NCBI RefSeq assembly: GCF_023278565.1
Contig: NC_064675.1
Location: 1,426,001-1,490,000, forward strand
Origin: Colletotrichum lupini
Taxonomy: Eukaryota; Ascomycota; Sordariomycetes; Glomerellales; Glomerellaceae
Length of the DNA: 64,000 nt
Direction: 5' to 3'
Part shown: positions 1 to 64,000 of the stretch, piece after piece
How the letters are laid out: each line of letters begins with the position of its first letter
Position numbering within the stretch: the stretch's first letter is position 1
Made by a program: the position numbers and the translations under genes
The notes under the pieces: model-generated
Databases searched by the model: none
What the model saw: only the letters and a program-made list of their open reading frames with translations
What the model was told of the DNA's origin: nothing

Positions 1-2239
1 TGGCCTGATGCCAGCGACATGCGACGAGCACCTCCGAGTTTCCTCAAAGCGAGCGAGCTTGGGAGATGCGGGGCTATGACTGGCCAGCGACGTGGGGTCA
101 CATGTCACCTCCAACTCAGCACAACGCACGCTGGAAAGCCTCCGGCACAACACACATTCTCTCTCACACGGGTGAGCCAAAGGACCAGGCCACCACTCAC
201 AGCACTTTTTTTATTATTTTTTATTCGACACCACATGCATAGCGACGGACTGGGATCATGAGCATTTGAGGCGCATGCATATTTATCATTTTTTCTGTCA
301 ACTTTCTTCCCATCCTTCTCGATTCTACTCCGCTCTTCCGGTTATTTCCTTCGACACTGGACTCGGCCAAGAACCCGAAGACAAACCGCTTCGAGGACCC
401 GAAACCCGTAGGTTCGTCGATATCCACTCGGAGGACAAATCCACACCTCACACGCGGGAAGAACTCGGAGGACGCAACCTGTGGGGACTCTTCATCGGAT
501 CCGGCTCCAGCAAGAAGTTCCCCCCACGCCAATAGCCCATCTCCTGGCGGGACATTGACTCGACCGTCGCATGTGAAATGCAGGCCAAGTTGTGACGCCA
601 AAATGACCAAACGGGGATGCAGCGACATGACTCAGGGATAGCGCACCACACACAGCAAGACAGGAACAGCGCTGGGGGGGGGGGGGGGGTTTCTTTTTTT
701 TTCCTTCCCTTTTTGATCTATGCATGCGAAATGCGAGAGGACATAGCGACGACGCAGGAGAGCCGGAGTTTTTGGATTAGCAAGGTGCTGCCGTCAAGGT
801 TGATTTGTTACGGCGCAGCGACGATTCCCAGCATGCGTGGATGGGGACATGGGAATCAAACAATACGGCATCAGAATTCGTATGAGGAGCATAGGCGCGC
901 CCTACTGGGGCATATTGTTTTTAGTTGAAGAGCCCAATCTCACATCACATATTGAACAAATATTCTTACAAGCATCTACTAGCGGAGGTTGGAGTGTTGA
1001 GTTTCCCACATACTTTATGCAGGGCAAGCAGCAAAGCCCAGGAACACGTTGCGCGAACAGGGGTCATAAAACGCACTGATGCATGGAGGCCTAACTCGAA
1101 TGTCCATTGATATTTGGTGCAATGCTAGGTGGATGCAGAGCAACTTCCAGACATGAAATGCTGACCGCCTTCAAAAGACCGGCTGCTGCTGATACCGATG
1201 GAGCAAATGTTCGGATAGAGCGTGCGAAATTGCGACAATATGACCGGGGTGGGCAGACAGGCGGTCAAGTCACACTCACGAGTCACAGGTGGCAGAAGTC
1301 TCGAGAAATTGAGGTTGGGCTGCGGACCATCACTCACCGCAGTAGAAGGGCAGATGCGGCCAAGCCGAAGACGTGGCTCACGACTGGCATGCCTTCTTTG
1401 CCTTCTCCTGCAATGTCGCGCTCACTTCAAGTCGGCGGACCGACATATTATCGGACTTGTCGGGAGACGATGCCCTACGCTACGGCTACCTGGTGGTGGG
1501 GTGTAATTTTGATTCGCACTTTCGGAATTACCTAGTCCTCATTTTCTCCAGTAGTGGCATCCACACGGGCCGGAATCACTGACATTTTGACAGCTCCATG
1601 TCTGAGAGACGAGCGAAGCCCGTGTTGGACCAGCCGCCGCCAGCCTACGGGATTCGGGAGTGCAGAGGCAGGTCGCAAGCTGAATCCGTAGATACTGGAC
1701 AGACGCGAAAATCGCCAGGTCGACAATTCCACTTTGTACGCTTGTGCGCTCGGGGGCCGCCACGCCTCGGCAGTTGGCAGCCATCGATCCCACCAAACTT
1801 TGCCCCAAGAAGATGCGGAATGCGGAAATTCCCACTCTCGTCCGATCGGTTACGCGGTTCGCGGATAGGGCTCCAGTCTCCCGACTCTAGAGCATTCTCC
1901 AGTCTCCAGAGTATCCTGTATTCGTACGGATGCTTTGCACAGAGTGAGCATGTTCTTCTGTGGCTCACTGGCTGCAGCACAGTGCGGGAAAAAGTTCGCC
2001 ACCTCCTTGCAGATGATGTTACCAAATCGTCGGGATCCGCTCGGGACGTCGCGCGTTACGCGATGGTGCGCCCGTTTGCACATGGCTGTGGCAACGACTG
2101 TTGGTATCTGCGCTGCTCTGCACTGGGGCTTGTCAGTCATCGCAGTTTCCGTGGCCTTCATTTTCTAAGGGTTTTATGGATATTGTTACGTGTCCAGGGA
2201 CAATTTAAGGGGTCCCAGAATCTCCCATGTGGTGTTCCA
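1..2239. other. No supported gene; non-coding or unrecognised
   Basis: Open frames on both strands are short, overlap each other and have no recognisable domains, signal peptide or convincing exon chain. The only structured item is a run of 16 G at 674-689 followed by a T-rich tract, a low-complexity stretch that may also be poorly sequenced. Base composition is ordinary and not AT-skewed. I see nothing that justifies a gene call. Confidence 0.5.
674..689 (+). repeat. Homopolymer G run
   Basis: Sixteen consecutive G residues followed by a pyrimidine tract. Simple low-complexity DNA; its length may be inexact because homopolymers are error-prone in sequencing. Confidence 0.9.
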
Positions 2240-2252
2240 GGGAGAACCAGTC
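2240..2252 (+). repeat. Left copy of 13-bp direct repeat flanking the AT-rich island
   Basis: The 13-mer GGGAGAACCAGTC. An identical copy lies at 3110-3122, directly after the AT-rich segment. Possible target-site duplication. Confidence 0.7.
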
Positions 2253-3109
2253 TAAGTACCTTATTATCAAAAAAAGTTAATTCTTTTTAAGTTATAAGTA
2301 TAAGAATACAGTTTTAATAAAATAATATAATACCTACCTAATACTTAAATTAAAATACTTTTTTAAGCTTATTATAAGAGAAAAATAACTATATTATTAA
2401 TTATTTACTATCGAGGTTCGTAACGCTATAGCTTTAACTATAATAATTTTACTTATAATAAGTAAAAAGTCTAATTATAAGTCCTTTAAAAGCCTTTTTT
2501 TAAGGGCTATAAGAGCCTCTAAATATACTAAGTTAAAATACTTACTAAAATATTAATAACTAAATTAACTTTATAATAACGGCCTTAATAAAAAAACTAA
2601 GAGACGAACTAAGAGATAATATTAAAATCTTTATTAACGTTAAGTACGATTTATAAAATATAATAACGTAACCGTAGAGTATTAGTAATATATTTTATAT
2701 TAAGAAGACTATTATTAGTACTAACGAGACGGATAGGGCCGTATTAATATAGTACCTTAGCTTCTTTTTATAACTTAAGGATTATAGCTTTAAATAGTAT
2801 TAAAAGTTTATTAAAAAGCTCTCTTAAGTACTCCAGTATATTTATTACTATTTTTATAATAATAAGACTCTTAGTATTTATATATAAGTATAAGTTATTT
2901 ATTTTTAAATAGTAATACTAGCTTATTAATAAGCTATTAAAACTACGATTCTAGCGATCCCTTAATAAGGGAGAGGGTAAAATAGAGGAAAGGATAAGTA
3001 ACTTATAAAAAGGGTTAAGGTTAAATAGTACGGAATTCGAGGGTAGGGTAACGTCTATATGTACTGCGGCAATCCTCTAGTAATGCAAAACGATGGAGTT
3101 AAACAGTGA
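2253..3109. mobile_element. AT-rich RIP-like island with 13-bp flanking direct repeats, probable transposon relic
   Basis: The composition changes abruptly at both edges to an AT/TpA-dominated sequence with no open frame, like the retrotransposon blocks later in the window. The 13-mer GGGAGAACCAGTC stands immediately before it (2240-2252) and again immediately after it (3110-3122). That arrangement suits a target-site duplication around an inserted, RIP-degraded element. A duplication of 13 bp is longer than the 4-6 bp made by LTR elements and would suit a non-LTR or other element type. I see no LTRs, and I did not recognise a protein domain. The element class is therefore unknown; the insertion itself is an inference from composition plus the flanking repeats. 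Confidence 0.55.
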
Positions 3110-3122
3110 GGGAGAACCAGTC
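3110..3122 (+). repeat. Right copy of 13-bp direct repeat flanking the AT-rich island
   Basis: Identical to 2240-2252. Ordinary GC content resumes immediately after it. Confidence 0.7.
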
Positions 3123-5167
3123 GACCAGAGCAGTTCGACTTAATTAGGGGTCCTGCTTGCGGGCGCTCCGAAGAGGGGAGATGAGGAGTATCCTTGGAGG
3201 TCCTTACGGCGCCTTAGAAAAGCCAGTTGTTGACAACCAAAGAATACGGTCAACATCGTATGGATATGGAGAGCCCTAGGGCCAATCCTAGGGGTGTGAA
3301 GTTCAGAAGAGCAAGGACTTGAAGTTGAACTTTGCACAGGGCTCCGGTAGGTGTAAGTCTACACTACATTGCAGGGATCCGCGGGTGATATCTCATTTCC
3401 TTGCGCGCTGCCCGCTTCTTTAGCGGAGTCCTACTCACTCTTTTTTTTCTCTTCCGCCCCCTCCTGCTGATTTTCTATTCGTACACGGCCACGACGGTAT
3501 GGAGCCCAACCGTCCATCGTGGCCTTCTAGAAGGAGGTTGGGATGTTCCTTGGCTGGACTGGGGCACCCTTCTTATCGTTCCTTTCGGTTCGTGTTTGCC
3601 GACTGCCTTTTTAAGAAGGAGGTGAAGAGAGGCTTTGGGACCTACGAGCCTTGAGGGTTTAAGCGTCGGGCGTTGGAAGGGGTATTCGGAAGGCGGTAAG
3701 GATGTTGGACGTTGAGGGGACTTTTGGGATCTGCTAGGACCGCGGGGAACCTTTGTTCTTTTTTTGTTCGTGTTGTGAAATTTGACCATGGGAAATCTTG
3801 GATTACCTTCCGCAGGTAGACTAGAGGAATGTTTCGAAATGATGAGGTGTTGCGATTTAGCAGGTGGTGATGTGTTGATCGACGAGGATTTTCGGGTCAT
3901 GGGCGGCTATAGACGGTGTAAAGTGAAGTCGTTGGATTTCTCGCGTGAGGTGCAACTTGCTTGTGGATTGAGGCTCAACGGAAATGAGTTTGCTGCCCTT
4001 ACGGATATCCACCTGCCATCTCGAGAGTATTCTGTACTGACACGTGAAAAAGATATTCTGCCCTTCGAGGCTGGGAATTATTACACAATGGTTATACGTT
4101 TGTGAATGCAGAAAAGGATCCTTGGGACTTTGTTGACATACGCGTTGTGGTTTCATGACATTTCCGTCCACGCTAGATATGTGCGTAGGGTAATCGGGAA
4201 CAAAGTTTACAGGGGAGGAGGAGGAGGGGTCTACGGACTACAGTCACAGTGGGATTGGCAAGGACGGCCTATGTATGGACGTTGTTGTGGATGTGATTGT
4301 GAAGAAAGGTGGATGGATGGCAAGAACTTTGCGCGAGTTGTATGGACTGCAAGAGTCAAGAGGATGATTTTTGAGTTTCGGGGGGCATACTGGGCGATGG
4401 GGTTGGCTAGTCAGGGTGCCTTGTTTCGATGGATGTAGTCTGCGGACAGCAGATAAGGTATGTAGGGACTTGATGTGCTTGGCGCGATCGGTGAGGCTGT
4501 GAGGCGGTGAGGGAGGATGCGAGATGGGTGGTTGGATCGTTTGGTGTGTGCGGCGGTGATGGGACTGCGGGAAGTGGGACGGGACGGGACGGTAGCGGCG
4601 ATGGTGATGGTGTGAAGCTTCATGTTGGGCGAAACGGTTGATCGAGTTTCGATTGAGGCGTCGGGTGACACGTAGATTCTAGTCTGGTTGCGTGATGGGT
4701 CTCGGGATGATGTATCGAGAGACTTGTGTTGGTGGTACACTGTTACAACGAGTTACAGAGATTGTACAGCAGAGGCTATATAGAATGTGAGAGTGCGAAA
4801 GTTCGGTGGCGTGGATTGCGTGAGGTGATGCGAATATGGTGTTTACGTGTTGTTCTCTTGGATGGCGACATTTTGGGGATGGGTGGTGTACTTGGAGAAG
4901 GAGGGGAAGGAGCGTGTATTTAGGGGGAGGGTGTCTTCCCCCTTGGACTCTCTTGGACTTGCCTTTTATTTTTCTTGCTCGTTTGCTTGATGGCTTGATT
5001 TACAGGTTTCTCGCGGAATATTTGGTTGAGGGTCTGGGGCTGAGGTTGTGCTTGGGGGTTATGAGAGGTGATTGATATCGATTGCGTTGGCTGCTATATG
5101 AACCGCGATGAAGGACCAGGCTTTTCCATCGCCCCGGGATGAATGAGGATCATACGGTCAGCACGAA

Positions 5168-5200
<33 letters not shown>
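5168..5200 (+). repeat. (GAC)n microsatellite
   Basis: About eleven near-perfect GAC/CGA triplets, with one interruption near the start. Simple sequence repeat with no supported gene around it. Confidence 0.9.
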
Positions 5201-5201
<1 letters not shown>

Positions 5202-7966
5202 GGCAATTGGATATACGGGCCGGGACTGAGGTTGAGTGGATGGCATGGGAGACTGGCTTTGACTGGTGCAAAGTATGATGGATGCTGTTGGCCGACTGGG
5301 AAGGGCAGAGGTTTGAGGTGTCAACAAGAGGAGGGATACGGTGAGGGTATACGATTGGAGCGAGGCGGACGACTTTTATCTCGAAGAACTCGATCGACCT
5401 CGGACGACGAACCCTGGGATTGGACAAGGCTGAAATTGGGACGTTGGTCGTGACGATGTTTTCTGAGAACGGGTCAGTTTTAGGGGGGTCACTTGAGCCA
5501 TGTAGCTTGTTGCTGCTTGGACGGGTATCGACATGTGTCCGATATCAGAGGATTCGATGCGGAAATGGCCTAAGCGATAAATGATGGACGAAGTCGTTAA
5601 TGGTATTCTGCCGCCCTGTCTAGGGGAGGGTGCCGATGGAAGAGGACGGACCATGACAGGATGCGGTAGGCCTAGAAGGAAAGAGGCCATTTGGATACAT
5701 ACATTGAGAATCGGTTTCCGGGGTCTGGACTATTGTTGATATTTCGCCGACCGGCATGAGGCGGTTATGATAGTGGAAGGTAAAAGCCTGCGGGAACAGT
5801 GAGACTAAGTGAGTGGTAGATTAGGAAGTGTTCCTCTCGGCCTCGGTAGGTTCGTGAGAGTTGACGCAGTTTGCGTCTTGCTCTTTGGGAGAGTCACATT
5901 TATTGTTGATCTACGGAAGGCAATGCCGGGCTCTTCCAAGATACATGGATCATAGAGTTCAGTTTACTCGGGATGACCAACTCACCTATGAGAAGCTGGA
6001 GGCCTTTTACCTCGTGGTCGAGTTGGCGAGATGCTACGTCTGAGCCTCGTCTGGAAGACGTCGTTGGACGATCTCTGGCATGTTGTGCACCGTTTCGAGA
6101 GGACTGATGACGAGGTGGATGAGGAGCGGACGTAGGTCTCGTCTTGAAATAGGGCGATGTTTTGGCCTTCGAAGCTCAGCATATCGACTCGTCTATGTAT
6201 GCATCTAAATATGCAATCATCTTGATAATACGATGGAACATACCTCAAAAGACTCTTATCCCATCCCCAATGCGACACAGTGAATCATATAACTGTATCC
6301 GCTGATACGAACATGACAGACGCTTAATCGCCATGCTCTGAATCTTCATCTCATAAGTTAAATGCGGATCTATGGGTACATGGGAAATATAGCAAAGGGA
6401 GCCATAGGATGATATTAGGCAAATAGCCGGAACTTGAAGGGATGTGGATATGCCCGTGTTCGCGCCACCATGTACCTAATGCCTATATCGAGGGGCCCGT
6501 CTATCGTAGAAGCCTAAAGCGCCCAGGTATTCTGCCCTTGGCCGTGGAGGCTAAGATGGGCCACGTGGTTCCAGTTTAGGATCCAATGCTCTCATCTAGG
6601 CTACTACTCTGGAGGTCAGGAGCCAAATCTTCAGGTTTGCGGTCTCGAATCGGTTGGTGACAGGATTTCTTTCCAGAAGCGCAAGCAAAGGAGACATCAT
6701 AGAGCTCGGGAACGTGAGCCCAACACATCCGCTTACGTCGCAATGCCTAGGTGGTCCTCCGCATTACCTCTGCCTCGTTCACGGTCCTGGAGAAATAATC
6801 ACTTCCTTGATACATATAGCCAGTCTTTGAAAGCCGTCGCTCATCCACTCTCTCTGAAGAACCTTCCATTGAGTCCAGAGAGCTGGTGTTGTCTGAGAGG
6901 TTTGTCTTCATATGTGGCGGGACAAGCACTCCATTGGTGCGTTTTTACCAGGAGATCGCCACCTCATAGCCATGATCATTGAATCATTCTCTACAGTAGT
7001 GATGTTGACTTACGCTCGACAGGAACGTGGTGGCATTCGGGAAGTACACTCCATAAGCCAGTGTGCTTGGGAAATGACACATCTAAGGTCGTACATCGCG
7101 CCAGATGGTCGTTTCCTGGACGGATGTGTTGAGCGATGAACCTACTACTCGATAAGGGCTGAAGGCAAAAACTCTTTGACAAGAAATGAGCTACTCGTTT
7201 CTGGATGACAGTATTGAAATACTGGATAGCATTGGCTCTGGACATGGTTTTCTTGCTGAGGACCGGCGACCCGTAACTTGAGCCGGTCCTCCTGGGTCTC
7301 ATCCTAGCGCAAACAAACATTATTGTGCATCTGCATGTATTTCTCACTAGACAAGGCATAGACGTAGAGCGTGATATAGTGCTGGAGCAAGGGAAAGCCG
7401 AGAAGCTTCACTGAGGACCCGCCGTCAGGTGGTGTTAGCTATGTTTCGGTCACTGCCGATGGGGAACGGCGTTGGTTCGCCCAGGAAGTAACCGTTTGCA
7501 AGTGTTATAAGAGAGATGAAATATTCGTGGATGAGCATGATTGGGGAAAGCTGACATCACTTGGTCGGCGAAGTTACTTAGGAACTCTCACCGGTCTGAT
7601 GCATTCGATAATTGCAAGTTCAGAGTGATCTGTGTAACACAGCAAATATTTAGTCGGAAAGCCTGTGACTGAACCGAAAGAATTAGTAGGAAGGCATGCA
7701 CATCTAACCAGGCTAGATGTGGCTGCGAAATTCATATCCTTCCTTTGGCAGAGAACCGAAGGAAGGGAGGGACTTCATCGGCACAGAGGCTGCTTTCGCC
7801 TGCTGAGTATTCGATGCCACCTTGAAATGAACCGTCTCGGCCCCTTGGAACGTGTCATCTGAAGGTCATCGTATGTTGAGGCTGAGCTTTTAGGTGCAAT
7901 GTATTCGCGGGATACTAGGTGTGTACTTTTCACCCGGAAAACAGCTTACGATTCAAGATCGTGGTC

Positions 7967-8006
7967 AAGCTCAAGCCTCACGTGGGAAGCTCAAGCCTCA
8001 CGTGGG
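7967..8006 (+). repeat. Two-copy tandem repeat containing CACGTG
   Basis: Two adjacent copies of the 20-mer AAGCTCAAGCCTCACGTGGG. Each contains the palindrome CACGTG, a binding core for bHLH-type regulators in fungi. The repeat lies about 230 bp beyond the 3' end of the CSN5 gene, so a regulatory role is only a possibility. Confidence 0.6.
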
Positions 8007-8235
8007 CAGCTCAAACAGTCACAATAAGGCTAGAGGGCTTGAAAGACTTAGTGGGATATCAGCGGAGGCACTTCAATCAGGTAAAACATCATTTTACAGC
8101 GGCGATTACGGCTCAAAATCATGTCGTCATTTCGGGGCCAAAGCCCACCCTATCCTTTGAACGCCATCTATCATGCCCAAGACCTCGCGAAGACCTGTAT
8201 GGAGGCCAAGCAACAAAGCGAAACTTCTACCAGAC

Positions 8236-9336
8236 TCACGACGCATTCGTGCTCACGTCATTGAAGATCTTCTTCTTCACCTCCATCGCAACGAGACCAG
8301 TCCGCTCCTGCATCGCCACAGTATTGCTGTCCTTCACGAGCTTCTCGAGCAGTCCGTCGACCTTTTTGCTGGCCGCGCCGACACCACCCGTTCCCGGAGC
8401 ACTCCGTCCCTGACGGGCGACTTGTGTCGTAGTCTCCTTGATCTTGGATGCGAGATCAAGCATCTGTTTGTTTCCGTAGTCGCGATTCGTAATGAGCGGG
8501 CTTTGGCTCAGCGTCTGTACCCAGTACTTGTGCCACAGCAGCTCCAGCATCTGGGACTCAAGCGTGCTCTTGAAATGGGACACCTCGAGGCTGTAGTACT
8601 TGTTCGCGTGAGCGCCGAACTCTGCCGCCTTCGCCAGAGGGACTTCCTGCCATCCGTCGCTGGTAACGCCACTGCCGCTGGCCCCGCCCTCCTTCTCCTT
8701 GATGTAGTTCTCGGGGTACGTTCGGAAAGCCCCAATCTCCACCTTGCCTGCGTTGATGGTGCGGTCAGGATCGATGACGACGGCGAGGAAGGGCTCCTGG
8801 AATTGCTGCTGTAGCGCCTGGGTGCCGACGTCGATGCCGGACAGCCAGCAGCCGTAGCCTGGATGTGAGTGATACCATCCGACGACGTTCTCCATTCTGC
8901 CCTGCTCACGGCAGAGGCTGAGGTATTCGACCATGTATTCTTCGGCGTCGCCCTGGGCGTTGACGCGCGTCTCGGTTCCCTCCACGGGTAATCGGAAGGC
9001 ATCTGTGACGATGAAAGTGTCGCCATTGACATAGCCCTGCATAAGACCCATCACCTCGAGGTTGCCGCCGGAACGGGCGTGCATCACCATCTTGATGAGA
9101 GCCACGGCGCTTATGCGGACATTTTTGAAGTGGTTCGGGTTCGCGGCCCACGGGCGGGCGTTCATCTGTTCCTTCTGGGCATCGTGGTCGAGGTTGTAGA
9201 GAGCGTCGCGTTTGGTGTCAACCAACTTTACGTTGTTGTCGAGCTCTAGAGCAAGTGGTCAGCTGTATTGAGCGCGGCAATGGCGACAGTGTAAAAGATT
9301 TCACGACATACCCCACGACTTGAGAGCTGTCTCCAT
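8236..9336 (-). CDS. csnE/CSN5: COP9 signalosome subunit 5 (JAMM metalloprotease, deneddylase)
   Basis: This is the catalytic subunit of the COP9 signalosome, which removes NEDD8/Rub1 from cullins and so regulates SCF-type ubiquitin ligases in nucleus and cytoplasm. Two exons: 9312-9336 and 8236-9245, separated by a 66-nt intron (GTATGT...TAG). They give 344 residues, a normal fungal length. The start is the only ATG after an in-frame stop and gives METALKSW spliced to ELDNNVKLVD, the usual CSN5 N-terminus. The JAMM metal site is complete: Glu72 in EVMGLM, then HSHPGYGCWLSGID with His134, His136 and Asp147, at the spacing known for CSN5. The gene is a single-copy housekeeping gene and I see no link to its neighbours. 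It appears intact. Confidence 0.96.
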
Positions 9337-10916
9337 CTTGACTGCTCGTTTCCGCGTGAGCAGTTGTGTTTGCAGGAGATGACGTTGAGGGACGGCTTAG
9401 GCTCACAGGAAGGTTGGAGATGCTGGTGACAATGGAAGCACTTACCCCACCATCCAGCTGCCTCAGCCGTATCTTATCGATAAGATAAAGCTATCACTCC
9501 GAGGCGGAGCTTGGTGCATTACATAAGCCTCGCTAGGCATTCGCCATTCCAATCGCGACCTGAGGTGTCAGGGGCACTTACAGGCTTACTTACCTGAGAG
9601 CTCCACGACCACCCATCATGCACATCATCAACACGGTGAACGCCAATCAAGCATTCGATCACATCAAGCTCAAGAAACACGGTATCCACATACAATCAAA
9701 GAGAACCGATGAAAAAAGATGTTAGTCAATATTCTAGCTTCGGTCTTGACGAGCTGGCATTGGTCCAGCCGGACTTTGCGGTCTTTAATGTAACAGACAA
9801 GATGACGGAAGTTCGCTTTGACCCTTGGGATTCGAGCAAAGTCAAAAAAAGAATCAGCCTACGGTCGCGAGCCATACCAATTGGAATGGAAGATGCGAAT
9901 GTTCGGCTATGCTCAGGCCTCCCGTCTCGTCTGCTATTTCCATGTGGCTACATACTGGAATTGTGATGAAGTTGAGAACTGCCAAGTGGAACTAGTTCGG
10001 GAGATGGCCGTCCATGATCCACGGTTCAATCGATGGTACAAATCAGCGGGAGATGAGCAAAAGATCACGGGGGTTCTTGGGGAAAGGACCGAAAGCGATC
10101 TCGACGAGTTGCTGCGACCTAAGGCTCGCAGTTCCTGGCAATGATCCTTTCCGAAACGAATCACTGGGCGTCCCTGGTAGATCACATTCGAACAGCAACT
10201 CTTGGCAATGTGGAAATCCGTGAGCCTCCAAGTTGCTGGGTCAAGTGGCTCCAACAAACGACACACGTCATGGCATTTTCGGATATCGCCAGTCCCGGGT
10301 CAATTATTCGCGTACTTCCATCATGGATGTCCGTCAACTGGTCTTTGGGATCTTGATCGGGGTCTCCGCTGCTTTCGCATCTACTATACGGACGTTACGA
10401 GCGCGATAACGAGGGGTGTCCTAGTCACCCCGCCTCCGCAATGGGCGGCCGGTCCGGCTCCGAGATGTTTCGATATCGTCCCAACGTCAGGAATGACTTT
10501 GAGGCGAAACGCTAATTTCGTCGCAACACGTTGCGGTTCATGCAAGCAGCAAAGGAGAAAAAAAGAATCAGACCGAAGTCTGCCGGCCTTGCGACGGCAG
10601 TAGAGTTTCATGGTCAACGACGCACGACCAAGGACATGTTTGGGCCAAGAGAAAATGCACTTTGGTACTGTCATTATTACTGTTAAAAATATATGGAAAA
10701 ACGAGAAGCTGATTTTCTAGTCTACACAACACAGCATTGGCCAAGTTGGTTTGCGAACGCGAACCAGTCAACCGAATCCGAACTTGATGTAATTTGCTGT
10801 GAATTTCGGACTCTAGATACAAGGAAGAACTGGCGGTCGTCTCAACTCAAGGGTTGCCCGGGTCAGAGCATTAAGTTGTTGGCCCCCATGTCTGCCACAA
10901 AGCTGGACAACCCCCC
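9337..10916. other. Intergenic region upstream of CSN5 and downstream of the repeat protein
   Basis: Apart from the possible frameshifted reading frame at 9709-10144, I see no gene here. Downstream of 10145 the open frames are short and unconvincing. The CSN5 promoter should lie just above 9336. Confidence 0.4.
9709..10144 (+). pseudogene. Possible frameshifted remnant of an unrecognised gene
   Basis: Two overlapping frames read like one protein. The first (9709-9966) runs to FDPWDSSKVKK. The second (9818-10144) continues with ESAYGREPYQLEWKMRMFGY and is rich in Trp, Tyr, Cys and charged residues. Removing one A from the seven-A run near 9842-9850 would join them, so either a one-base insertion or a sequencing error is plausible. 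Upstream, an ATG at 9618 opens a short frame that stops at about 9725. I do not recognise the family. It could also be chance open frame, so confidence is low. Confidence 0.25.
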
Positions 10917-12026
10917 TTAAGCGGTGAAAGCGCGAGCCTCAACGGCGGCGTACTCGTCGCGCTTAGCGGCCTTGGCCTTCTTGGTCTTCTTGCCGCGGTG
11001 ATGGGGCTCACGAGCCTCAATGGCGTGCTCGGCAGCGTCCTCAGAAGCGAACTCGTCGCGCTTGGCAGCCTTCGCCTTCTTGGTCTTCTTGCCGCGGTGG
11101 TGGGGCTCGCGGGTCTCGACGGAGTGCTCAGCGGCGTCGTCGGAGGCGGACTCGTCACGCTTAGCAGCCTTCGCCTTCTTGGTCTTCTTGCCGCGGTGAT
11201 GGGGCTCGCGAGCCTCAATCTCGTGCTCGGCAGACTCGATGGCTTCGTCGGAGGCGGACTCGTCGCGCTTAGCAGCCTTGGCCTTCTTGGTCTTCTTGCC
11301 GCGGTGGTGAGGCTCGCGGGATTCGACATCGCGGGCCTCGAGGGCCTCGTCGACAGCAGACTCCTCACGCTTGGCGGCCTTGGCCTTCTTGGTCTTCTTG
11401 CCGCGGTGGTGGGGCTCACGAGCCTCGATGTCACGAGCCTCGAGAGCCTCGTCGACGGCAGACTCCTCGCGCTTGGCGGCCTTAGCCTTCTTGGTCTTCT
11501 TACCACGGTGGTGGGGCTCGCGGGCCTCGATGTCGTGAGCCTCAAAGGCTTCATCGACAGCAGACTCCTCACGCTTCGCGGCCTTAGCCTTCTTGGTCTT
11601 CTTACCACGGTGGTGGGGCTCGCGGGCCTCGATGTCGTGAGCCTCAAAGGCTTCATCGACAGCAGACTCGCGCTTAGCGGCCTTGGCCTTCTTGGTCTTC
11701 TTGCCGCGGTGGTGAGGCTGAGAGGTGGTGTTAGTATATACATAACTCTTTGACCTGAGCACATTTGAGAAGATTAAATCTTACCTCACGAGCCTCGATG
11801 CTGGCAGCCTGGGGCGCAGCTAGGGCAGGCATGGCGAGTGCCAAGGCGGGAGCCTATTTAACCTCATATTAGTCCTCGCGTTCCCACACTTTAGACTCAT
11901 CGTGGAAGGCAAACTTACTACATAGCGTCTGGCGACCTGACCCGTGGGGATGAGGTTCAACGACTGAACACCTTGGACGGCAAGGATGCTCGCCAAGAGG
12001 AAGTGGCCAAAGGATGGGTAGTGCAT
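10917..12026 (-). CDS. Secreted Kex2-processed tandem-repeat protein (candidate RiPP precursor or repeat effector)
   Basis: Three exons (11919-12026, 11785-11853, 10917-11717) with introns of 65 and 67 nt, both phase 0 with good GTAAG donors and CTAAC-like branch sites, give 325 residues. Residues 1-22 form a signal peptide (hydrophobic LLASILAV core, likely cut after VQS). The rest is eight copies of PHHRGKKTKKAKAAKR, identical at protein level. They are joined by acidic linkers of 17-20 residues such as ESAVDEAFEAHDIEARE. Each block ends in Lys-Arg, the Kex2 cleavage signal in the secretory pathway, so processing would release peptides of about 33-36 residues with an acidic front half and a very basic back half. 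This layout defines fungal Kex2-processed repeat proteins, which include dikaritin RiPP precursors and some secreted effectors. It is divergent from the UstYa-type oxidase at 14618. The invariant block has no Tyr, Trp or Phe, unlike known dikaritin cores. Confidence 0.85.
10959..11717 (-). repeat. Coding tandem repeat, eight units of 99-108 nt
   Basis: Eight units encode the invariant 16-residue block plus a variable acidic linker. At DNA level the block varies only at synonymous positions (for example CCG/CCA, GCC/GCT and CGC/CGT choices), while linkers differ in length and residues. Protein identity with synonymous drift points to selection on the peptide and not merely to recent duplication. 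The third exon begins exactly with the first block. Confidence 0.92.
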
Positions 12027-14617
12027 CTTGAAAAGAATGATTGGCTGACCGGCAGCAAATGACAGCAACTGGATTACAAGAGAAAGGAATGAAGGGTCGC
12101 GTCAAGCGATCAGGGGCCAACAGTGGAATGAGATGTACGGATGGTCAGGCAATGGTGGGCTGATGAGCGGGTTTGAGAAGATATTATATCTTGCTCAACG
12201 ACCTCTGCGTTTTCGTCCCTCCACGGCGAGTTGACAAGGCACCCCCCCTTTTGGCACGGCACTTGGTCCATTCGCGAGTCTCCATTCGACTTAGTGACGA
12301 AGGCATGGGTTGAAGCCCCAAGTTTGGACGAAAAGGGCCTCGACTAGAAGGCGTCAAACTCTGATCGGCCTGCCGCGTAGGACCAGAAACGTCTCAGAGT
12401 CGGGATACCAGATGGAAAGGGTCTGAAAGGGGGTGGAGAGACAGGGCCATGGGCTATGACGGCTTGCGATAGTTGCTCGGACTGAGCTAGCCGCAAAAGA
12501 TGGGACTCGTTCAAAACTCGTCGGGGCTACGCTGATGATGTCGAACAGCACCAAGATGCTGGACGCGGGGAGGCTGGAAGGGGAGGTTCCTGGACTAGGA
12601 TATGAGCCGAATCCCGCGCTTGCGGTATCGACGATGGTTGTCGTCCTCCACTTCGAAAGCTCGTATACGGAGTACTCCTCGTACCAAGCAATGAGAAGAC
12701 AACAAGCATACTACCTTATTCCCTTTAGACATGAACATGGATGTGGTACTGGACTCGCTTGCAGTTTCAGTTCCAAGAAGTTCCAAGACTACCCTGGGCG
12801 GTCAGCAGACGGGGAGCACACAGGGGAAAGCGAGGGTGTTCTCTCGTTGTGCCTGGCGTCTCGTTCGACAGACCCCAACACGATCTGATGCTAAGCCTGA
12901 TCGACAGGACGTTACGGAAGGTCTTCGCGACGCCGCAGTGTGTCGGGGAAATACGCTGGTAGGGTGGCCCGGTGATGATCCATCAGCCATCTCCTGTCGT
13001 ACTGTTACTCGTACGCTAGAGAGGATGAGCCGCACAAGGGACCTCTGATACAGCCACAGTCCCAGAATGCCAAGAACTGACAACAACCGAACCTGGGTCA
13101 AGATTAAAGAGGTGTACCGACTCAAAACCGACCACTGTTGGTGTCCTGTGGTGGTGGATATTCCATGAGCAATGCGGCATCAAGTTGCCGGGTTTTGAGC
13201 CTCATAGGCGGCCCGGGCTCTTCCCTGGCGCCTTGCGGCGTTCGTGAGTGGTCGGTGCATCCCCTGTGGGATGGGCTGGAGGCGCTGGAACGTGGTGACT
13301 GGTCGTGGGATCTCCCCCGCAAGCCACACCCTGTCGCACCAAACTCCGCGTTTCGACACACCCCTGTTCTGAGACACCGCACCAACGCCTCAGCTGTGCC
13401 ATTGCCAGGGGCCCCTTTTTCTTTGCTTCTTTCTCTCTCTTTGAGTCTCTTCAACTCTTGACTATGGGAAGAAGGTTCTCAGCTCTCTATCACATTCTCG
13501 AGGCAGAAAGCCTGCTGCAGGGACGGAGACAGGGATACAAGAGCCAGGGCTTGGACCTGACTAAACCTGACATGAGTAGCCCTGCAGATGTTACCAAGAC
13601 TGCACGAAATCCCGTTCATGGGATTGTTCATCAACAAGGGCCAGCCCAATCATCGCCGTGGTTATTGGACGAGAGCGGCTAATTATTTCCGACCATCTAT
13701 TATCATCCCTCACTGCACGGCGCACGTAGCACGCAGTATTGCCCATGATCACTTGAACCAAGGCTTGCAACTTGACCGAGTCGACTTACATTCCCGGTCC
13801 CACCCCCGGCTGTGACGGACTCGACCTCTTTTCTGTCTCGTCTATTCTTGCTTGGGATGATCGGCTTCTTGGCCTGTGCCGCAACTTCGCAACGAAGATC
13901 AAACAGCCCAAACGTTTCTGGTGGCTGGATGACATCTCGCTAGCTGGCAATTTCCATCCGACTATCCAGAGCCTATGCCACTATGGTCCATGGATCCCAA
14001 GTATCCCAACGGGGCGAGGTTGCATTGCACACACCTGCCAGACGGCGACTTTTCCTCCCTCGGTCTTGAGCGAACTGGATCCCCTTCCAAAGTCGAGTCC
14101 TGTCATTGTTCGAGTTGGGACATAGTTGCGGCGCGTAGCCTCTCGCTGACGCCGCCTCTTGCCCGTGCCCTCTCTCTCCCTCTCTCCCTACCGAGTCTCC
14201 TCTTCCCACACCCATCCCATCGACTAATCGACTTGGACGGTCTGTGATCACCCATTAGTTTGGTAATCTGATTTTCCGCGCCCGAAGCGATCGTCTTGGC
14301 ACTCGTCTCTTCTTACCTTCTCAGAGAGCTGCTGGCCTTGCCTCCGAACTGTTTCCCCTCCCCTTCTCCCCATTCTGTGCATACCACTCTATCATTCTCC
14401 CTTCTTGTCTCTTTCTTGTTTGGTCATTTTCAATTCCCATCATCTGTTTCTATACCCGACTTGACGTCGTTGTACCATTCCCTTGCTGTCAAATTCGTGA
14501 CAGCATCCCTTCTTTCGCCTTCTATTCTTTCTTAATAAGGCACCTGGCGTGCTCCAACTTAACCTTCCGGTGCTACTACCTTGCCCGCCGAAGAGGGTCC
14601 CTCTCTCTTTAATAATT
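12027..14617. promoter_or_regulatory. 2.6-kb divergent intergenic region between repeat precursor and UstYa-type oxidase
   Basis: The two genes are transcribed away from each other, so this segment must hold both promoters. Long CT-rich tracts at about 13416-13450 and 14130-14540 lead up to the oxidase start and look like fungal promoter or 5' leader DNA. Open frames inside (for example 13138-13461 +) have no recognisable features. I could not identify defined operator sites. Confidence 0.45.
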
Positions 14618-15678
14618 ATGTCTTCAGAAAAGGTCTACCGGTCCGTACCCCACGAGGAGGAGGAAGTCGAGAGTCTCGCCGGAAGCCTCAACACGGAGAG
14701 CACGGAGAACGTAGAGGCCGCCACAGGAGGAAACGAAGCGACATGGAGGCGGATGAGGCTCGGCGATGAACACCCGTGCAAAGAGAAGGCGCGGCGGCTT
14801 CTGCGGTATTGGCCTTGGGCTCTTCACGCCGTGCTTTTGACGACGTCTGTCACGCTTTTTGCTGCATCATTCTGCCTTCGCTATGGCAACACCAATAAGG
14901 ACGATACTTGGGTGACGGAGAAGTACTCGTCATGGTGTAAGAATCATCGCCCAATGACTATCACCCTTCATCATGGCTGACAGTTCATAGCCCCTGCTGC
15001 AGGAATCATCAAGTACCACACCGAAAGGTACAACCTGACGCCCATTATGGACTGGTCACCCTTTGTCGGTGCTGGATACGAGATCGATAGAGCATGGGAT
15101 CACATCACAAACAATAGTAAGAAGACGACCCAATGGCTGGTGACGTGATGATAGAAGCTAATGAGGCGTAGTCGGCGACCAGATGATCTCGCGCGCCGAG
15201 CTCGACAAGCTCGGTCTCGATCCCAAGTCAATCAAGACCACCAACGCCGTCACGGGTGAGGAAGGTTACCGTGTCGGCCTCGAGGTGTTCCACCAGCTTC
15301 ACTGCCTGAACCTGCTCCGTCAAGCTACGTACCCGGAGTACTACTCAAGGAAAGAAGTCGGCGGCGACGTGGCCGTTGAGCACAAGGACTTGAGAGGACA
15401 CCTGAGTAAGTCACCAGGATTCATGAGCCACGAGCATGAGTGGCAAGAATGTAGTAAAAACCGCATGGCTAACGAGCTCACTAGACCATTGCATCGAAGC
15501 CCTGAGATTGAACCTGATGTGCGAAGCCGACATTGGCGTCTTCACATTCAAGATGTACCCGGATCTCCCGCTCGAGGGCCACTGGCCCGACTTCAGCACG
15601 CTGCACACCTGCCGCAACTTCAACGACATTCGGGACTGGGCGCTGACACATTCGGTGACGTTTGAGAATGAGGAATAG
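14618..15678 (+). CDS. UstYa-family (DUF3328) oxidase, RiPP/mycotoxin biosynthesis type
   Basis: Members of this family catalyse oxidative cyclisation or other oxidation steps in fungal RiPP pathways such as ustiloxin. Four exons (14618-14936, 14991-15116, 15172-15405, 15485-15678) give 290 residues, normal for the family. Introns are 54, 55 and 79 nt. Residues 1-66 are hydrophilic and about 67-90 form one membrane helix (WPWALHAVLLTTSVTLFAAS), as in a type II membrane protein. The family hallmark is two HxxHC motifs. Here they are HQLHC (189-193) and HLNHC (225-229), the second formed across the last splice junction. AWDHI and ELDKLGL segments are also family-typical. No truncation is seen. 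It lies head to head with the Kex2-type repeat gene, which would be the expected substrate precursor. Substrate and product are unknown. Confidence 0.9.
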
Positions 15679-16982
15679 GCTTTTTCGGCACAACCCCAGT
15701 TGGAAGGAATCGAAAATGAGTTTTGAGTTGCGGAAAGGTGGTGGGCAAGGCAGGGTAACACAGCAAGGGTTGACCTTCATACATATTAAAAAGCATAACA
15801 GCGGCAATGCAGTCCGCAAACGGATAACATTTTCCCCAGAGAACAAATAAAGCCTCAGCAAAGTTTCCTGTTCGCATACGCCTCAAATTTTGTCGGGGAG
15901 GATGCAGAAGGTTCTCGAGTTTGCTCTTATTTAGAATTAAAGGTTGGAATGAGTTTGAAGGTGCCGGACTTAATCTCTCACTGAGTTGCATTAGCTCCCG
16001 CTGTCTATCGAGAGCCAAACATATTACAACTTCCGGCCTTCCCCGTCGTCAACAAGCGCCACCTGGCAACAGTTGGATAATCGATCAGCCCTGATGGTCT
16101 AGCGGTATGATTCTCCCTTAGGGTCTTCACGACACGTATGGGAGAGGTCCCAGGTTCGAATCCTGGTTAGGGCCCAATTCTTTTGCATTTTGCGGTTCTG
16201 AACACTGGCGATAGGCGCTTCGTGTGCTGTATTTTTGCCTCTGACAATTTCGTGATGTCTGCGACATCCGCGGGCTAATTGTGGTGGTGGGCGCACTGAC
16301 AACTCCCGATTACAAAACATCTCTCTCCACAGCTGCAGTCTGCGAGTCAATCCCTATAGTACGCGGTATAACTCGTGATACGACTGGCCAGCTTCGCGAT
16401 ATACTTTTTGCCTTGTCCCTGCGCCGAAGCTTCTGAGACGGCCGTAGAAGATGGGTGCAAGACAGAAGAGCCGCGGCGCATGTCGTTGCCGAAAGTCTCG
16501 TGTGCGCCCAGAACTCTGACAGGCTTGGCTTACATGAGGCAGGCAACACAACCTTTAGGCGTGTCCCGTGGCACCCGCGGTTCACGTCATGGAAGTTACA
16601 CAAGACAGAGGGAATCCCAGGAGCACGTTTGCCTTGGCGGTTCGTTTCTTCTTCGGTTCCGTGGTACAAAACTTTGTTTGCTTAAGAGTCGTGATCCCCT
16701 CGTTTAGTAGTTCATCATCCCTGCCCCGTCGGCAAGTGTTTTCCGCGCGCGTTTAATGATGTTCCCGGTGATGTAGCGAGGTAAGTGAATCACAGAAACA
16801 CATCCGTGGACCGCGAGTCGATGTAAATCATCCAACATAAGCTTTCATTGTGCCTTGTGAGGCGACCGCTGTCTAGCGGGGGTATCAACAGTTTCTATAT
16901 CCATACAACCAACGCGCGCAAAAGTCTATCCCTTTTTCCAAATTACTCCGTCCCCTCTCTACCAAGGCAAGAAAGGGCTCGT
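15679..16982. other. Intergenic region containing a tRNA
   Basis: Apart from the tRNA at 16087-16173, I see no gene. A frame on the minus strand at 16099-16350 is a translation of the tRNA and its flank and is not coding. Confidence 0.6.
16087..16173 (+). tRNA. tRNA-Pro (AGG) with a short intron
   Basis: Acceptor stem GCCCTGA pairs with TTAGGGC at the 3' end. The T-arm contains GGTTCGAATCC. The anticodon stem CTCCC/GGGAG encloses the loop TTAGGG + T, giving anticodon AGG for proline. About 15 nt (TCTTCACGACACGTA) interrupt the loop between positions 37 and 38, the canonical place for nuclear tRNA introns. Without the intron the gene is 72 nt. Structure assigned by eye. Confidence 0.9.
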
Positions 16983-18625
16983 CTAAGCCTCCTCATCCTT
17001 CTTGTCCTGGTCGGTGACGATGCCCATCTTCTTGTTCATGAGCTCATCGGGGTCGCCGGCGCCGGCGTCCAGGACCTCGAGGTTGCCCGCGGCGTCCTTG
17101 GTGCCGGTCCGGTAGCCCGAGTGGCTGCCAAAGACGTACCACACGTAGCCAGTGAGGATGGCGGTCGTGGCGAGGAAGGCGAAGATGGTCCAGTTACCCA
17201 TGCTGTACATGGGGGAGTCGGTGCTGGGGAAGAGGAAGGGGGCGGAGATGCCGCCCGTGTTGGCAATGGCGATCATGCCGCCGGTCGCGAGCGCGGTGGC
17301 GGTGGAGCCCTGGACGGTTGCGGTGCGGTGCTATTTTGCTTATTAGTCTACTTTTTCTTCTTTTCAATGCCTCAATGGAGATTCGTGAACTTACAGCAAC
17401 GAAAGGGAGGACGGCGGCGTTGGTGCAAGCGATGATGCACACGGCAAAGTAGCGCACACCCCAGTGCTTGACGATGGCCAGGAGGAGGTATCCCGTCGCG
17501 ACGAAGATCAAGGCACCAATGACGTGGCGAGAGCGCTCCTTGGTCCTATCGCTGTGCAGACAGTTGCCGATGATGATGAACATGGCAAAGACGTTGGGCG
17601 GGACGGTGAGCAGCTGGGCGTTGTATCCCTTGAAGCCGAGCGAGGAGACGATGGTGGGCGCGAAGTAGCCGAAGGCGTTGAGGGAGTTTGTCATGAGGAA
17701 GTACATGACGGCGAAGAGCCAGAAGTACGGGTCGATGATGGTCTTCTTGGCGACCTTGCTGTCCCAGTGCTTGTCGGACATGGACGGGGCAAAGGGGCCG
17801 AGGCGCTTGACGGCGAAGGCGCGCTCCTCGGGGGTGAGCCAGGCGGCGGTCTGGGGGTAGTCGGGGAGCATGAACCAGACCATGACGCCGACGATGACGG
17901 CGGGGATGCCCTCGAGGATGAAGAGCCACTGCCAGCCCGTGAGGCCGCCCTTGCGGTTGAGGAAGGAGATGCCGGTGGCGAGGAGACCGCCAAAGGCGCC
18001 GGCGACGGCGACGGAGGAGGCGAAGATGGCCATGCGGGTGGCGCGCTCCTCGGGCTTGTACCAGAAGCAGAGGTACATCATGATACCCGGGAAGAAGCCG
18101 GCCTCGGCGAGGCCGAGCATGATGCGGACGGCGAGGAGGCCGCCGTAGGTTGTGCAGGCGGCGGTGCAGATGGTGACGATGCCCCAGGAGACCATGATGC
18201 GGGAGATCCACTTTGAGGGGGAGAAGTACTTGAGCATGATGTTGGAGGGGAACTCCATGAGGACGTAGGGGACGAAGAAGAGGGCGACGGCGACGTTGTA
18301 GCGCTGGCCGGTGAGGTTGAGCATGGTGACGATGTTGTCTTCGGGCTTGTCGTTGTTGAGGGTGCGGGCGTTGCCGAGGTTGACTCTGTCGAGGTAGTCT
18401 GCGATTCTCGTGTTAGTGGATGTTTGATGGCAACTTTCTCGTCTTTTCTCGTGATGCTGGAGAAAACGTACTCAGGAGGTAGGTGATGCAAATCCAGGGA
18501 AGGATTCTGAGATCCTGCTTGCGGACGATGCGGCGTTCCATCTCCTTGTCGGCAAGGTCGACGGTCTCGAGGTCGGGCACGTCCAGGGACGGCGCCGGGG
18601 CGAACATGGCCTTCCAGTCGGGCAT
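16983..18625 (-). CDS. MFS transporter, anion:cation symporter (Dal5/allantoate permease-like) family
   Basis: A plasma-membrane carrier of the family that imports allantoate, nicotinate, pantothenate and similar organic anions by proton symport; the substrate cannot be told from sequence. Exons 18472-18625, 17395-18398 and 16983-17330, with introns of 73 and 64 nt, give 501 residues. The start gives MPDWKAMFAPAPSLDV. The cytosolic N-terminus ends in LRILPWICITYLLNYLDRVN, the family signature spanning helix 1 and split by the first intron. About twelve hydrophobic segments follow, with GLAEAGFFPGIMMYLCFWY in the first half. The tail is short and charged. Codons are strongly GC-ending. It lies downstream of the UstYa-type oxidase beyond the tRNA. 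It could serve that cluster or be unrelated; I favour unrelated because export pumps, not Dal5-type importers, usually accompany toxin clusters. Confidence 0.9.
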
Positions 18626-21600
18626 CGTTGCGGTTCTGGGATGAACTGTGGAGATTTCGGTGAGGCCTCGGTGAAGGGTGTTCGATCGCGGGATTGGTGT
18701 TGAACTCTAGATTCAACAACCGCTGAGACACCGTTTGGGTGGGTTGCCCTGTGAAAGCCGGCTTGGTGAGGGCGGCGAGGTGAAGAGTCGACGAAGTTGT
18801 TGATGGACTTGTGGTTCGGACACACTCTCAGGATTCAGTTCGGACGAGGAGGGAAGTCGAGTTGTTATAAGTCGATGCTTAACTCCCCTGGCCTCCTAGC
18901 GTCTACTGCATTTGGGTTCCCGCCCACATGGTTCGATCCATCCCGACTTCGAAATCCCCATAGAATTCACTGCGACCCCGCGACAATCTGGTTTTAGAAA
19001 CGGTATTCGTACAACTAAAATGTTGCCTTATCTCTCTCAAAGAACCCAATTGAGAGCTGTGATAGGATGGGCGCGGTGGCGTGGGAAATGTCCCGACTGT
19101 TCGGGGTCTCCAGTCTTAGTGTCGAGTCGTCGACCACGCCCCCCCCCCCTCCCAAAGCTAACCGTCTTGCAAAAGACTGAAGTCAAATTCAATATGTAAA
19201 TGCCGGCGGGGGAGATAACGTTTCATCCAATCACAAGAGCGGAAACGCCCTAGATAACGACCAAGTCAAAAAAGTTCTGGCCTGTGTCAGTGTTCTCCTC
19301 CGTCTTGGGCTGCTCTCGTCCGACCCGGGGGCAACCCCGGACTCGGAAGCTAGCACCGCGTGAACCATTTCCCAGAAGGCGATTAGATTCCTGCAAGCCT
19401 GCGAATAATCCATGCCTAGTTCAGGTTCAGTTGGGCAATGTTCGGCGTACTGCCGTGCGTCCGGTTCTCGGGGTGGCTTGCAGAATTTTCGGCCTGCAAA
19501 AACACCACAAAGAAGAAGAAGGAGATTAATAAGGCTTGATTTGTGCGAGGAAGAGAGAGAGAGAGAGGGACAGAGGGAGTGAGAGACTGAGACAATCACA
19601 CATGCCAGCTGAAGACAGCCTGGGAACTAGAAGCCTGTCACAAATTGCCGCATTTCCGGGTACGATCAATAGCAAGTGCAGAAAACACGAGGTCTACGTA
19701 CGCTTGTAAGCCTGTAATGGAGGCTAATACTCAAGATGATATTGAACCCCGTTCTTCGGATCGTCTGTCAGCCTGTCGCTTGCCAAGACTGCAGATGCAA
19801 AGACATGAGGATATTATTCAAGACTTCTTCGTGGGTCTCCGAAAGGGGGCCGGCCTTTCACCCTTCAACGCTTGAAGGGGGGCGGCGGCGGCAGCGGGCT
19901 CGTGCATGATGGCAAGCCCACCCCCAAATGCAACAACGATTTCATTCTCCATCTTCCAATGAGTCCCCATTCCTATCGCCGTGGACCCGAATCAGACCTG
20001 ACAGCTGAGGGTTGTTCCTTGTATGGTTTACTCTCTGTGTCTCCTTTTTAGAGCTGTGCCTCTCGGGTACTCTCCTTTTTGGGAGTGTTCTCACTCAATC
20101 TCGAAATGAAGGGACGCAAAAGACATACCCAAAAAACCTGTTCGTCTCATCTCGCTGACGTCGGGGATCTGACTCGTGTATCTACGCTGCCGCGTCGCGG
20201 CGTAATGTCGGAGGCGTTGCTTGCTGATAACGGTCTCTGGCAGACGAGGTTGAGAAAACGCCACGGCCGACGGCAACTCCAAGCGTTACTGATCAAATAA
20301 TGCCCTTATGTGTGTCTGTTGATGTCGGTGTAATTGACTGCGTGGGATTACACGAAGCGATTTGATCAATATGGGCCCATCCACGCATCGTCCGCCATCC
20401 GCGACCGGGGCGGAAGTCCTAAAGCTCCATTCTTCGGCAGTGGCCCTGTGGAAGGGGGAGCCGTTCACCTAACCCATAGTAGCGTGTAGTATGACCGAAG
20501 GCTCGTTTGGTCTTGTCTGAAAATGGTTGCAAAATGTCGCGATAGGCAATAAGCCAGAGCTGTCTAGGCTTGTGATAGATGTTATCCGCCCGCCGGCACC
20601 TAAAGACTAGATCTATCTGACTGTCTGACATCTACACCATATCGACAGTGACAGGCTGACAGCAATAGATCAGCTCCATGCCAATGCTAGGCGCACATGG
20701 TCGTATAAACCGACAGCGCGGCATGTCTGTGGTCTTGATCTTCGACTCCGGGGACCGGAATGACGATAGTGTGTTCCATGGGCTGAAGATGGTGTTCTGC
20801 GAGTGTGTGTGCGTCTGTGGGCGGCCGAGAGAAGCGTCAACTCTATGACTGTTTAGTGTTTGGCCGCCTGCGCGCGCCGGCGGGCTGCTTCTAAGTGGCT
20901 GCATGGCCTGGACCCGCCGCCCGGCGGGCATCAGTGGGTCCGCCCCGAGCCGATCGGCAAAGGCGCGTGGTTGTAAGGGAGTTGAGGCTTGCAGCTGGAC
21001 CGTTCGAGCCGTAACACCGGAGTCTCATTTTGCAATATCTCTGCAACATTCACACGTGGAGGTTGACAACTGCTCCGTTCTGATTCGAGCGGCCCCCGGA
21101 GCTTCGGAACTCGTGTTGCAACCTTGTGGGAAAAAAAGGTTCAACTAAATGTGATGCCCAATTATTGATTCGCTTTCTCTCCGATATCATCCGAGTTTTT
21201 GAGGACGTCGATGAATCGATAGTCTCGATGCTCAAGTCCGAAACCGATCAAGGCATCCGCATCATTTGTTTTCATGCTCAGTAATTTTGGCTTACTTTGT
21301 CAGAGTCTTGTAGGGAGAAAGCCAATTGTCTATGAGGGGGGCTGCGGACAAACCCCTTCTCCCTTCCATCCCTGCATCTTCTCTTTTTTCTCCTTCTCTT
21401 CGAAACCCAAAGTTGAAGCGACTTGGGAAATCAAACGGAAACTTTTTTCCCCCCACTAAGATGTTCCTTTGATACTGCCGAAAGCCAGCTTATGCAAGCA
21501 AGTTCGAGCATCTAGTGATGCTTATCAGAAATCCGGAATATCAATCAGTACCAGGCATGTGACTTTAGGTCTCTTCCGGGCACTGATTGTGGCTTCAGCA

Positions 21601-22464
21601 GCAGGAGAAAAGGCTTGTTAGTTCCGACTTCGAAGAGCGTACTTACTTCTTTGCGTAGAGGAATTCAAGAAGAACAAGTCCGGTTCCCAAGGCTTGTCGC
21701 GGCGAACACTGGTTGCTAAACTCCTTTTGCGCCAACCATGGCTTGAATGGGTCCAACACTGGATCGTTATTTGGATGTAAGTCAAGCATTTGCAATTCGA
21801 GGTTTGGCGTGACGGTCAGAGACCTAACATTTTTCAAGAGCAGTAATATGCTGGGCTGAAACACCATCGGAACCCATTTGTCCTCGACAAACGAACGCCA
21901 GCAACCGCGCTTACGCTGCAGCTTCGGGCTCCTCTTTGTCAGAGTTATAGAAAGTCGGGAAACACTCGAGAGGGCTGAGGGCCACCTCTCCTGAAGTAAA
22001 TTCGAGTGGGAAGATATTGCTCTGACTCTAGTCAAGTTGACTGTGAGGAAGACATGAAGCCAACCGCACCTTCGTTGCCGTTTCTCTCTGCAAAACAACA
22101 CAATTGGCCACTGTCATGTGCGAGGAAGTCAATCCAGTGAGCTAGGGTCATTGGCGCTGTGGCTGCCTTGGCGCCCAGCCTTAGGCTGGCTTTATCTCTA
22201 TGCTGCCTATCAACCCCAGCTTTATGCATGAACCATCGCCTATCACAATGACAAGCTTCAATCCTGCAGTGCAGTAAACCGAGCTGAAGTTCAGCCGTAG
22301 GTGTTGACCCCGCGCGCGAACGAGTAGGGGCCTGACTGTAGACGAGATGGCGCGTCACCCACAACATACTGACAGCATCATCCTCAAAGACAACGGCAAG
22401 CGTTCAACTGTCTCCATCCCGGGTCTGTCGTAAAGCTTTCTTGCCATCGGCACAGGTTATCAGA
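18626..22464. other. 3.8-kb stretch with no confident gene
   Basis: Contains a C-run at about 19139-19150 and an AG-rich simple repeat near 19551-19568. Open frames are short and unrecognised. The best coding candidate is listed separately at 21643-22101 (-). The promoter of the HET gene should occupy the right end. Confidence 0.45.
21643..22101 (-). pseudogene. Possible exon of an unrecognised gene or gene fragment
   Basis: A 152-codon frame whose second half (VPMVFQPSILLLLKNVRSL and onward) has the leucine spacing of an F-box/LRR-type fungal protein. It ends next to a good donor (AAGAA|GTAAGT), with a CTAAC branch-like site about 30 nt later. However, I could not extend it into a convincing downstream exon, since both tested acceptors reach a stop quickly. 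No domain is certain. It may be a remnant. Confidence 0.22.
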
Positions 22465-24668
22465 ATGATATGTGAAATTTGCGTTGGGGCGTTCCAACAC
22501 CGGAAGGGTTGGGTTCGCGATACCGACGAGGGCTCCGAGCCCACCATTTTACTTGCTCATCACGAATCGGTCGCGAGCCTTGAAGCTTCAGCCCTCGACG
22601 CTTGCGAGACATGTCGTCCGTTCTGGCTCCAGATCAGCGAGGAGGACCAGATTAGACTGAGAGAGTTCGACGCCACTTGGACCTCACGCCCTAGGGCAGG
22701 CGGTGCAAAGTCCTGGACACCTGGGCAACGGTTGGACGAGTTTGATGGTCTAGTGACTATGGGCGCAGTTGTCCTTCTCGAGGAACCGAGTCTAAAAGCC
22801 ATTGGGTCTGACTTGATGATATCCATTTCATTCGAGTCGGGATTCACGGATGAAATTCATTTTGATCAAAAAAATATTTCTGGTACTTATGTGGTACAGA
22901 GAGGTGATTGTAAGTAACACTGCCGGGTTGATGAGCCGTCAGCTTTTTCTAATGTGGTCGGCCACCAGACAAGGATGCCGGAAAGATGATACCGTTCTCC
23001 AGTAACAACACGGACTCCGAGGAAGCGTGGGCTAAAGCAAACTTATGGATGCAAACCTGTTTGTCTACTCACACGGCTTGCAACGTTGAGCTGAAAGCGG
23101 ATCCGTGGTATCCAACTCGATTGCTTGACCTCAAGGCTGGTTGCGAGGGAACAGATGTTGTCCGTCTGGTAATCACGGCAGAACACCGGCCTTCGCACAA
23201 TGATCGCTATGCGACCCTGAGTCATTGCTGGGGTTCAGCCCAGTTTCTGCAACTGAAGAAAGCCACGTGCGACGATTTCAAAAGAGGCATCGAGCTCTCC
23301 AAGCTTCCAAAGACATTCCGTGAAGCCGTGCAAGTCACTCGACAACTAGGCGTGCGGTACCTCTGGATCGACTCGCTGTGCATATTCCAGGATCGAGACG
23401 ATCTCTCCGACTGGCTGGTCGAAGCGGGTTTGATGCACAAAGTGTATTCAAACTCATTTTGCAACATCTCTGCAGCGGGAGCACGCGATAGTTCCAAGGG
23501 CCTTTTCTTCAAGCGGGATCCGAGAGTGAGCCTTACTACCGACATGTGCCTCAATGCAGAGGGGTTTGGACTGGAAACGGAATACACCGACTGCAGCATT
23601 ATCGACATGTCATTTTGGGGCCATGCCGTTGGGCAGTGTCATCTTAATAAGCGCGGCTGGGTTCTACAGGAGCGTCTGCTTTCACCACGCGTTCTCCACT
23701 TTGGCCGCGATCAACTCTTCTGGGAATGTAGAGAGCAAGCGGCGGGCGAGTGTTATCCAGAGAAGATGCCGGAAATCTTGGCAAACAGCGTTCCGACAAA
23801 ATTCAAGAGACTCAGTAAAGAAGCTTACGGCCCTGATGCAATGTCGCGAGAGAGAGAGCCGGACGACCCCACGTTCTACCATCGAATTTGGGATTTAATC
23901 GTGAGAGCGTATGGAAGCACCCGCTTGACTATGGCCTCCGACAAATTGTTGGCTCTTTCAGGCATAGCTCAGCATTTCGAAACTCTCGTTGACGACACCT
24001 ATGTCGTGGGGATGTGGCGGAAGCATTTAGCCAGCAATTTACTATGGCATGTTGATCAGGAGACGCAGGTCGACGGCTCTCCATCTATTCGGCCCGAGGT
24101 GTACAGGGCCCCATCATTCTCTTGGGCCTCAGTCGATGGCAAAATCATAACTGGACCCCTGATTGATCAATCGAAACTGCTAATAGAGGTGGAAGACGTC
24201 CGAATCGAGTACGTGTCGAAAAACAAGACGGGTCTGGTAAAAGGAGGCCATGTCGATCTTAGATGTTGTGTGCTGCCCTTCGAAATGTTTGTGAAGTCCG
24301 GCAGCCAACGCCGGTTCCTCTCTCTGAAAGTCAACGGTGTCATTGTCATAGCATCGAGGAAAGATCCGCAACGGAATATTGGTCCTCTGGTACACATGGA
24401 CATTGGCCAGGAAAGCTTCAACGACGAGAATACCACAGGATCGCTATACTACATTATCGCACAGAAGCAGGATGAACCTGATGGCTTTGTGAGGTGCCTT
24501 CTGCTGATGGCCGTAGATGAGAAGAGGAAGGTCTTCAAGAGGATTGGGCTGGCAGTAACCAACGATGCAGAAGAGATTGAGATGCTGCAGAATGGGACAC
24601 ATAACGCCGATGGAAGCTTATCGAACAATTGTGGTCTTGATGGAATTAGAACCATACGAATCATCTGA
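22465..24668 (+). CDS. HET-domain (heterokaryon incompatibility) protein
   Basis: HET domains trigger programmed cell death in non-self recognition between fungal individuals. Two exons, 22465-22909 and 22969-24668 (59-nt intron, GTAAGT...CAG, phase 1), give 714 residues. The start is the ATG giving MICEICVGAF. The N-terminal 150 residues carry paired cysteines (CEIC, CETC), usual upstream of HET domains. The domain begins near residue 229 with YATLSHCWG. It continues through LPKTFREAVQVTRQLGVRYL, WIDSLCIFQD and the KVYSNSFCNISA motif, and ends with RGWVLQERLL...LFWEC. The C-terminal 300 residues have no domain I recognise. The gene converges on the large ATPase gene with 151 bp between stop codons. 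No disruption is seen. The partner or allele specificity is unknown. Confidence 0.95.
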
Positions 24669-24819
24669 ATGCGAGAAGTGGCTAGTAAAATCTAGTAAAC
24701 TATCTGGTTGATAGAAGACGAGGGCGACCAAAGCAAGGAATCAGCAATGCTCTCAATCAGACCCTGTCAATTACGAACTCTAGCCTCAGACACTCCAAAC
24801 ACCAGGAAACTCAAAGTTA

Positions 24820-27800
24820 TCAAGCAGCTCTATTGCCTTGCATTGGGACCACCTGCCAAGTATGTTCCGTGAAGATCAGTGTGCCGTCCTGCTGTAAAGC
24901 ATACGGGTCCATGTAGACGTTGAAATCGATGTCCGACGTAGTAAGGTTGAAGACTCGAAGCAGCATGTAAACTGTGCAAGATCCTCCCGGGGACGTTGAC
25001 GCATCTGTGTAAGACCTCATCTGTGCATTTCCATGGAACGTTGATCAGCCAAATTGAGCAAAGCACCTGTTGCGAAAGGTTTCGAAGCCTTACCCTGTTG
25101 TACTGATACTTGCTCACGAAGAACGGCCTTGCAGCATCGCCGGGCGTAGTCTTGACTTCGATCAAGTATTGCGGTTTCTTGCCGATCCACTTGGTTCGCT
25201 CCAAATACCCCTTTTCGATAAGAATCTCGGTTAGAACTCCAAACCTGTCGTCGTAGACGATGTCGGCAGTCTCTTGACCTTCCCAAGGAGTCACGCAGGA
25301 ATATTCGGGATGGACTGCTACATATTTTCGCATCGTACTTTGCCAATTGTCCAGGCCAAATCCCGGAAGTGAAGGATTGAGATGTGAGAGCAGTTCATAA
25401 ACCTGAATGAAGCCAATTAGTAAAGATTCGTGAGTAGTCATCGAGGAACGTATCAAACAAAGCGAGCGTGTCTTATGTTCTCTGTACTCACAAAGAGCTC
25501 GCCGGCGGCGCCGATATTCTTGTCACTTCCCGAAGGTATCCACGGATTGGAACTTGGGCTTGAGACACATTCTGCTGACTGTCCTGTTCTTGTAGGATCA
25601 AAGTCAGGAAACGATCTACGCCGCGCAGAAAAGATGACGTTGTTGAGTATTCTCAGATACTCTGCGCTGAACGCATCGAGTCTAGGCAAGGCCGTAGCAG
25701 TGGGTGTCGTGGAAGTTTCCCCAAAATGAAAGATGTCTGGTGGTAGGCTTGCGGCGGCTGCATCGACAGGTGAGTTCGGCTGCAAGCGATAACTTCTGTT
25801 GCTATCAGGAGAAGCGGGAGTACTTGTCTGCTGCGTAAATGTAGGATGAGTAACAGCAGGTCCTGAAACGAAACGGGGCCCCGTCAAAGAGAAGGGTCTT
25901 ATGGGCATCTCAGCCGCGAAACCTTGGCGTTGAGAGTCTGCCACCGGTGGAGGCGAGGCATCAGATCTCTCTTCGAACTCTTGGCCTTGATCGTCTTCAT
26001 TAATACCGCCCAAGTCAATAATCCCTTCTGCCTCTAGGATCTGTGACACGCTTTGGATCGGTGCGTTGAGAGCTGAGCTCATTGCACTGATGGCTCGGTG
26101 TGGTATTGCACCACAAATTTGTGTCTCGGGTTCTGTCATGACCCACTCCAGAAGACGCCTTGGAAGACTCGAGTGATAACAGAAATCCTGCCTCTCTTTG
26201 CTCAGAGGGACGTATATCTGTAAGCGACCAGCCGCCTCTCGGATGTGAAGCTCGCTTGATGACTTGGCATGGATGTGTGCTTTACCATCCTGAACAAGGT
26301 GAATCTCAGATGAGATTCCATGCGTTTCGAATACTTCGGTGGCACAGAGTGTGTGATATAGACCATGGACGTCGTCCGAACGAGGACTGTTGAAGTGAGA
26401 CGCAACCCTAGTGTCGTTACCAGGTCAGTGAAACTTCCAGCTTGAGAACCACCTGAATGAGAGTTCAGGCAGGGAAGTCTGTTATCAAATACCTAGAGAT
26501 TCCACCTGCTCTCCTTCTAATATCTCTATCAGGACGTTGCACTCTGATTTGAGAATCGCTGGCAACAGTAGAGATTTCCTTTACGGAAGAGGAGAGATAT
26601 CGGGAATCTAAACCTAACCAAGAAAAGAAGTTACTGAGCCTATGAACTTCATCAAGAGAAAAGTCCAGAAACTTGACTTTAGAAGCAAATATCGTGGCTA
26701 AGGGTTTGCGGTCCCTAATAACGAAATGTGTGCGAAAAGTCTCGAGACAGACCTGCCCATTTGGATATTCAACGGGAAATATGGCACTTTCCAGTAACTG
26801 CTCTGGGTCAGGGTACAACGTTGCAGTCTGAAGAAGGGTGTTCACCGCCCATATTGTTTCTTTAACTTCGGCAATGGTGGCGGCTGTTTGCTCAGTCCCC
26901 TTCTTCAGAAGCTCATCGCATGCCATTGCAAGAGTTAGTCTTTGTACCCCGAGTGTTTCGACGAAGAAGTCTTCCAAGTCTTCGTAGATGGAGCTGAGAG
27001 TCGTTCGTCCCTGAATCTTAGCCCCGCTTGACCATAAGCACTCGGCTGTTGTACACCATCTGAACGTCTCGCCATTCGGAACGAATATGAGAGGCGTTGT
27101 CCTGAAGAGGGTCCTGGAATTGACAAAGTCAGACACCTTTCGTTAAAAATGAGCTATGAAACATACCTGAAGTCCTTCAATTGACTTTCTGACATGTCGC
27201 AGGCGTGAATAAACTCGTAAATTTCCACAACCCAGTCGAAATCATCGCAATTCGCACCCTTCATGTGCTTCAGCTCCTGTATGCAGCATTTTTCGTCCCA
27301 ATCTCCTATTCCCAGTGTCACCTTCATAAACCTCTCCAGAGAATCCACAGGATCTTCGGAGCAATCGTTCGTGAATCGCCCTTCAAGAGCAGTGTAAGCG
27401 TACGGAACACCTGGGGCTGCCCAGACACAGGTATCCGGCCTTCTCCAGGTCAGTATGCCGTCCTCAACTGCAGAGATTCTAAGAGGGGCCGTTCTTTGTT
27501 CTTCTTGATTGTTGTATATGGGAACCAAGATGCAATGTCTCTGGCGGCAGAAGTTTCTACGTCTTATCAATTACTTGTCGCTTGTCAATTTCTTTGGAAA
27601 CTGGGGTGTAGCTCCTTACCTCACAACTGTGGCAACTTGATCTTTGGATGCAGACTCCTCACACCGAAGTTGTATCATTTCGTAGAGACCCAGAATCTTT
27701 CTATAGCTCCCTTGTTGTGGCTGACCTTCAATAACCTTTTCAAGAATTGACAAACGCAAGTTCACGTCATCTCGAGCTCGGACACCAAGCTCGTTGACTA

Positions 27801-30513
27801 AGAAGCCCCATTTTGAATGATATGAGGCAGAATGTGCGGCTTCATCGATTTGAAGGAAGCTGATTGTTGAATCTCCAAGGTACGAAGAGACAACAGCCTG
27901 GAGCTCTAACAGTGGCAGAAACGTCTCCGCGAGTGGGTAGTCCCTGCCGTCCTTGCATGTGATGTTGAGGTCTCGAAGGTTGCGAAGGAATTTCGAGGTC
28001 CTCGAGTCATCATGATTCAGCAGAATCCAATGATGTTGAAGTGCCTCGATGAAGCTTTCGGGACGAAAAATGCGGACAAAGTCGAGCTCGGGAGAAAGAC
28101 TTTCCGGAGACGTAGAAGAGGTTAGTCTCAGCCGACGGCGTATTCGCAGAACACGCTCAAGCCAATCAAACCATGCCTGCTCCGATCCCGCCGGTGTCTC
28201 TGGAGGGTGTTCAGAGTACTGATCGTGCAAAAATGACACAAAGAACCCATCTGGCTGATTTGGTGTAGGCTGTAAAAGACGGCAAGGCTCATAGGGACCG
28301 CTTGTGGCGAGGTAGACATCTTGGCGATGAGGTAGCTGAATCTCCATTGTCTGATCAAAGACAAAGAGCTTAGTGATTTCAGTTGAGCTTTCTACACCGG
28401 AAGAAGTATGGTGGTAAGATGAATATAGAAACTTCATGTTGTTGACGGATGCTAGCAGAGTACCCTCGGTCTTCGAAGTCGGGACTGGAGCTTCAAAGAT
28501 CAATTGTTGGACCTCTTCAACCATTGCCGTTTGAACACCGAGCAGTTGAAAGAGCTTGTAACGATCATCGACAGCAGATGCCTCTGGGCAGATGAGAGAC
28601 AAGGGAAGATCTGCGGGGATTTCAAGACCATTCCGACAGAAGGGGAAGTAAATGGGTCGTCTGTTTTGATTAATCGAGGTCCAACTGCCATCCCTTAGAG
28701 GTATGATGTCCAAAGTGTGAATTCTCGCTAGGCTCTGTGGGGACGCGGTAGCGACGAGTCTCTGAATCGTACTGGCAGCTAGTGAATGCCATTGCGTACT
28801 GGTGGACGGATTCTTCATTCTTGATTTACCAGCCGGTTGGCCAAGGTCCCGTTCCATCCGAGCTATTCTCTCGTCTGCTGACAGCCATTTCAGACCGTAC
28901 GGCTCAAGTAAGCTTAGATCCTTGATCTGGTATTCTTCGGCAACATAGATCTCAGCATCAAGGTCGTCGAATAACGGAGTCCCAGCTTCGTCGAGCCAAT
29001 TGGACTGTAGGCGACGCAGCGAGTGAATGCCGCCCAGGTGACCACTCCCCCTTGTGCGAAGAATCTTGCTCGTCTTGATACGGCTTACAATGTCTTCGAG
29101 CAAGCCACTCCAGAAGCTATCCCAAGGGTATGAATGTCTCTGTGGAAGCCACCTCATCCATTGAAATTGCAACATGGGATGTTGGCACATCTCCTCCACG
29201 GCTTTGAGGAAACAAGTCGCGATACCATTTCTGATTGCCAAGTTACGTGCAGATGAAATCACAATTCCTTCGCGAGACGAGTTGGTGACGAAATCAGCTT
29301 GGATGATGAACTGCTTGTAATCAGCACAGGCTTGAAGCAATGTTGTGGATGGAAAGTTCTTTGCTGCAAAGGCCTACTTACCTTGAAGCCCAAGGGCATC
29401 ATTGGAAGGAACGCGAAAACTGGCTGGTTATCAATGATGGGGGTGTAGTCATCGGTAAGTGGGAAAGCCAGGATAACTTCAGTCTCAGCATCCGCACGGC
29501 CATTGCCTTCAGAAAGCTCCCTATTTTCGTTTGGAGGAGCATCTCGAATCACTTGACGTGTGACGTGATGCTTTCTCTGGACAGTCTCGCCGGAAGAAGA
29601 CTCACGGTCGGATAGCCATACTCTCTCTATGAGAGTGTTCGAACTTGAAGTTGAGAAGGAATACTCCACTCGTTTTGTTTCCGTGTCATTGTCGTCGTGA
29701 AACTGGATTTCGATGCGTCGCAGATTCCTCAGAAAAAGCAAAACTGTGATTGGAAGGTTTTCGAACTCTCTGTTAATTTCCTCCCTCTGCCGCGCCGCCT
29801 CTGAGAGAGAAGTGTCATCGTACTGATGAAGATGAAGTGTAATGGAACTTGAAGCTTGTTCACACTGCGGGATAAAGTCTGGTTCCCAGACAGGGGTAAC
29901 CATCCCCAACCCACTGTCGCCCTTTCGATGGGTGAAGCTGAAGGAAAAGTCGTTCGAGAGAATGTTGACTTTGTAGGCAGCCATGAAGACGGATTTGAAG
30001 CCGATACCTTTTTCCCCGATGTAACCATGACTGCGATTCTTTGAGCTCTGGCCAATCGCACAGATGGCTTTGAGGTCGTGATAGGTGAAGCCATCCTCGT
30101 TGCACTCAATTTTGATACGTTCTCGGTACACACTAAACTTTACAAAAGGCTCAACACCCCGACTGTTTGCTGCAACGAACTTATTGTCATCGGCGTTTTG
30201 AAGAAGTTCGAAGACAAAGCGGGCATGACTAGTGTTGAGATTCTTTGCCAAGCTTCAGTCACGATTAGCAGCTGTCGAAGTTGCAACTGAGCAGACCTAA
30301 TTGATGAGCGGTTGTAGCATACGTCAAAATCGAGGAACCGATCAGTTGATCTTTCTGTAATAGAGCCTTTTCTACGACAGATCGAATGCGTTGATTCATG
30401 GCTCCAATCTCCGTCAAGTCGCTCTCAGAAACAATGCCATGCTCCTCGGCAATCCCTTCCACGAGTTCCCTTGCGGTAGGTTGGTGGGCAGTTCGCCCTG
30501 GCGCAGCTGCCAT
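24820..30513 (-). CDS. Large HSP90/sacsin-like ATPase with NO VEIN-type C-terminal domain
   Basis: Eight exons (30323-30513, 29382-30252, 27620-29310, 27167-27556, 26493-27113, 25492-26407, 25094-25402, 24820-25020) keep one frame over 1,729 residues. Introns are 53-89 nt. Residues about 65-150 hold a GHKL/HSP90 ATPase fold: FELLQNADDN (78-87, the Mg/ATP-binding Asn helix), NEDGF (115-119) and YIGEKGIGFKS (141-151, the glycine-rich lid). A long middle part without recognisable domain includes GFKFIIQADF and PLIFVPNGE. Residues about 1560-1685 resemble the NO VEIN C-terminal domain. They include DNWQSTMRKYV, ETADIVYDD, YLIEVKTT and FFVSKYQYNR, and the D...EVK pattern resembles a PD-(D/E)xK nuclease core. 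Related fungal proteins are uncharacterised. The convergent HET gene next door suggests, but does not prove, a shared role in recognition or stress. Confidence 0.85.
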
Positions 30514-31237
30514 GTCGTACGTTAGTGATCGTCTTCACGAAGCAAGTCGCAGAGTCTCAATCGTCGTTGTTGAAATCCGAAGGACTAAAAGTGAAATGCG
30601 AGTCGAGAAATGTTTGAATCGAGTCATTTCCCCGCCAAGATCTCTTGTCGCGGACTTGACGCCACCAAGTCATTTTGGACCAACCACAGGCAACACCAGA
30701 AAACAATATTGAAATAAACCTAGCAACTCGCATGTGCCCAGACTGCGGCTGACTTAATTTTCACCAATGCGGCAATTCACTCATAGAAACAAATCAAGTG
30801 ATTCACCGGGCTTCCACTCAATAAATGCAGAGTCAGACCACTCATGCGTCTCACAACAAAGCCTGAGAATTCGGTTCTGCGCGGAAAACTCTTGTCGACG
30901 AGGACCTCAATTGGTCCGGACATTACGCTTTGGGTTTTAATACCAATGTGATGATAAGAGCATCGATGGCATCCTCAGGAAGAAATGGAGCTTAGATTGA
31001 CGAATGCAATTCGATTCTTTTTGTGTACCCGCAATCACCGACTGCCAAGTATGTACTGAATATATGCATACATGGAATAAAATACTTACACTCCGGAGGA
31101 GTCCTCAAGAAGGGTGGCCTCTAGCTCCTCCATGTGATGGACCAGAGAGTCATTCGGCTATCACGACACCTCAAAAGCCAAAAACGTTTTTGATGGTTGT
31201 GTCGCCCAAAGCTTGACTACCTAGTCAACGCTGTCGC
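30514..31237. other. Intergenic region
   Basis: Lies between the start of the large ATPase gene and the 3' end of the split AA9 gene. I see no gene. The ATPase promoter should lie just above 30513. Confidence 0.5.
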
Positions 31238-31517
31238 TCAGCAGTCGGCCTTGGCGCCAACATCCGACGAGGCGGAGCTGGGTCCAGCGACGGTAACGGA
31301 CTTATCGCCGGAAGATCCGTCGGCGCTGCCGCGGGTGGTGCCGCCAGGGATAACATCGGGGCCAGGGATGGTGTTATAGGAGGTTGAGCTGCCCCAAAGA
31401 CTAAAGTTAACGGCCGCATCAGCTTGCTTATAGACGCCGGGAATCTTAACACCAGTGCCAGGCATGGTCGTAGCAGTGTTTCCAGTAACCTCAAGCTGGG
31501 CGCAGGCATAGTAGAAC
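31238..31517 (-). pseudogene. AA9 lytic polysaccharide monooxygenase, 3' part (separated by retrotransposon)
   Basis: This stretch encodes the last 91 residues of an AA9 (former GH61) enzyme: YYACAQLEV, then PGTGVKIPG and YNTIPGPDV, then a Ser/Gly-rich tail ending in KADC. The first Tyr codon is split by the insertion. Tyr of the YACAQ motif is the axial copper-site tyrosine of the family. The 5' part lies at 47217-47775, 15.7 kb away on the same strand. Its reading frame joins this one exactly when AGAAC (31513-31517 and 47217-47221) is counted once. No stop or frameshift is seen in this part, so decay is confined to the insertion. It has no start codon or promoter of its own. Confidence 0.93.
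31513..31517 (+). repeat. Target-site duplication AGAAC, left copy
   Basis: Five bases of AA9 coding sequence repeated at 47217-47221, directly outside the two LTRs of the outer copia element. This is the size usual for LTR retrotransposons. Confidence 0.85.
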
Positions 31518-31694
31518 TATCACGAGTTATAGCACGCAGCAATGGGCATACGGAGTATAATAAAAGTAGCTTAACTATTAAAATAGAAATAGATAAAAAG
31601 AAAAGGTCTATATATATAATATCTAAGATAGACACGTGTTTTAGTACATAACGGGCACTTTATAAGGTATAATTACTATCCCTATTACGTAATA
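31518..31694 (-). repeat. LTR of outer copia element (3' LTR in element orientation)
   Basis: Aligns over its full length with 47045-47216. Landmarks are GAGTATAATAAAAGTAGCTTA and AACGGGCACTTT, and both end in CCCTATTACGTAATA. Differences are mostly C/T and G/A changes, plus a length difference in an A-rich tract. The first 35 bp kept more G and C than the matching part of the other copy. Confidence 0.88.
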
Positions 31695-34600
31695 TACCCC
31701 CTAATTACTATTACTAAGGAGCTATTATACTTAAAATAGAATTTTTAAATACCCTTATAAAGGCCTAATTTAATTAAATATAAATTAAAAAAAAATAAGT
31801 ATAAGGGATATATATTTTTTAAACCGCGTTTATTATAAATATATCCCTTTATTTAAAATAAATAGAATCCTAATTTAGAATAGTACGTATTTTACTATTT
31901 TTAATATATAAATTACTAAGGGCGAGGCTACCTAGCTACTTTACGTATATCTAAATTCTCGTAATATTATTTAATTATTATTATTTTTTCTTTTTTTAAC
32001 CTCTTATAATTATTATAAATACCCCCGTTTATTATATACGCGCGCTTATATTATTAAATCGTTTACTAATTTTATTTTAAATGTAAATATTTAATATATT
32101 TAAAAATAATAATAAGTTTTATATAATTTTTATAATACTTCTTATATACGTATTATATAGTTTATTAAGAGTTTAAATAAGTAATAATACTAACGAGCCT
32201 TTTTAAGTTATTATCCCCCCTTATAATTTCTTATTTACTTATTAAAGCCTAGTTACTAAGCTCTCCCTCCCTGATTAAAAAAATATTAAGGTTACTAATT
32301 AAAATGCCGAGGATTTTATTAAGTTTAAAGCTCTTTTTAATAACTATAATAAAAATAATAATAAAATAAATAGTAATAATAAAAGCTCTAATAGGCTTTT
32401 ACTTATCCCCCCCTTAGAATTTAAAAATAAAAATAAAAATAGTTTAAATAATAAACCCTTTAAAAAAAGTATATTATATACTTATTATTTTAAGAGTTTA
32501 TATTTAATATTATTTTAAAATTTAAAAAAACATAAAGCTAGCTCTTTTTAAAAAGGTAATAAGAAATAAAAAAGAATATTAAAAAACTAAAGTACTCTTT
32601 TTAATAAGTATAATTCTTTTTATTATTCTAGGCCTATTTAACGTATACTTAGTCCTTAAAAAGCTTAAAAAAGAGGTTTTTAAAGAACGGGAGATCTAGT
32701 ACCTACCCTATTTTAAAATAGCCCTTTAATATACCGACCCTAAGAATAGTAATTATTATTTTATAAAAAGTAGTAGTTAGTATATATACTACTTTAATAG
32801 CTATTTAGCTATTTAGCTAAAGAGTATATTAATATATTAGTCGTTTTATAATTAATAACCTAGGCCCTTATTAAAGTTATTATAAATAGCGCTCCCTTTT
32901 TTATAAATATATTATCCTTTTTTATTATTAAAAAGCGTATTTTGCATTATAGTTTTAATAAAATATTACTAAGCTTTATAATATCGTTTACCAAATATAT
33001 AATAATTAAAAAATATATAAAAATTATATTAGCTTTTATATAGAGGACTTTTTTAATATATACCCCTAGTCCTCTCTCGTACTTATTATAGTTATTTATA
33101 ACTAACTTTTTATTATATTACTCGCTTTTATATTCTAAGTTATTAGCTTAATAATCGTTCTAGCTCCTATACCCCCTACTACCCCCGCTACTTCTAGTTT
33201 TATAAATTTTAAAATATATAAAATACGTTTTTTAATACGTATACTAACCCTCTTTTTTAATAACGCTATATTCTTAGTAATTACGTATTTTATAAACTAA
33301 GAGTTTAAATAATAAATATAAGCCCAGGTCTTATTTATATATATATATATCTTCTAAAATAAGGTTATTTTAAGAGTTTAGGCCTTTAAGCTATAAAAAG
33401 TTTTTATTTTATTTATTTTAAGCCTCTAGGCCGCATTTTAAGTTCTATTTATTATTTATTTTTAGGTATTAAATCTTTTTAAGTATAGCCTAAATTAATT
33501 ATTTTTAACTATTTTAACTATTTATAATAACTTTTTATATATTATAAAAGTTAAGAAGTATATAAAAATGTTCGAACTTAGCTCGTAAAAGGTTTTTAAT
33601 AAGTCTATTTACTAATATATATTTTATTAATATATAAATAACCTCGAAACTATTTTTAATATACTCTTATTTTAACTATATATTTTATATATTAATATAA
33701 TAAAGTTAAGTAGCTATTCTTTTTCTTTTTCTTATAATAAGTTAAATCGTTTACTAATTATTATAATTAACTAACTCTACTTTTTCTAAGTTAAGGGTAA
33801 TATTTTTAAAAAAGCGCTTTAGAATTATAGTCTTTTTTACAGTTTTTTTAAAATAAAAAAGCTTAGCTTCGGTAGTTAATATTATAATTATTACTTAGTA
33901 TGCTAATTTTTATTAAATTAGGCTACTAAAAAGGAATATTATATATCCCTAGGATAATTATTATATTACTTTATTATTTATAAAGCTAGTATCTCTAGCT
34001 AGAAATAATAATTATATACTTAATATACTACTATAATAGAGTATAAAATATCTCGTTATATAAAAATATTAAATATAATAATTAATTACTTTAACATAAA
34101 TTACGCTTAGGTTAGTTAGGAACCGTAATAATTACGAATAAATAAAAATAATATCTAGTTTAATTATAATAGTTATATAAAGTATACTCCCGACCTTTTT
34201 TTAATAACTCTTTATTTCCTCTTTTATTACCTACCCCTCGTTTAGTTTAAACTTTTCTTAAAGAAGAGGGGTAGCTAAATATAATAAATTTATAAGGTCG
34301 AAGCGCTTAGTAACTCGCTCGATATATATATTATAAATAAAATAAACTTTATAAATAGTACGGTTTTATAAAATCCGCACTCTAAAAAAGTAATTAATCG
34401 GTTTATTCTCTTTAAAGTTAATATATTTTTTTATATTATTAACGATCCCTTAAGCTACTTTTTAGTCGTTTTAATAATATAAAATAATAAAGTTATTAAT
34501 ATAAAATACTAATATTACTTTCCTATTTACGGTTTAATAAATATAGATCTCTTTATAACTATATATTATACTTATACTACGGAATATAAAAATAAAAGTT

Positions 34601-36905
34601 TAAAACTAGAGAATTAATAAGTCTTAGAGGCTATATAGAGCGCGTTAGAGCTTATTTACTTTATTAATAACTTTATATCCCTTTAGGAATTTAATAATTA
34701 CTAATTTCTCGCTCTTAAAAAGTATATTAAGGAATATATTAATAATATTATATTAGTTTACTCTAAAGTTAAATTAAATAGTTATTATTATTATAAGCCT
34801 AAAGGCCTTTATAATAAGTATCGAAACGTACGTATTTTATAAAAAGTTAAGTAGTTATATATCCTTTTTTATATATATACGTACCTTTACCTTACTAACC
34901 TCGTTATTAACGTTATATTTATAAATATATACCTATTTTAATAAAAATAAGATCCCTTATTTAAAATTATAATTAACCTCTTTTTATATACTAATATCCC
35001 TTAGCTTTTTCATTTCTATATTTATAATATCCCTAAGTAGCTTTTATAATTATAATAGGAGATATTTAATATTACTAAACTTCTTTAATAAGCTTTAGAA
35101 ATTAACTTTAATAAGTTATAGTTTTTAAACTCCTCTAGAGCGCTCTAAATAAGTCTTATAAACTACTTTTTTTATTAGTTAATAAAGTATTATATATTTT
35201 CTATTACTTTCTTCTATAGCTTTTTACTAATTAAGTATAAAAAAAAAAGTAGTCCTAAAAACGGTTATAATAATTACTATCTCTTATATTTAAATATAAG
35301 AGCGTTATAAAAATATTATTATTAAAGTATTATAGAGGTCTACGGGCCCGGTTTAAATATTTAAAACCTAACGGAGCTTTACTTAGTACTTAATAAAATA
35401 GTTTTTATAAGCTCTATTCTTATATAATAATAGAGGTTTATTATAAGGGTTCTTTACTAACGTTAACTTTAATATTAGGAATTATTTTTTTTATAATTTG
35501 TATTTCGTTTATTACGTACTCTAGCGTTTTACTAAGAGCTATTAAAAATTAAAAGCTTAAGAACCTTTATAATATATATAAGCGCTTATAAAAAGGATTA
35601 TAAACTACGTAGAGCTATTTATAACTTAGTTATTATATCTCTTTCTTTACCCCTATTTCTAAGCTTATATAAGGGGGTTATTTTAAAAGTTAATAATAAT
35701 AATAATAAAACTATATCAACCTTTTTAACCTTATTAACTATACCCTAAAGTATATCTATCAGTTATTTAGCGTCCTAAATAATTAAAAATTTAATAATAA
35801 TACTATCCTTAATTATAAATCTTTTTTAAATACTAGCATTTCCAAAGTCTAAATCTACTTCCCTAAATACTTAAACTAACTTATTATTAATATTAAAAAG
35901 TTCTTATATTTTTTAAATTACTAAATTTACTTACTTACTTATAATAGCTTACTCCTCGTATACGGGATTATAAAAAACTTCTTTATTAAACTTAATATTC
36001 TTTATAATAAATACTTACTTAAGCGCGGGTACTTAGACCTTATATAAGTTATACGTTTTTAATATATATCTAACTAAGTATTTTATATATTTATAAAGAA
36101 GTACTTTAAACTCTTTTTAATATATACCCCTCTTATAATTCCTATAAAAAGGGTATACTTAGTAATTATATATATAAAAGCTATTAAAATATAGAGTAAC
36201 CGGTTTAAAATCCCGTATTTAATAACCCGTTTATTATTAGTATTAATACCGCTTTTACTAATTAATTTCTATTATAATAAGTAAATCTTTTTTATTAGCC
36301 TCTTATAAAGTAATATTATAAATAAAAATTATTACTAATACTATTTCGTCCTATAAATTTATAAAGAGGTTTATAAAAAAGCGTATTTTATAAGCTTTAG
36401 TAATTACGAGTTAACTTATTTTTTTAGCGTTACTTATAAGTTCTTTTATATATAAAAATAGAAGTTCTATTCTAATTCCTAGCTCGCTATACTATATTTT
36501 ATATATATATTTAACGTTTATAATTAAAAAAGCGGTCTTATTATTACTTTTAAAAAAATAAATTAAAGTCCCTTTTTAATAATAAATCGCTACCTCGAGG
36601 CTTTATAATACGAAAAGTACTTTCTCTTTTATTTTAATCTTTAAAAAGAACCCCCTAAGCTACTTATTATATTTATTAAAAGCTATAAGTATATATTATT
36701 ATTTACTAAGAAATAGTTCGAAGTAGAAGAGATCTTAATATATATAATACTATAGCTATAAGGCTCTTTTTAAGGGTAGTCCTTTTAAAATTACTATTTT
36801 AGCTTTAAATAATATATATATTTTATACTTAAGTTATAATAAAGGTTTAATACGCATACCTCGAGTCTTATATAATAATTAATAAAAAGTATTAGGTCTA
36901 AAATA
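31695..36905 (-). pseudogene. Copia polymerase remnant, left internal part of outer element
   Basis: AT-rich DNA with stops in all frames. On the minus strand it retains reverse transcriptase (about 34200-35400, including an FYINNFIIL stretch where FYVDD is usual) and RNase H sequence (about 33780-34060). Reading 5' to 3' on the minus strand, RT precedes RNase H, the copia order. The integrase and gag portions should lie toward higher coordinates, beyond the nested element. Exact domain borders cannot be set by eye. Confidence 0.75.
36901..36905 (+). repeat. Probable target-site duplication AAATA, left copy
   Basis: Matches 44979-44983 immediately outside the other gypsy LTR. The low sequence complexity of the surroundings makes this less certain than the other duplications. 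Confidence 0.55.
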
Positions 36906-37101
36906 TATAATAGATTCGGGATGCGGCTGGCGATAGGACGCCGATAACTCAGCGACCGGTGTACAGATCTTATTATAAAAGAACTTTTTAAGAAGTAAAG
37001 CCCTTATAAAGGACTCTATAAGCTTTAGTTTTATAATATACCTATACCTATATTATAACCTCGCTAATTAAGTACTTATAGCCTAATCTCTTATAATTCT
37101 A
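36906..37101 (+). repeat. 5' LTR of gypsy element
   Basis: 196 bp beginning TATAATAGATTCGGG, matching 44781-44978. Every difference I checked in the first 60 bases is a C/T or G/A transition, and this copy is the more GC-rich one. Confidence 0.88.
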
Positions 37102-40100
37102 AAGCTTTTACTTTTACGGAGTAATTAATATAAATAATAATAAATTATAAAAACGAACGGAACGTTGATAAAACGACGCTTAGTTATTAGTAAAGAGCCG
37201 TTAGTACTAACGAGCTATAGCTATTTAGAGTTGATTACTTAACCCTATTCCGTCTAGGAGAACGAGCCTATTATAAGGCGAGTCTTACTTAAATACTAGC
37301 GTCTATAGAAGAACTAAATAAAAAAGACAATCGGGGTAGATTACTTTTATAGGCTAGTTACCTTATTAATACCCCGAAGACCTTATTTATTATAAACGGG
37401 GCGTTTATTAATAACTAATTACCGGATGTACGAGGTTAAGGTGCGTATAAAGGCGTAAGTAGTACTAGGATAGCTAGTTTAGTAAACCCTATAGGCCTAA
37501 TAATAACCTACTTCTATAAAACGATAAAAATAATAATTAAAAATTAAAACTAAGAACGGCGTCAATACAAAGAGCTTGTCTAATAACTTACTAAGCGGCT
37601 AGTAACGTATTTAAATTAACGAGAATATAAAAAGCCTCCTTTCTATAACTATAAACCGATCGGAGAAAAGTCTATAAGTACTTAAATAGTAAACTAGATT
37701 ATTATTATAGAAATAAATAATAAGCTTTGCGCAAAAAGTATTATAAAATAGTATATCGAATAGGCCCTATTTAAAATATCCCTATTACTATAAACGTAAT
37801 AGCATAATTATAAAAAGAGCCTCTAAGATCCCCTCTCTTAGGGCAACTTCTTAGCGTTTATTTACTAATAATACGTAGACCCCGAGACTTAGGAACGGGA
37901 ATACTATAGAAAGCTAAGGATAAAGAGGCTAAAAGAGGGCTAGACCCCTACTTAGTTCTTCACTAAGTAATTAGCAATTTATTATAACCTAAGTATAAAA
38001 AATATAAAGAATTTAAAAGTAGAGGTATACTAGTTCTTTTTTAGACTACTATCTTAGCTATAGGACGATCTAATTTATTATAAGGTCTTAATTAAGAAAG
38101 CACGCGATATAGCCCACGAGGCTAATAAATTATAGTCGTTAAATTGGTAAAAGGGTAGCGACTAGTCGTAAAAAGATAGTAAGAAAAGGCTATATCCGTT
38201 ATTAGAGTAACTGCGTTAAATATCCCCCTTTTATAAAAAAAAGAGCAGGGAGAGCTTTAAAGGGCTAGGCTCTAAGGACTCGCTAGGAGTAATATTATAA
38301 AAGCTATATAATAAAAGTACTCGCGCCGAGCCATCGTAGAAGCGTTATAATAATAATATTAAGTACTTTACGTATAATAAGATAGGCTATATATTTAATA
38401 AGTACTAAAAAAATAAGTCGGGAAATAGGGGCGATAATAAGCTAACGTACCCCTAATCGAAGCTAACGTTAATAACTATTTAACGGGTTATTACTAAGCC
38501 GAGAGTTATAAAGGTCGACTCGTTAAAAAACGAGTAAGCGTAAGTAATATACTTAATACGCTTACGCTAAGTATTAAAAGGGTATTAATAAAAATAATTA
38601 TAAAGGGCAGGGCAATAGTTTTACGAGGTATTACCAAAAGGCTAATAGAAGTTAATATAGATATATACTCTAAAATAGACATTATTAGCACTAGGCTCGT
38701 AACCTACTTAGGGTTAACCCCGGCTACTACTATAGCTCCCTTATTAAGGGACTTTTAAGGTAAAGCCGTAGGCTAGGGGAAAGCTTACTAGTTAACGCTC
38801 TTCCTTATTAACTACTATAAGTAGCTAAAGAAGATTCGGCAACTATTCGCTATAGTTAATAAGGATAAAAAAATAGTAAACCTCTTATTATTATAACTAT
38901 CGATAAGCTAAGAGGGTATTCGTATTAATATAGCGACGAATATATAGTCGTATAAGCCTATCTTAGTCGCTAAACTAAAGGCGATAGCTCGTAATATTAT
39001 TAAAAATTATAAGAGGGCGTATATATTATATATCGCTACTATAAAAAGTATCGCGGGGGTAACAGAGACTAAACTACGAGGGGGTCTATTACTAAAACTT
39101 TAATTAGAAATAAAGACGTTTAACGAGTAGTTAGTAAAGGGACCGTAATTATATAGTAGGGTAGAACACTTTATCGACCTAGTTCTAGGTACTAAACTAT
39201 TATATAGTCCTATTTATCCGTTAAATAAAAAATAACTTAATAAGCTTTGCGCGTATATTACTAAAAACTTAGTAAACGATCGCATTATACCTTTAATTAA
39301 TAAGGCTAGGGTACCGATCCTCTTCGTACTAAAAAAGGATAGCACGCTACGCCTCTATATAAACTACCATAAGCTAAATAAAATAACTATAAAAAATCGA
39401 TACCTACTACTACTCATTAGCGAGCTCCTAAATAGGCTTCGCAGAGCGAAATAAATCTTAAAAATAAACATTAAGGATGCCTACTACTATATCCAAATTA
39501 AAAAAAAAGACCAATAAAAAACAGCGTTCCGGAGCTAATATAATTACTTTAAGTATACTATTATACCTTTCGGGCTAACGAACGCACCCGCAACGTTCTA
39601 AGTATATATTTACTAAGCGCTCGCTAACTTACTAAATACTTACTATATAATATATATAAACGATCTAATAATCTACTTAATAATAAAGGAGTAGTATACA
39701 GAGGATATTAAAAAGGTCCTCCGACGTTTACGTTTATATAGGCTTTTTATTAAACTATTAAAGTGCTCGTTTTATTAAAAGAGGGTCGAGTTTTTAAGTT
39801 ATATTATTATACTAAAAAGAATCGAAATTAACTCGTTGCGAGTACGAACGATTACTAATTAAAAGGCGCTAGAGTCTATTAGGGATATCTAAGTATTCCT
39901 AGGGTTTTATAACTTCTATCGGAAGTTTATTACTAAATACTCGGGCATCGTTATACTGATAATAGTATTACTAAAAATAGAAAAGGGGTAGATAAGGGAC
40001 TTTTAGTAGACTAAGGAAGTAAACGAGGCGTTTAATTAATTAAAAGTCGTTTTTACCTCGGTAACTATACTTATATACTAAAACCTATAACGTATTATAC

Positions 40101-42450
40101 GGGTAAAAACCGACGCTTTAGTTAAAGCTATTATAGTAATCTTATTATAATAAGCTAATAGAGAATAGTAACCCGTTACTTATTAGTTATAGAAACTTAC
40201 GAATACGGAATAATAATAGGCTACGGGCTAATAAAAACTACTCGCTATAATAAAAGGGCTAGAGCACTAGGCTTACTACCTCTAGGGCTTTTTATAAAAG
40301 TTTATAGTCCTAACGGATTACTAAGTACTTAAGGGAGTAATCGGCGCACCGGCGCGGGACCTTCGGGGAAGGCTTGCGAAATAAGTATATAAACTATTAG
40401 TATTTAACTTTAACTTAGAATACTAGCTAAGGAAAACGAACCTAGCGGACGGTCTATTTAGAAAGCTAGACTATATAAAGGGAGAAGTGTTTTATAAGGA
40501 CGTCCTCCTTATACTAACCTAAAAGCTACGTCTTATTAATAAACTACTACCCGACGTTTAGTAAAGGATAATTAGCTTAAAAAAATAAAATAATATTACT
40601 AAGGTATACGTTTAAGTAGTTAAGGCCTCCCTTCGCAATCCCGGCTAGATATCGGCTAGCTCTAGGAACGGGGAATCCTCTCCCCAATATTAGTAGCGTG
40701 TTATAGAGCGCACTAATAAAATAGTAATAGTTATTACTATAACGACTTAAAATAAAAAAGTAAGAGAGTTATTAATAAACGCTTATTAACGGTTTAGTAA
40801 GGATAAAGAGGAGTTAAATAAAGCTAGGGTTACTATACTAAAATAGTATATTTTACGCCCCGTTATAAAAGAGCTTATAAAGGGCAAAACGGCATTCGCT
40901 TCCTATTTCTCGCTAGAGATTAAGGAGCTCGTTAGAGGATTATAAGCTAAAGACGAGTTCTATATATTATAATTAGTAAAAGTTCGCGCTACGGCTAGCG
41001 AGCTAAGAATATATTCGCTTAATAAATAGAATATACTATTTTTTAAAAAAAGACTCGTTATTCCTTAAGTAGAGTCTCTTTAAATAGAGATCTTTTGCTA
41101 ATACTACGACGACTATAGGGTAAGTTATATAGGAGCTACGAAAACTCTCGAGCTAATCTAGAGGAAGTTTTACTAAGAAAATATCTAATAAGATATCTAA
41201 AAATACGTTAAGAACTATAAGTATTATTTAGGAGTTATAACCCTAAGATATAAGCCGTATGGGTAGCTATAGTTACTACTACTACCCTTATACTTATTTT
41301 AAGAAATATTTATAGATTTTATTACGGGGCTGTTACCGAGCGCTCATAGTAACGGCGTAGAGTACGATAATATTATAATTATTATTTATTATATAATAAA
41401 GTTCGTAAAGTTCTTATTTACTATTAAAATACTTAACGTAGTATAAATAGTAAGTATTTTATACCGGGAGGTTAAATATAAGTTCGGTACGCCTAAAAGT
41501 ATTATTACGAATAGAAATAAGCTCTTTATAAGTATATTTTAAAAAAAGTTCGCTAAGGAACGAGTAATACGTCGCTAACTATTTACCGCGTACTACTTAT
41601 AAATAAATAACTAAATAAAATAAACTTATTAAATATTAAAAAAGTATTTAAGGATCTACGCCGAGGGCTTACTAAATAGGTAAGTAGCGCAGCTAAAAGA
41701 GGCTAAGTTTATATATAATAATAATTAATACTCTATTATAAAAGTATCCCCGTATATAGTACTATATAACTACTACCCTAAGTACGTTAAATATATACTT
41801 AATTATAAAGCTATAGTCTAGGGGGTTTAGGAAAGGGTTTAAAAAATTAAGGAGATTAGGGCCTAGGCTATGCGAGCGTAAGTATAAGCTTCTAAGAGCT
41901 AAGTAGCTTATTATAATAGAAAATATACCCTAAAAGAGTTTAATCACAAAGAGGTCGTTAGCCTATTAACGAAAAACATATAATTTAAGAATAATAAACT
42001 AATACTAAGATATATTAAAATAGTAATAGCTAAAAGGGTAGGGAAATAAGCTTACTAAGTATATTTACTAAAGTAGTATTAGAGAATATATAATATTTTC
42101 CTAGTTTCCTAGCTTAAGCTATAAGGAAATTACTAAATAGTTAGTAACTAAATAGCAAATCTCCCGGAGTTAAAAAACGAATAAGACGTTTAAAAAGTTA
42201 AAAAAATCGTCGCGATATAAGGCGAGGGAGGAAACTTACGATATCTCGTTAAATAGGCTAAGTAGCTTACTAAGTATAATACGTAAGAGCCTATTAAGTA
42301 TCTTAAAGGGGTAGTAGAAGTAATTAATAAATTCGAACGCTATAAGAAAAGGGTATATATAAAATAGAATAATAAACGTTAAGTTCGTAATAAAAAGTTA
42401 CTAAAAATAAGTTAGTTAATAATATACTATAAAACCCTTTTTATTTAGCT
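37102..42450 (+). pseudogene. Gypsy gag-pol remnant
   Basis: Landmarks on the plus strand are as follows. A zinc-knuckle relic lies at 38361-38409, with Tyr codons where the CCHC ligands belong. RT spans about 39320-39680, with LYINYHKLNKIT, FGLTNAPATF and a YIND catalytic block. An RNase H start near 40100 reads RVKTDALVKA. The integrase core lies at about 41300-41420 (FIDFITGLLPS, NGVEYDNI). The chromodomain lies at about 42240-42345, with stops in place of Trp. Reading frames shift or stop repeatedly, so nothing functional remains. No restored protein is implied. Confidence 0.85.
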
Positions 42451-42794
42451 AGCGTAATCCTTAAGAAAAAGATATAGTATTATAGCCCTTAGTAATACGT
42501 TACTAAGAGATTGCTAAGATCTAGCTACGCAGGGGGAGTAACCTATATAATACTAATAATAATAATAGCGGCTCTAGCGTATACTTCTAAAGCTTAATAA
42601 TTGGTAATAGTAATCCGCTCGGTAAGTAAAAAGCGGGGAGGCTTCGTATGCATACTTAGCTAACTACTTAAAATAAGGCCGTTAACCTTATTAATACTAT
42701 AACGGGTAAAAAGGAGGTAGTTAAAGTCGTATAGAGTATTATATATATTAGTAATAGCGGTTCGCAGAGCGTTCGCTACCTAGTTACTATTAGA

Positions 42795-42882
42795 GGCTAT
42801 AATAAGAAGTATAACGGGAGCTATAATAAGAGGCATAACGGGAGCTATAATAAGAAGCATAACGGGAGCTATAATAAGAGGT
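42795..42882 (-). repeat. 24-bp tandem repeat inside gypsy element
   Basis: Between three and four copies of a 24-nt unit containing ATAACGGGAGCTATAATAAG. On the minus strand they read as an 8-residue repeat (PLIIAPVM-like) without stops, in the zone of the suspected antisense frame. Confidence 0.8.
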
Positions 42883-42899
42883 AAAGTAAGAAGTAAAGT

Positions 42900-44400
42900 A
42901 GGGGCCGTAACGCTATTATTATTAGTAACGGGTCGGGGATAGGGGACGTTATTTAAAGTAACGCTCTCGTAGTCCTAGTCGAGCTAGGGGACCTTAGTAA
43001 TATTAATATTCGTAAAGAACTTAGTAACGTCGAACTACTTATTACGACCCGCAGCTTTAACTTTAATATAAATAATAACCTCGTTAAGCCGTCGCAAAGC
43101 CTTTACTTAGAGCGAGAGGAGCGTAATACTAACCTTATTAAAATTTAAAGTAATACGACTAAGGGCTAGGGTACCCTCGTCTATACTAAAGAGAGCGTTA
43201 TAAGTAGGGATTAGTAAGTTATTAATATTAAAGTAGCGGCGCTTATTATAACGCTAAGAAAGAGAATTCTTTAAGTTATTACTAAGCTCTTTAAATTTAG
43301 TATCCTCGCGCTAGGACTTATTAAACTTAAACCCGAAATCGTCCTACTCGTTATTACTATTAGGAATATAGTTAGTAATAAGAGCACGCTTCTTAATAAA
43401 AGTCCGAGTCTTAGGACTATAGGAAATAGGGGTAGCGCTATATATAGTAATAATATAAATAAGTACCTTATTCGCTAAGAACTTAATAACGCGTTTATAA
43501 AAAGTAAGGAAAATAGGAAACTCTTAGATATGCGTAATAATAACGCCCTTAGGAGTCTCTTTATAATACTAAGCTAGAGTATTAAAGTTATTTCGTAGAG
43601 CGGTTGCACGGCTATTATTATAAAAATAAGCCGGCTAGAAGCGACTAAGGTAGGAAATAATCTTAGTCTTATTATTAATATTAAGGATACTAGCCTAAGA
43701 AAAGAAATCTAAGTTAGTAAAAAGAAAATTCGCCGAACGATTACTAACGACTTACTATAATTAAGATTAATAAGTTTAGATACTCGTAGTTAGTAGTAAG
43801 CTCTTAGAGAGTAGCCTATTTAAAATAGACTTTCTTCGCTTTATTACCTACTAACGGGTTAGTAATATAAGTAGCTACTTTTTCCTATGTGCTAATAATA
43901 TAACTAAAGGTATAAAGAACGCGGCCGCGCTTATAGGAGTTAAGGCTGCCTTACTCCTCGGTATTATAAAACTCTATAAGGGTATTTTAAATAAACTAAA
44001 TAGCGCTATATAGCTCCTCGGGAACTTAAAAAACATCGTTAGTTAATATTTTAGTAACGGATTAGCGAGGACTTAACGACTTATAGTAGAATACTTCTTT
44101 TTATTAATTTAATAAATAATATACTTAGTAACGTAAGCGCCGGCGATATAAATAAGCTCGTCGATATTACGATATAGACTAGCTAAGTAGCGTATATAGG
44201 GAGTACTACCGCGGAGACTATAAAAGCCCTTTTTAGGATTATACTCTATATTAAATATATCCTAAATACGCAAAATAGTAGATATTTCGGCAGATACTTA
44301 GTAATAGTATAGCGAGAGAGTCGTAATTAGGAAACGATATAAAATTAGAATATTATAAAAAGAAAAGTATAATTATATAAAAAAGAATTCGCAAAACGGT
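42900..44400 (-). pseudogene. Degenerate antisense reading frame downstream of the chromodomain
   Basis: On the minus strand, long stretches are nearly stop-free despite heavy RIP. One example covers about 43300-43640 and another about 43850-44250, the latter beginning EYNPKKGFYSLRGSTPYIRY. Isolated TAG/TAA codons sit where Gln or Trp could have been. The opposite strand lacks comparable open stretches. I do not recognise the protein. It could be an extra antisense gene of the element, a captured gene or part of another nested insertion. Borders are approximate and frame changes occur. Confidence 0.5.
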
Positions 44401-44780
44401 TACTAAATAAAAAGAAAGAAGAAAAAGTAAATACGTAACTAGTAATAAATAAAAAATCTTTTATTATAATTAATAGCTTAGTAATAATAATAACCGCGAG
44501 GTTAAGCGGGCTCTTATATATTACGACGGTCGGAATACTTTATTACGAATATATATTACTAACTTAATAACTAGTTAGTGCGCTATTACTAAATAATAAT
44601 AACAAGGCATCCGTTAAATAAGGAGATAGGAGCAATGCCTTGTTCCTAAGTAAGAAAGGATATTATTAACGCCTTACGGAATTTATTACGAATAACGACG
44701 TTAATAGCTTTATTATTAGTATTAAAAAAAGATATTACGTAATGACTTTAGGGACCAAAGTTACGTAAAGGGGGAGTAAT

Positions 44781-44978
44781 TATAATAGATTTAGGATATA
44801 GCTAGCGATAGGACGCTAATAACTTAGTAATTAGTATATGGATCTTATTACGAAAGAACTTTTTAAAAAGCAGAGCCTTTATAAAGGACTCTGTAAGCTT
44901 TAGTTTTATAATATACCTATACCTACATTATAGCCTCGCTAGTTAAGTGCTCATAGCCTAATCTTTTACAATTCTCTA
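44781..44978 (+). repeat. 3' LTR of gypsy element
   Basis: 198 bp matching 36906-37101, ending AATTCTCTA against AATTCTA in the left copy. More RIP-mutated than the left copy at its start. Confidence 0.88.
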
Positions 44979-44983
44979 AAATA
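44979..44983 (+). repeat. Probable target-site duplication AAATA, right copy
   Basis: Pairs with 36901-36905. See that entry for the caution. Confidence 0.55.
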
Positions 44984-47044
44984 ATTTATTTTAAAATATT
45001 AAAAAAGCGCGCTATTAAACCTCTTATAAGTATATCAATATAAGTAACGGAATTTTTTATAGCTAATTAATAATATAATACTAATTAAGCTTTATAAAAT
45101 ACGCTTAAGGTTTATAAAAAAAGGATAGGATTAGAGGAGCTTATATTTAAAAAAAACTAGATTATTCTTTTAAATAAGTTATTTTTTAATAATACTCTTA
45201 TAAAGCGTTCCCTATTATAAAATATAATCTAAACTATAATACTAAAGTGCGCTTTTATTTAGTAAAGTCTTTAAGACTATATTAATATAAAATCCCTTAA
45301 TATAAATAACGTTCTAGAGCTTTAGATTATAAGTTCCCTTTTTTTTAAGTCTATTTAGGATACCCTTTATAATATAAATATTATATATAATAATAAGTAG
45401 TATAATAGTTCCTAATTTAATATAGTTTTTATTACTTAATAATATATAACTCTTAAGTTTAAATAAGCTCTTATTATTAATTAAATATATTATTTTATAA
45501 CTATTTATTACCGTATTTTAAAAAAGGAAGTAAGTATTACTTATAAGAGTACTAAAAATTACGTTTATTTTTAAGTCCTAACTCTTTATAAATATAATAA
45601 CTACGTAGCCCTCGTTTTAGTTTATTAATAAGCTCGCTATAAGTTAGTTAGAGGATCTTTTTAAAAACTTAAGTTTCTTAGGGGTTTTATTGTTCCTTAA
45701 CTAACTAGCTTTCTTAAGCTTATTATAAAGTAATTTCTACTTACTTAATTTAATAATAGCGAGGACTTCCTTTACATAGCTCTTTAGTATTCGTATTAAT
45801 AATTTATTAATATTTTAATTTATAAATACCTATTTTAATTTTTAATATACTATAGGGCGCTACGAATATATATAATTATAAGGGTATATAACGTTACTCT
45901 TATTATTTATATTATTAACTAAGTTAGAGCGTTTAGTAAAAATAAAATAAGCCCCTCTTTAATTTAAAAATTATTTAGTATATACGTTCTAAGTTACTAA
46001 GCTAAATATATATATAATCTTCTTAAGGGTCCTTATATATATTTTAAAAGCTATTAATTCGCTAAAAGTTTTATATATACGTTAGCTTTATATAAAGTTA
46101 AGTCTAAACTTAATTATAACTAAAAAGTTAAATATAGCAATCTCTTTAATAATTTCTAAAATATTATATATTTTAACTTAGAAATAAGTAAATTATTACT
46201 TTTTATATTAGTATTAAGGGTTAATTCTAGTCCTCGCTTTATTAAGGGCTTATTAATACTCCTCTTAAACTACATTCCTTATTATTAGTTCGGGGGGTAT
46301 AAATTCCTATTTTAGATATTTAATAATTCGTTATATATTAAATTTAGTACCGTTCTTAATAGCTTTTTAAAATACGTATTTATATAATATAGTATTAACT
46401 AATTTTACTAATTACTAAGTAAGGACTTTAATATACGTATTAATAATATTACGTTTATAAACTATAAGTTACTTATATTTAGTATTAAGCTCTTATTATT
46501 TCTAAATACTCTTAAGTATATAAATCCTTTTTATAAATATAATATAGGGATAGATTTATTTACGTAAAGTAAATAGTATAACTAGCTTTATAAAAAGAAA
46601 CCCGGCTTCGTTTTATAAGTTACTTATATTTAAAAAAGTTAAAAGGTTCGTACTAAGAGTTATATTTAAAAACTATTAATAAAGGATTTTTTAGTTTTTT
46701 TAGTCGTTTTTAAACGCCTTATAACGGGCTTAATAAGCTCGTAATTCTTTTTTATTATAAGTCGTAACTAATTATTTAAATTCTAAAAGTAAAATAAGCG
46801 CTATAGAAGGGTTAAGAAATACGTTAGAATTTAGAATATTTAAGTTAATATATTTCTAAACCTTAATACCCTTATTTATAGTATAAAATATATTAAACTA
46901 TTTAATTTAACTATTATAGCTAGTTAATTTAGCTTAAGCTAAAGTAAGTATAAGTAAGTCGGTTATTTTAAAAAAATTATAAGAATTATATTAATAAGTA
47001 CGTTATTATAATATAAGATCTTAACTAAGAGCTAGGCTTATAAC
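44984..47044 (-). pseudogene. Copia internal remnant, right part of outer element
   Basis: The 5' internal part of the outer element (minus orientation), where gag and the start of pol are expected. It is very AT-rich with stops in every frame, and I could not recognise a domain. Assigned by position between the nested gypsy element and the copia LTR. Confidence 0.6.
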
Positions 47045-47216
47045 TATTATGAGTTATAATATATAATAATAAGTATATAGAGTATAATAAAAGTAGCTTA
47101 ATTATTAAAATAGAAAAAAAAAAAAAGGTTTATATATACGATATCTAAGATAGATACGTATTTTAGTACGTAACGGGCACTTTGTGAGGTGCGATTACTA
47201 TCCCTATTACGTAATA
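47045..47216 (-). repeat. LTR of outer copia element (5' LTR in element orientation)
   Basis: 172 bp. The gene-proximal third (CGGGCACTTTGTGAGGTGCG) has kept Gs and Cs that are mutated in the left LTR, so RIP was uneven along the copies. Confidence 0.88.
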
Positions 47217-47221
47217 AGAAC
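47217..47221 (+). repeat. Target-site duplication AGAAC, right copy
   Basis: Pairs with 31513-31517. Lies directly outside the copia LTR within AA9 coding sequence. Confidence 0.85.
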
Positions 47222-47775
47222 TCAGCCTCGCCGTTGTGAGCGCCGTGAAGACCAACGTGCTCGCCACGGACGAGGTACTGGCCGTTGGGGATGGTCGAAG
47301 GGACGGTGAAGTGGACGTTGTCCTCGCCGTAGCTGCACCACGCGCCAGTACGGAGAGACTCGGCGTTGCCGGCCTTGCAGAGCAGGGACTGGGAGACCTT
47401 ATACCAGGTCCCGGTGCCCTTATCGGAGGCCGCATTGCTGACCGGACTCATGTAGACCTGGGTGGGGCCGGGGTGAAGCATGCCGGTGCCACCGAAGGCC
47501 TGCTTGAGGCCAACCTTGTCGCCAGCCTTGACGGTGAAGACCTTTGCGGCCGCAGTGGCCCCCTTATTGCAGGAGAAATCGGCATCAGTCGGCGAAATAG
47601 AGCCCGAAGGGATATTTTTGAACTTGGTGGGCATGTAGCTGTTTTGATGCTTGCGGATGTAGGTGTTGTCACCACCCTGTTGAGCACCGTTGACGAGGAG
47701 CTTGTCAAACGTGTAGTGAGCAGAGGCCGAGGAGACCAAGCCAAGGACGGCGGAGAGAACAACAGTGGCCTTCAT
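47217..47775 (-). pseudogene. AA9 lytic polysaccharide monooxygenase, 5' part
   Basis: AA9 enzymes are secreted copper enzymes that cleave cellulose or related glycans oxidatively. The ATG at 47775 starts a 19-residue signal peptide (MKATVVLSAVLGLVSSASA). Cleavage leaves His20 as the new N-terminus, the copper-brace His, followed by YTFDKLLVNG. The second copper His is His101 in GMLHPGPTQVYM. Later sections include WYKVSQSLLC, NGQYLVRGEHVGLHGAH and GEAEF. After codon 186 the frame enters the LTR and would add about 39 foreign residues. The axial Tyr and the last 90 residues are at 31238-31512. The ancestral protein would be 277 residues without a CBM1. Both cysteines of the core are present on this side. 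Promoter and start look intact, so a truncated transcript is possible, but the product would lack part of the copper site. Confidence 0.93.
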
Positions 47776-50036
47776 ATCTGCGATTGGAGATACGCGGAAA
47801 AGAATGGAATGACTTCAAGTCAGGTAAAGAGTGAATGATAAAGAGAGAGTAGGAAGAAGAATGATAGGATAGTCACGTTGGTGTGCTGTGCTGAGTTTAG
47901 AAGCCTGTAGATGCGATCAGCACATGCCTTATATAATGTTGAGTAGAAGTATTAACCATAGCACACACACACGCACAAGTAAATCAAAATTTGGTTCACG
48001 AAGTTGAGGCTAGACATGCTTGTGGAGCTTAGCAGCAGGATGTAGGCGCCCATTCCGAGCCAAGAGTTCGGTTTAGATTGCCAACAGAAAGCGGCAAACG
48101 CTAGAGCTCGGATGAAATCCCTGCTTTAGACAAAAGCTCTAGCAAAATCCTCCAAACACGCTACGGTAAGCATAAACGACCTGCTCGGGATCGATTTTGT
48201 GGAGAAAGCGAGGGAAACCCCTGAGCGCCGATGTGGCCTTCAACATGGGTTGGTTGAGATTGCATCTATAGCACTGACGAAGGGACTTGTGATTCAGTCA
48301 CTTCGTCAGCGGACACACGAGAACGGTAGGAATCAGCAAGTGCCCATAGGATTCACTTTGTAGGATGATATGGAAGCCACTATCGCTGCGTCCAGAACGC
48401 GCAGGACTGTAAACTTGGAAAAGAAGTTTCATCGCAGCTCTGATGTGACCCTGGCGATAACACAATGGCCAAGCCCCTAGTAATTCAATCCCCAAAGGTT
48501 CAGAGACAGTGCTACGGTCACTGACGAGCTGGAAGGGACGTTATGGAGTCCACTTCCCATCCAGGAATTAGGCCTGGACAGAATTCTTGGTGACGCCCCC
48601 TAAAATACCTAGGTGGCCATTCCCGTCCTATGCTTCTGATCCTTGCGATTGGAAGAGGGTCATATACCGTACCTCGATACACAAATGGCAAGCGAATGGT
48701 GGCTAGTTTCAGCGCCTTGTTGTGTTTTCCTCCGTCATCTAGAGCAACTTGACAGCAACAAGCATCTATTGGAGTTGATGTCAGATGATATGTATTGTAC
48801 GCAAGCTAAAAGTTCTAGAGACTCCAGATAAACCAGGGAAGTCTCCTGCCCGGAACCGAGCGCTAGCTCATGTATCATCGAATCTGCAAATTGAATCATA
48901 ATATCCGGTCATGCGATTGGAGTTGCTGGGCGCGAATGGTAAACGGAGTACATTTATGATGGGCCACGGCGTTGACCTTTGAGTTGAAAACCGGGCTCGT
49001 ATCTCAAACTAGAGCGATCAAATTTCTTGATCAAATTCTTTGACCCTTATGAAACGTTTGAAGCTCAAATAATTAAATGAATGTAACCCTTAATTGATGC
49101 GGAAAAGAGTCATCGCGCATGCGAACCTCTCGCGCCTCGGAACAGCCTGAGTTTCGGGGAGTGGGAAACACAGATGATGGTTTGTTAACGGGAGTCGATA
49201 GGATCTTACAAGGCGTGTCTGACCAAGCGAGGACCTTTCATTTGGAAATAAGCCCAGTGATAGGTCCGTTTCTATGCCAGAGCCTCGAATACGGAAACAG
49301 GTGGCACGGCTGAGAAGTTCACAGAGGATGGAGGGCTCTGCGGGAGAGACGCAGGATGGACGCCGCTCCAGGGCTGTTAAAAGCGGCTAAAGTGCTCGGA
49401 AGACCCTAAGTATCTGATGTTGGCGGGGACCTAGGGAAAGCCGTTAAAAGTCGCGAACGGTTCGGACTATTCGTAAAGGCTCGTCAATCCTCGGCACCTA
49501 TCCACAAAGTAAGGAGTCGGCATGATCCGCTCTATAGGTGAAACCTGGGGCTTGAAATCGAACCACCTAGTGCCTCTAGCAGATTTAGTAGCAGTTGTGA
49601 TTTGACGACATGGCTGTTCTAATACGTGACCAATGTTTTTATCCCTTCAAGGCCATGCCGAGTGCGACAGGGTAGCAGTGCCAGGCCACCATATATTGTT
49701 TTCCAGGGCTTATTATGTCAGAATTAGTCAATGTAGCATTTTAGTCGAGACCAGATGTTTTTCTAGTTTCGGCATGCCATGTAAAGTTTTGTTCCTGCTT
49801 AAGCCGCTAGATTCTTTGGCTAATTGTGATCAACTTGATGGTTGGCATTGAGAACGCAGTAGAGCATACTCCCAAAGCATCTGGAAACAGAGAAGAACCC
49901 CAGATCACTTGAGATGGCGCTGCCAACTTTGGCGATTTCCAATCGTTGCATCCAAGCCGCTAGCATCCTCATAAGGACTCTATAAGGTATTCAGAGCATG
50001 CAGCTCAATCTAGAAACCACTTGACGCACCAGGGTT
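47776..50036. other. Intergenic region upstream of the AA9 5' part
   Basis: Contains the former AA9 promoter, including a CA-rich stretch near 47962-47975. Open frames to 50036 are short and unrecognised. I see no gene. Confidence 0.5.
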
Positions 50037-51795
50037 TTATTCGCAAACAAATGACTCCCAACTGTCAACATCTGACCCTACAAGCTTGGCCGTACGAGGC
50101 CATCGGCATAGCCTTTTGGTTCTATCGCTTCCATCTGCGGGCGATGTTCCCGAAAGGGCTTCAGGATCCTTCTTCTGCTCCACCCACTCGACTAAGGCTT
50201 CGAGGGAGTTCTGTTTCCCGGGAACGTGAGTATAACTCGAGGCACCTCCGCAATGGCCACCACCTACATAAAGAACCTCATTAATCGCGCGCTCAAGGAA
50301 AGCCACATAATGGCGGCTACCAATCTAAACTTACCTGGAACCATAAATAAAGATAACCACTCATCTCGATCGCCACCTGTCACCTGACTGATCTCTTTCA
50401 AATGATCAATGGGCCAGGTTGCCGCATTGAAAGGGTCGGCCCATCCTTGCGTTACAAGAAGCTTTCCTCCCCTGTTCTTGAAGGAAGTCAGGTTGGGACT
50501 GACGGAGTCAATCAAGCTTCCAACCTTGAGATCCAGCGCATCCACATCGCTAGCCCAGTCGAATGTGCTGCCATTGTAATTCAAGTCGTCGAATACCATG
50601 TTTTGCAGGAGAGGAAGAGAGAACGAAAGGGACAAACGACCCTCCTGCATCATCCATTCCGACTCACTGCCCAGACCAAACCCAGGGTAGATGCTGGTAT
50701 TGCTCAGGGAATGGCGGGGTCCCGCGTATATATTCTTGGCAGCTGTGAGTTGTTCAGATGTCAAACAATGTGACGAGTTAGTAGCGGGCGTCGTGCAAGC
50801 GAGCTTGTCCAAGTCAAATGTGCATGCAAGTGGATTCTCGAGGACTCGGTCCTCAACACCGTCTAGCGTGTCGCACTTGTCTAACACGGCATTTGCGATC
50901 AAGTCGAGTGATCCTTGTGGCAAGAACGAAGCACCCTGAGAGGTGTTAGCAGTAACTACTGAATTTCATCCTGGGCCGAGAGATATAACATCATGCCCTT
51001 CAAGAGCAGGCATAGACTTAGAACAGCATGAACTTACCAGAGTCACCTGCTGGTTCCACAGAAAGGACAGCGCCAGATGCGAGTACCAATTACCCGGACA
51101 GCCGGCAACAATGCCGTCGAATAGCTGAGGGTGATACTGAGCAAGTGCAAAGCCTTGGGCTCCACCGGTCGAACATCCCTTGTAATAGGTATGTTGCGGA
51201 GACTTTTCATAGTAAAACGTTGCGATTTCTTTCGCTACAGGCGTGAAGAGCGCGATAGAATTGCGGATCCATGCAAGGACTTGATTCTGGTCGTGAAGGA
51301 ACGGCAAGTAGATGCCACCTGGGTATGCATCGCCGTCGTTATTATCTGAAGCAAGATGACCGCTGTCCCCCCCCGAAGTTGCGAAGCCCTTGTTGACGTT
51401 TTCTAGCATTGAGGCATAGTCGATTCGACCAGCCAAGCCGCCATTGCCTGTCCACTTATTAACCAAGATCCCGGATCTACTAAATGATCTTGCAGCCTAC
51501 CGACAGCTAGGAACTTGTCATTATACGCGATGCTTTCTGGAAGCCAGACTTCAAAAAAGATATTATTGTTTACCGGGTATGGAACGCTGCCGTTGACACG
51601 ACAGAATGCGACTTGGTTGAAAGTTCCAGATACGTTGAGCGAGTGAGTCGGTATGGAGCTTGTCGTAATTACTCCGATGTTGCTAGCGAGAGATGCGATC
51701 AAGGTCGGTAATGAGTCGCATTGTGTGCTAAAATTCGCCTTTGCCACGCTCGTAGTAGGCAGAAGCCATAACGCCAAAGTCATTGCGGATAGCAT
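50037..51795 (-). CDS. Secreted tannase/feruloyl esterase-family hydrolase
   Basis: The family hydrolyses galloyl or feruloyl esters of plant phenolics. Four exons (51501-51795, 51038-51447, 50335-50935, 50037-50263; introns 53, 102 and 71 nt) give 510 residues. The chosen start gives a signal peptide (MLSAMTLALWLLPTTSVAKA). The frame stays open upstream to another Met, so a longer membrane-anchored N-terminus cannot be excluded. The family CS-D-HC triad is complete: Ser191 in KGCSTGGAQGF, Asp402 in QGWADPFN and His439 in GGGHCGG (formed across the last splice junction). Cys190 and Cys440 are placed for the bridging disulfide. CDTLDGVEDRV resembles the calcium-binding lid loop. Several NxS/T sites suit secretion. 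Together with the AA9 relic this suggests a plant-material-degrading lifestyle. Tannase versus feruloyl esterase cannot be decided by eye. Confidence 0.92.
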
Positions 51796-52918
51796 GATGC
51801 CAATTATGAATTTACTGTCCCGTTGTTCTCTACGGACAGTCGGTCTGGAACACCTTGAAAGACTATGCGCATCTTTTAAAGATATGACAACGCGCCAGGG
51901 CGGCGGCGGTACTTTGCCATCGTCATTGCATGTGGAGCTGCCAGACTCATTTGCCGGCATCTTCATCCGCTGATCGGGACATGGATCCATCTCTTCATCG
52001 AAGAAAGTATCAACTCGACCGAGTATCTGGGACCTCTTTCGGCCTCGGCGCCGAAGTTGGTGATGGACTATGGACGAGGACGAGAGGGGCTGTGATGGAA
52101 ATCTGTACCAAAAGATGTTGACTGACCAGTCAGAATGGCTGAGGCATACCCCACGGGGAAGAACTGTGAGGGTTACAATGAGGGGAATCTCTGCAGCACT
52201 CGGCCGGCGGCGCCGAAATCCGAGCTCAGAGTCCACCCTGGGAGTCGAGACTCGAGGGCAATCAAATACGACCCGCGATCTCGTCAATCGCACATGACAT
52301 GTACAAGGGGCGAGAACGGGTTTATCCCGCACTTTCTAGCAATATCAGGGGTTGTGGAGGCATTTTGCCCCCAGACCTCGCGTATTGGGGACGTCGTTGC
52401 GTTAGATGGCACAGAAAGACACGTAGCCTCGATCGCTGCAGCATACTTGTTGACTTTGAAACGCATTGAGCCGACTTGTGACTGGTGAGTTCAGGATACA
52501 GGAACTACAGTTGATAAAGGGATTTTCCCGTGGACAATACGTATGAAACCAGAAGACACCGCTCTCCACGGAAGTCGTCATGAGTATGTATTGCCCTGAA
52601 TCATTTAGCTAAATCCAGCTACTGGGTCGAGTGCCTCAGTAGTCAACTTTTCGCCGCCACCCGACTCTCCCAAGACAACAAAGTAAAGTGCTGTCTTTCA
52701 CCTTTCTTGAAACGGTCGAGGTGGGCAGACGATGGGAATCTCAACGCAAAGGAAGGGAATGGGAACAAAGAGAAACTCCATTGTCCTCGATGTGGAACTT
52801 CTGGTTGACGTGGTACGTGTGCGCCTCCAAGACCTTCAATTTCGAGGGCACCATTTGTCGTAGGCCCAGAGTTTCCCAGAGTTCCCCTTCTTTTCAGCGT
52901 CAAATCCCCATCGCAGGT
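51796..52918. other. Intergenic region
   Basis: The frame upstream of the esterase start stays open to about 52332 but is rich in Arg/Ser/Pro and has no recognised features, so I treat it as leader or promoter DNA. I see no other gene. Confidence 0.5.
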
Positions 52919-54786
52919 CTACAAGGGGTAGATAAACTTGAGATTCTGACGATCAGTCAGATCAAGATCTTCGTTGTGGACCTGGATGACTTCCTCGCCC
53001 GTGTCCAGAACTTCATGCTCCTCACGGTTTTCGTCGTTCTCCAAGATTAGCTGACGCCGACGATTCTCGCGGATCAGATACCATCGGATGATCAGGCACA
53101 TTGCTGGAGAAATGAACCAGAAGGCAGTCATGAAGGCCCAGGGAAGTCGGTAGCGCGGCTTGTACTTGGGCTGCCAGAATCTGAGAAAGCGCATCAGTCA
53201 ATGAACCAAGCATGGTGGCCGCGGAGAGAGCTTACTCAGGGGAGATCATGTTTGCGACTGCTGCGGCAACAACACATGTGGACATCACTGTTAGCTTCTT
53301 AGTGTAGCCGGTTGTTGCTGTACCAGCCCAAGACAGACCGAGAAGATAAGAGGGCTTGAAGGTAGAAATCTGTGTGCCAACGACGAGAGCGATTTTGTTG
53401 GACCAGGGCGATGCCAGCTGAAAAGATTCAGTACTAGAATGGCCTCGCGGCATAGGAAGCTCACCTCGATAATACCCCCAACAAAGCATGGTATGTAAGA
53501 GATCGCACACGTGTAGCCGGTGCCTAGTCGAGTTCCATAGAGCATAGCAGCTGAAACAAGGATAAGGAGTGAGCCGATGAGAGGCTTGGCAATGTTGAAT
53601 AAAGCGCTTTCAGCGGCTGTAAATCCAAACCCGACGATGATCAGCGGCAGTTGCTGCGATGTGTTGTTCGGAAGTTCGTTGAAGAACATGTGAAAACTAT
53701 CGCAACGTTAGACTGTTCAGAGATTTTAGAGGTACCGATTTCGCGAGGAGACCAACATGAACAGCCAACTCTTGGGATCCGAGAAAGCCTCACGAACATG
53801 AGACCACTTCCAGGAAGAGTTTTTGATGCCAGATTGGGCTTCGCGAATGGCTGAGATGGTGTGTATCTTCTCTTCTGTTGAAAGCCACTTTGCTTCTACC
53901 GGAGAGTTGGGCAAGAAGAACACGAGAGGCACGCAGACGATGAACGTAAGAATGACACAGATGATATGCAGCCATTTCCATGATGACAACCCACCAACAA
54001 GAGCGTGACTATCATCAAGGAGAATAAGCTTGTAGGGAACCATGGTAAGCAAGACGTTAGCCAAGCTTCCAGAAGCCCACCATAGAAGTTGGACCCATGG
54101 ACTCTTCTTGGGAGGGAAGAATGCCTGGTGAAGGATTGTGGTACTCGGAACGATCTGGGACTCGGTCTGAACATTTTGTAAAGGTCAGAAGATAAAGTTC
54201 ACATCGTGGAAGTATATAGAAGCCCACATACCATGCCTAGGATGAATCTGAGGGCCATAAGCTCCTTGCCCGTCTTTGCAAGCGGGTGCATGCCGAGCAA
54301 GAAGGCCCAAAGTAGTAAGGAGCCGACGATGAATTGTTTTTGACCAGTCCGCTGGGATAACCAAGCACCAGGCCAGAGGGCGATGAGATAGCCAGTATAG
54401 AACACCACAAAAAGATCGTTGTACTGCTTTTTGGTCATCTCGACATCCTTGAAAATGCCCATCGTACTGGCTTGCGACAGAGTCGACTTATCCAAATGGA
54501 TGAGGAAGGCGATCCACCATGTCTGTCCTAGAAGAAACCAAAAGTTCTTTCGAACAAGTCGCTTCTCAACCTCAGGTGACAGAATTCCAACCTTGTCTTT
54601 GTTGAGATTGTAGAAGACTGTTGTATCGTCGACTTCGCCTTTGGTGACGGCATGTTGCTGTCGTTGTCCCGCAGGCGTTTTTGGAGACGTCGCTTTTCCA
54701 GTTACGATAGGTGTGTGATCAGGTGTGGAATGAGAGATAGGTTCGCTCTCTACGACCTTTTTCTCGAAATCTGTTTCGCTCGACAT
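52919..54786 (-). CDS. MFS transporter, Dal5/allantoate permease-like family
   Basis: A second predicted organic-anion importer of the plasma membrane. Five exons (54232-54786, 53757-54166, 53465-53696, 53236-53417, 52919-53180) give 546 residues. Introns are 65, 60, 47 and 55 nt. The second intron uses an unusual GTTGGT donor, chosen because it alone keeps the frame. A hydrophilic N-terminus of about 80 residues precedes LVRKNFWFLLGQTWWIAFLI (helix 1) and HLDKSTLSQAS. Later segments include VFFLPNSPVEAKWLSTEEK, the loop and helix-7 region and NMISPEFWQPKYKPRY near the C-terminus, all typical of the family. The tail is charged. It shares orientation with the esterase about 1.1 kb downstream and could import aromatic acids it releases, but nothing in the sequence proves this. 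Confidence 0.87.
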
Positions 54787-55603
54787 TTTGGGGCTTCGAT
54801 TTCGCAACGGCTCGAGTTAAATATGCTCGCAACAGAATGTGCTGTTAAGGGTCAAACAATCCAGATTCAGAAGCTTTCGGAAGAGGACTGAGTCTTGGAC
54901 GGCTTAAATATCATCCTAGAAGCCCCAGATCCTCATCGATTCATCCATTATCAACCGATTGTCTTGGCGTTGACTCTTCTGATTTTCCAAGTCTGTATTT
55001 CCAGAGCATCAACCATAGAGGTGGCCTGGGACCAGGATCGGAATCGTCCCTGACCGGCTGGACTAACCCCGGTGAAATCAAGATGAGGCTTTTGATCCTA
55101 AACAGGCAAATGGCAAAAACAAGCAGCAGATGAAGACGACACCAATGAGCTGCTTTGGTAATGCGTGAGAAAGGCAAGGGGCGAAAGCGAGGACATCAAG
55201 GTTGCTCACAGCCCCTGCGTTTTGCGCAGATCTCTATGCAACCGACAAATTCACCCCTGTGAAGACGTAACATATCATACTTTCAGGTCGTAATACCCAT
55301 GTCAGACTCTTGGATATCGGAGAACAAGCCTTCTTGGCGACCGGCCCGAAGCATTGTGGCCTTGGTTAGTGGGGACTGACGCGTCTCATAGGAATGTAAT
55401 GTCGGTCACTGATACCTGAGAAAGGATCGAGTAATACGGCTCATCGATCATTCGCTTTGTGAATTAAATTCCCAAACTCTTAGAAGTATGGCGTGCATCC
55501 TCAAGACCAACAGAATCCTTGATTTTTGTATTCAAGGATTGACAGTAATCAAATTAGTAGTTGGACTTGCGAGAATAGGCACAGTCGCATGCGATCCTAA
55601 TGG
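54787..55603. other. Intergenic region
   Basis: Promoter of the MFS gene on the left and 3' flank of the FAD oxidoreductase on the right. I see no gene. Confidence 0.5.
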
Positions 55604-55915
55604 CTAAGCCTCCTTTGATCCTCCGATATTTCTCGGACCCTCAGGGCCCTCATCTAGGCCGTTGCCCCTGCGAATGTTGTCCCTCCAGCGCCAGTGCTGC
55701 CTCATGAAGGAAGTACTCTGATCACCATGTATCAAAATGTCGGCTGCGTGCTGTAAACATTGTCAGACGATACGCCAAGAAGAGTCGAAGCTTTTGCTAC
55801 TCACCTCGCCAAGCACGGGAAGGAACTTGGCACCGTGTCCACTGCCTCCAGTCGCGACGAAGACAGATCCTTCGGAATAAGTAGGCACATGGTCGATCTG
55901 AAATGATCGGTAAGT
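55604..55915 (-). CDS. FAD-dependent amine/saccharopine-oxidase-like oxidoreductase, 3' exons
   Basis: Two exons, 55805-55897 and 55604-55750 (54-nt intron), encode the C-terminus. The sequence IDHVPTYSEGSVFVATGGSG, then HGAKFLPVLGE, then HAADIL, is the FAD-binding C-terminal signature of sarcosine/L-pipecolate/saccharopine oxidase-type enzymes. The acceptor ATCATTTCAG at 55898-55907 belongs to an intron that now contains the 7-kb copia element. The upstream exon ends at 62970. Joining GACAACTTTTTC to ATCGACCAT keeps phase 0 and restores the usual D-x-F-x-I-D-H-x-P context. The exons themselves are free of stops. Whether the gene still gives spliced mRNA is uncertain. Confidence 0.88.
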
Positions 55916-55920
55916 GAAAA
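55916..55920 (+). repeat. Target-site duplication GAAAA, left copy
   Basis: Identical to 62934-62938. The pair brackets the 202-bp LTRs exactly. Confidence 0.85.
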
Positions 55921-56122
55921 TGTTAGTATCCCTATGACAGGGTAGTTAGTTCGAACCGTAGGTGACGAAGAGATTAATTAAATTATATAAATATCTGCGT
56001 AGGTATAAAAAGGAGGTTTTAACTATAGGTTAGGCTAGCTATAATAATTATAAATAAGGCCCTTAATTAGCCCCTGCGTAGTTAGCTATATACCGCGGTT
56101 AAATTAAATTTCTAATTTAATA
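55921..56122 (-). repeat. LTR of second copia element, left copy
   Basis: 202 bp, aligned end to end with 62732-62933. Landmarks are GGTAGTTAGTTCGAAC, GACGAAGAGATTAATTAAA and AGGTATAAAAAGGAGGTT. Only its first 50 bp retain much GC. Confidence 0.9.
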
Positions 56123-59100
56123 CTAACTTTCTTTTTTTTTTATTAATTTAACTACTACGGTTAGAAGTATAATTCGACCTCGGGCCCGTTTACTAAGTCG
56201 TTTCTTTTTCCTCCTTTTTTCTTTTCTTTTTATATAACCTATCCCTCTATTTATATAATAACTTTTCCGCTACTTATAAATTACTCTAATCCCTTATTTA
56301 GTATTACTTTTATAAAAGCGTTTACGAAGTTATTTTTATTATTAATCTAACGGATCTTAAGTATCTCGCGCCTTTTATATAATTACTTAAGGGCTATAAT
56401 ATTAATTATAAGCCTCTTTTCTTTCGTCGTTCTTAATTTAATAAAGTATTCGTATAATAAGTAGGAATTAGTATAGATAATTATTAAAATAAGTAAAAGG
56501 CTAATTCGATTAGTAATTTTCTTTAGCGTTATTAAAATTGCGTAAGAGAAGTTAACGCCGTTAATTATATTATAAACCTCCGACGCTAGTATACTTCTCG
56601 TTACCTACTTATTTTTAATTAATAAATAGTAAATTATATTACTATATATAGTAAATTCGCTCTTACTTATACTCTCGTTAACTAGGATAATAATATACCC
56701 TAATTACGAAGTAAAGTCGTTATTATTTATAAATAACTTATTAATAAAAACGTAGAGCTTATTAGTCGCAAGGTCGATTAGGTAATAAACGAGACCTCGA
56801 TTAAGATTCGTTTACTACTACTTAAGCTACTTATTAAGTATTTTAACGTTTTATTTAGTTAAATCTATAGCCTATACTACCTTAGTATAATTAAAAGTTA
56901 TCTTAGGCTAATAAATACTTATAATATATACCCCTCGCATAAGCTTAGCTTTATACCGCTTTTTAATATTAGTTACGTTCGGGTTAACGAGGTTAATTTA
57001 CTCGCCCTACCCTTTTTATTAAAAGACGACGGTTTCCTTTTTAATTATAAAAATCCTATTATTAAATACTAGGGGGGTATTTATTATAAGGACCTCTTTT
57101 AGCTTTACTACGAAGCCCGCTTTTTAAAGCTCCTTATCCTCTTTTTTTATAAAATTAATATTAAATAGGCCTAATATATTATTAGTTTATATTCTAACGA
57201 TCCTAAATTAGTTACTTTCGTACTCCGCGATTAATAAGCACGGGTTATACGTAGAAGTAACTATTAATAATTAATTAATATAAAAATCGTAATAAGTAGT
57301 TTATTAATAAGTACCCGATTCTACGAGCCTATATAGTAGCTTAAGCACTTTAATAATCGTACTTTTTAAGTACTTACTAGCTATTTCTTTTAGTAAATAA
57401 GCTAGGATTTTCTTTATAAGCCTTATAGCTAATTAAGTATATACCTAAGTAATATTACGGCTCTAAATCTCGTATCCCTTTTTTCGTAGTAATACTATTA
57501 GTACCATTATTAATCGTTAGTTATAGCGCTATATAATAAGCGATTATATAAGTAGCGTCGCTTTTTTAACGTTATTATACTCCTAAATTACGTATTTAGA
57601 CTTCTCGTACAATTAGGGTATTTCTTTTCTTTTAATTTTACGAACTATTTACGATTTAAATATATAGAGGTTTATATACTTTTTTAAATCGTAAAGGATA
57701 AATTAATAGACCCCTTAATTATATAAAGTGTTTATTTTAATAAGATCTAATCCCTTATACGGCTTTTTAATAATTATAATTACGCCTTCTTTACGTAGTT
57801 TAATTACTAACTCGAAATCGGCTTTTTCTTTTACTATATAAAAGGTATTAATTACCTCGTTATTAATAATAAATTGCTACGTTAGTGCTTGCTATTATAG
57901 TCTCTTGCGACGTCTTATTAGTAATATTAGTACCCTTTTAATAATTTCCTTTTCCTTGTCGTCTATTAGTACTACTATAACGATTTTATTAAGGATAATT
58001 TCTTATACCTCTATTACGGGTTATATAACTTCCCCTAGCTCTTCTTCTTTTTATAAACTAAAAATTACCTTAATAAGATCTATATAATATAGTCTAACTA
58101 CCGTAATTAATACCTCGAGTAGCTAGTTACGATCTCTCGTAACTACGTAAGAACGCTCGTTAATAAAAATTAATTTATATAGCCTAGCTTATTATTAAGT
58201 AATTTCGTACTATACTTATATATTTAAATTTAGGAGTATATTTAAATTAACCCTTATATCGGGCCTATTACGCATAGTAATTACCTTATTAACTTACCTT
58301 TTTATACTTACCTCGCATAGTACTTATATTACTTTTTTAACTACTTAAGCTCGCTAGTTTATATTTAATAATAGTAATAAGGCTAAGGTCGTTTTTAAAT
58401 ATACTCTAAATATTAAAAGCGTTAGTATAAGCCCATTAGGCCCTATAGTATCGTTATAGTATTTAAGTACTATTTAGAAGTATTCGTCGTTATCGGAATT
58501 AGGATTTTCCTTTTTAATAATTTTAAACGCTCTTTTTAATTACTAATACGCCCTTTTTACCTTTTTAATACTATAGTGCGCTTCGACGGGCATAACATTT
58601 AACTATATACTATAGGCCGTCGTATTTTTTTTAAATTTTATTAATTTAAAATTAGTATTAGCGTCGGTTTTAATACTATCTAGCAGTCCCTAGTATATAT
58701 TAATCTAGCTTTTTCGTAGAGCTACCTATACTATTTTTACTTATAAATCCCGTAGGAATTGCCCTATTTAAAATAATATAGCCTCGTCGATTATATATAG
58801 GACCGATCGACTATTTAAATAGAAAATATTAATAACGATCTCCTAATTAAAGTTAAGCTTATTACGTAATTTAAATTTAAATTTACGTAGGCTCTACGTA
58901 TTTATTTAATATTAATAATATACTTTTATTAATTACTTTAGCGCCCCTATTTCGATATTATTATTACTTAAATACTTTAAGAGGTTATATAGCCTCGTAA
59001 CTAATAGGTAACTAAATCTTTAGTATAATTATCTAAGCTTACTTTCCGTTAAGTAATTAATTAACTTCGTATCGTTAATAAGCCTTATAAACGCGTACCC

Positions 59101-62100
59101 CTATCGTTATTTAACTATTTTAAAGTACTTATAGCTAGAGATTCTATTTTTCGTATTATTAAATATAATACTTAGTTAATTTATATTTTTTAGATATAAG
59201 AGAAATAGGGTATTAACGGGTAGGATATAGAAAGTTATTATTCCGAAGTACGTTTCTATTTCTACCGTACTTAGGGTAACGATTTCCTTATTTAAGCTAA
59301 AGCTAATCCTCGTAATACCCGCTATTAACGTATTAAGTATTACTAGTGCGATTTTTTATAGCACTTAGAATTACCCTTTTCCTCTTATTAATTATTATAA
59401 TACCCTAGTATTTAAAATAATCCTATAGAAATTATTTAAGTCGTACTTTTCGCTTATATAGAATACTTATACGAGCTTAGTATTTAAGTAATTTAAGTAG
59501 TATAAAAAGGACCCCTTTAGCTACCCCTAGATTTGCTTAGTACTATATTCCTTTTTTTTAAATACTAAGAGAGATAGCGTCTTCTCTTTACTTATTAAGA
59601 GAATAGGCTTCGGTGTTATTAGATTTACCCTTTTAGCCGCTTTTATATTTATTATTTAAGGGACCTTCCCTTATTATTTATAGATAAAAGCCTACTTATT
59701 AAAAGCTTTTACTACCCTCTATTTATTTAGCCTCGTATATCCTTTAGAAACTAACGGGGTAAAAAAAAAGTAGTTAATATTGTCGATTTTGTTATAATTT
59801 AATTCGTTAGTATAGGGGGTAAGATCTTCTTTATTTTTTAAATTTTTTATAGGGGGTATATATTTTAAGCCGCTACTTTAGCTACTATTACTAAGTTTTA
59901 TACCCCCGGATCTACCCTTATATATAATAAGGAATTAGTTAAACTAACGAGGGCTAGTTTTACTATTTACTACCCTCGACTTTTTATACTATTCGTACGA
60001 TTTAATATACTCTTTTTCGGAATAATTACTTAACTAATATCTATCCTTTTTATAAATATAGTATTACCTCTTTTATTACCCTGCCCGTAAGTTAAATCTC
60101 TACCTATTTAATAAATCTTAGCCTCCTTACTAGCGATTACCGTATTTAGCCTCTTTTCTTTTCTTATTATATATTTAATTAACTTAATATTATTAATAAG
60201 GGCCGTTATATATTTAAAAATAGGTTTAGCATAGTATTTTTACTTTAATATTAAAACTAGATTTTAGCCTCGAGTAGAGCGTCTTATAGTTTTTAAGTAC
60301 TTAGTATAGGGTTATTTTTATTTTTAATATACGCTAAACTACGGTATAAAAATATCTAACTTTTCGCTCGTTTATCCCCTTATTTAGCTAGGTTTTCGCT
60401 AGCTTATTAATTCGATTAATAAGCCCTTCGAGGATCTTTACTCGCAATTTACCCTCTATTATCCTAGTTATAAATATAAAAAAAATTGCTTATAGTTTAG
60501 ATAAGAGCTCTAAGTTCTTATTATAAGTCTTAAAGCGGCTTTAGATTACGTTAATTATACTAAGAAAGTCGTTTCGATCGAGATTACGTACTGCTTCGTA
60601 ATAGTAATTAAAGGCTTTACTTATAAGTATAATATTAATTATTAAATAGTACTAATATTCCCTAATTCCGACTTTTTTATAATAATTATAAAACATCGTT
60701 AGGGTTTTTTATAAGACCTTATACTTCCCTCTAAAATATAATTTCTCTTTTAAGAAGATCTTTTTAAGGTTTATAAATTACTTCGTATTTGCTATTAGAT
60801 TTTCGGTATTTATATACGATCCCTACGTTACTATATATTATTAGTAACTTCGGGTCGTTTATTTCCTTTTTTATTAGCCGATCGGCGCCGAATTTTATAT
60901 TAATAATAATAACGAGTTATAAATTAAAATAAGTAGAATTATTAATTATCGTACTTTTAGTACTATATTTTACCCCGGTATATCCTTTTATAATAATAGA
61001 TTTCCGTTAGTAATTATAAGGAGGAAATCTAAGTCGTTTACCTTTTTTCTAAATTTATAAAAGCGATTATATACTCTATCGACCTATGCCTAGTTTTATA
61101 ATACGAATTCCTTTTTTATAATTATTATTATTAGTATTTCGTATAGTTCTCGTAATTATAGTTGCGCTAATAATACCCCTCGCCCGTAAAAGAATTTATT
61201 AACTACTTTTATAATTCTTAAGCTTATACTTACGAACTATTTATCTAGTTAGTAGCTAAGGTCGTTTATAATCTCGTAAAATAAGAGTTATCCCTATAGC
61301 CCCTTTTTCTTATAAACCTTAGTTAAATAAATTAATACCGCGTTAATTTATTTACTATTAGGCTAATCTGCGATTTTATATATCTACGTCCCCTAATAGT
61401 CCGGGTTAATATTTACTTACTTATAAAGGATTAGGATTCTATTTAAGATCGGGTTTCGTTCTCTTTTTTTTTACCCTAACTTACTAAGGGTCGTACTCTA
61501 GCTTATGCCCGTATTAATAATCGCTAGCGTATTTAATTTTAATAGGGATATATTTAATCTACGTATTAATTATAATAAATCTATACTTTTATTACTTAAT
61601 AAATTTATCGGGGTCTAAGAGATTCTTACTTCCTCTCGCTATTTTATTACTACTCTCGTTTTTACTATTTTTAATAATTATTACTACCCTTCTAAATCGC
61701 TAACTATCGTACTTACTAAGATCCTCTTTTTTATTTAGTATAAAAGGGTAAGTTCTAGTAGTTCCTTTTAATAATAGTAGCGGTAAATGTTTATATTATT
61801 ATAATAAAATATAATAATTAGTTTTAGGATCTTTATTAGTTACTGATTTCTCGAAATTAATAATCTCGCGCCGGGAGCTAGTATAAAAAGAAGCCCTTTA
61901 GTAGCCCTTTAGAGGATTCTTTTTTTTTTTTTTAAATCCTCGTTTTTTTAGCCTTTTTTTAAGTTAATAATAACTTTAATAGAAGGTCGTAGGACTATTT
62001 TAGGGTAGCTACTTTTTTCTTAGGTTAATCTCCGAGATCCGTAATACTCTTAACTTAATACTATTAAGACTTCTAAATCCCCTCTTCCCTCGTTAAACCG

Positions 62101-62731
62101 TCCCTTATACTATATTTCTAAGTAATACCTAGGGGGTAATTAAGGGAGCTATAAAGAGGTTATTTAAATCGCGGGCTTAAGGGCGTACTTATAAAATCCC
62201 TATAATAATAGACTTTTTTATATACTATAAATTTCTTAACTTAATAACTCCCACAAGGTTACCTTCGCTACTAAATAAGAATATTTACGTTTAGAAATCC
62301 CCTTTTTTAATTATATAGTACTCTTTTATATTATATTATTAAGCTCGTTCGTTGCGCTAATTAATTAAGTAAGTAGTCGTTACGTAAGTATTTCTTTTTA
62401 CTAATTTAATTAGTTAATTTTTAATTACGAGCCGGCCGTAAAAAAAGTTATTTAATAAAAAAGCTACTCGGGGCGATAATAAAAAAACTAATTACTTAAG
62501 TAGTTCCGTTAATTAACGTAGTTTAATATAATAAACGTCGACCTCTCGTAAGTAATAAAGGGCTACGATTACTTAATTCCGTACGGTATTTAAGAATCGC
62601 CTCCTTTTTTATTTACTTTTATAAAGTTAATTAGTATAAGTCTCTTATCCTATATAGTATTAAGAAGTCGTCTCTTTTGCGTAGTAAAATACCTTACTAA
62701 TTTATAATAATAGAATTTAATTACTAATTAG
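56123..62731 (-). pseudogene. Copia gag-pol remnant of second element
   Basis: On the minus strand, pol sequence is evident at about 57300-57900 (reverse transcriptase entry) and about 56270-56640 (RNase H/C-terminal end, with LLNTERRKKRG-like text interrupted by stops). Integrase and gag should occupy about 58.5-62.5 kb, but I could not mark their borders. TAG and TAA codons occur throughout. Confidence 0.75.
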
Positions 62732-62933
62732 TATTAATATCCCTATAATAAGGTAGTTAGTTCGAACTATAAGTAACGAAGAGATTAATTAAACTATATA
62801 AATATTTGTATAGGTATAAAAAGGAGGTTCTAACTATAGGTTAGGCTAGTTATAATAATTATAAATAGGGCCCCTAATTAGCCCCTGCGCAGTCGGCTGT
62901 ATGCCGCGGTCGAATTAGACTTCTAATCCGATA
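62732..62933 (-). repeat. LTR of second copia element, right copy
   Basis: 202 bp. The gene-proximal end (about 62878-62930) is noticeably GC-richer than the same part of the left copy. Confidence 0.9.
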
Positions 62934-62938
62934 GAAAA
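62934..62938 (+). repeat. Target-site duplication GAAAA, right copy
   Basis: Pairs with 55916-55920, inside the interrupted intron. Confidence 0.85.
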
Positions 62939-64000
62939 GGTTTAAAACAGGTAAGAGCTGACTCATAACGAAAAAGTTGTCCAATGAGTCGGTGTACCAG
63001 CATAGCTTAGTCGAATTGAAGTCCTTGTCGGCGAACTCCGGGAGGAAGATGGAGACGAACTTTCGAATGGCCTCCCTCGCAGGGTCTGGGACTATGCTGC
63101 AATCACCGGGCGGGAGAGGCACGCTCCACTGGCCGTCCTGAGTGAAGTCCGCCTCTGAAGGCGCATGTTGGAAGTTGGTAAACTGGGGGTTGTCTTGTTA
63201 GCCTGATACGAGCGAACACGACGACGCATAAGTACCTTGATGCCTCGGAACCCGATTTTGATGAGACCATCGGCAGTCCGAGGAAAAACGTAAACACTGC
63301 CGGTGTCTTTACCGCTCGGGTTGCGTGGTGCACTTTTCCAAGTGATGACCGGGAAGCGTTCAGGGGAGTACTTGTCCCACAAATCTGCGCTGTTCTTGTC
63401 CACCTTGAAGGTGACTACGCTTCCTGCAGACGACTCAAGGTGGTAGGACAAATCAGGCAATAGCTGCGTTGAGAAGGATCCAGCTGTTGGCTATTAGTCG
63501 CGCAACCTCGCAGGTAGTGGTAAAGGAGAGTATGCATACCGCAAATGGCAACCACGTCCGCTTTATGAAGGACTCCGTCTTTGCCCGACTGCCTTCTTCA
63601 GGTGTGATGGTGAGTCAACTTCTTCGATAATACTGTCAAAGGTACCTTTCCCGGGGCCAAAGTGAAACTCAACGCCCTGTTTGAGAGCCAACTTGTAGAA
63701 ATAGGCACAGGCTTCGCTGCATTTTGTGAATCCTGCAGTTGAGTCAAGAACAGCCTCATAAGTCTGAGTAGGCAAGGCTTGTGGAATTTCGAAATCCAGA
63801 AGCTTTCCTTCCCATCCACGCTCAGCTGCTCGAGCTCGATCAGTCGGGTCGCTCTTGACGAATTGAGTATCTCTGAGGCCGTCTCGTTCAAAGTTGCTCA
63901 GCGTCTCACGCTCAAGTGGATCGAGTTCGGCGGTGGGTTGAACTCGGAGCATGCCACTCCCGCTAAAGAGATCTGATTCATGATCTTCTTGGTGCCTTTT
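62934..64000 (-). CDS. FAD-dependent amine/saccharopine-oxidase-like oxidoreductase, 5' portion (partial at window edge)
   Basis: The gene continues beyond the right edge; the frame is open at 64000 and the Rossmann/FAD N-terminus is outside. Visible pieces on the minus strand are as follows. A long exon from the edge contains SGSGMLRVQP, GWEGKLLDFEIPQA and ALKQGVEFHFGPGKGTFDS. A segment encodes SGKDGVLHKADVVAICG and is spliced (GTATGC...ACAG, 63485-63539) to AGSFSTQLLPDLSYHLES. Another exon runs down to 63236, and 62970-63182 carries TKLCWYTDSLDNFF. Between GTFDSIIEE and SGKDGVLHKAD the frame changes near 63570-63610 and I found no normal intron that explains it, so a frameshift is likely. 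The following intron, originally 54 nt, holds the copia element. Family assignment is firm; the exact substrate is not. Confidence 0.8.

Follow-up and report, generated by a model that had tools for sequence, protein, structure and literature searches.

A Kex2-type repeat precursor gene and a divergent UstYa-family gene as a candidate two-gene peptide pathway in Colletotrichum lupini

The window analysed here, a DNA stretch of 64,000 nucleotides, contains two genes lying head to head: a repeat-precursor gene on the minus strand (12026-10917) and a UstYa-family gene on the plus strand (14618-15678), with 2591 bp (12027-14617) between their start codons. The fungus carrying the pair is probably a plant pathogen. 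The repeat-precursor gene has three exons (12026-11919, 11853-11785, and 11717-10917) separated by introns at 11854-11918 (65 nt) and 11718-11784 (67 nt), both GT...AG, and its open frame, closed by a stop codon at 10917-10919, encodes a secreted-type product of 325 aa. Exon 1 carries the start codon, a signal-peptide-like hydrophobic stretch, and a VARR site; the signal peptide is putative, judged from hydrophobicity only (12-mer FLLASILAVQGV). Exon 2 encodes APALALAMPALAAPQAASIEARE, its final codon supplying the E of the first core, and exon 3 holds eight EPHHRGKKTKKAKAAKR cores with acidic spacers of 16–19 aa between them, followed by a 13-aa tail. A whole-genome check found one copy of this gene.

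The precursor contains exactly eight identical copies of the core, each closing with KR, in agreement with the original prediction of a Kex2-type precursor with eight KR-ended repeats and with the definition of a Kex2-processed repeat protein (KEP) by at least three near-identical repeats at Kex2 dibasic sites. Its commonest 6-mer occurred 8 times, compared with at most 3 times across 2000 residue shuffles, and Tandem Repeats Finder placed an array at 10952-11719 of the minus strand (period 102 bp, 7.6 copies). Two KK sites also lie inside each core and offer Kex2 potential alternatives to KR. One match to the Kex2-type P_proprotein was found in the genome. All eight variable nucleotide columns across the 51-nt core copies were third-position and synonymous, a class that makes up 33 of the 153 possible single changes in the core (p ~5e-6, assuming independent columns); on this nucleotide pattern, the core peptide is probably under selection.

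The core comprises six Lys, three Ala, two His, two Arg, and one each of Glu, Pro, Gly, and Thr, without Tyr, Trp, Phe, or Cys, and PHH is present in all cores. Its charge is +7, that of the tail is −2, and the spacers, at −5 to −7, vary in both sequence and length. Such alternation of basic cores and acidic spacers could also mark a secreted repeat protein that stays uncleaved, for example in the cell wall, with the KR sites simply belonging to the basic block; we consider this improbable, given that KR closes every core and that an invariant core among differing spacers fits a released peptide better. An alpha-pheromone precursor was ruled out, as the entire repeat protein has zero Trp or Cys residues; pheromone precursors of Sordariomycetes have short repeats bearing Trp/Cys (PMC6339444). 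A text search of the literature found no mention of the core fragment HHRGKK. A search for peptidylglycine monooxygenase, based on the idea of amidation at 'GKK', gave no signal anywhere and was hence uninformative.

The UstYa-family gene has four exons and encodes 290 aa. Exon 1 (14618-14936) carries the start codon, the N-terminus, and the sole hydrophobic helix, and is followed in the gene model by exon 2 (14991-15116); exon 3 (15172-15405, with an alternative start at 15166) contains the first motif, HQLHC, and exon 4 (15485-15678) completes the second, HLNHC, before the stop codon at 15676-15678. An HMM search of 14618-15678, proposed as a check of the original prediction, matched Pfam UstYa (PF11807) with 176.9 bits against a curated cut-off of 25 (E 6.7e-52). 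The predicted features of this DUF3328 protein, two HxxHC motifs and one helix, were recovered as HQLHC at residue 189, HLNHC at residue 225, and a best hydrophobic 19-mer at residues 69-87, and the predicted coordinates and head-to-head arrangement about 2.6 kb apart were also correct. A search for structural relatives in the PDB returned a single match (E 0.5), which was taken as chance. A copper-dependent DUF3328 enzyme is reportedly the topic of a JACS 2025 paper. A dicopper site has been attributed to the UstYa/DUF3328 family (PMC12186524). Fourteen of 22 loci matched the window UstYa protein at E 0.01; because these matches lie at 23–49% identity, except for two 10-residue pieces at 60–70%, they give it no link to a known reaction, which counts against the explanation preferred below.

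Between the divergent start codons (12027-14617), the longest ATG-started ORF was 117 aa, followed by ORFs of 105, 98, and 90 aa; the frame scanned, the stop-to-stop frame holding the longest, had no Pfam match, and a third gene between the pair was rejected on these grounds. A large biosynthetic cluster was also rejected, from a scan of 40 of the window's 138 stop-to-stop ORFs of at least 90 aa; the omitted 98 included the pair's own frames and several long overlapping frames, and exons below 90 aa were unlisted. Domains in the 40 ORFs were CSN5/JAB, MFS, HET, sacsin/HATPase, AA9, tannase, and MFS again. Regarding the earlier statement that tyrosinase, methyltransferase, and peptidase are lacking nearby, the first two were not found among the 40 scanned ORFs, and the 40 tyrosinase (PF00264) matches listed all fell outside the window; on its contig, the closest of them was >3 Mb away. 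As to peptidases, the scanned ORFs contained a single peptidase-like domain, the JAB domain of CSN5.

Elsewhere in the same genome, 24 further UstYa genes were found, and four of them (L013, L018, L020, and L024) had a Kex2-type repeat frame 1.1–2.1 kb from the UstYa match, all four pairs being divergent like the window pair, with repeats ending in KR (KR and RR in L024). Sequence lying no more than 3 kb from a UstYa match totalled 126.7 kb and held these four KEP frames, versus none in the 132.5 kb beyond. Before counting, rows that merely showed an already represented DNA repeat in another reading frame were dropped (window and L009-L011 second rows, L018, and L013 second rows), as were duplicate views of one place (L004 of L018, L006 of L020, and L009-L011 of the window). 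These four further divergent pairs support a working KEP–UstYa pair in the window and, with it, the pairing in the two-gene peptide pathway originally proposed. The head-to-head placement, seen in 4/4 of the other pairs, also argues against a reading in which Kex2 releases linear peptides of strong positive charge that stay unmodified (with a signal, antimicrobial, or host-directed role) and the UstYa protein acts on another substrate. Linear KEP products exist, alpha-pheromones among them. The +7 charge and the lack of Tyr, Trp, and Cys in the core fit such peptides, as do the counts given in a survey of fungal KEPs, by which 6120 of 7878 lacked any DUF3328 gene up to 15 genes away (PMC7329392); we regard this reading as possible but rather unlikely.

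The explanation we prefer, with a probability of roughly 0.6, is that the repeat gene encodes a KEP whose released peptide is oxidised by the product of the divergent UstYa gene; here we infer secretion, cleavage, functional pairing, and reaction, as well as any biological role. Cleavage of the minus-strand gene product followed by carboxypeptidase trimming would yield a peptide with PHHRG(KKTKKAKAA) as its basic unit, in numerous copies, and the UstYa-family oxidase, which has a single membrane helix and both HxxHC motifs, would oxidise this core peptide in the same compartment. With Tyr, Trp, Phe, and Cys all missing from the core, the likeliest target would be the conserved His-His, through a crosslink or oxidation, while hydroxylation or desaturation at another core residue would be the alternative. 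The reported activities of UstYa-family enzymes extend beyond Tyr crosslinking, with desaturation in phomopsin (PMC10512285), and hydroxylation and chlorination in cyclochlorotine (PMC12048977). An ustiloxin-like Tyr crosslink on the core is unlikely. A true aromatic-type dikaritin with its crosslinked residue in a spacer or the tail could draw on Phe at precursor residues 83, 117, and 282 or Tyr at 315, and victorin is reported to be cyclised through Phe (PMC9233826); Phe occurs in just three of the seven spacers and Tyr is confined to the C-terminal tail, so that neither is present in every repeat, which makes such a product very improbable.

Several observations count against the preferred explanation. 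All four sister repeats carry Tyr (SAGTY/SVNTY, DDAKAY, AIPFYP, and ESYLPM), whereas the window core has neither an aromatic residue nor Cys, and the gap to the UstYa match is wider in the window (3.1 kb, from the start codon) than in the sisters (1.1–2.1 kb, from the repeat frame). The HH content of surveyed KEPs was about equal with and without a DUF3328 neighbour (5.7 and 3.9%, respectively; PMC7329392), and histidine is reported to participate seldom in RiPP crosslinks (PMC10206099). The more specific proposal that a UstYa dicopper oxidase crosslinks or oxidises the conserved Pro-His-His of a Lys-rich peptide, acting on His in place of Tyr, defining a two-gene fungal RiPP class with His-based rings, is tentative and, in our view, doubtful. 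If true, such rings might bind metals, and the same chemistry would extend across many Ascomycota through the PHH types that the survey describes. Literature text searches on dikaritin/UstYa with histidine, on KEPs in Colletotrichum, and on cationic peptides matched no paper.

A 2022 review reported only five dikaritins (PMC10512285), compared with 1758 of 7878 KEPs that had a DUF3328 gene nearby in the survey (PMC7329392). Since the repeat is Tyr-free, the accepted Tyr chemistry cannot apply, and the pair lends itself to studying the action of UstYa enzymes without Tyr; it is convenient because it is small, with a single-copy repeat gene and four Tyr-containing sister pairs as controls.

The Umemura 2020 survey covered 1461 fungal strains; a DUF3328/UstYa gene lay near 22% of the 7878 KEPs, most frequently at the adjoining position (PMC7329392). 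Two DUF3328-linked KEP types described there, G-3 and G-8, carry HH plus P and have a DUF3328 gene within 15 genes in 57/64 and 45/49 members, respectively; they occur approximately once per strain, and G-8 includes Colletotrichum (PMC7329392). The window pair shares with both the HH plus P in its repeat and the nearby UstYa gene; since each core carries PHH and the UstYa gene lies at a distance of 2.6 kb, it fits the description of G-8 and may belong to that type. Thus, the KEP–UstYa architecture is already known, di-histidine types included, and the pair is likely a fresh case of a catalogued arrangement rather than the possibly undescribed kind of pathway first suggested. As in dikaritins, a Kex2-type repeat precursor lies near at least one UstYa gene, whereas the aromatic residue of their repeated core (Tyr; Phe in victorin) is absent. 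The label of ustiloxin-type dikaritin is consequently not supported on chemical grounds, as Tyr carries the crosslinks of ustiloxin, phomopsin, and asperipin-2a. The ustiloxin and phomopsin clusters have in common with the pair Kex2-type repeats and a UstYa-family oxidase, and would also share a signal peptide, which is putative here. They rely on a tyrosinase, several other enzymes, and crosslinks of the Tyr-Ile type, whereas the scanned ORFs of the window yielded neither tyrosinase nor methyltransferase. Asperipin-2a differs in crosslinking through Tyr, and its pathway shares with the window pair a repeat precursor, Kex2 sites, and just one DUF3328 protein (PMC7329392).

The repeat-precursor gene (minus strand, 12026-10917) yielded a 325-aa frame after the removal of two short GT...AG introns. 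Its N-terminus is hydrophobic and is followed by a VARR site, a short stretch rich in Ala and Pro, and the repeats. The repeat region consisted of eight identical EPHHRGKKTKKAKAAKR cores, separated by seven acidic spacers (16-19 residues each) and followed by a 13-residue tail; the spacers were varied in sequence (ESAVDEAFEAHDIEAR to DEFASEDAAEHAIEAR), whereas the core was invariant. At the DNA level, 8 of the 51 core columns varied among the eight copies, each at a third position and synonymously; synonymous changes make up 33 of the 153 single substitutions possible in the core. This synonymous-only variation points, on sequence grounds, to selection acting on the core peptide itself. The repeat protein had no Pfam match up to an E-value of 1, and a search of the genome (63,443,975 bases, 12 contigs, with the window at C2:1426001-1490000) up to an E-value of 10 detected nothing beyond its own three exons. 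A text search of a limited set of papers, with supplementary tables outside its reach, did not find the HHRGKK fragment. The head-to-head UstYa gene (plus strand, 14618-15678) gave 290 aa in a four-exon model, where exon 3 was started at a TAG acceptor (the alternative has two residues more). Its product contained one hydrophobic helix and two HxxHC motifs and matched PF11807 (residues 64-281, E = 6.7e-52). The original observation of the two genes is confirmed.

Each core terminates in KR. Cleavage after KR and RR, with trimming of the terminal K/R, was predicted to release seven peptides of 31-34 residues, as well as the initial fragments and the tail. Two KK sites also lie in the core, and additional cuts there would give ...EPHHRG, T and AKAA. 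One match to P_proprotein (PF01483) in the genome represents a candidate Kex2-type protease.

The 32 PF11807 match rows in the genome were merged into at least 25 genes including that of the window, a lower bound because scoring was limited to the best candidates. Frames of Kex2-processed repeat proteins (KEPs; at least three similar repeats bounded by KR/RR) were found at 4 of the 24 other UstYa genes, a ratio to be read with the flanks examined: approximately 10 kb per side for 10 genes, which included all four, and approximately 0.9-2.8 kb for the remaining 14, where KEPs may exist farther out. The repeats were SAGTYKR at L013:1502-2110 (C3:6856002-6856610), GQDDAKAYKR (14 copies) at L018:7846-8448 on C2, the window's contig, and AEAIPFYPKR (nine copies) at L020:7939-8391 and ADESYLPMKR at L024:7425-7676, both on C4. 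Plain distances from repeat frame to UstYa match were 1152, 1210, 1081 and 2070 bp. All four pairs were divergent, like the window pair, which has a chance probability of approximately 0.4% if one-fourth of randomly oriented neighbours are divergent. Outside the window, four KEPs fell within the 126.7 kb lying <3 kb from a UstYa match, versus none in the 132.5 kb beyond (259 kb searched).

Published surveys show that the KEP-UstYa architecture is already known. Umemura 2020 identified 7878 KEPs, spread over 1345 of 1461 strains; 1758 of them (22%) had a DUF3328 gene no more than 15 genes away, and the DUF3328 count was highest at the gene adjoining the KEP (PMC7329392). The window pair is likely a functional pair, as its four divergent sisters suggest, but of a catalogued kind (PMC7329392) rather than the possibly undescribed pathway first proposed. 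The core is not one of the four further conserved Pezizomycotina motifs named by Le Marquer 2019 (DADAATXYV[A/V]D, YVW[G/A][G/S], SPPHKT and QKLKVD; PMC6339444).

The proposal of a minimal pathway held as far as tested: no tyrosinase or methyltransferase occurred among the 40 of 138 window frames scanned with Pfam, and none of the 40 genome tyrosinase matches listed fell in the window, the nearest of these on the same contig being >3 Mb away. Downstream of the repeat gene lies a conserved housekeeping gene, CSN5 (COP9 signalosome subunit 5; minus strand, 8239-9258), and just past the UstYa gene a tRNA-Arg (CCT; plus strand, 16088-16175). The scan also detected an MFS transporter (17197-18471), a second MFS and a tannase, as well as a HET-domain gene (plus strand, 22953-24665) and a sacsin/HATPase-like frame (minus strand, 29262-30254) approximately 5 kb from each other. 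AT-rich blocks at 32000-47000 and 56000-62000 (GC 0.21-0.29) showed TpA/ApT of 1.5-1.75 and, for (CpA+TpG)/(ApC+GpT), an index near 0.1; this is the pattern that repeat-induced point mutation would be expected to leave. At a block's edge, an AA9 (lytic polysaccharide monooxygenase) frame (minus strand, 47101-47814) had a GC of 0.54 and lacked the strong index.

The original prediction also likened the pair to ustiloxin-type systems. Tyr-containing repeats are indeed more frequent in DUF3328-linked KEPs than in others (65.6 and 38.2%, respectively; PMC7329392), and Tyr was present in all four sister repeats (SAGTY/SVNTY, DDAKAY, AIPFYP and ESYLPM). In contrast, the window core contained no Tyr, Trp, Phe or Cys; within the repeat part, Tyr occurred in the tail only, and Phe in three of the seven spacers. 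Ustiloxin-type Tyr chemistry is therefore unlikely for this pair.

Apart from its two His, the conserved and potentially oxidisable side chains of the core are those of Lys, Arg, Pro, Thr and Glu. The possible action of a UstYa enzyme on a Tyr-free PHH peptide is the point worth testing. Other reported reactions of the family include desaturation (PMC10512285), hydroxylation and chlorination, and UstYa-type genes are also noted in clusters for polyketides and nonribosomal peptides (PMC12048977). KEP types G-3 and G-8, the latter represented in Colletotrichum, combine HH with P; a DUF3328 link was recorded for 57 of the 64 G-3 members and 45 of the 49 G-8 members (PMC7329392). Overall HH content differed little between KEPs with a DUF3328 neighbour (5.7%) and those lacking one (3.9%; PMC7329392), which weakens the idea of HH as a general UstYa target. 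His crosslinks are rare among ribosomal peptides, one case being the bacterial lanthipeptide noursin, whose enzyme differs from UstYa (PMC10206099).
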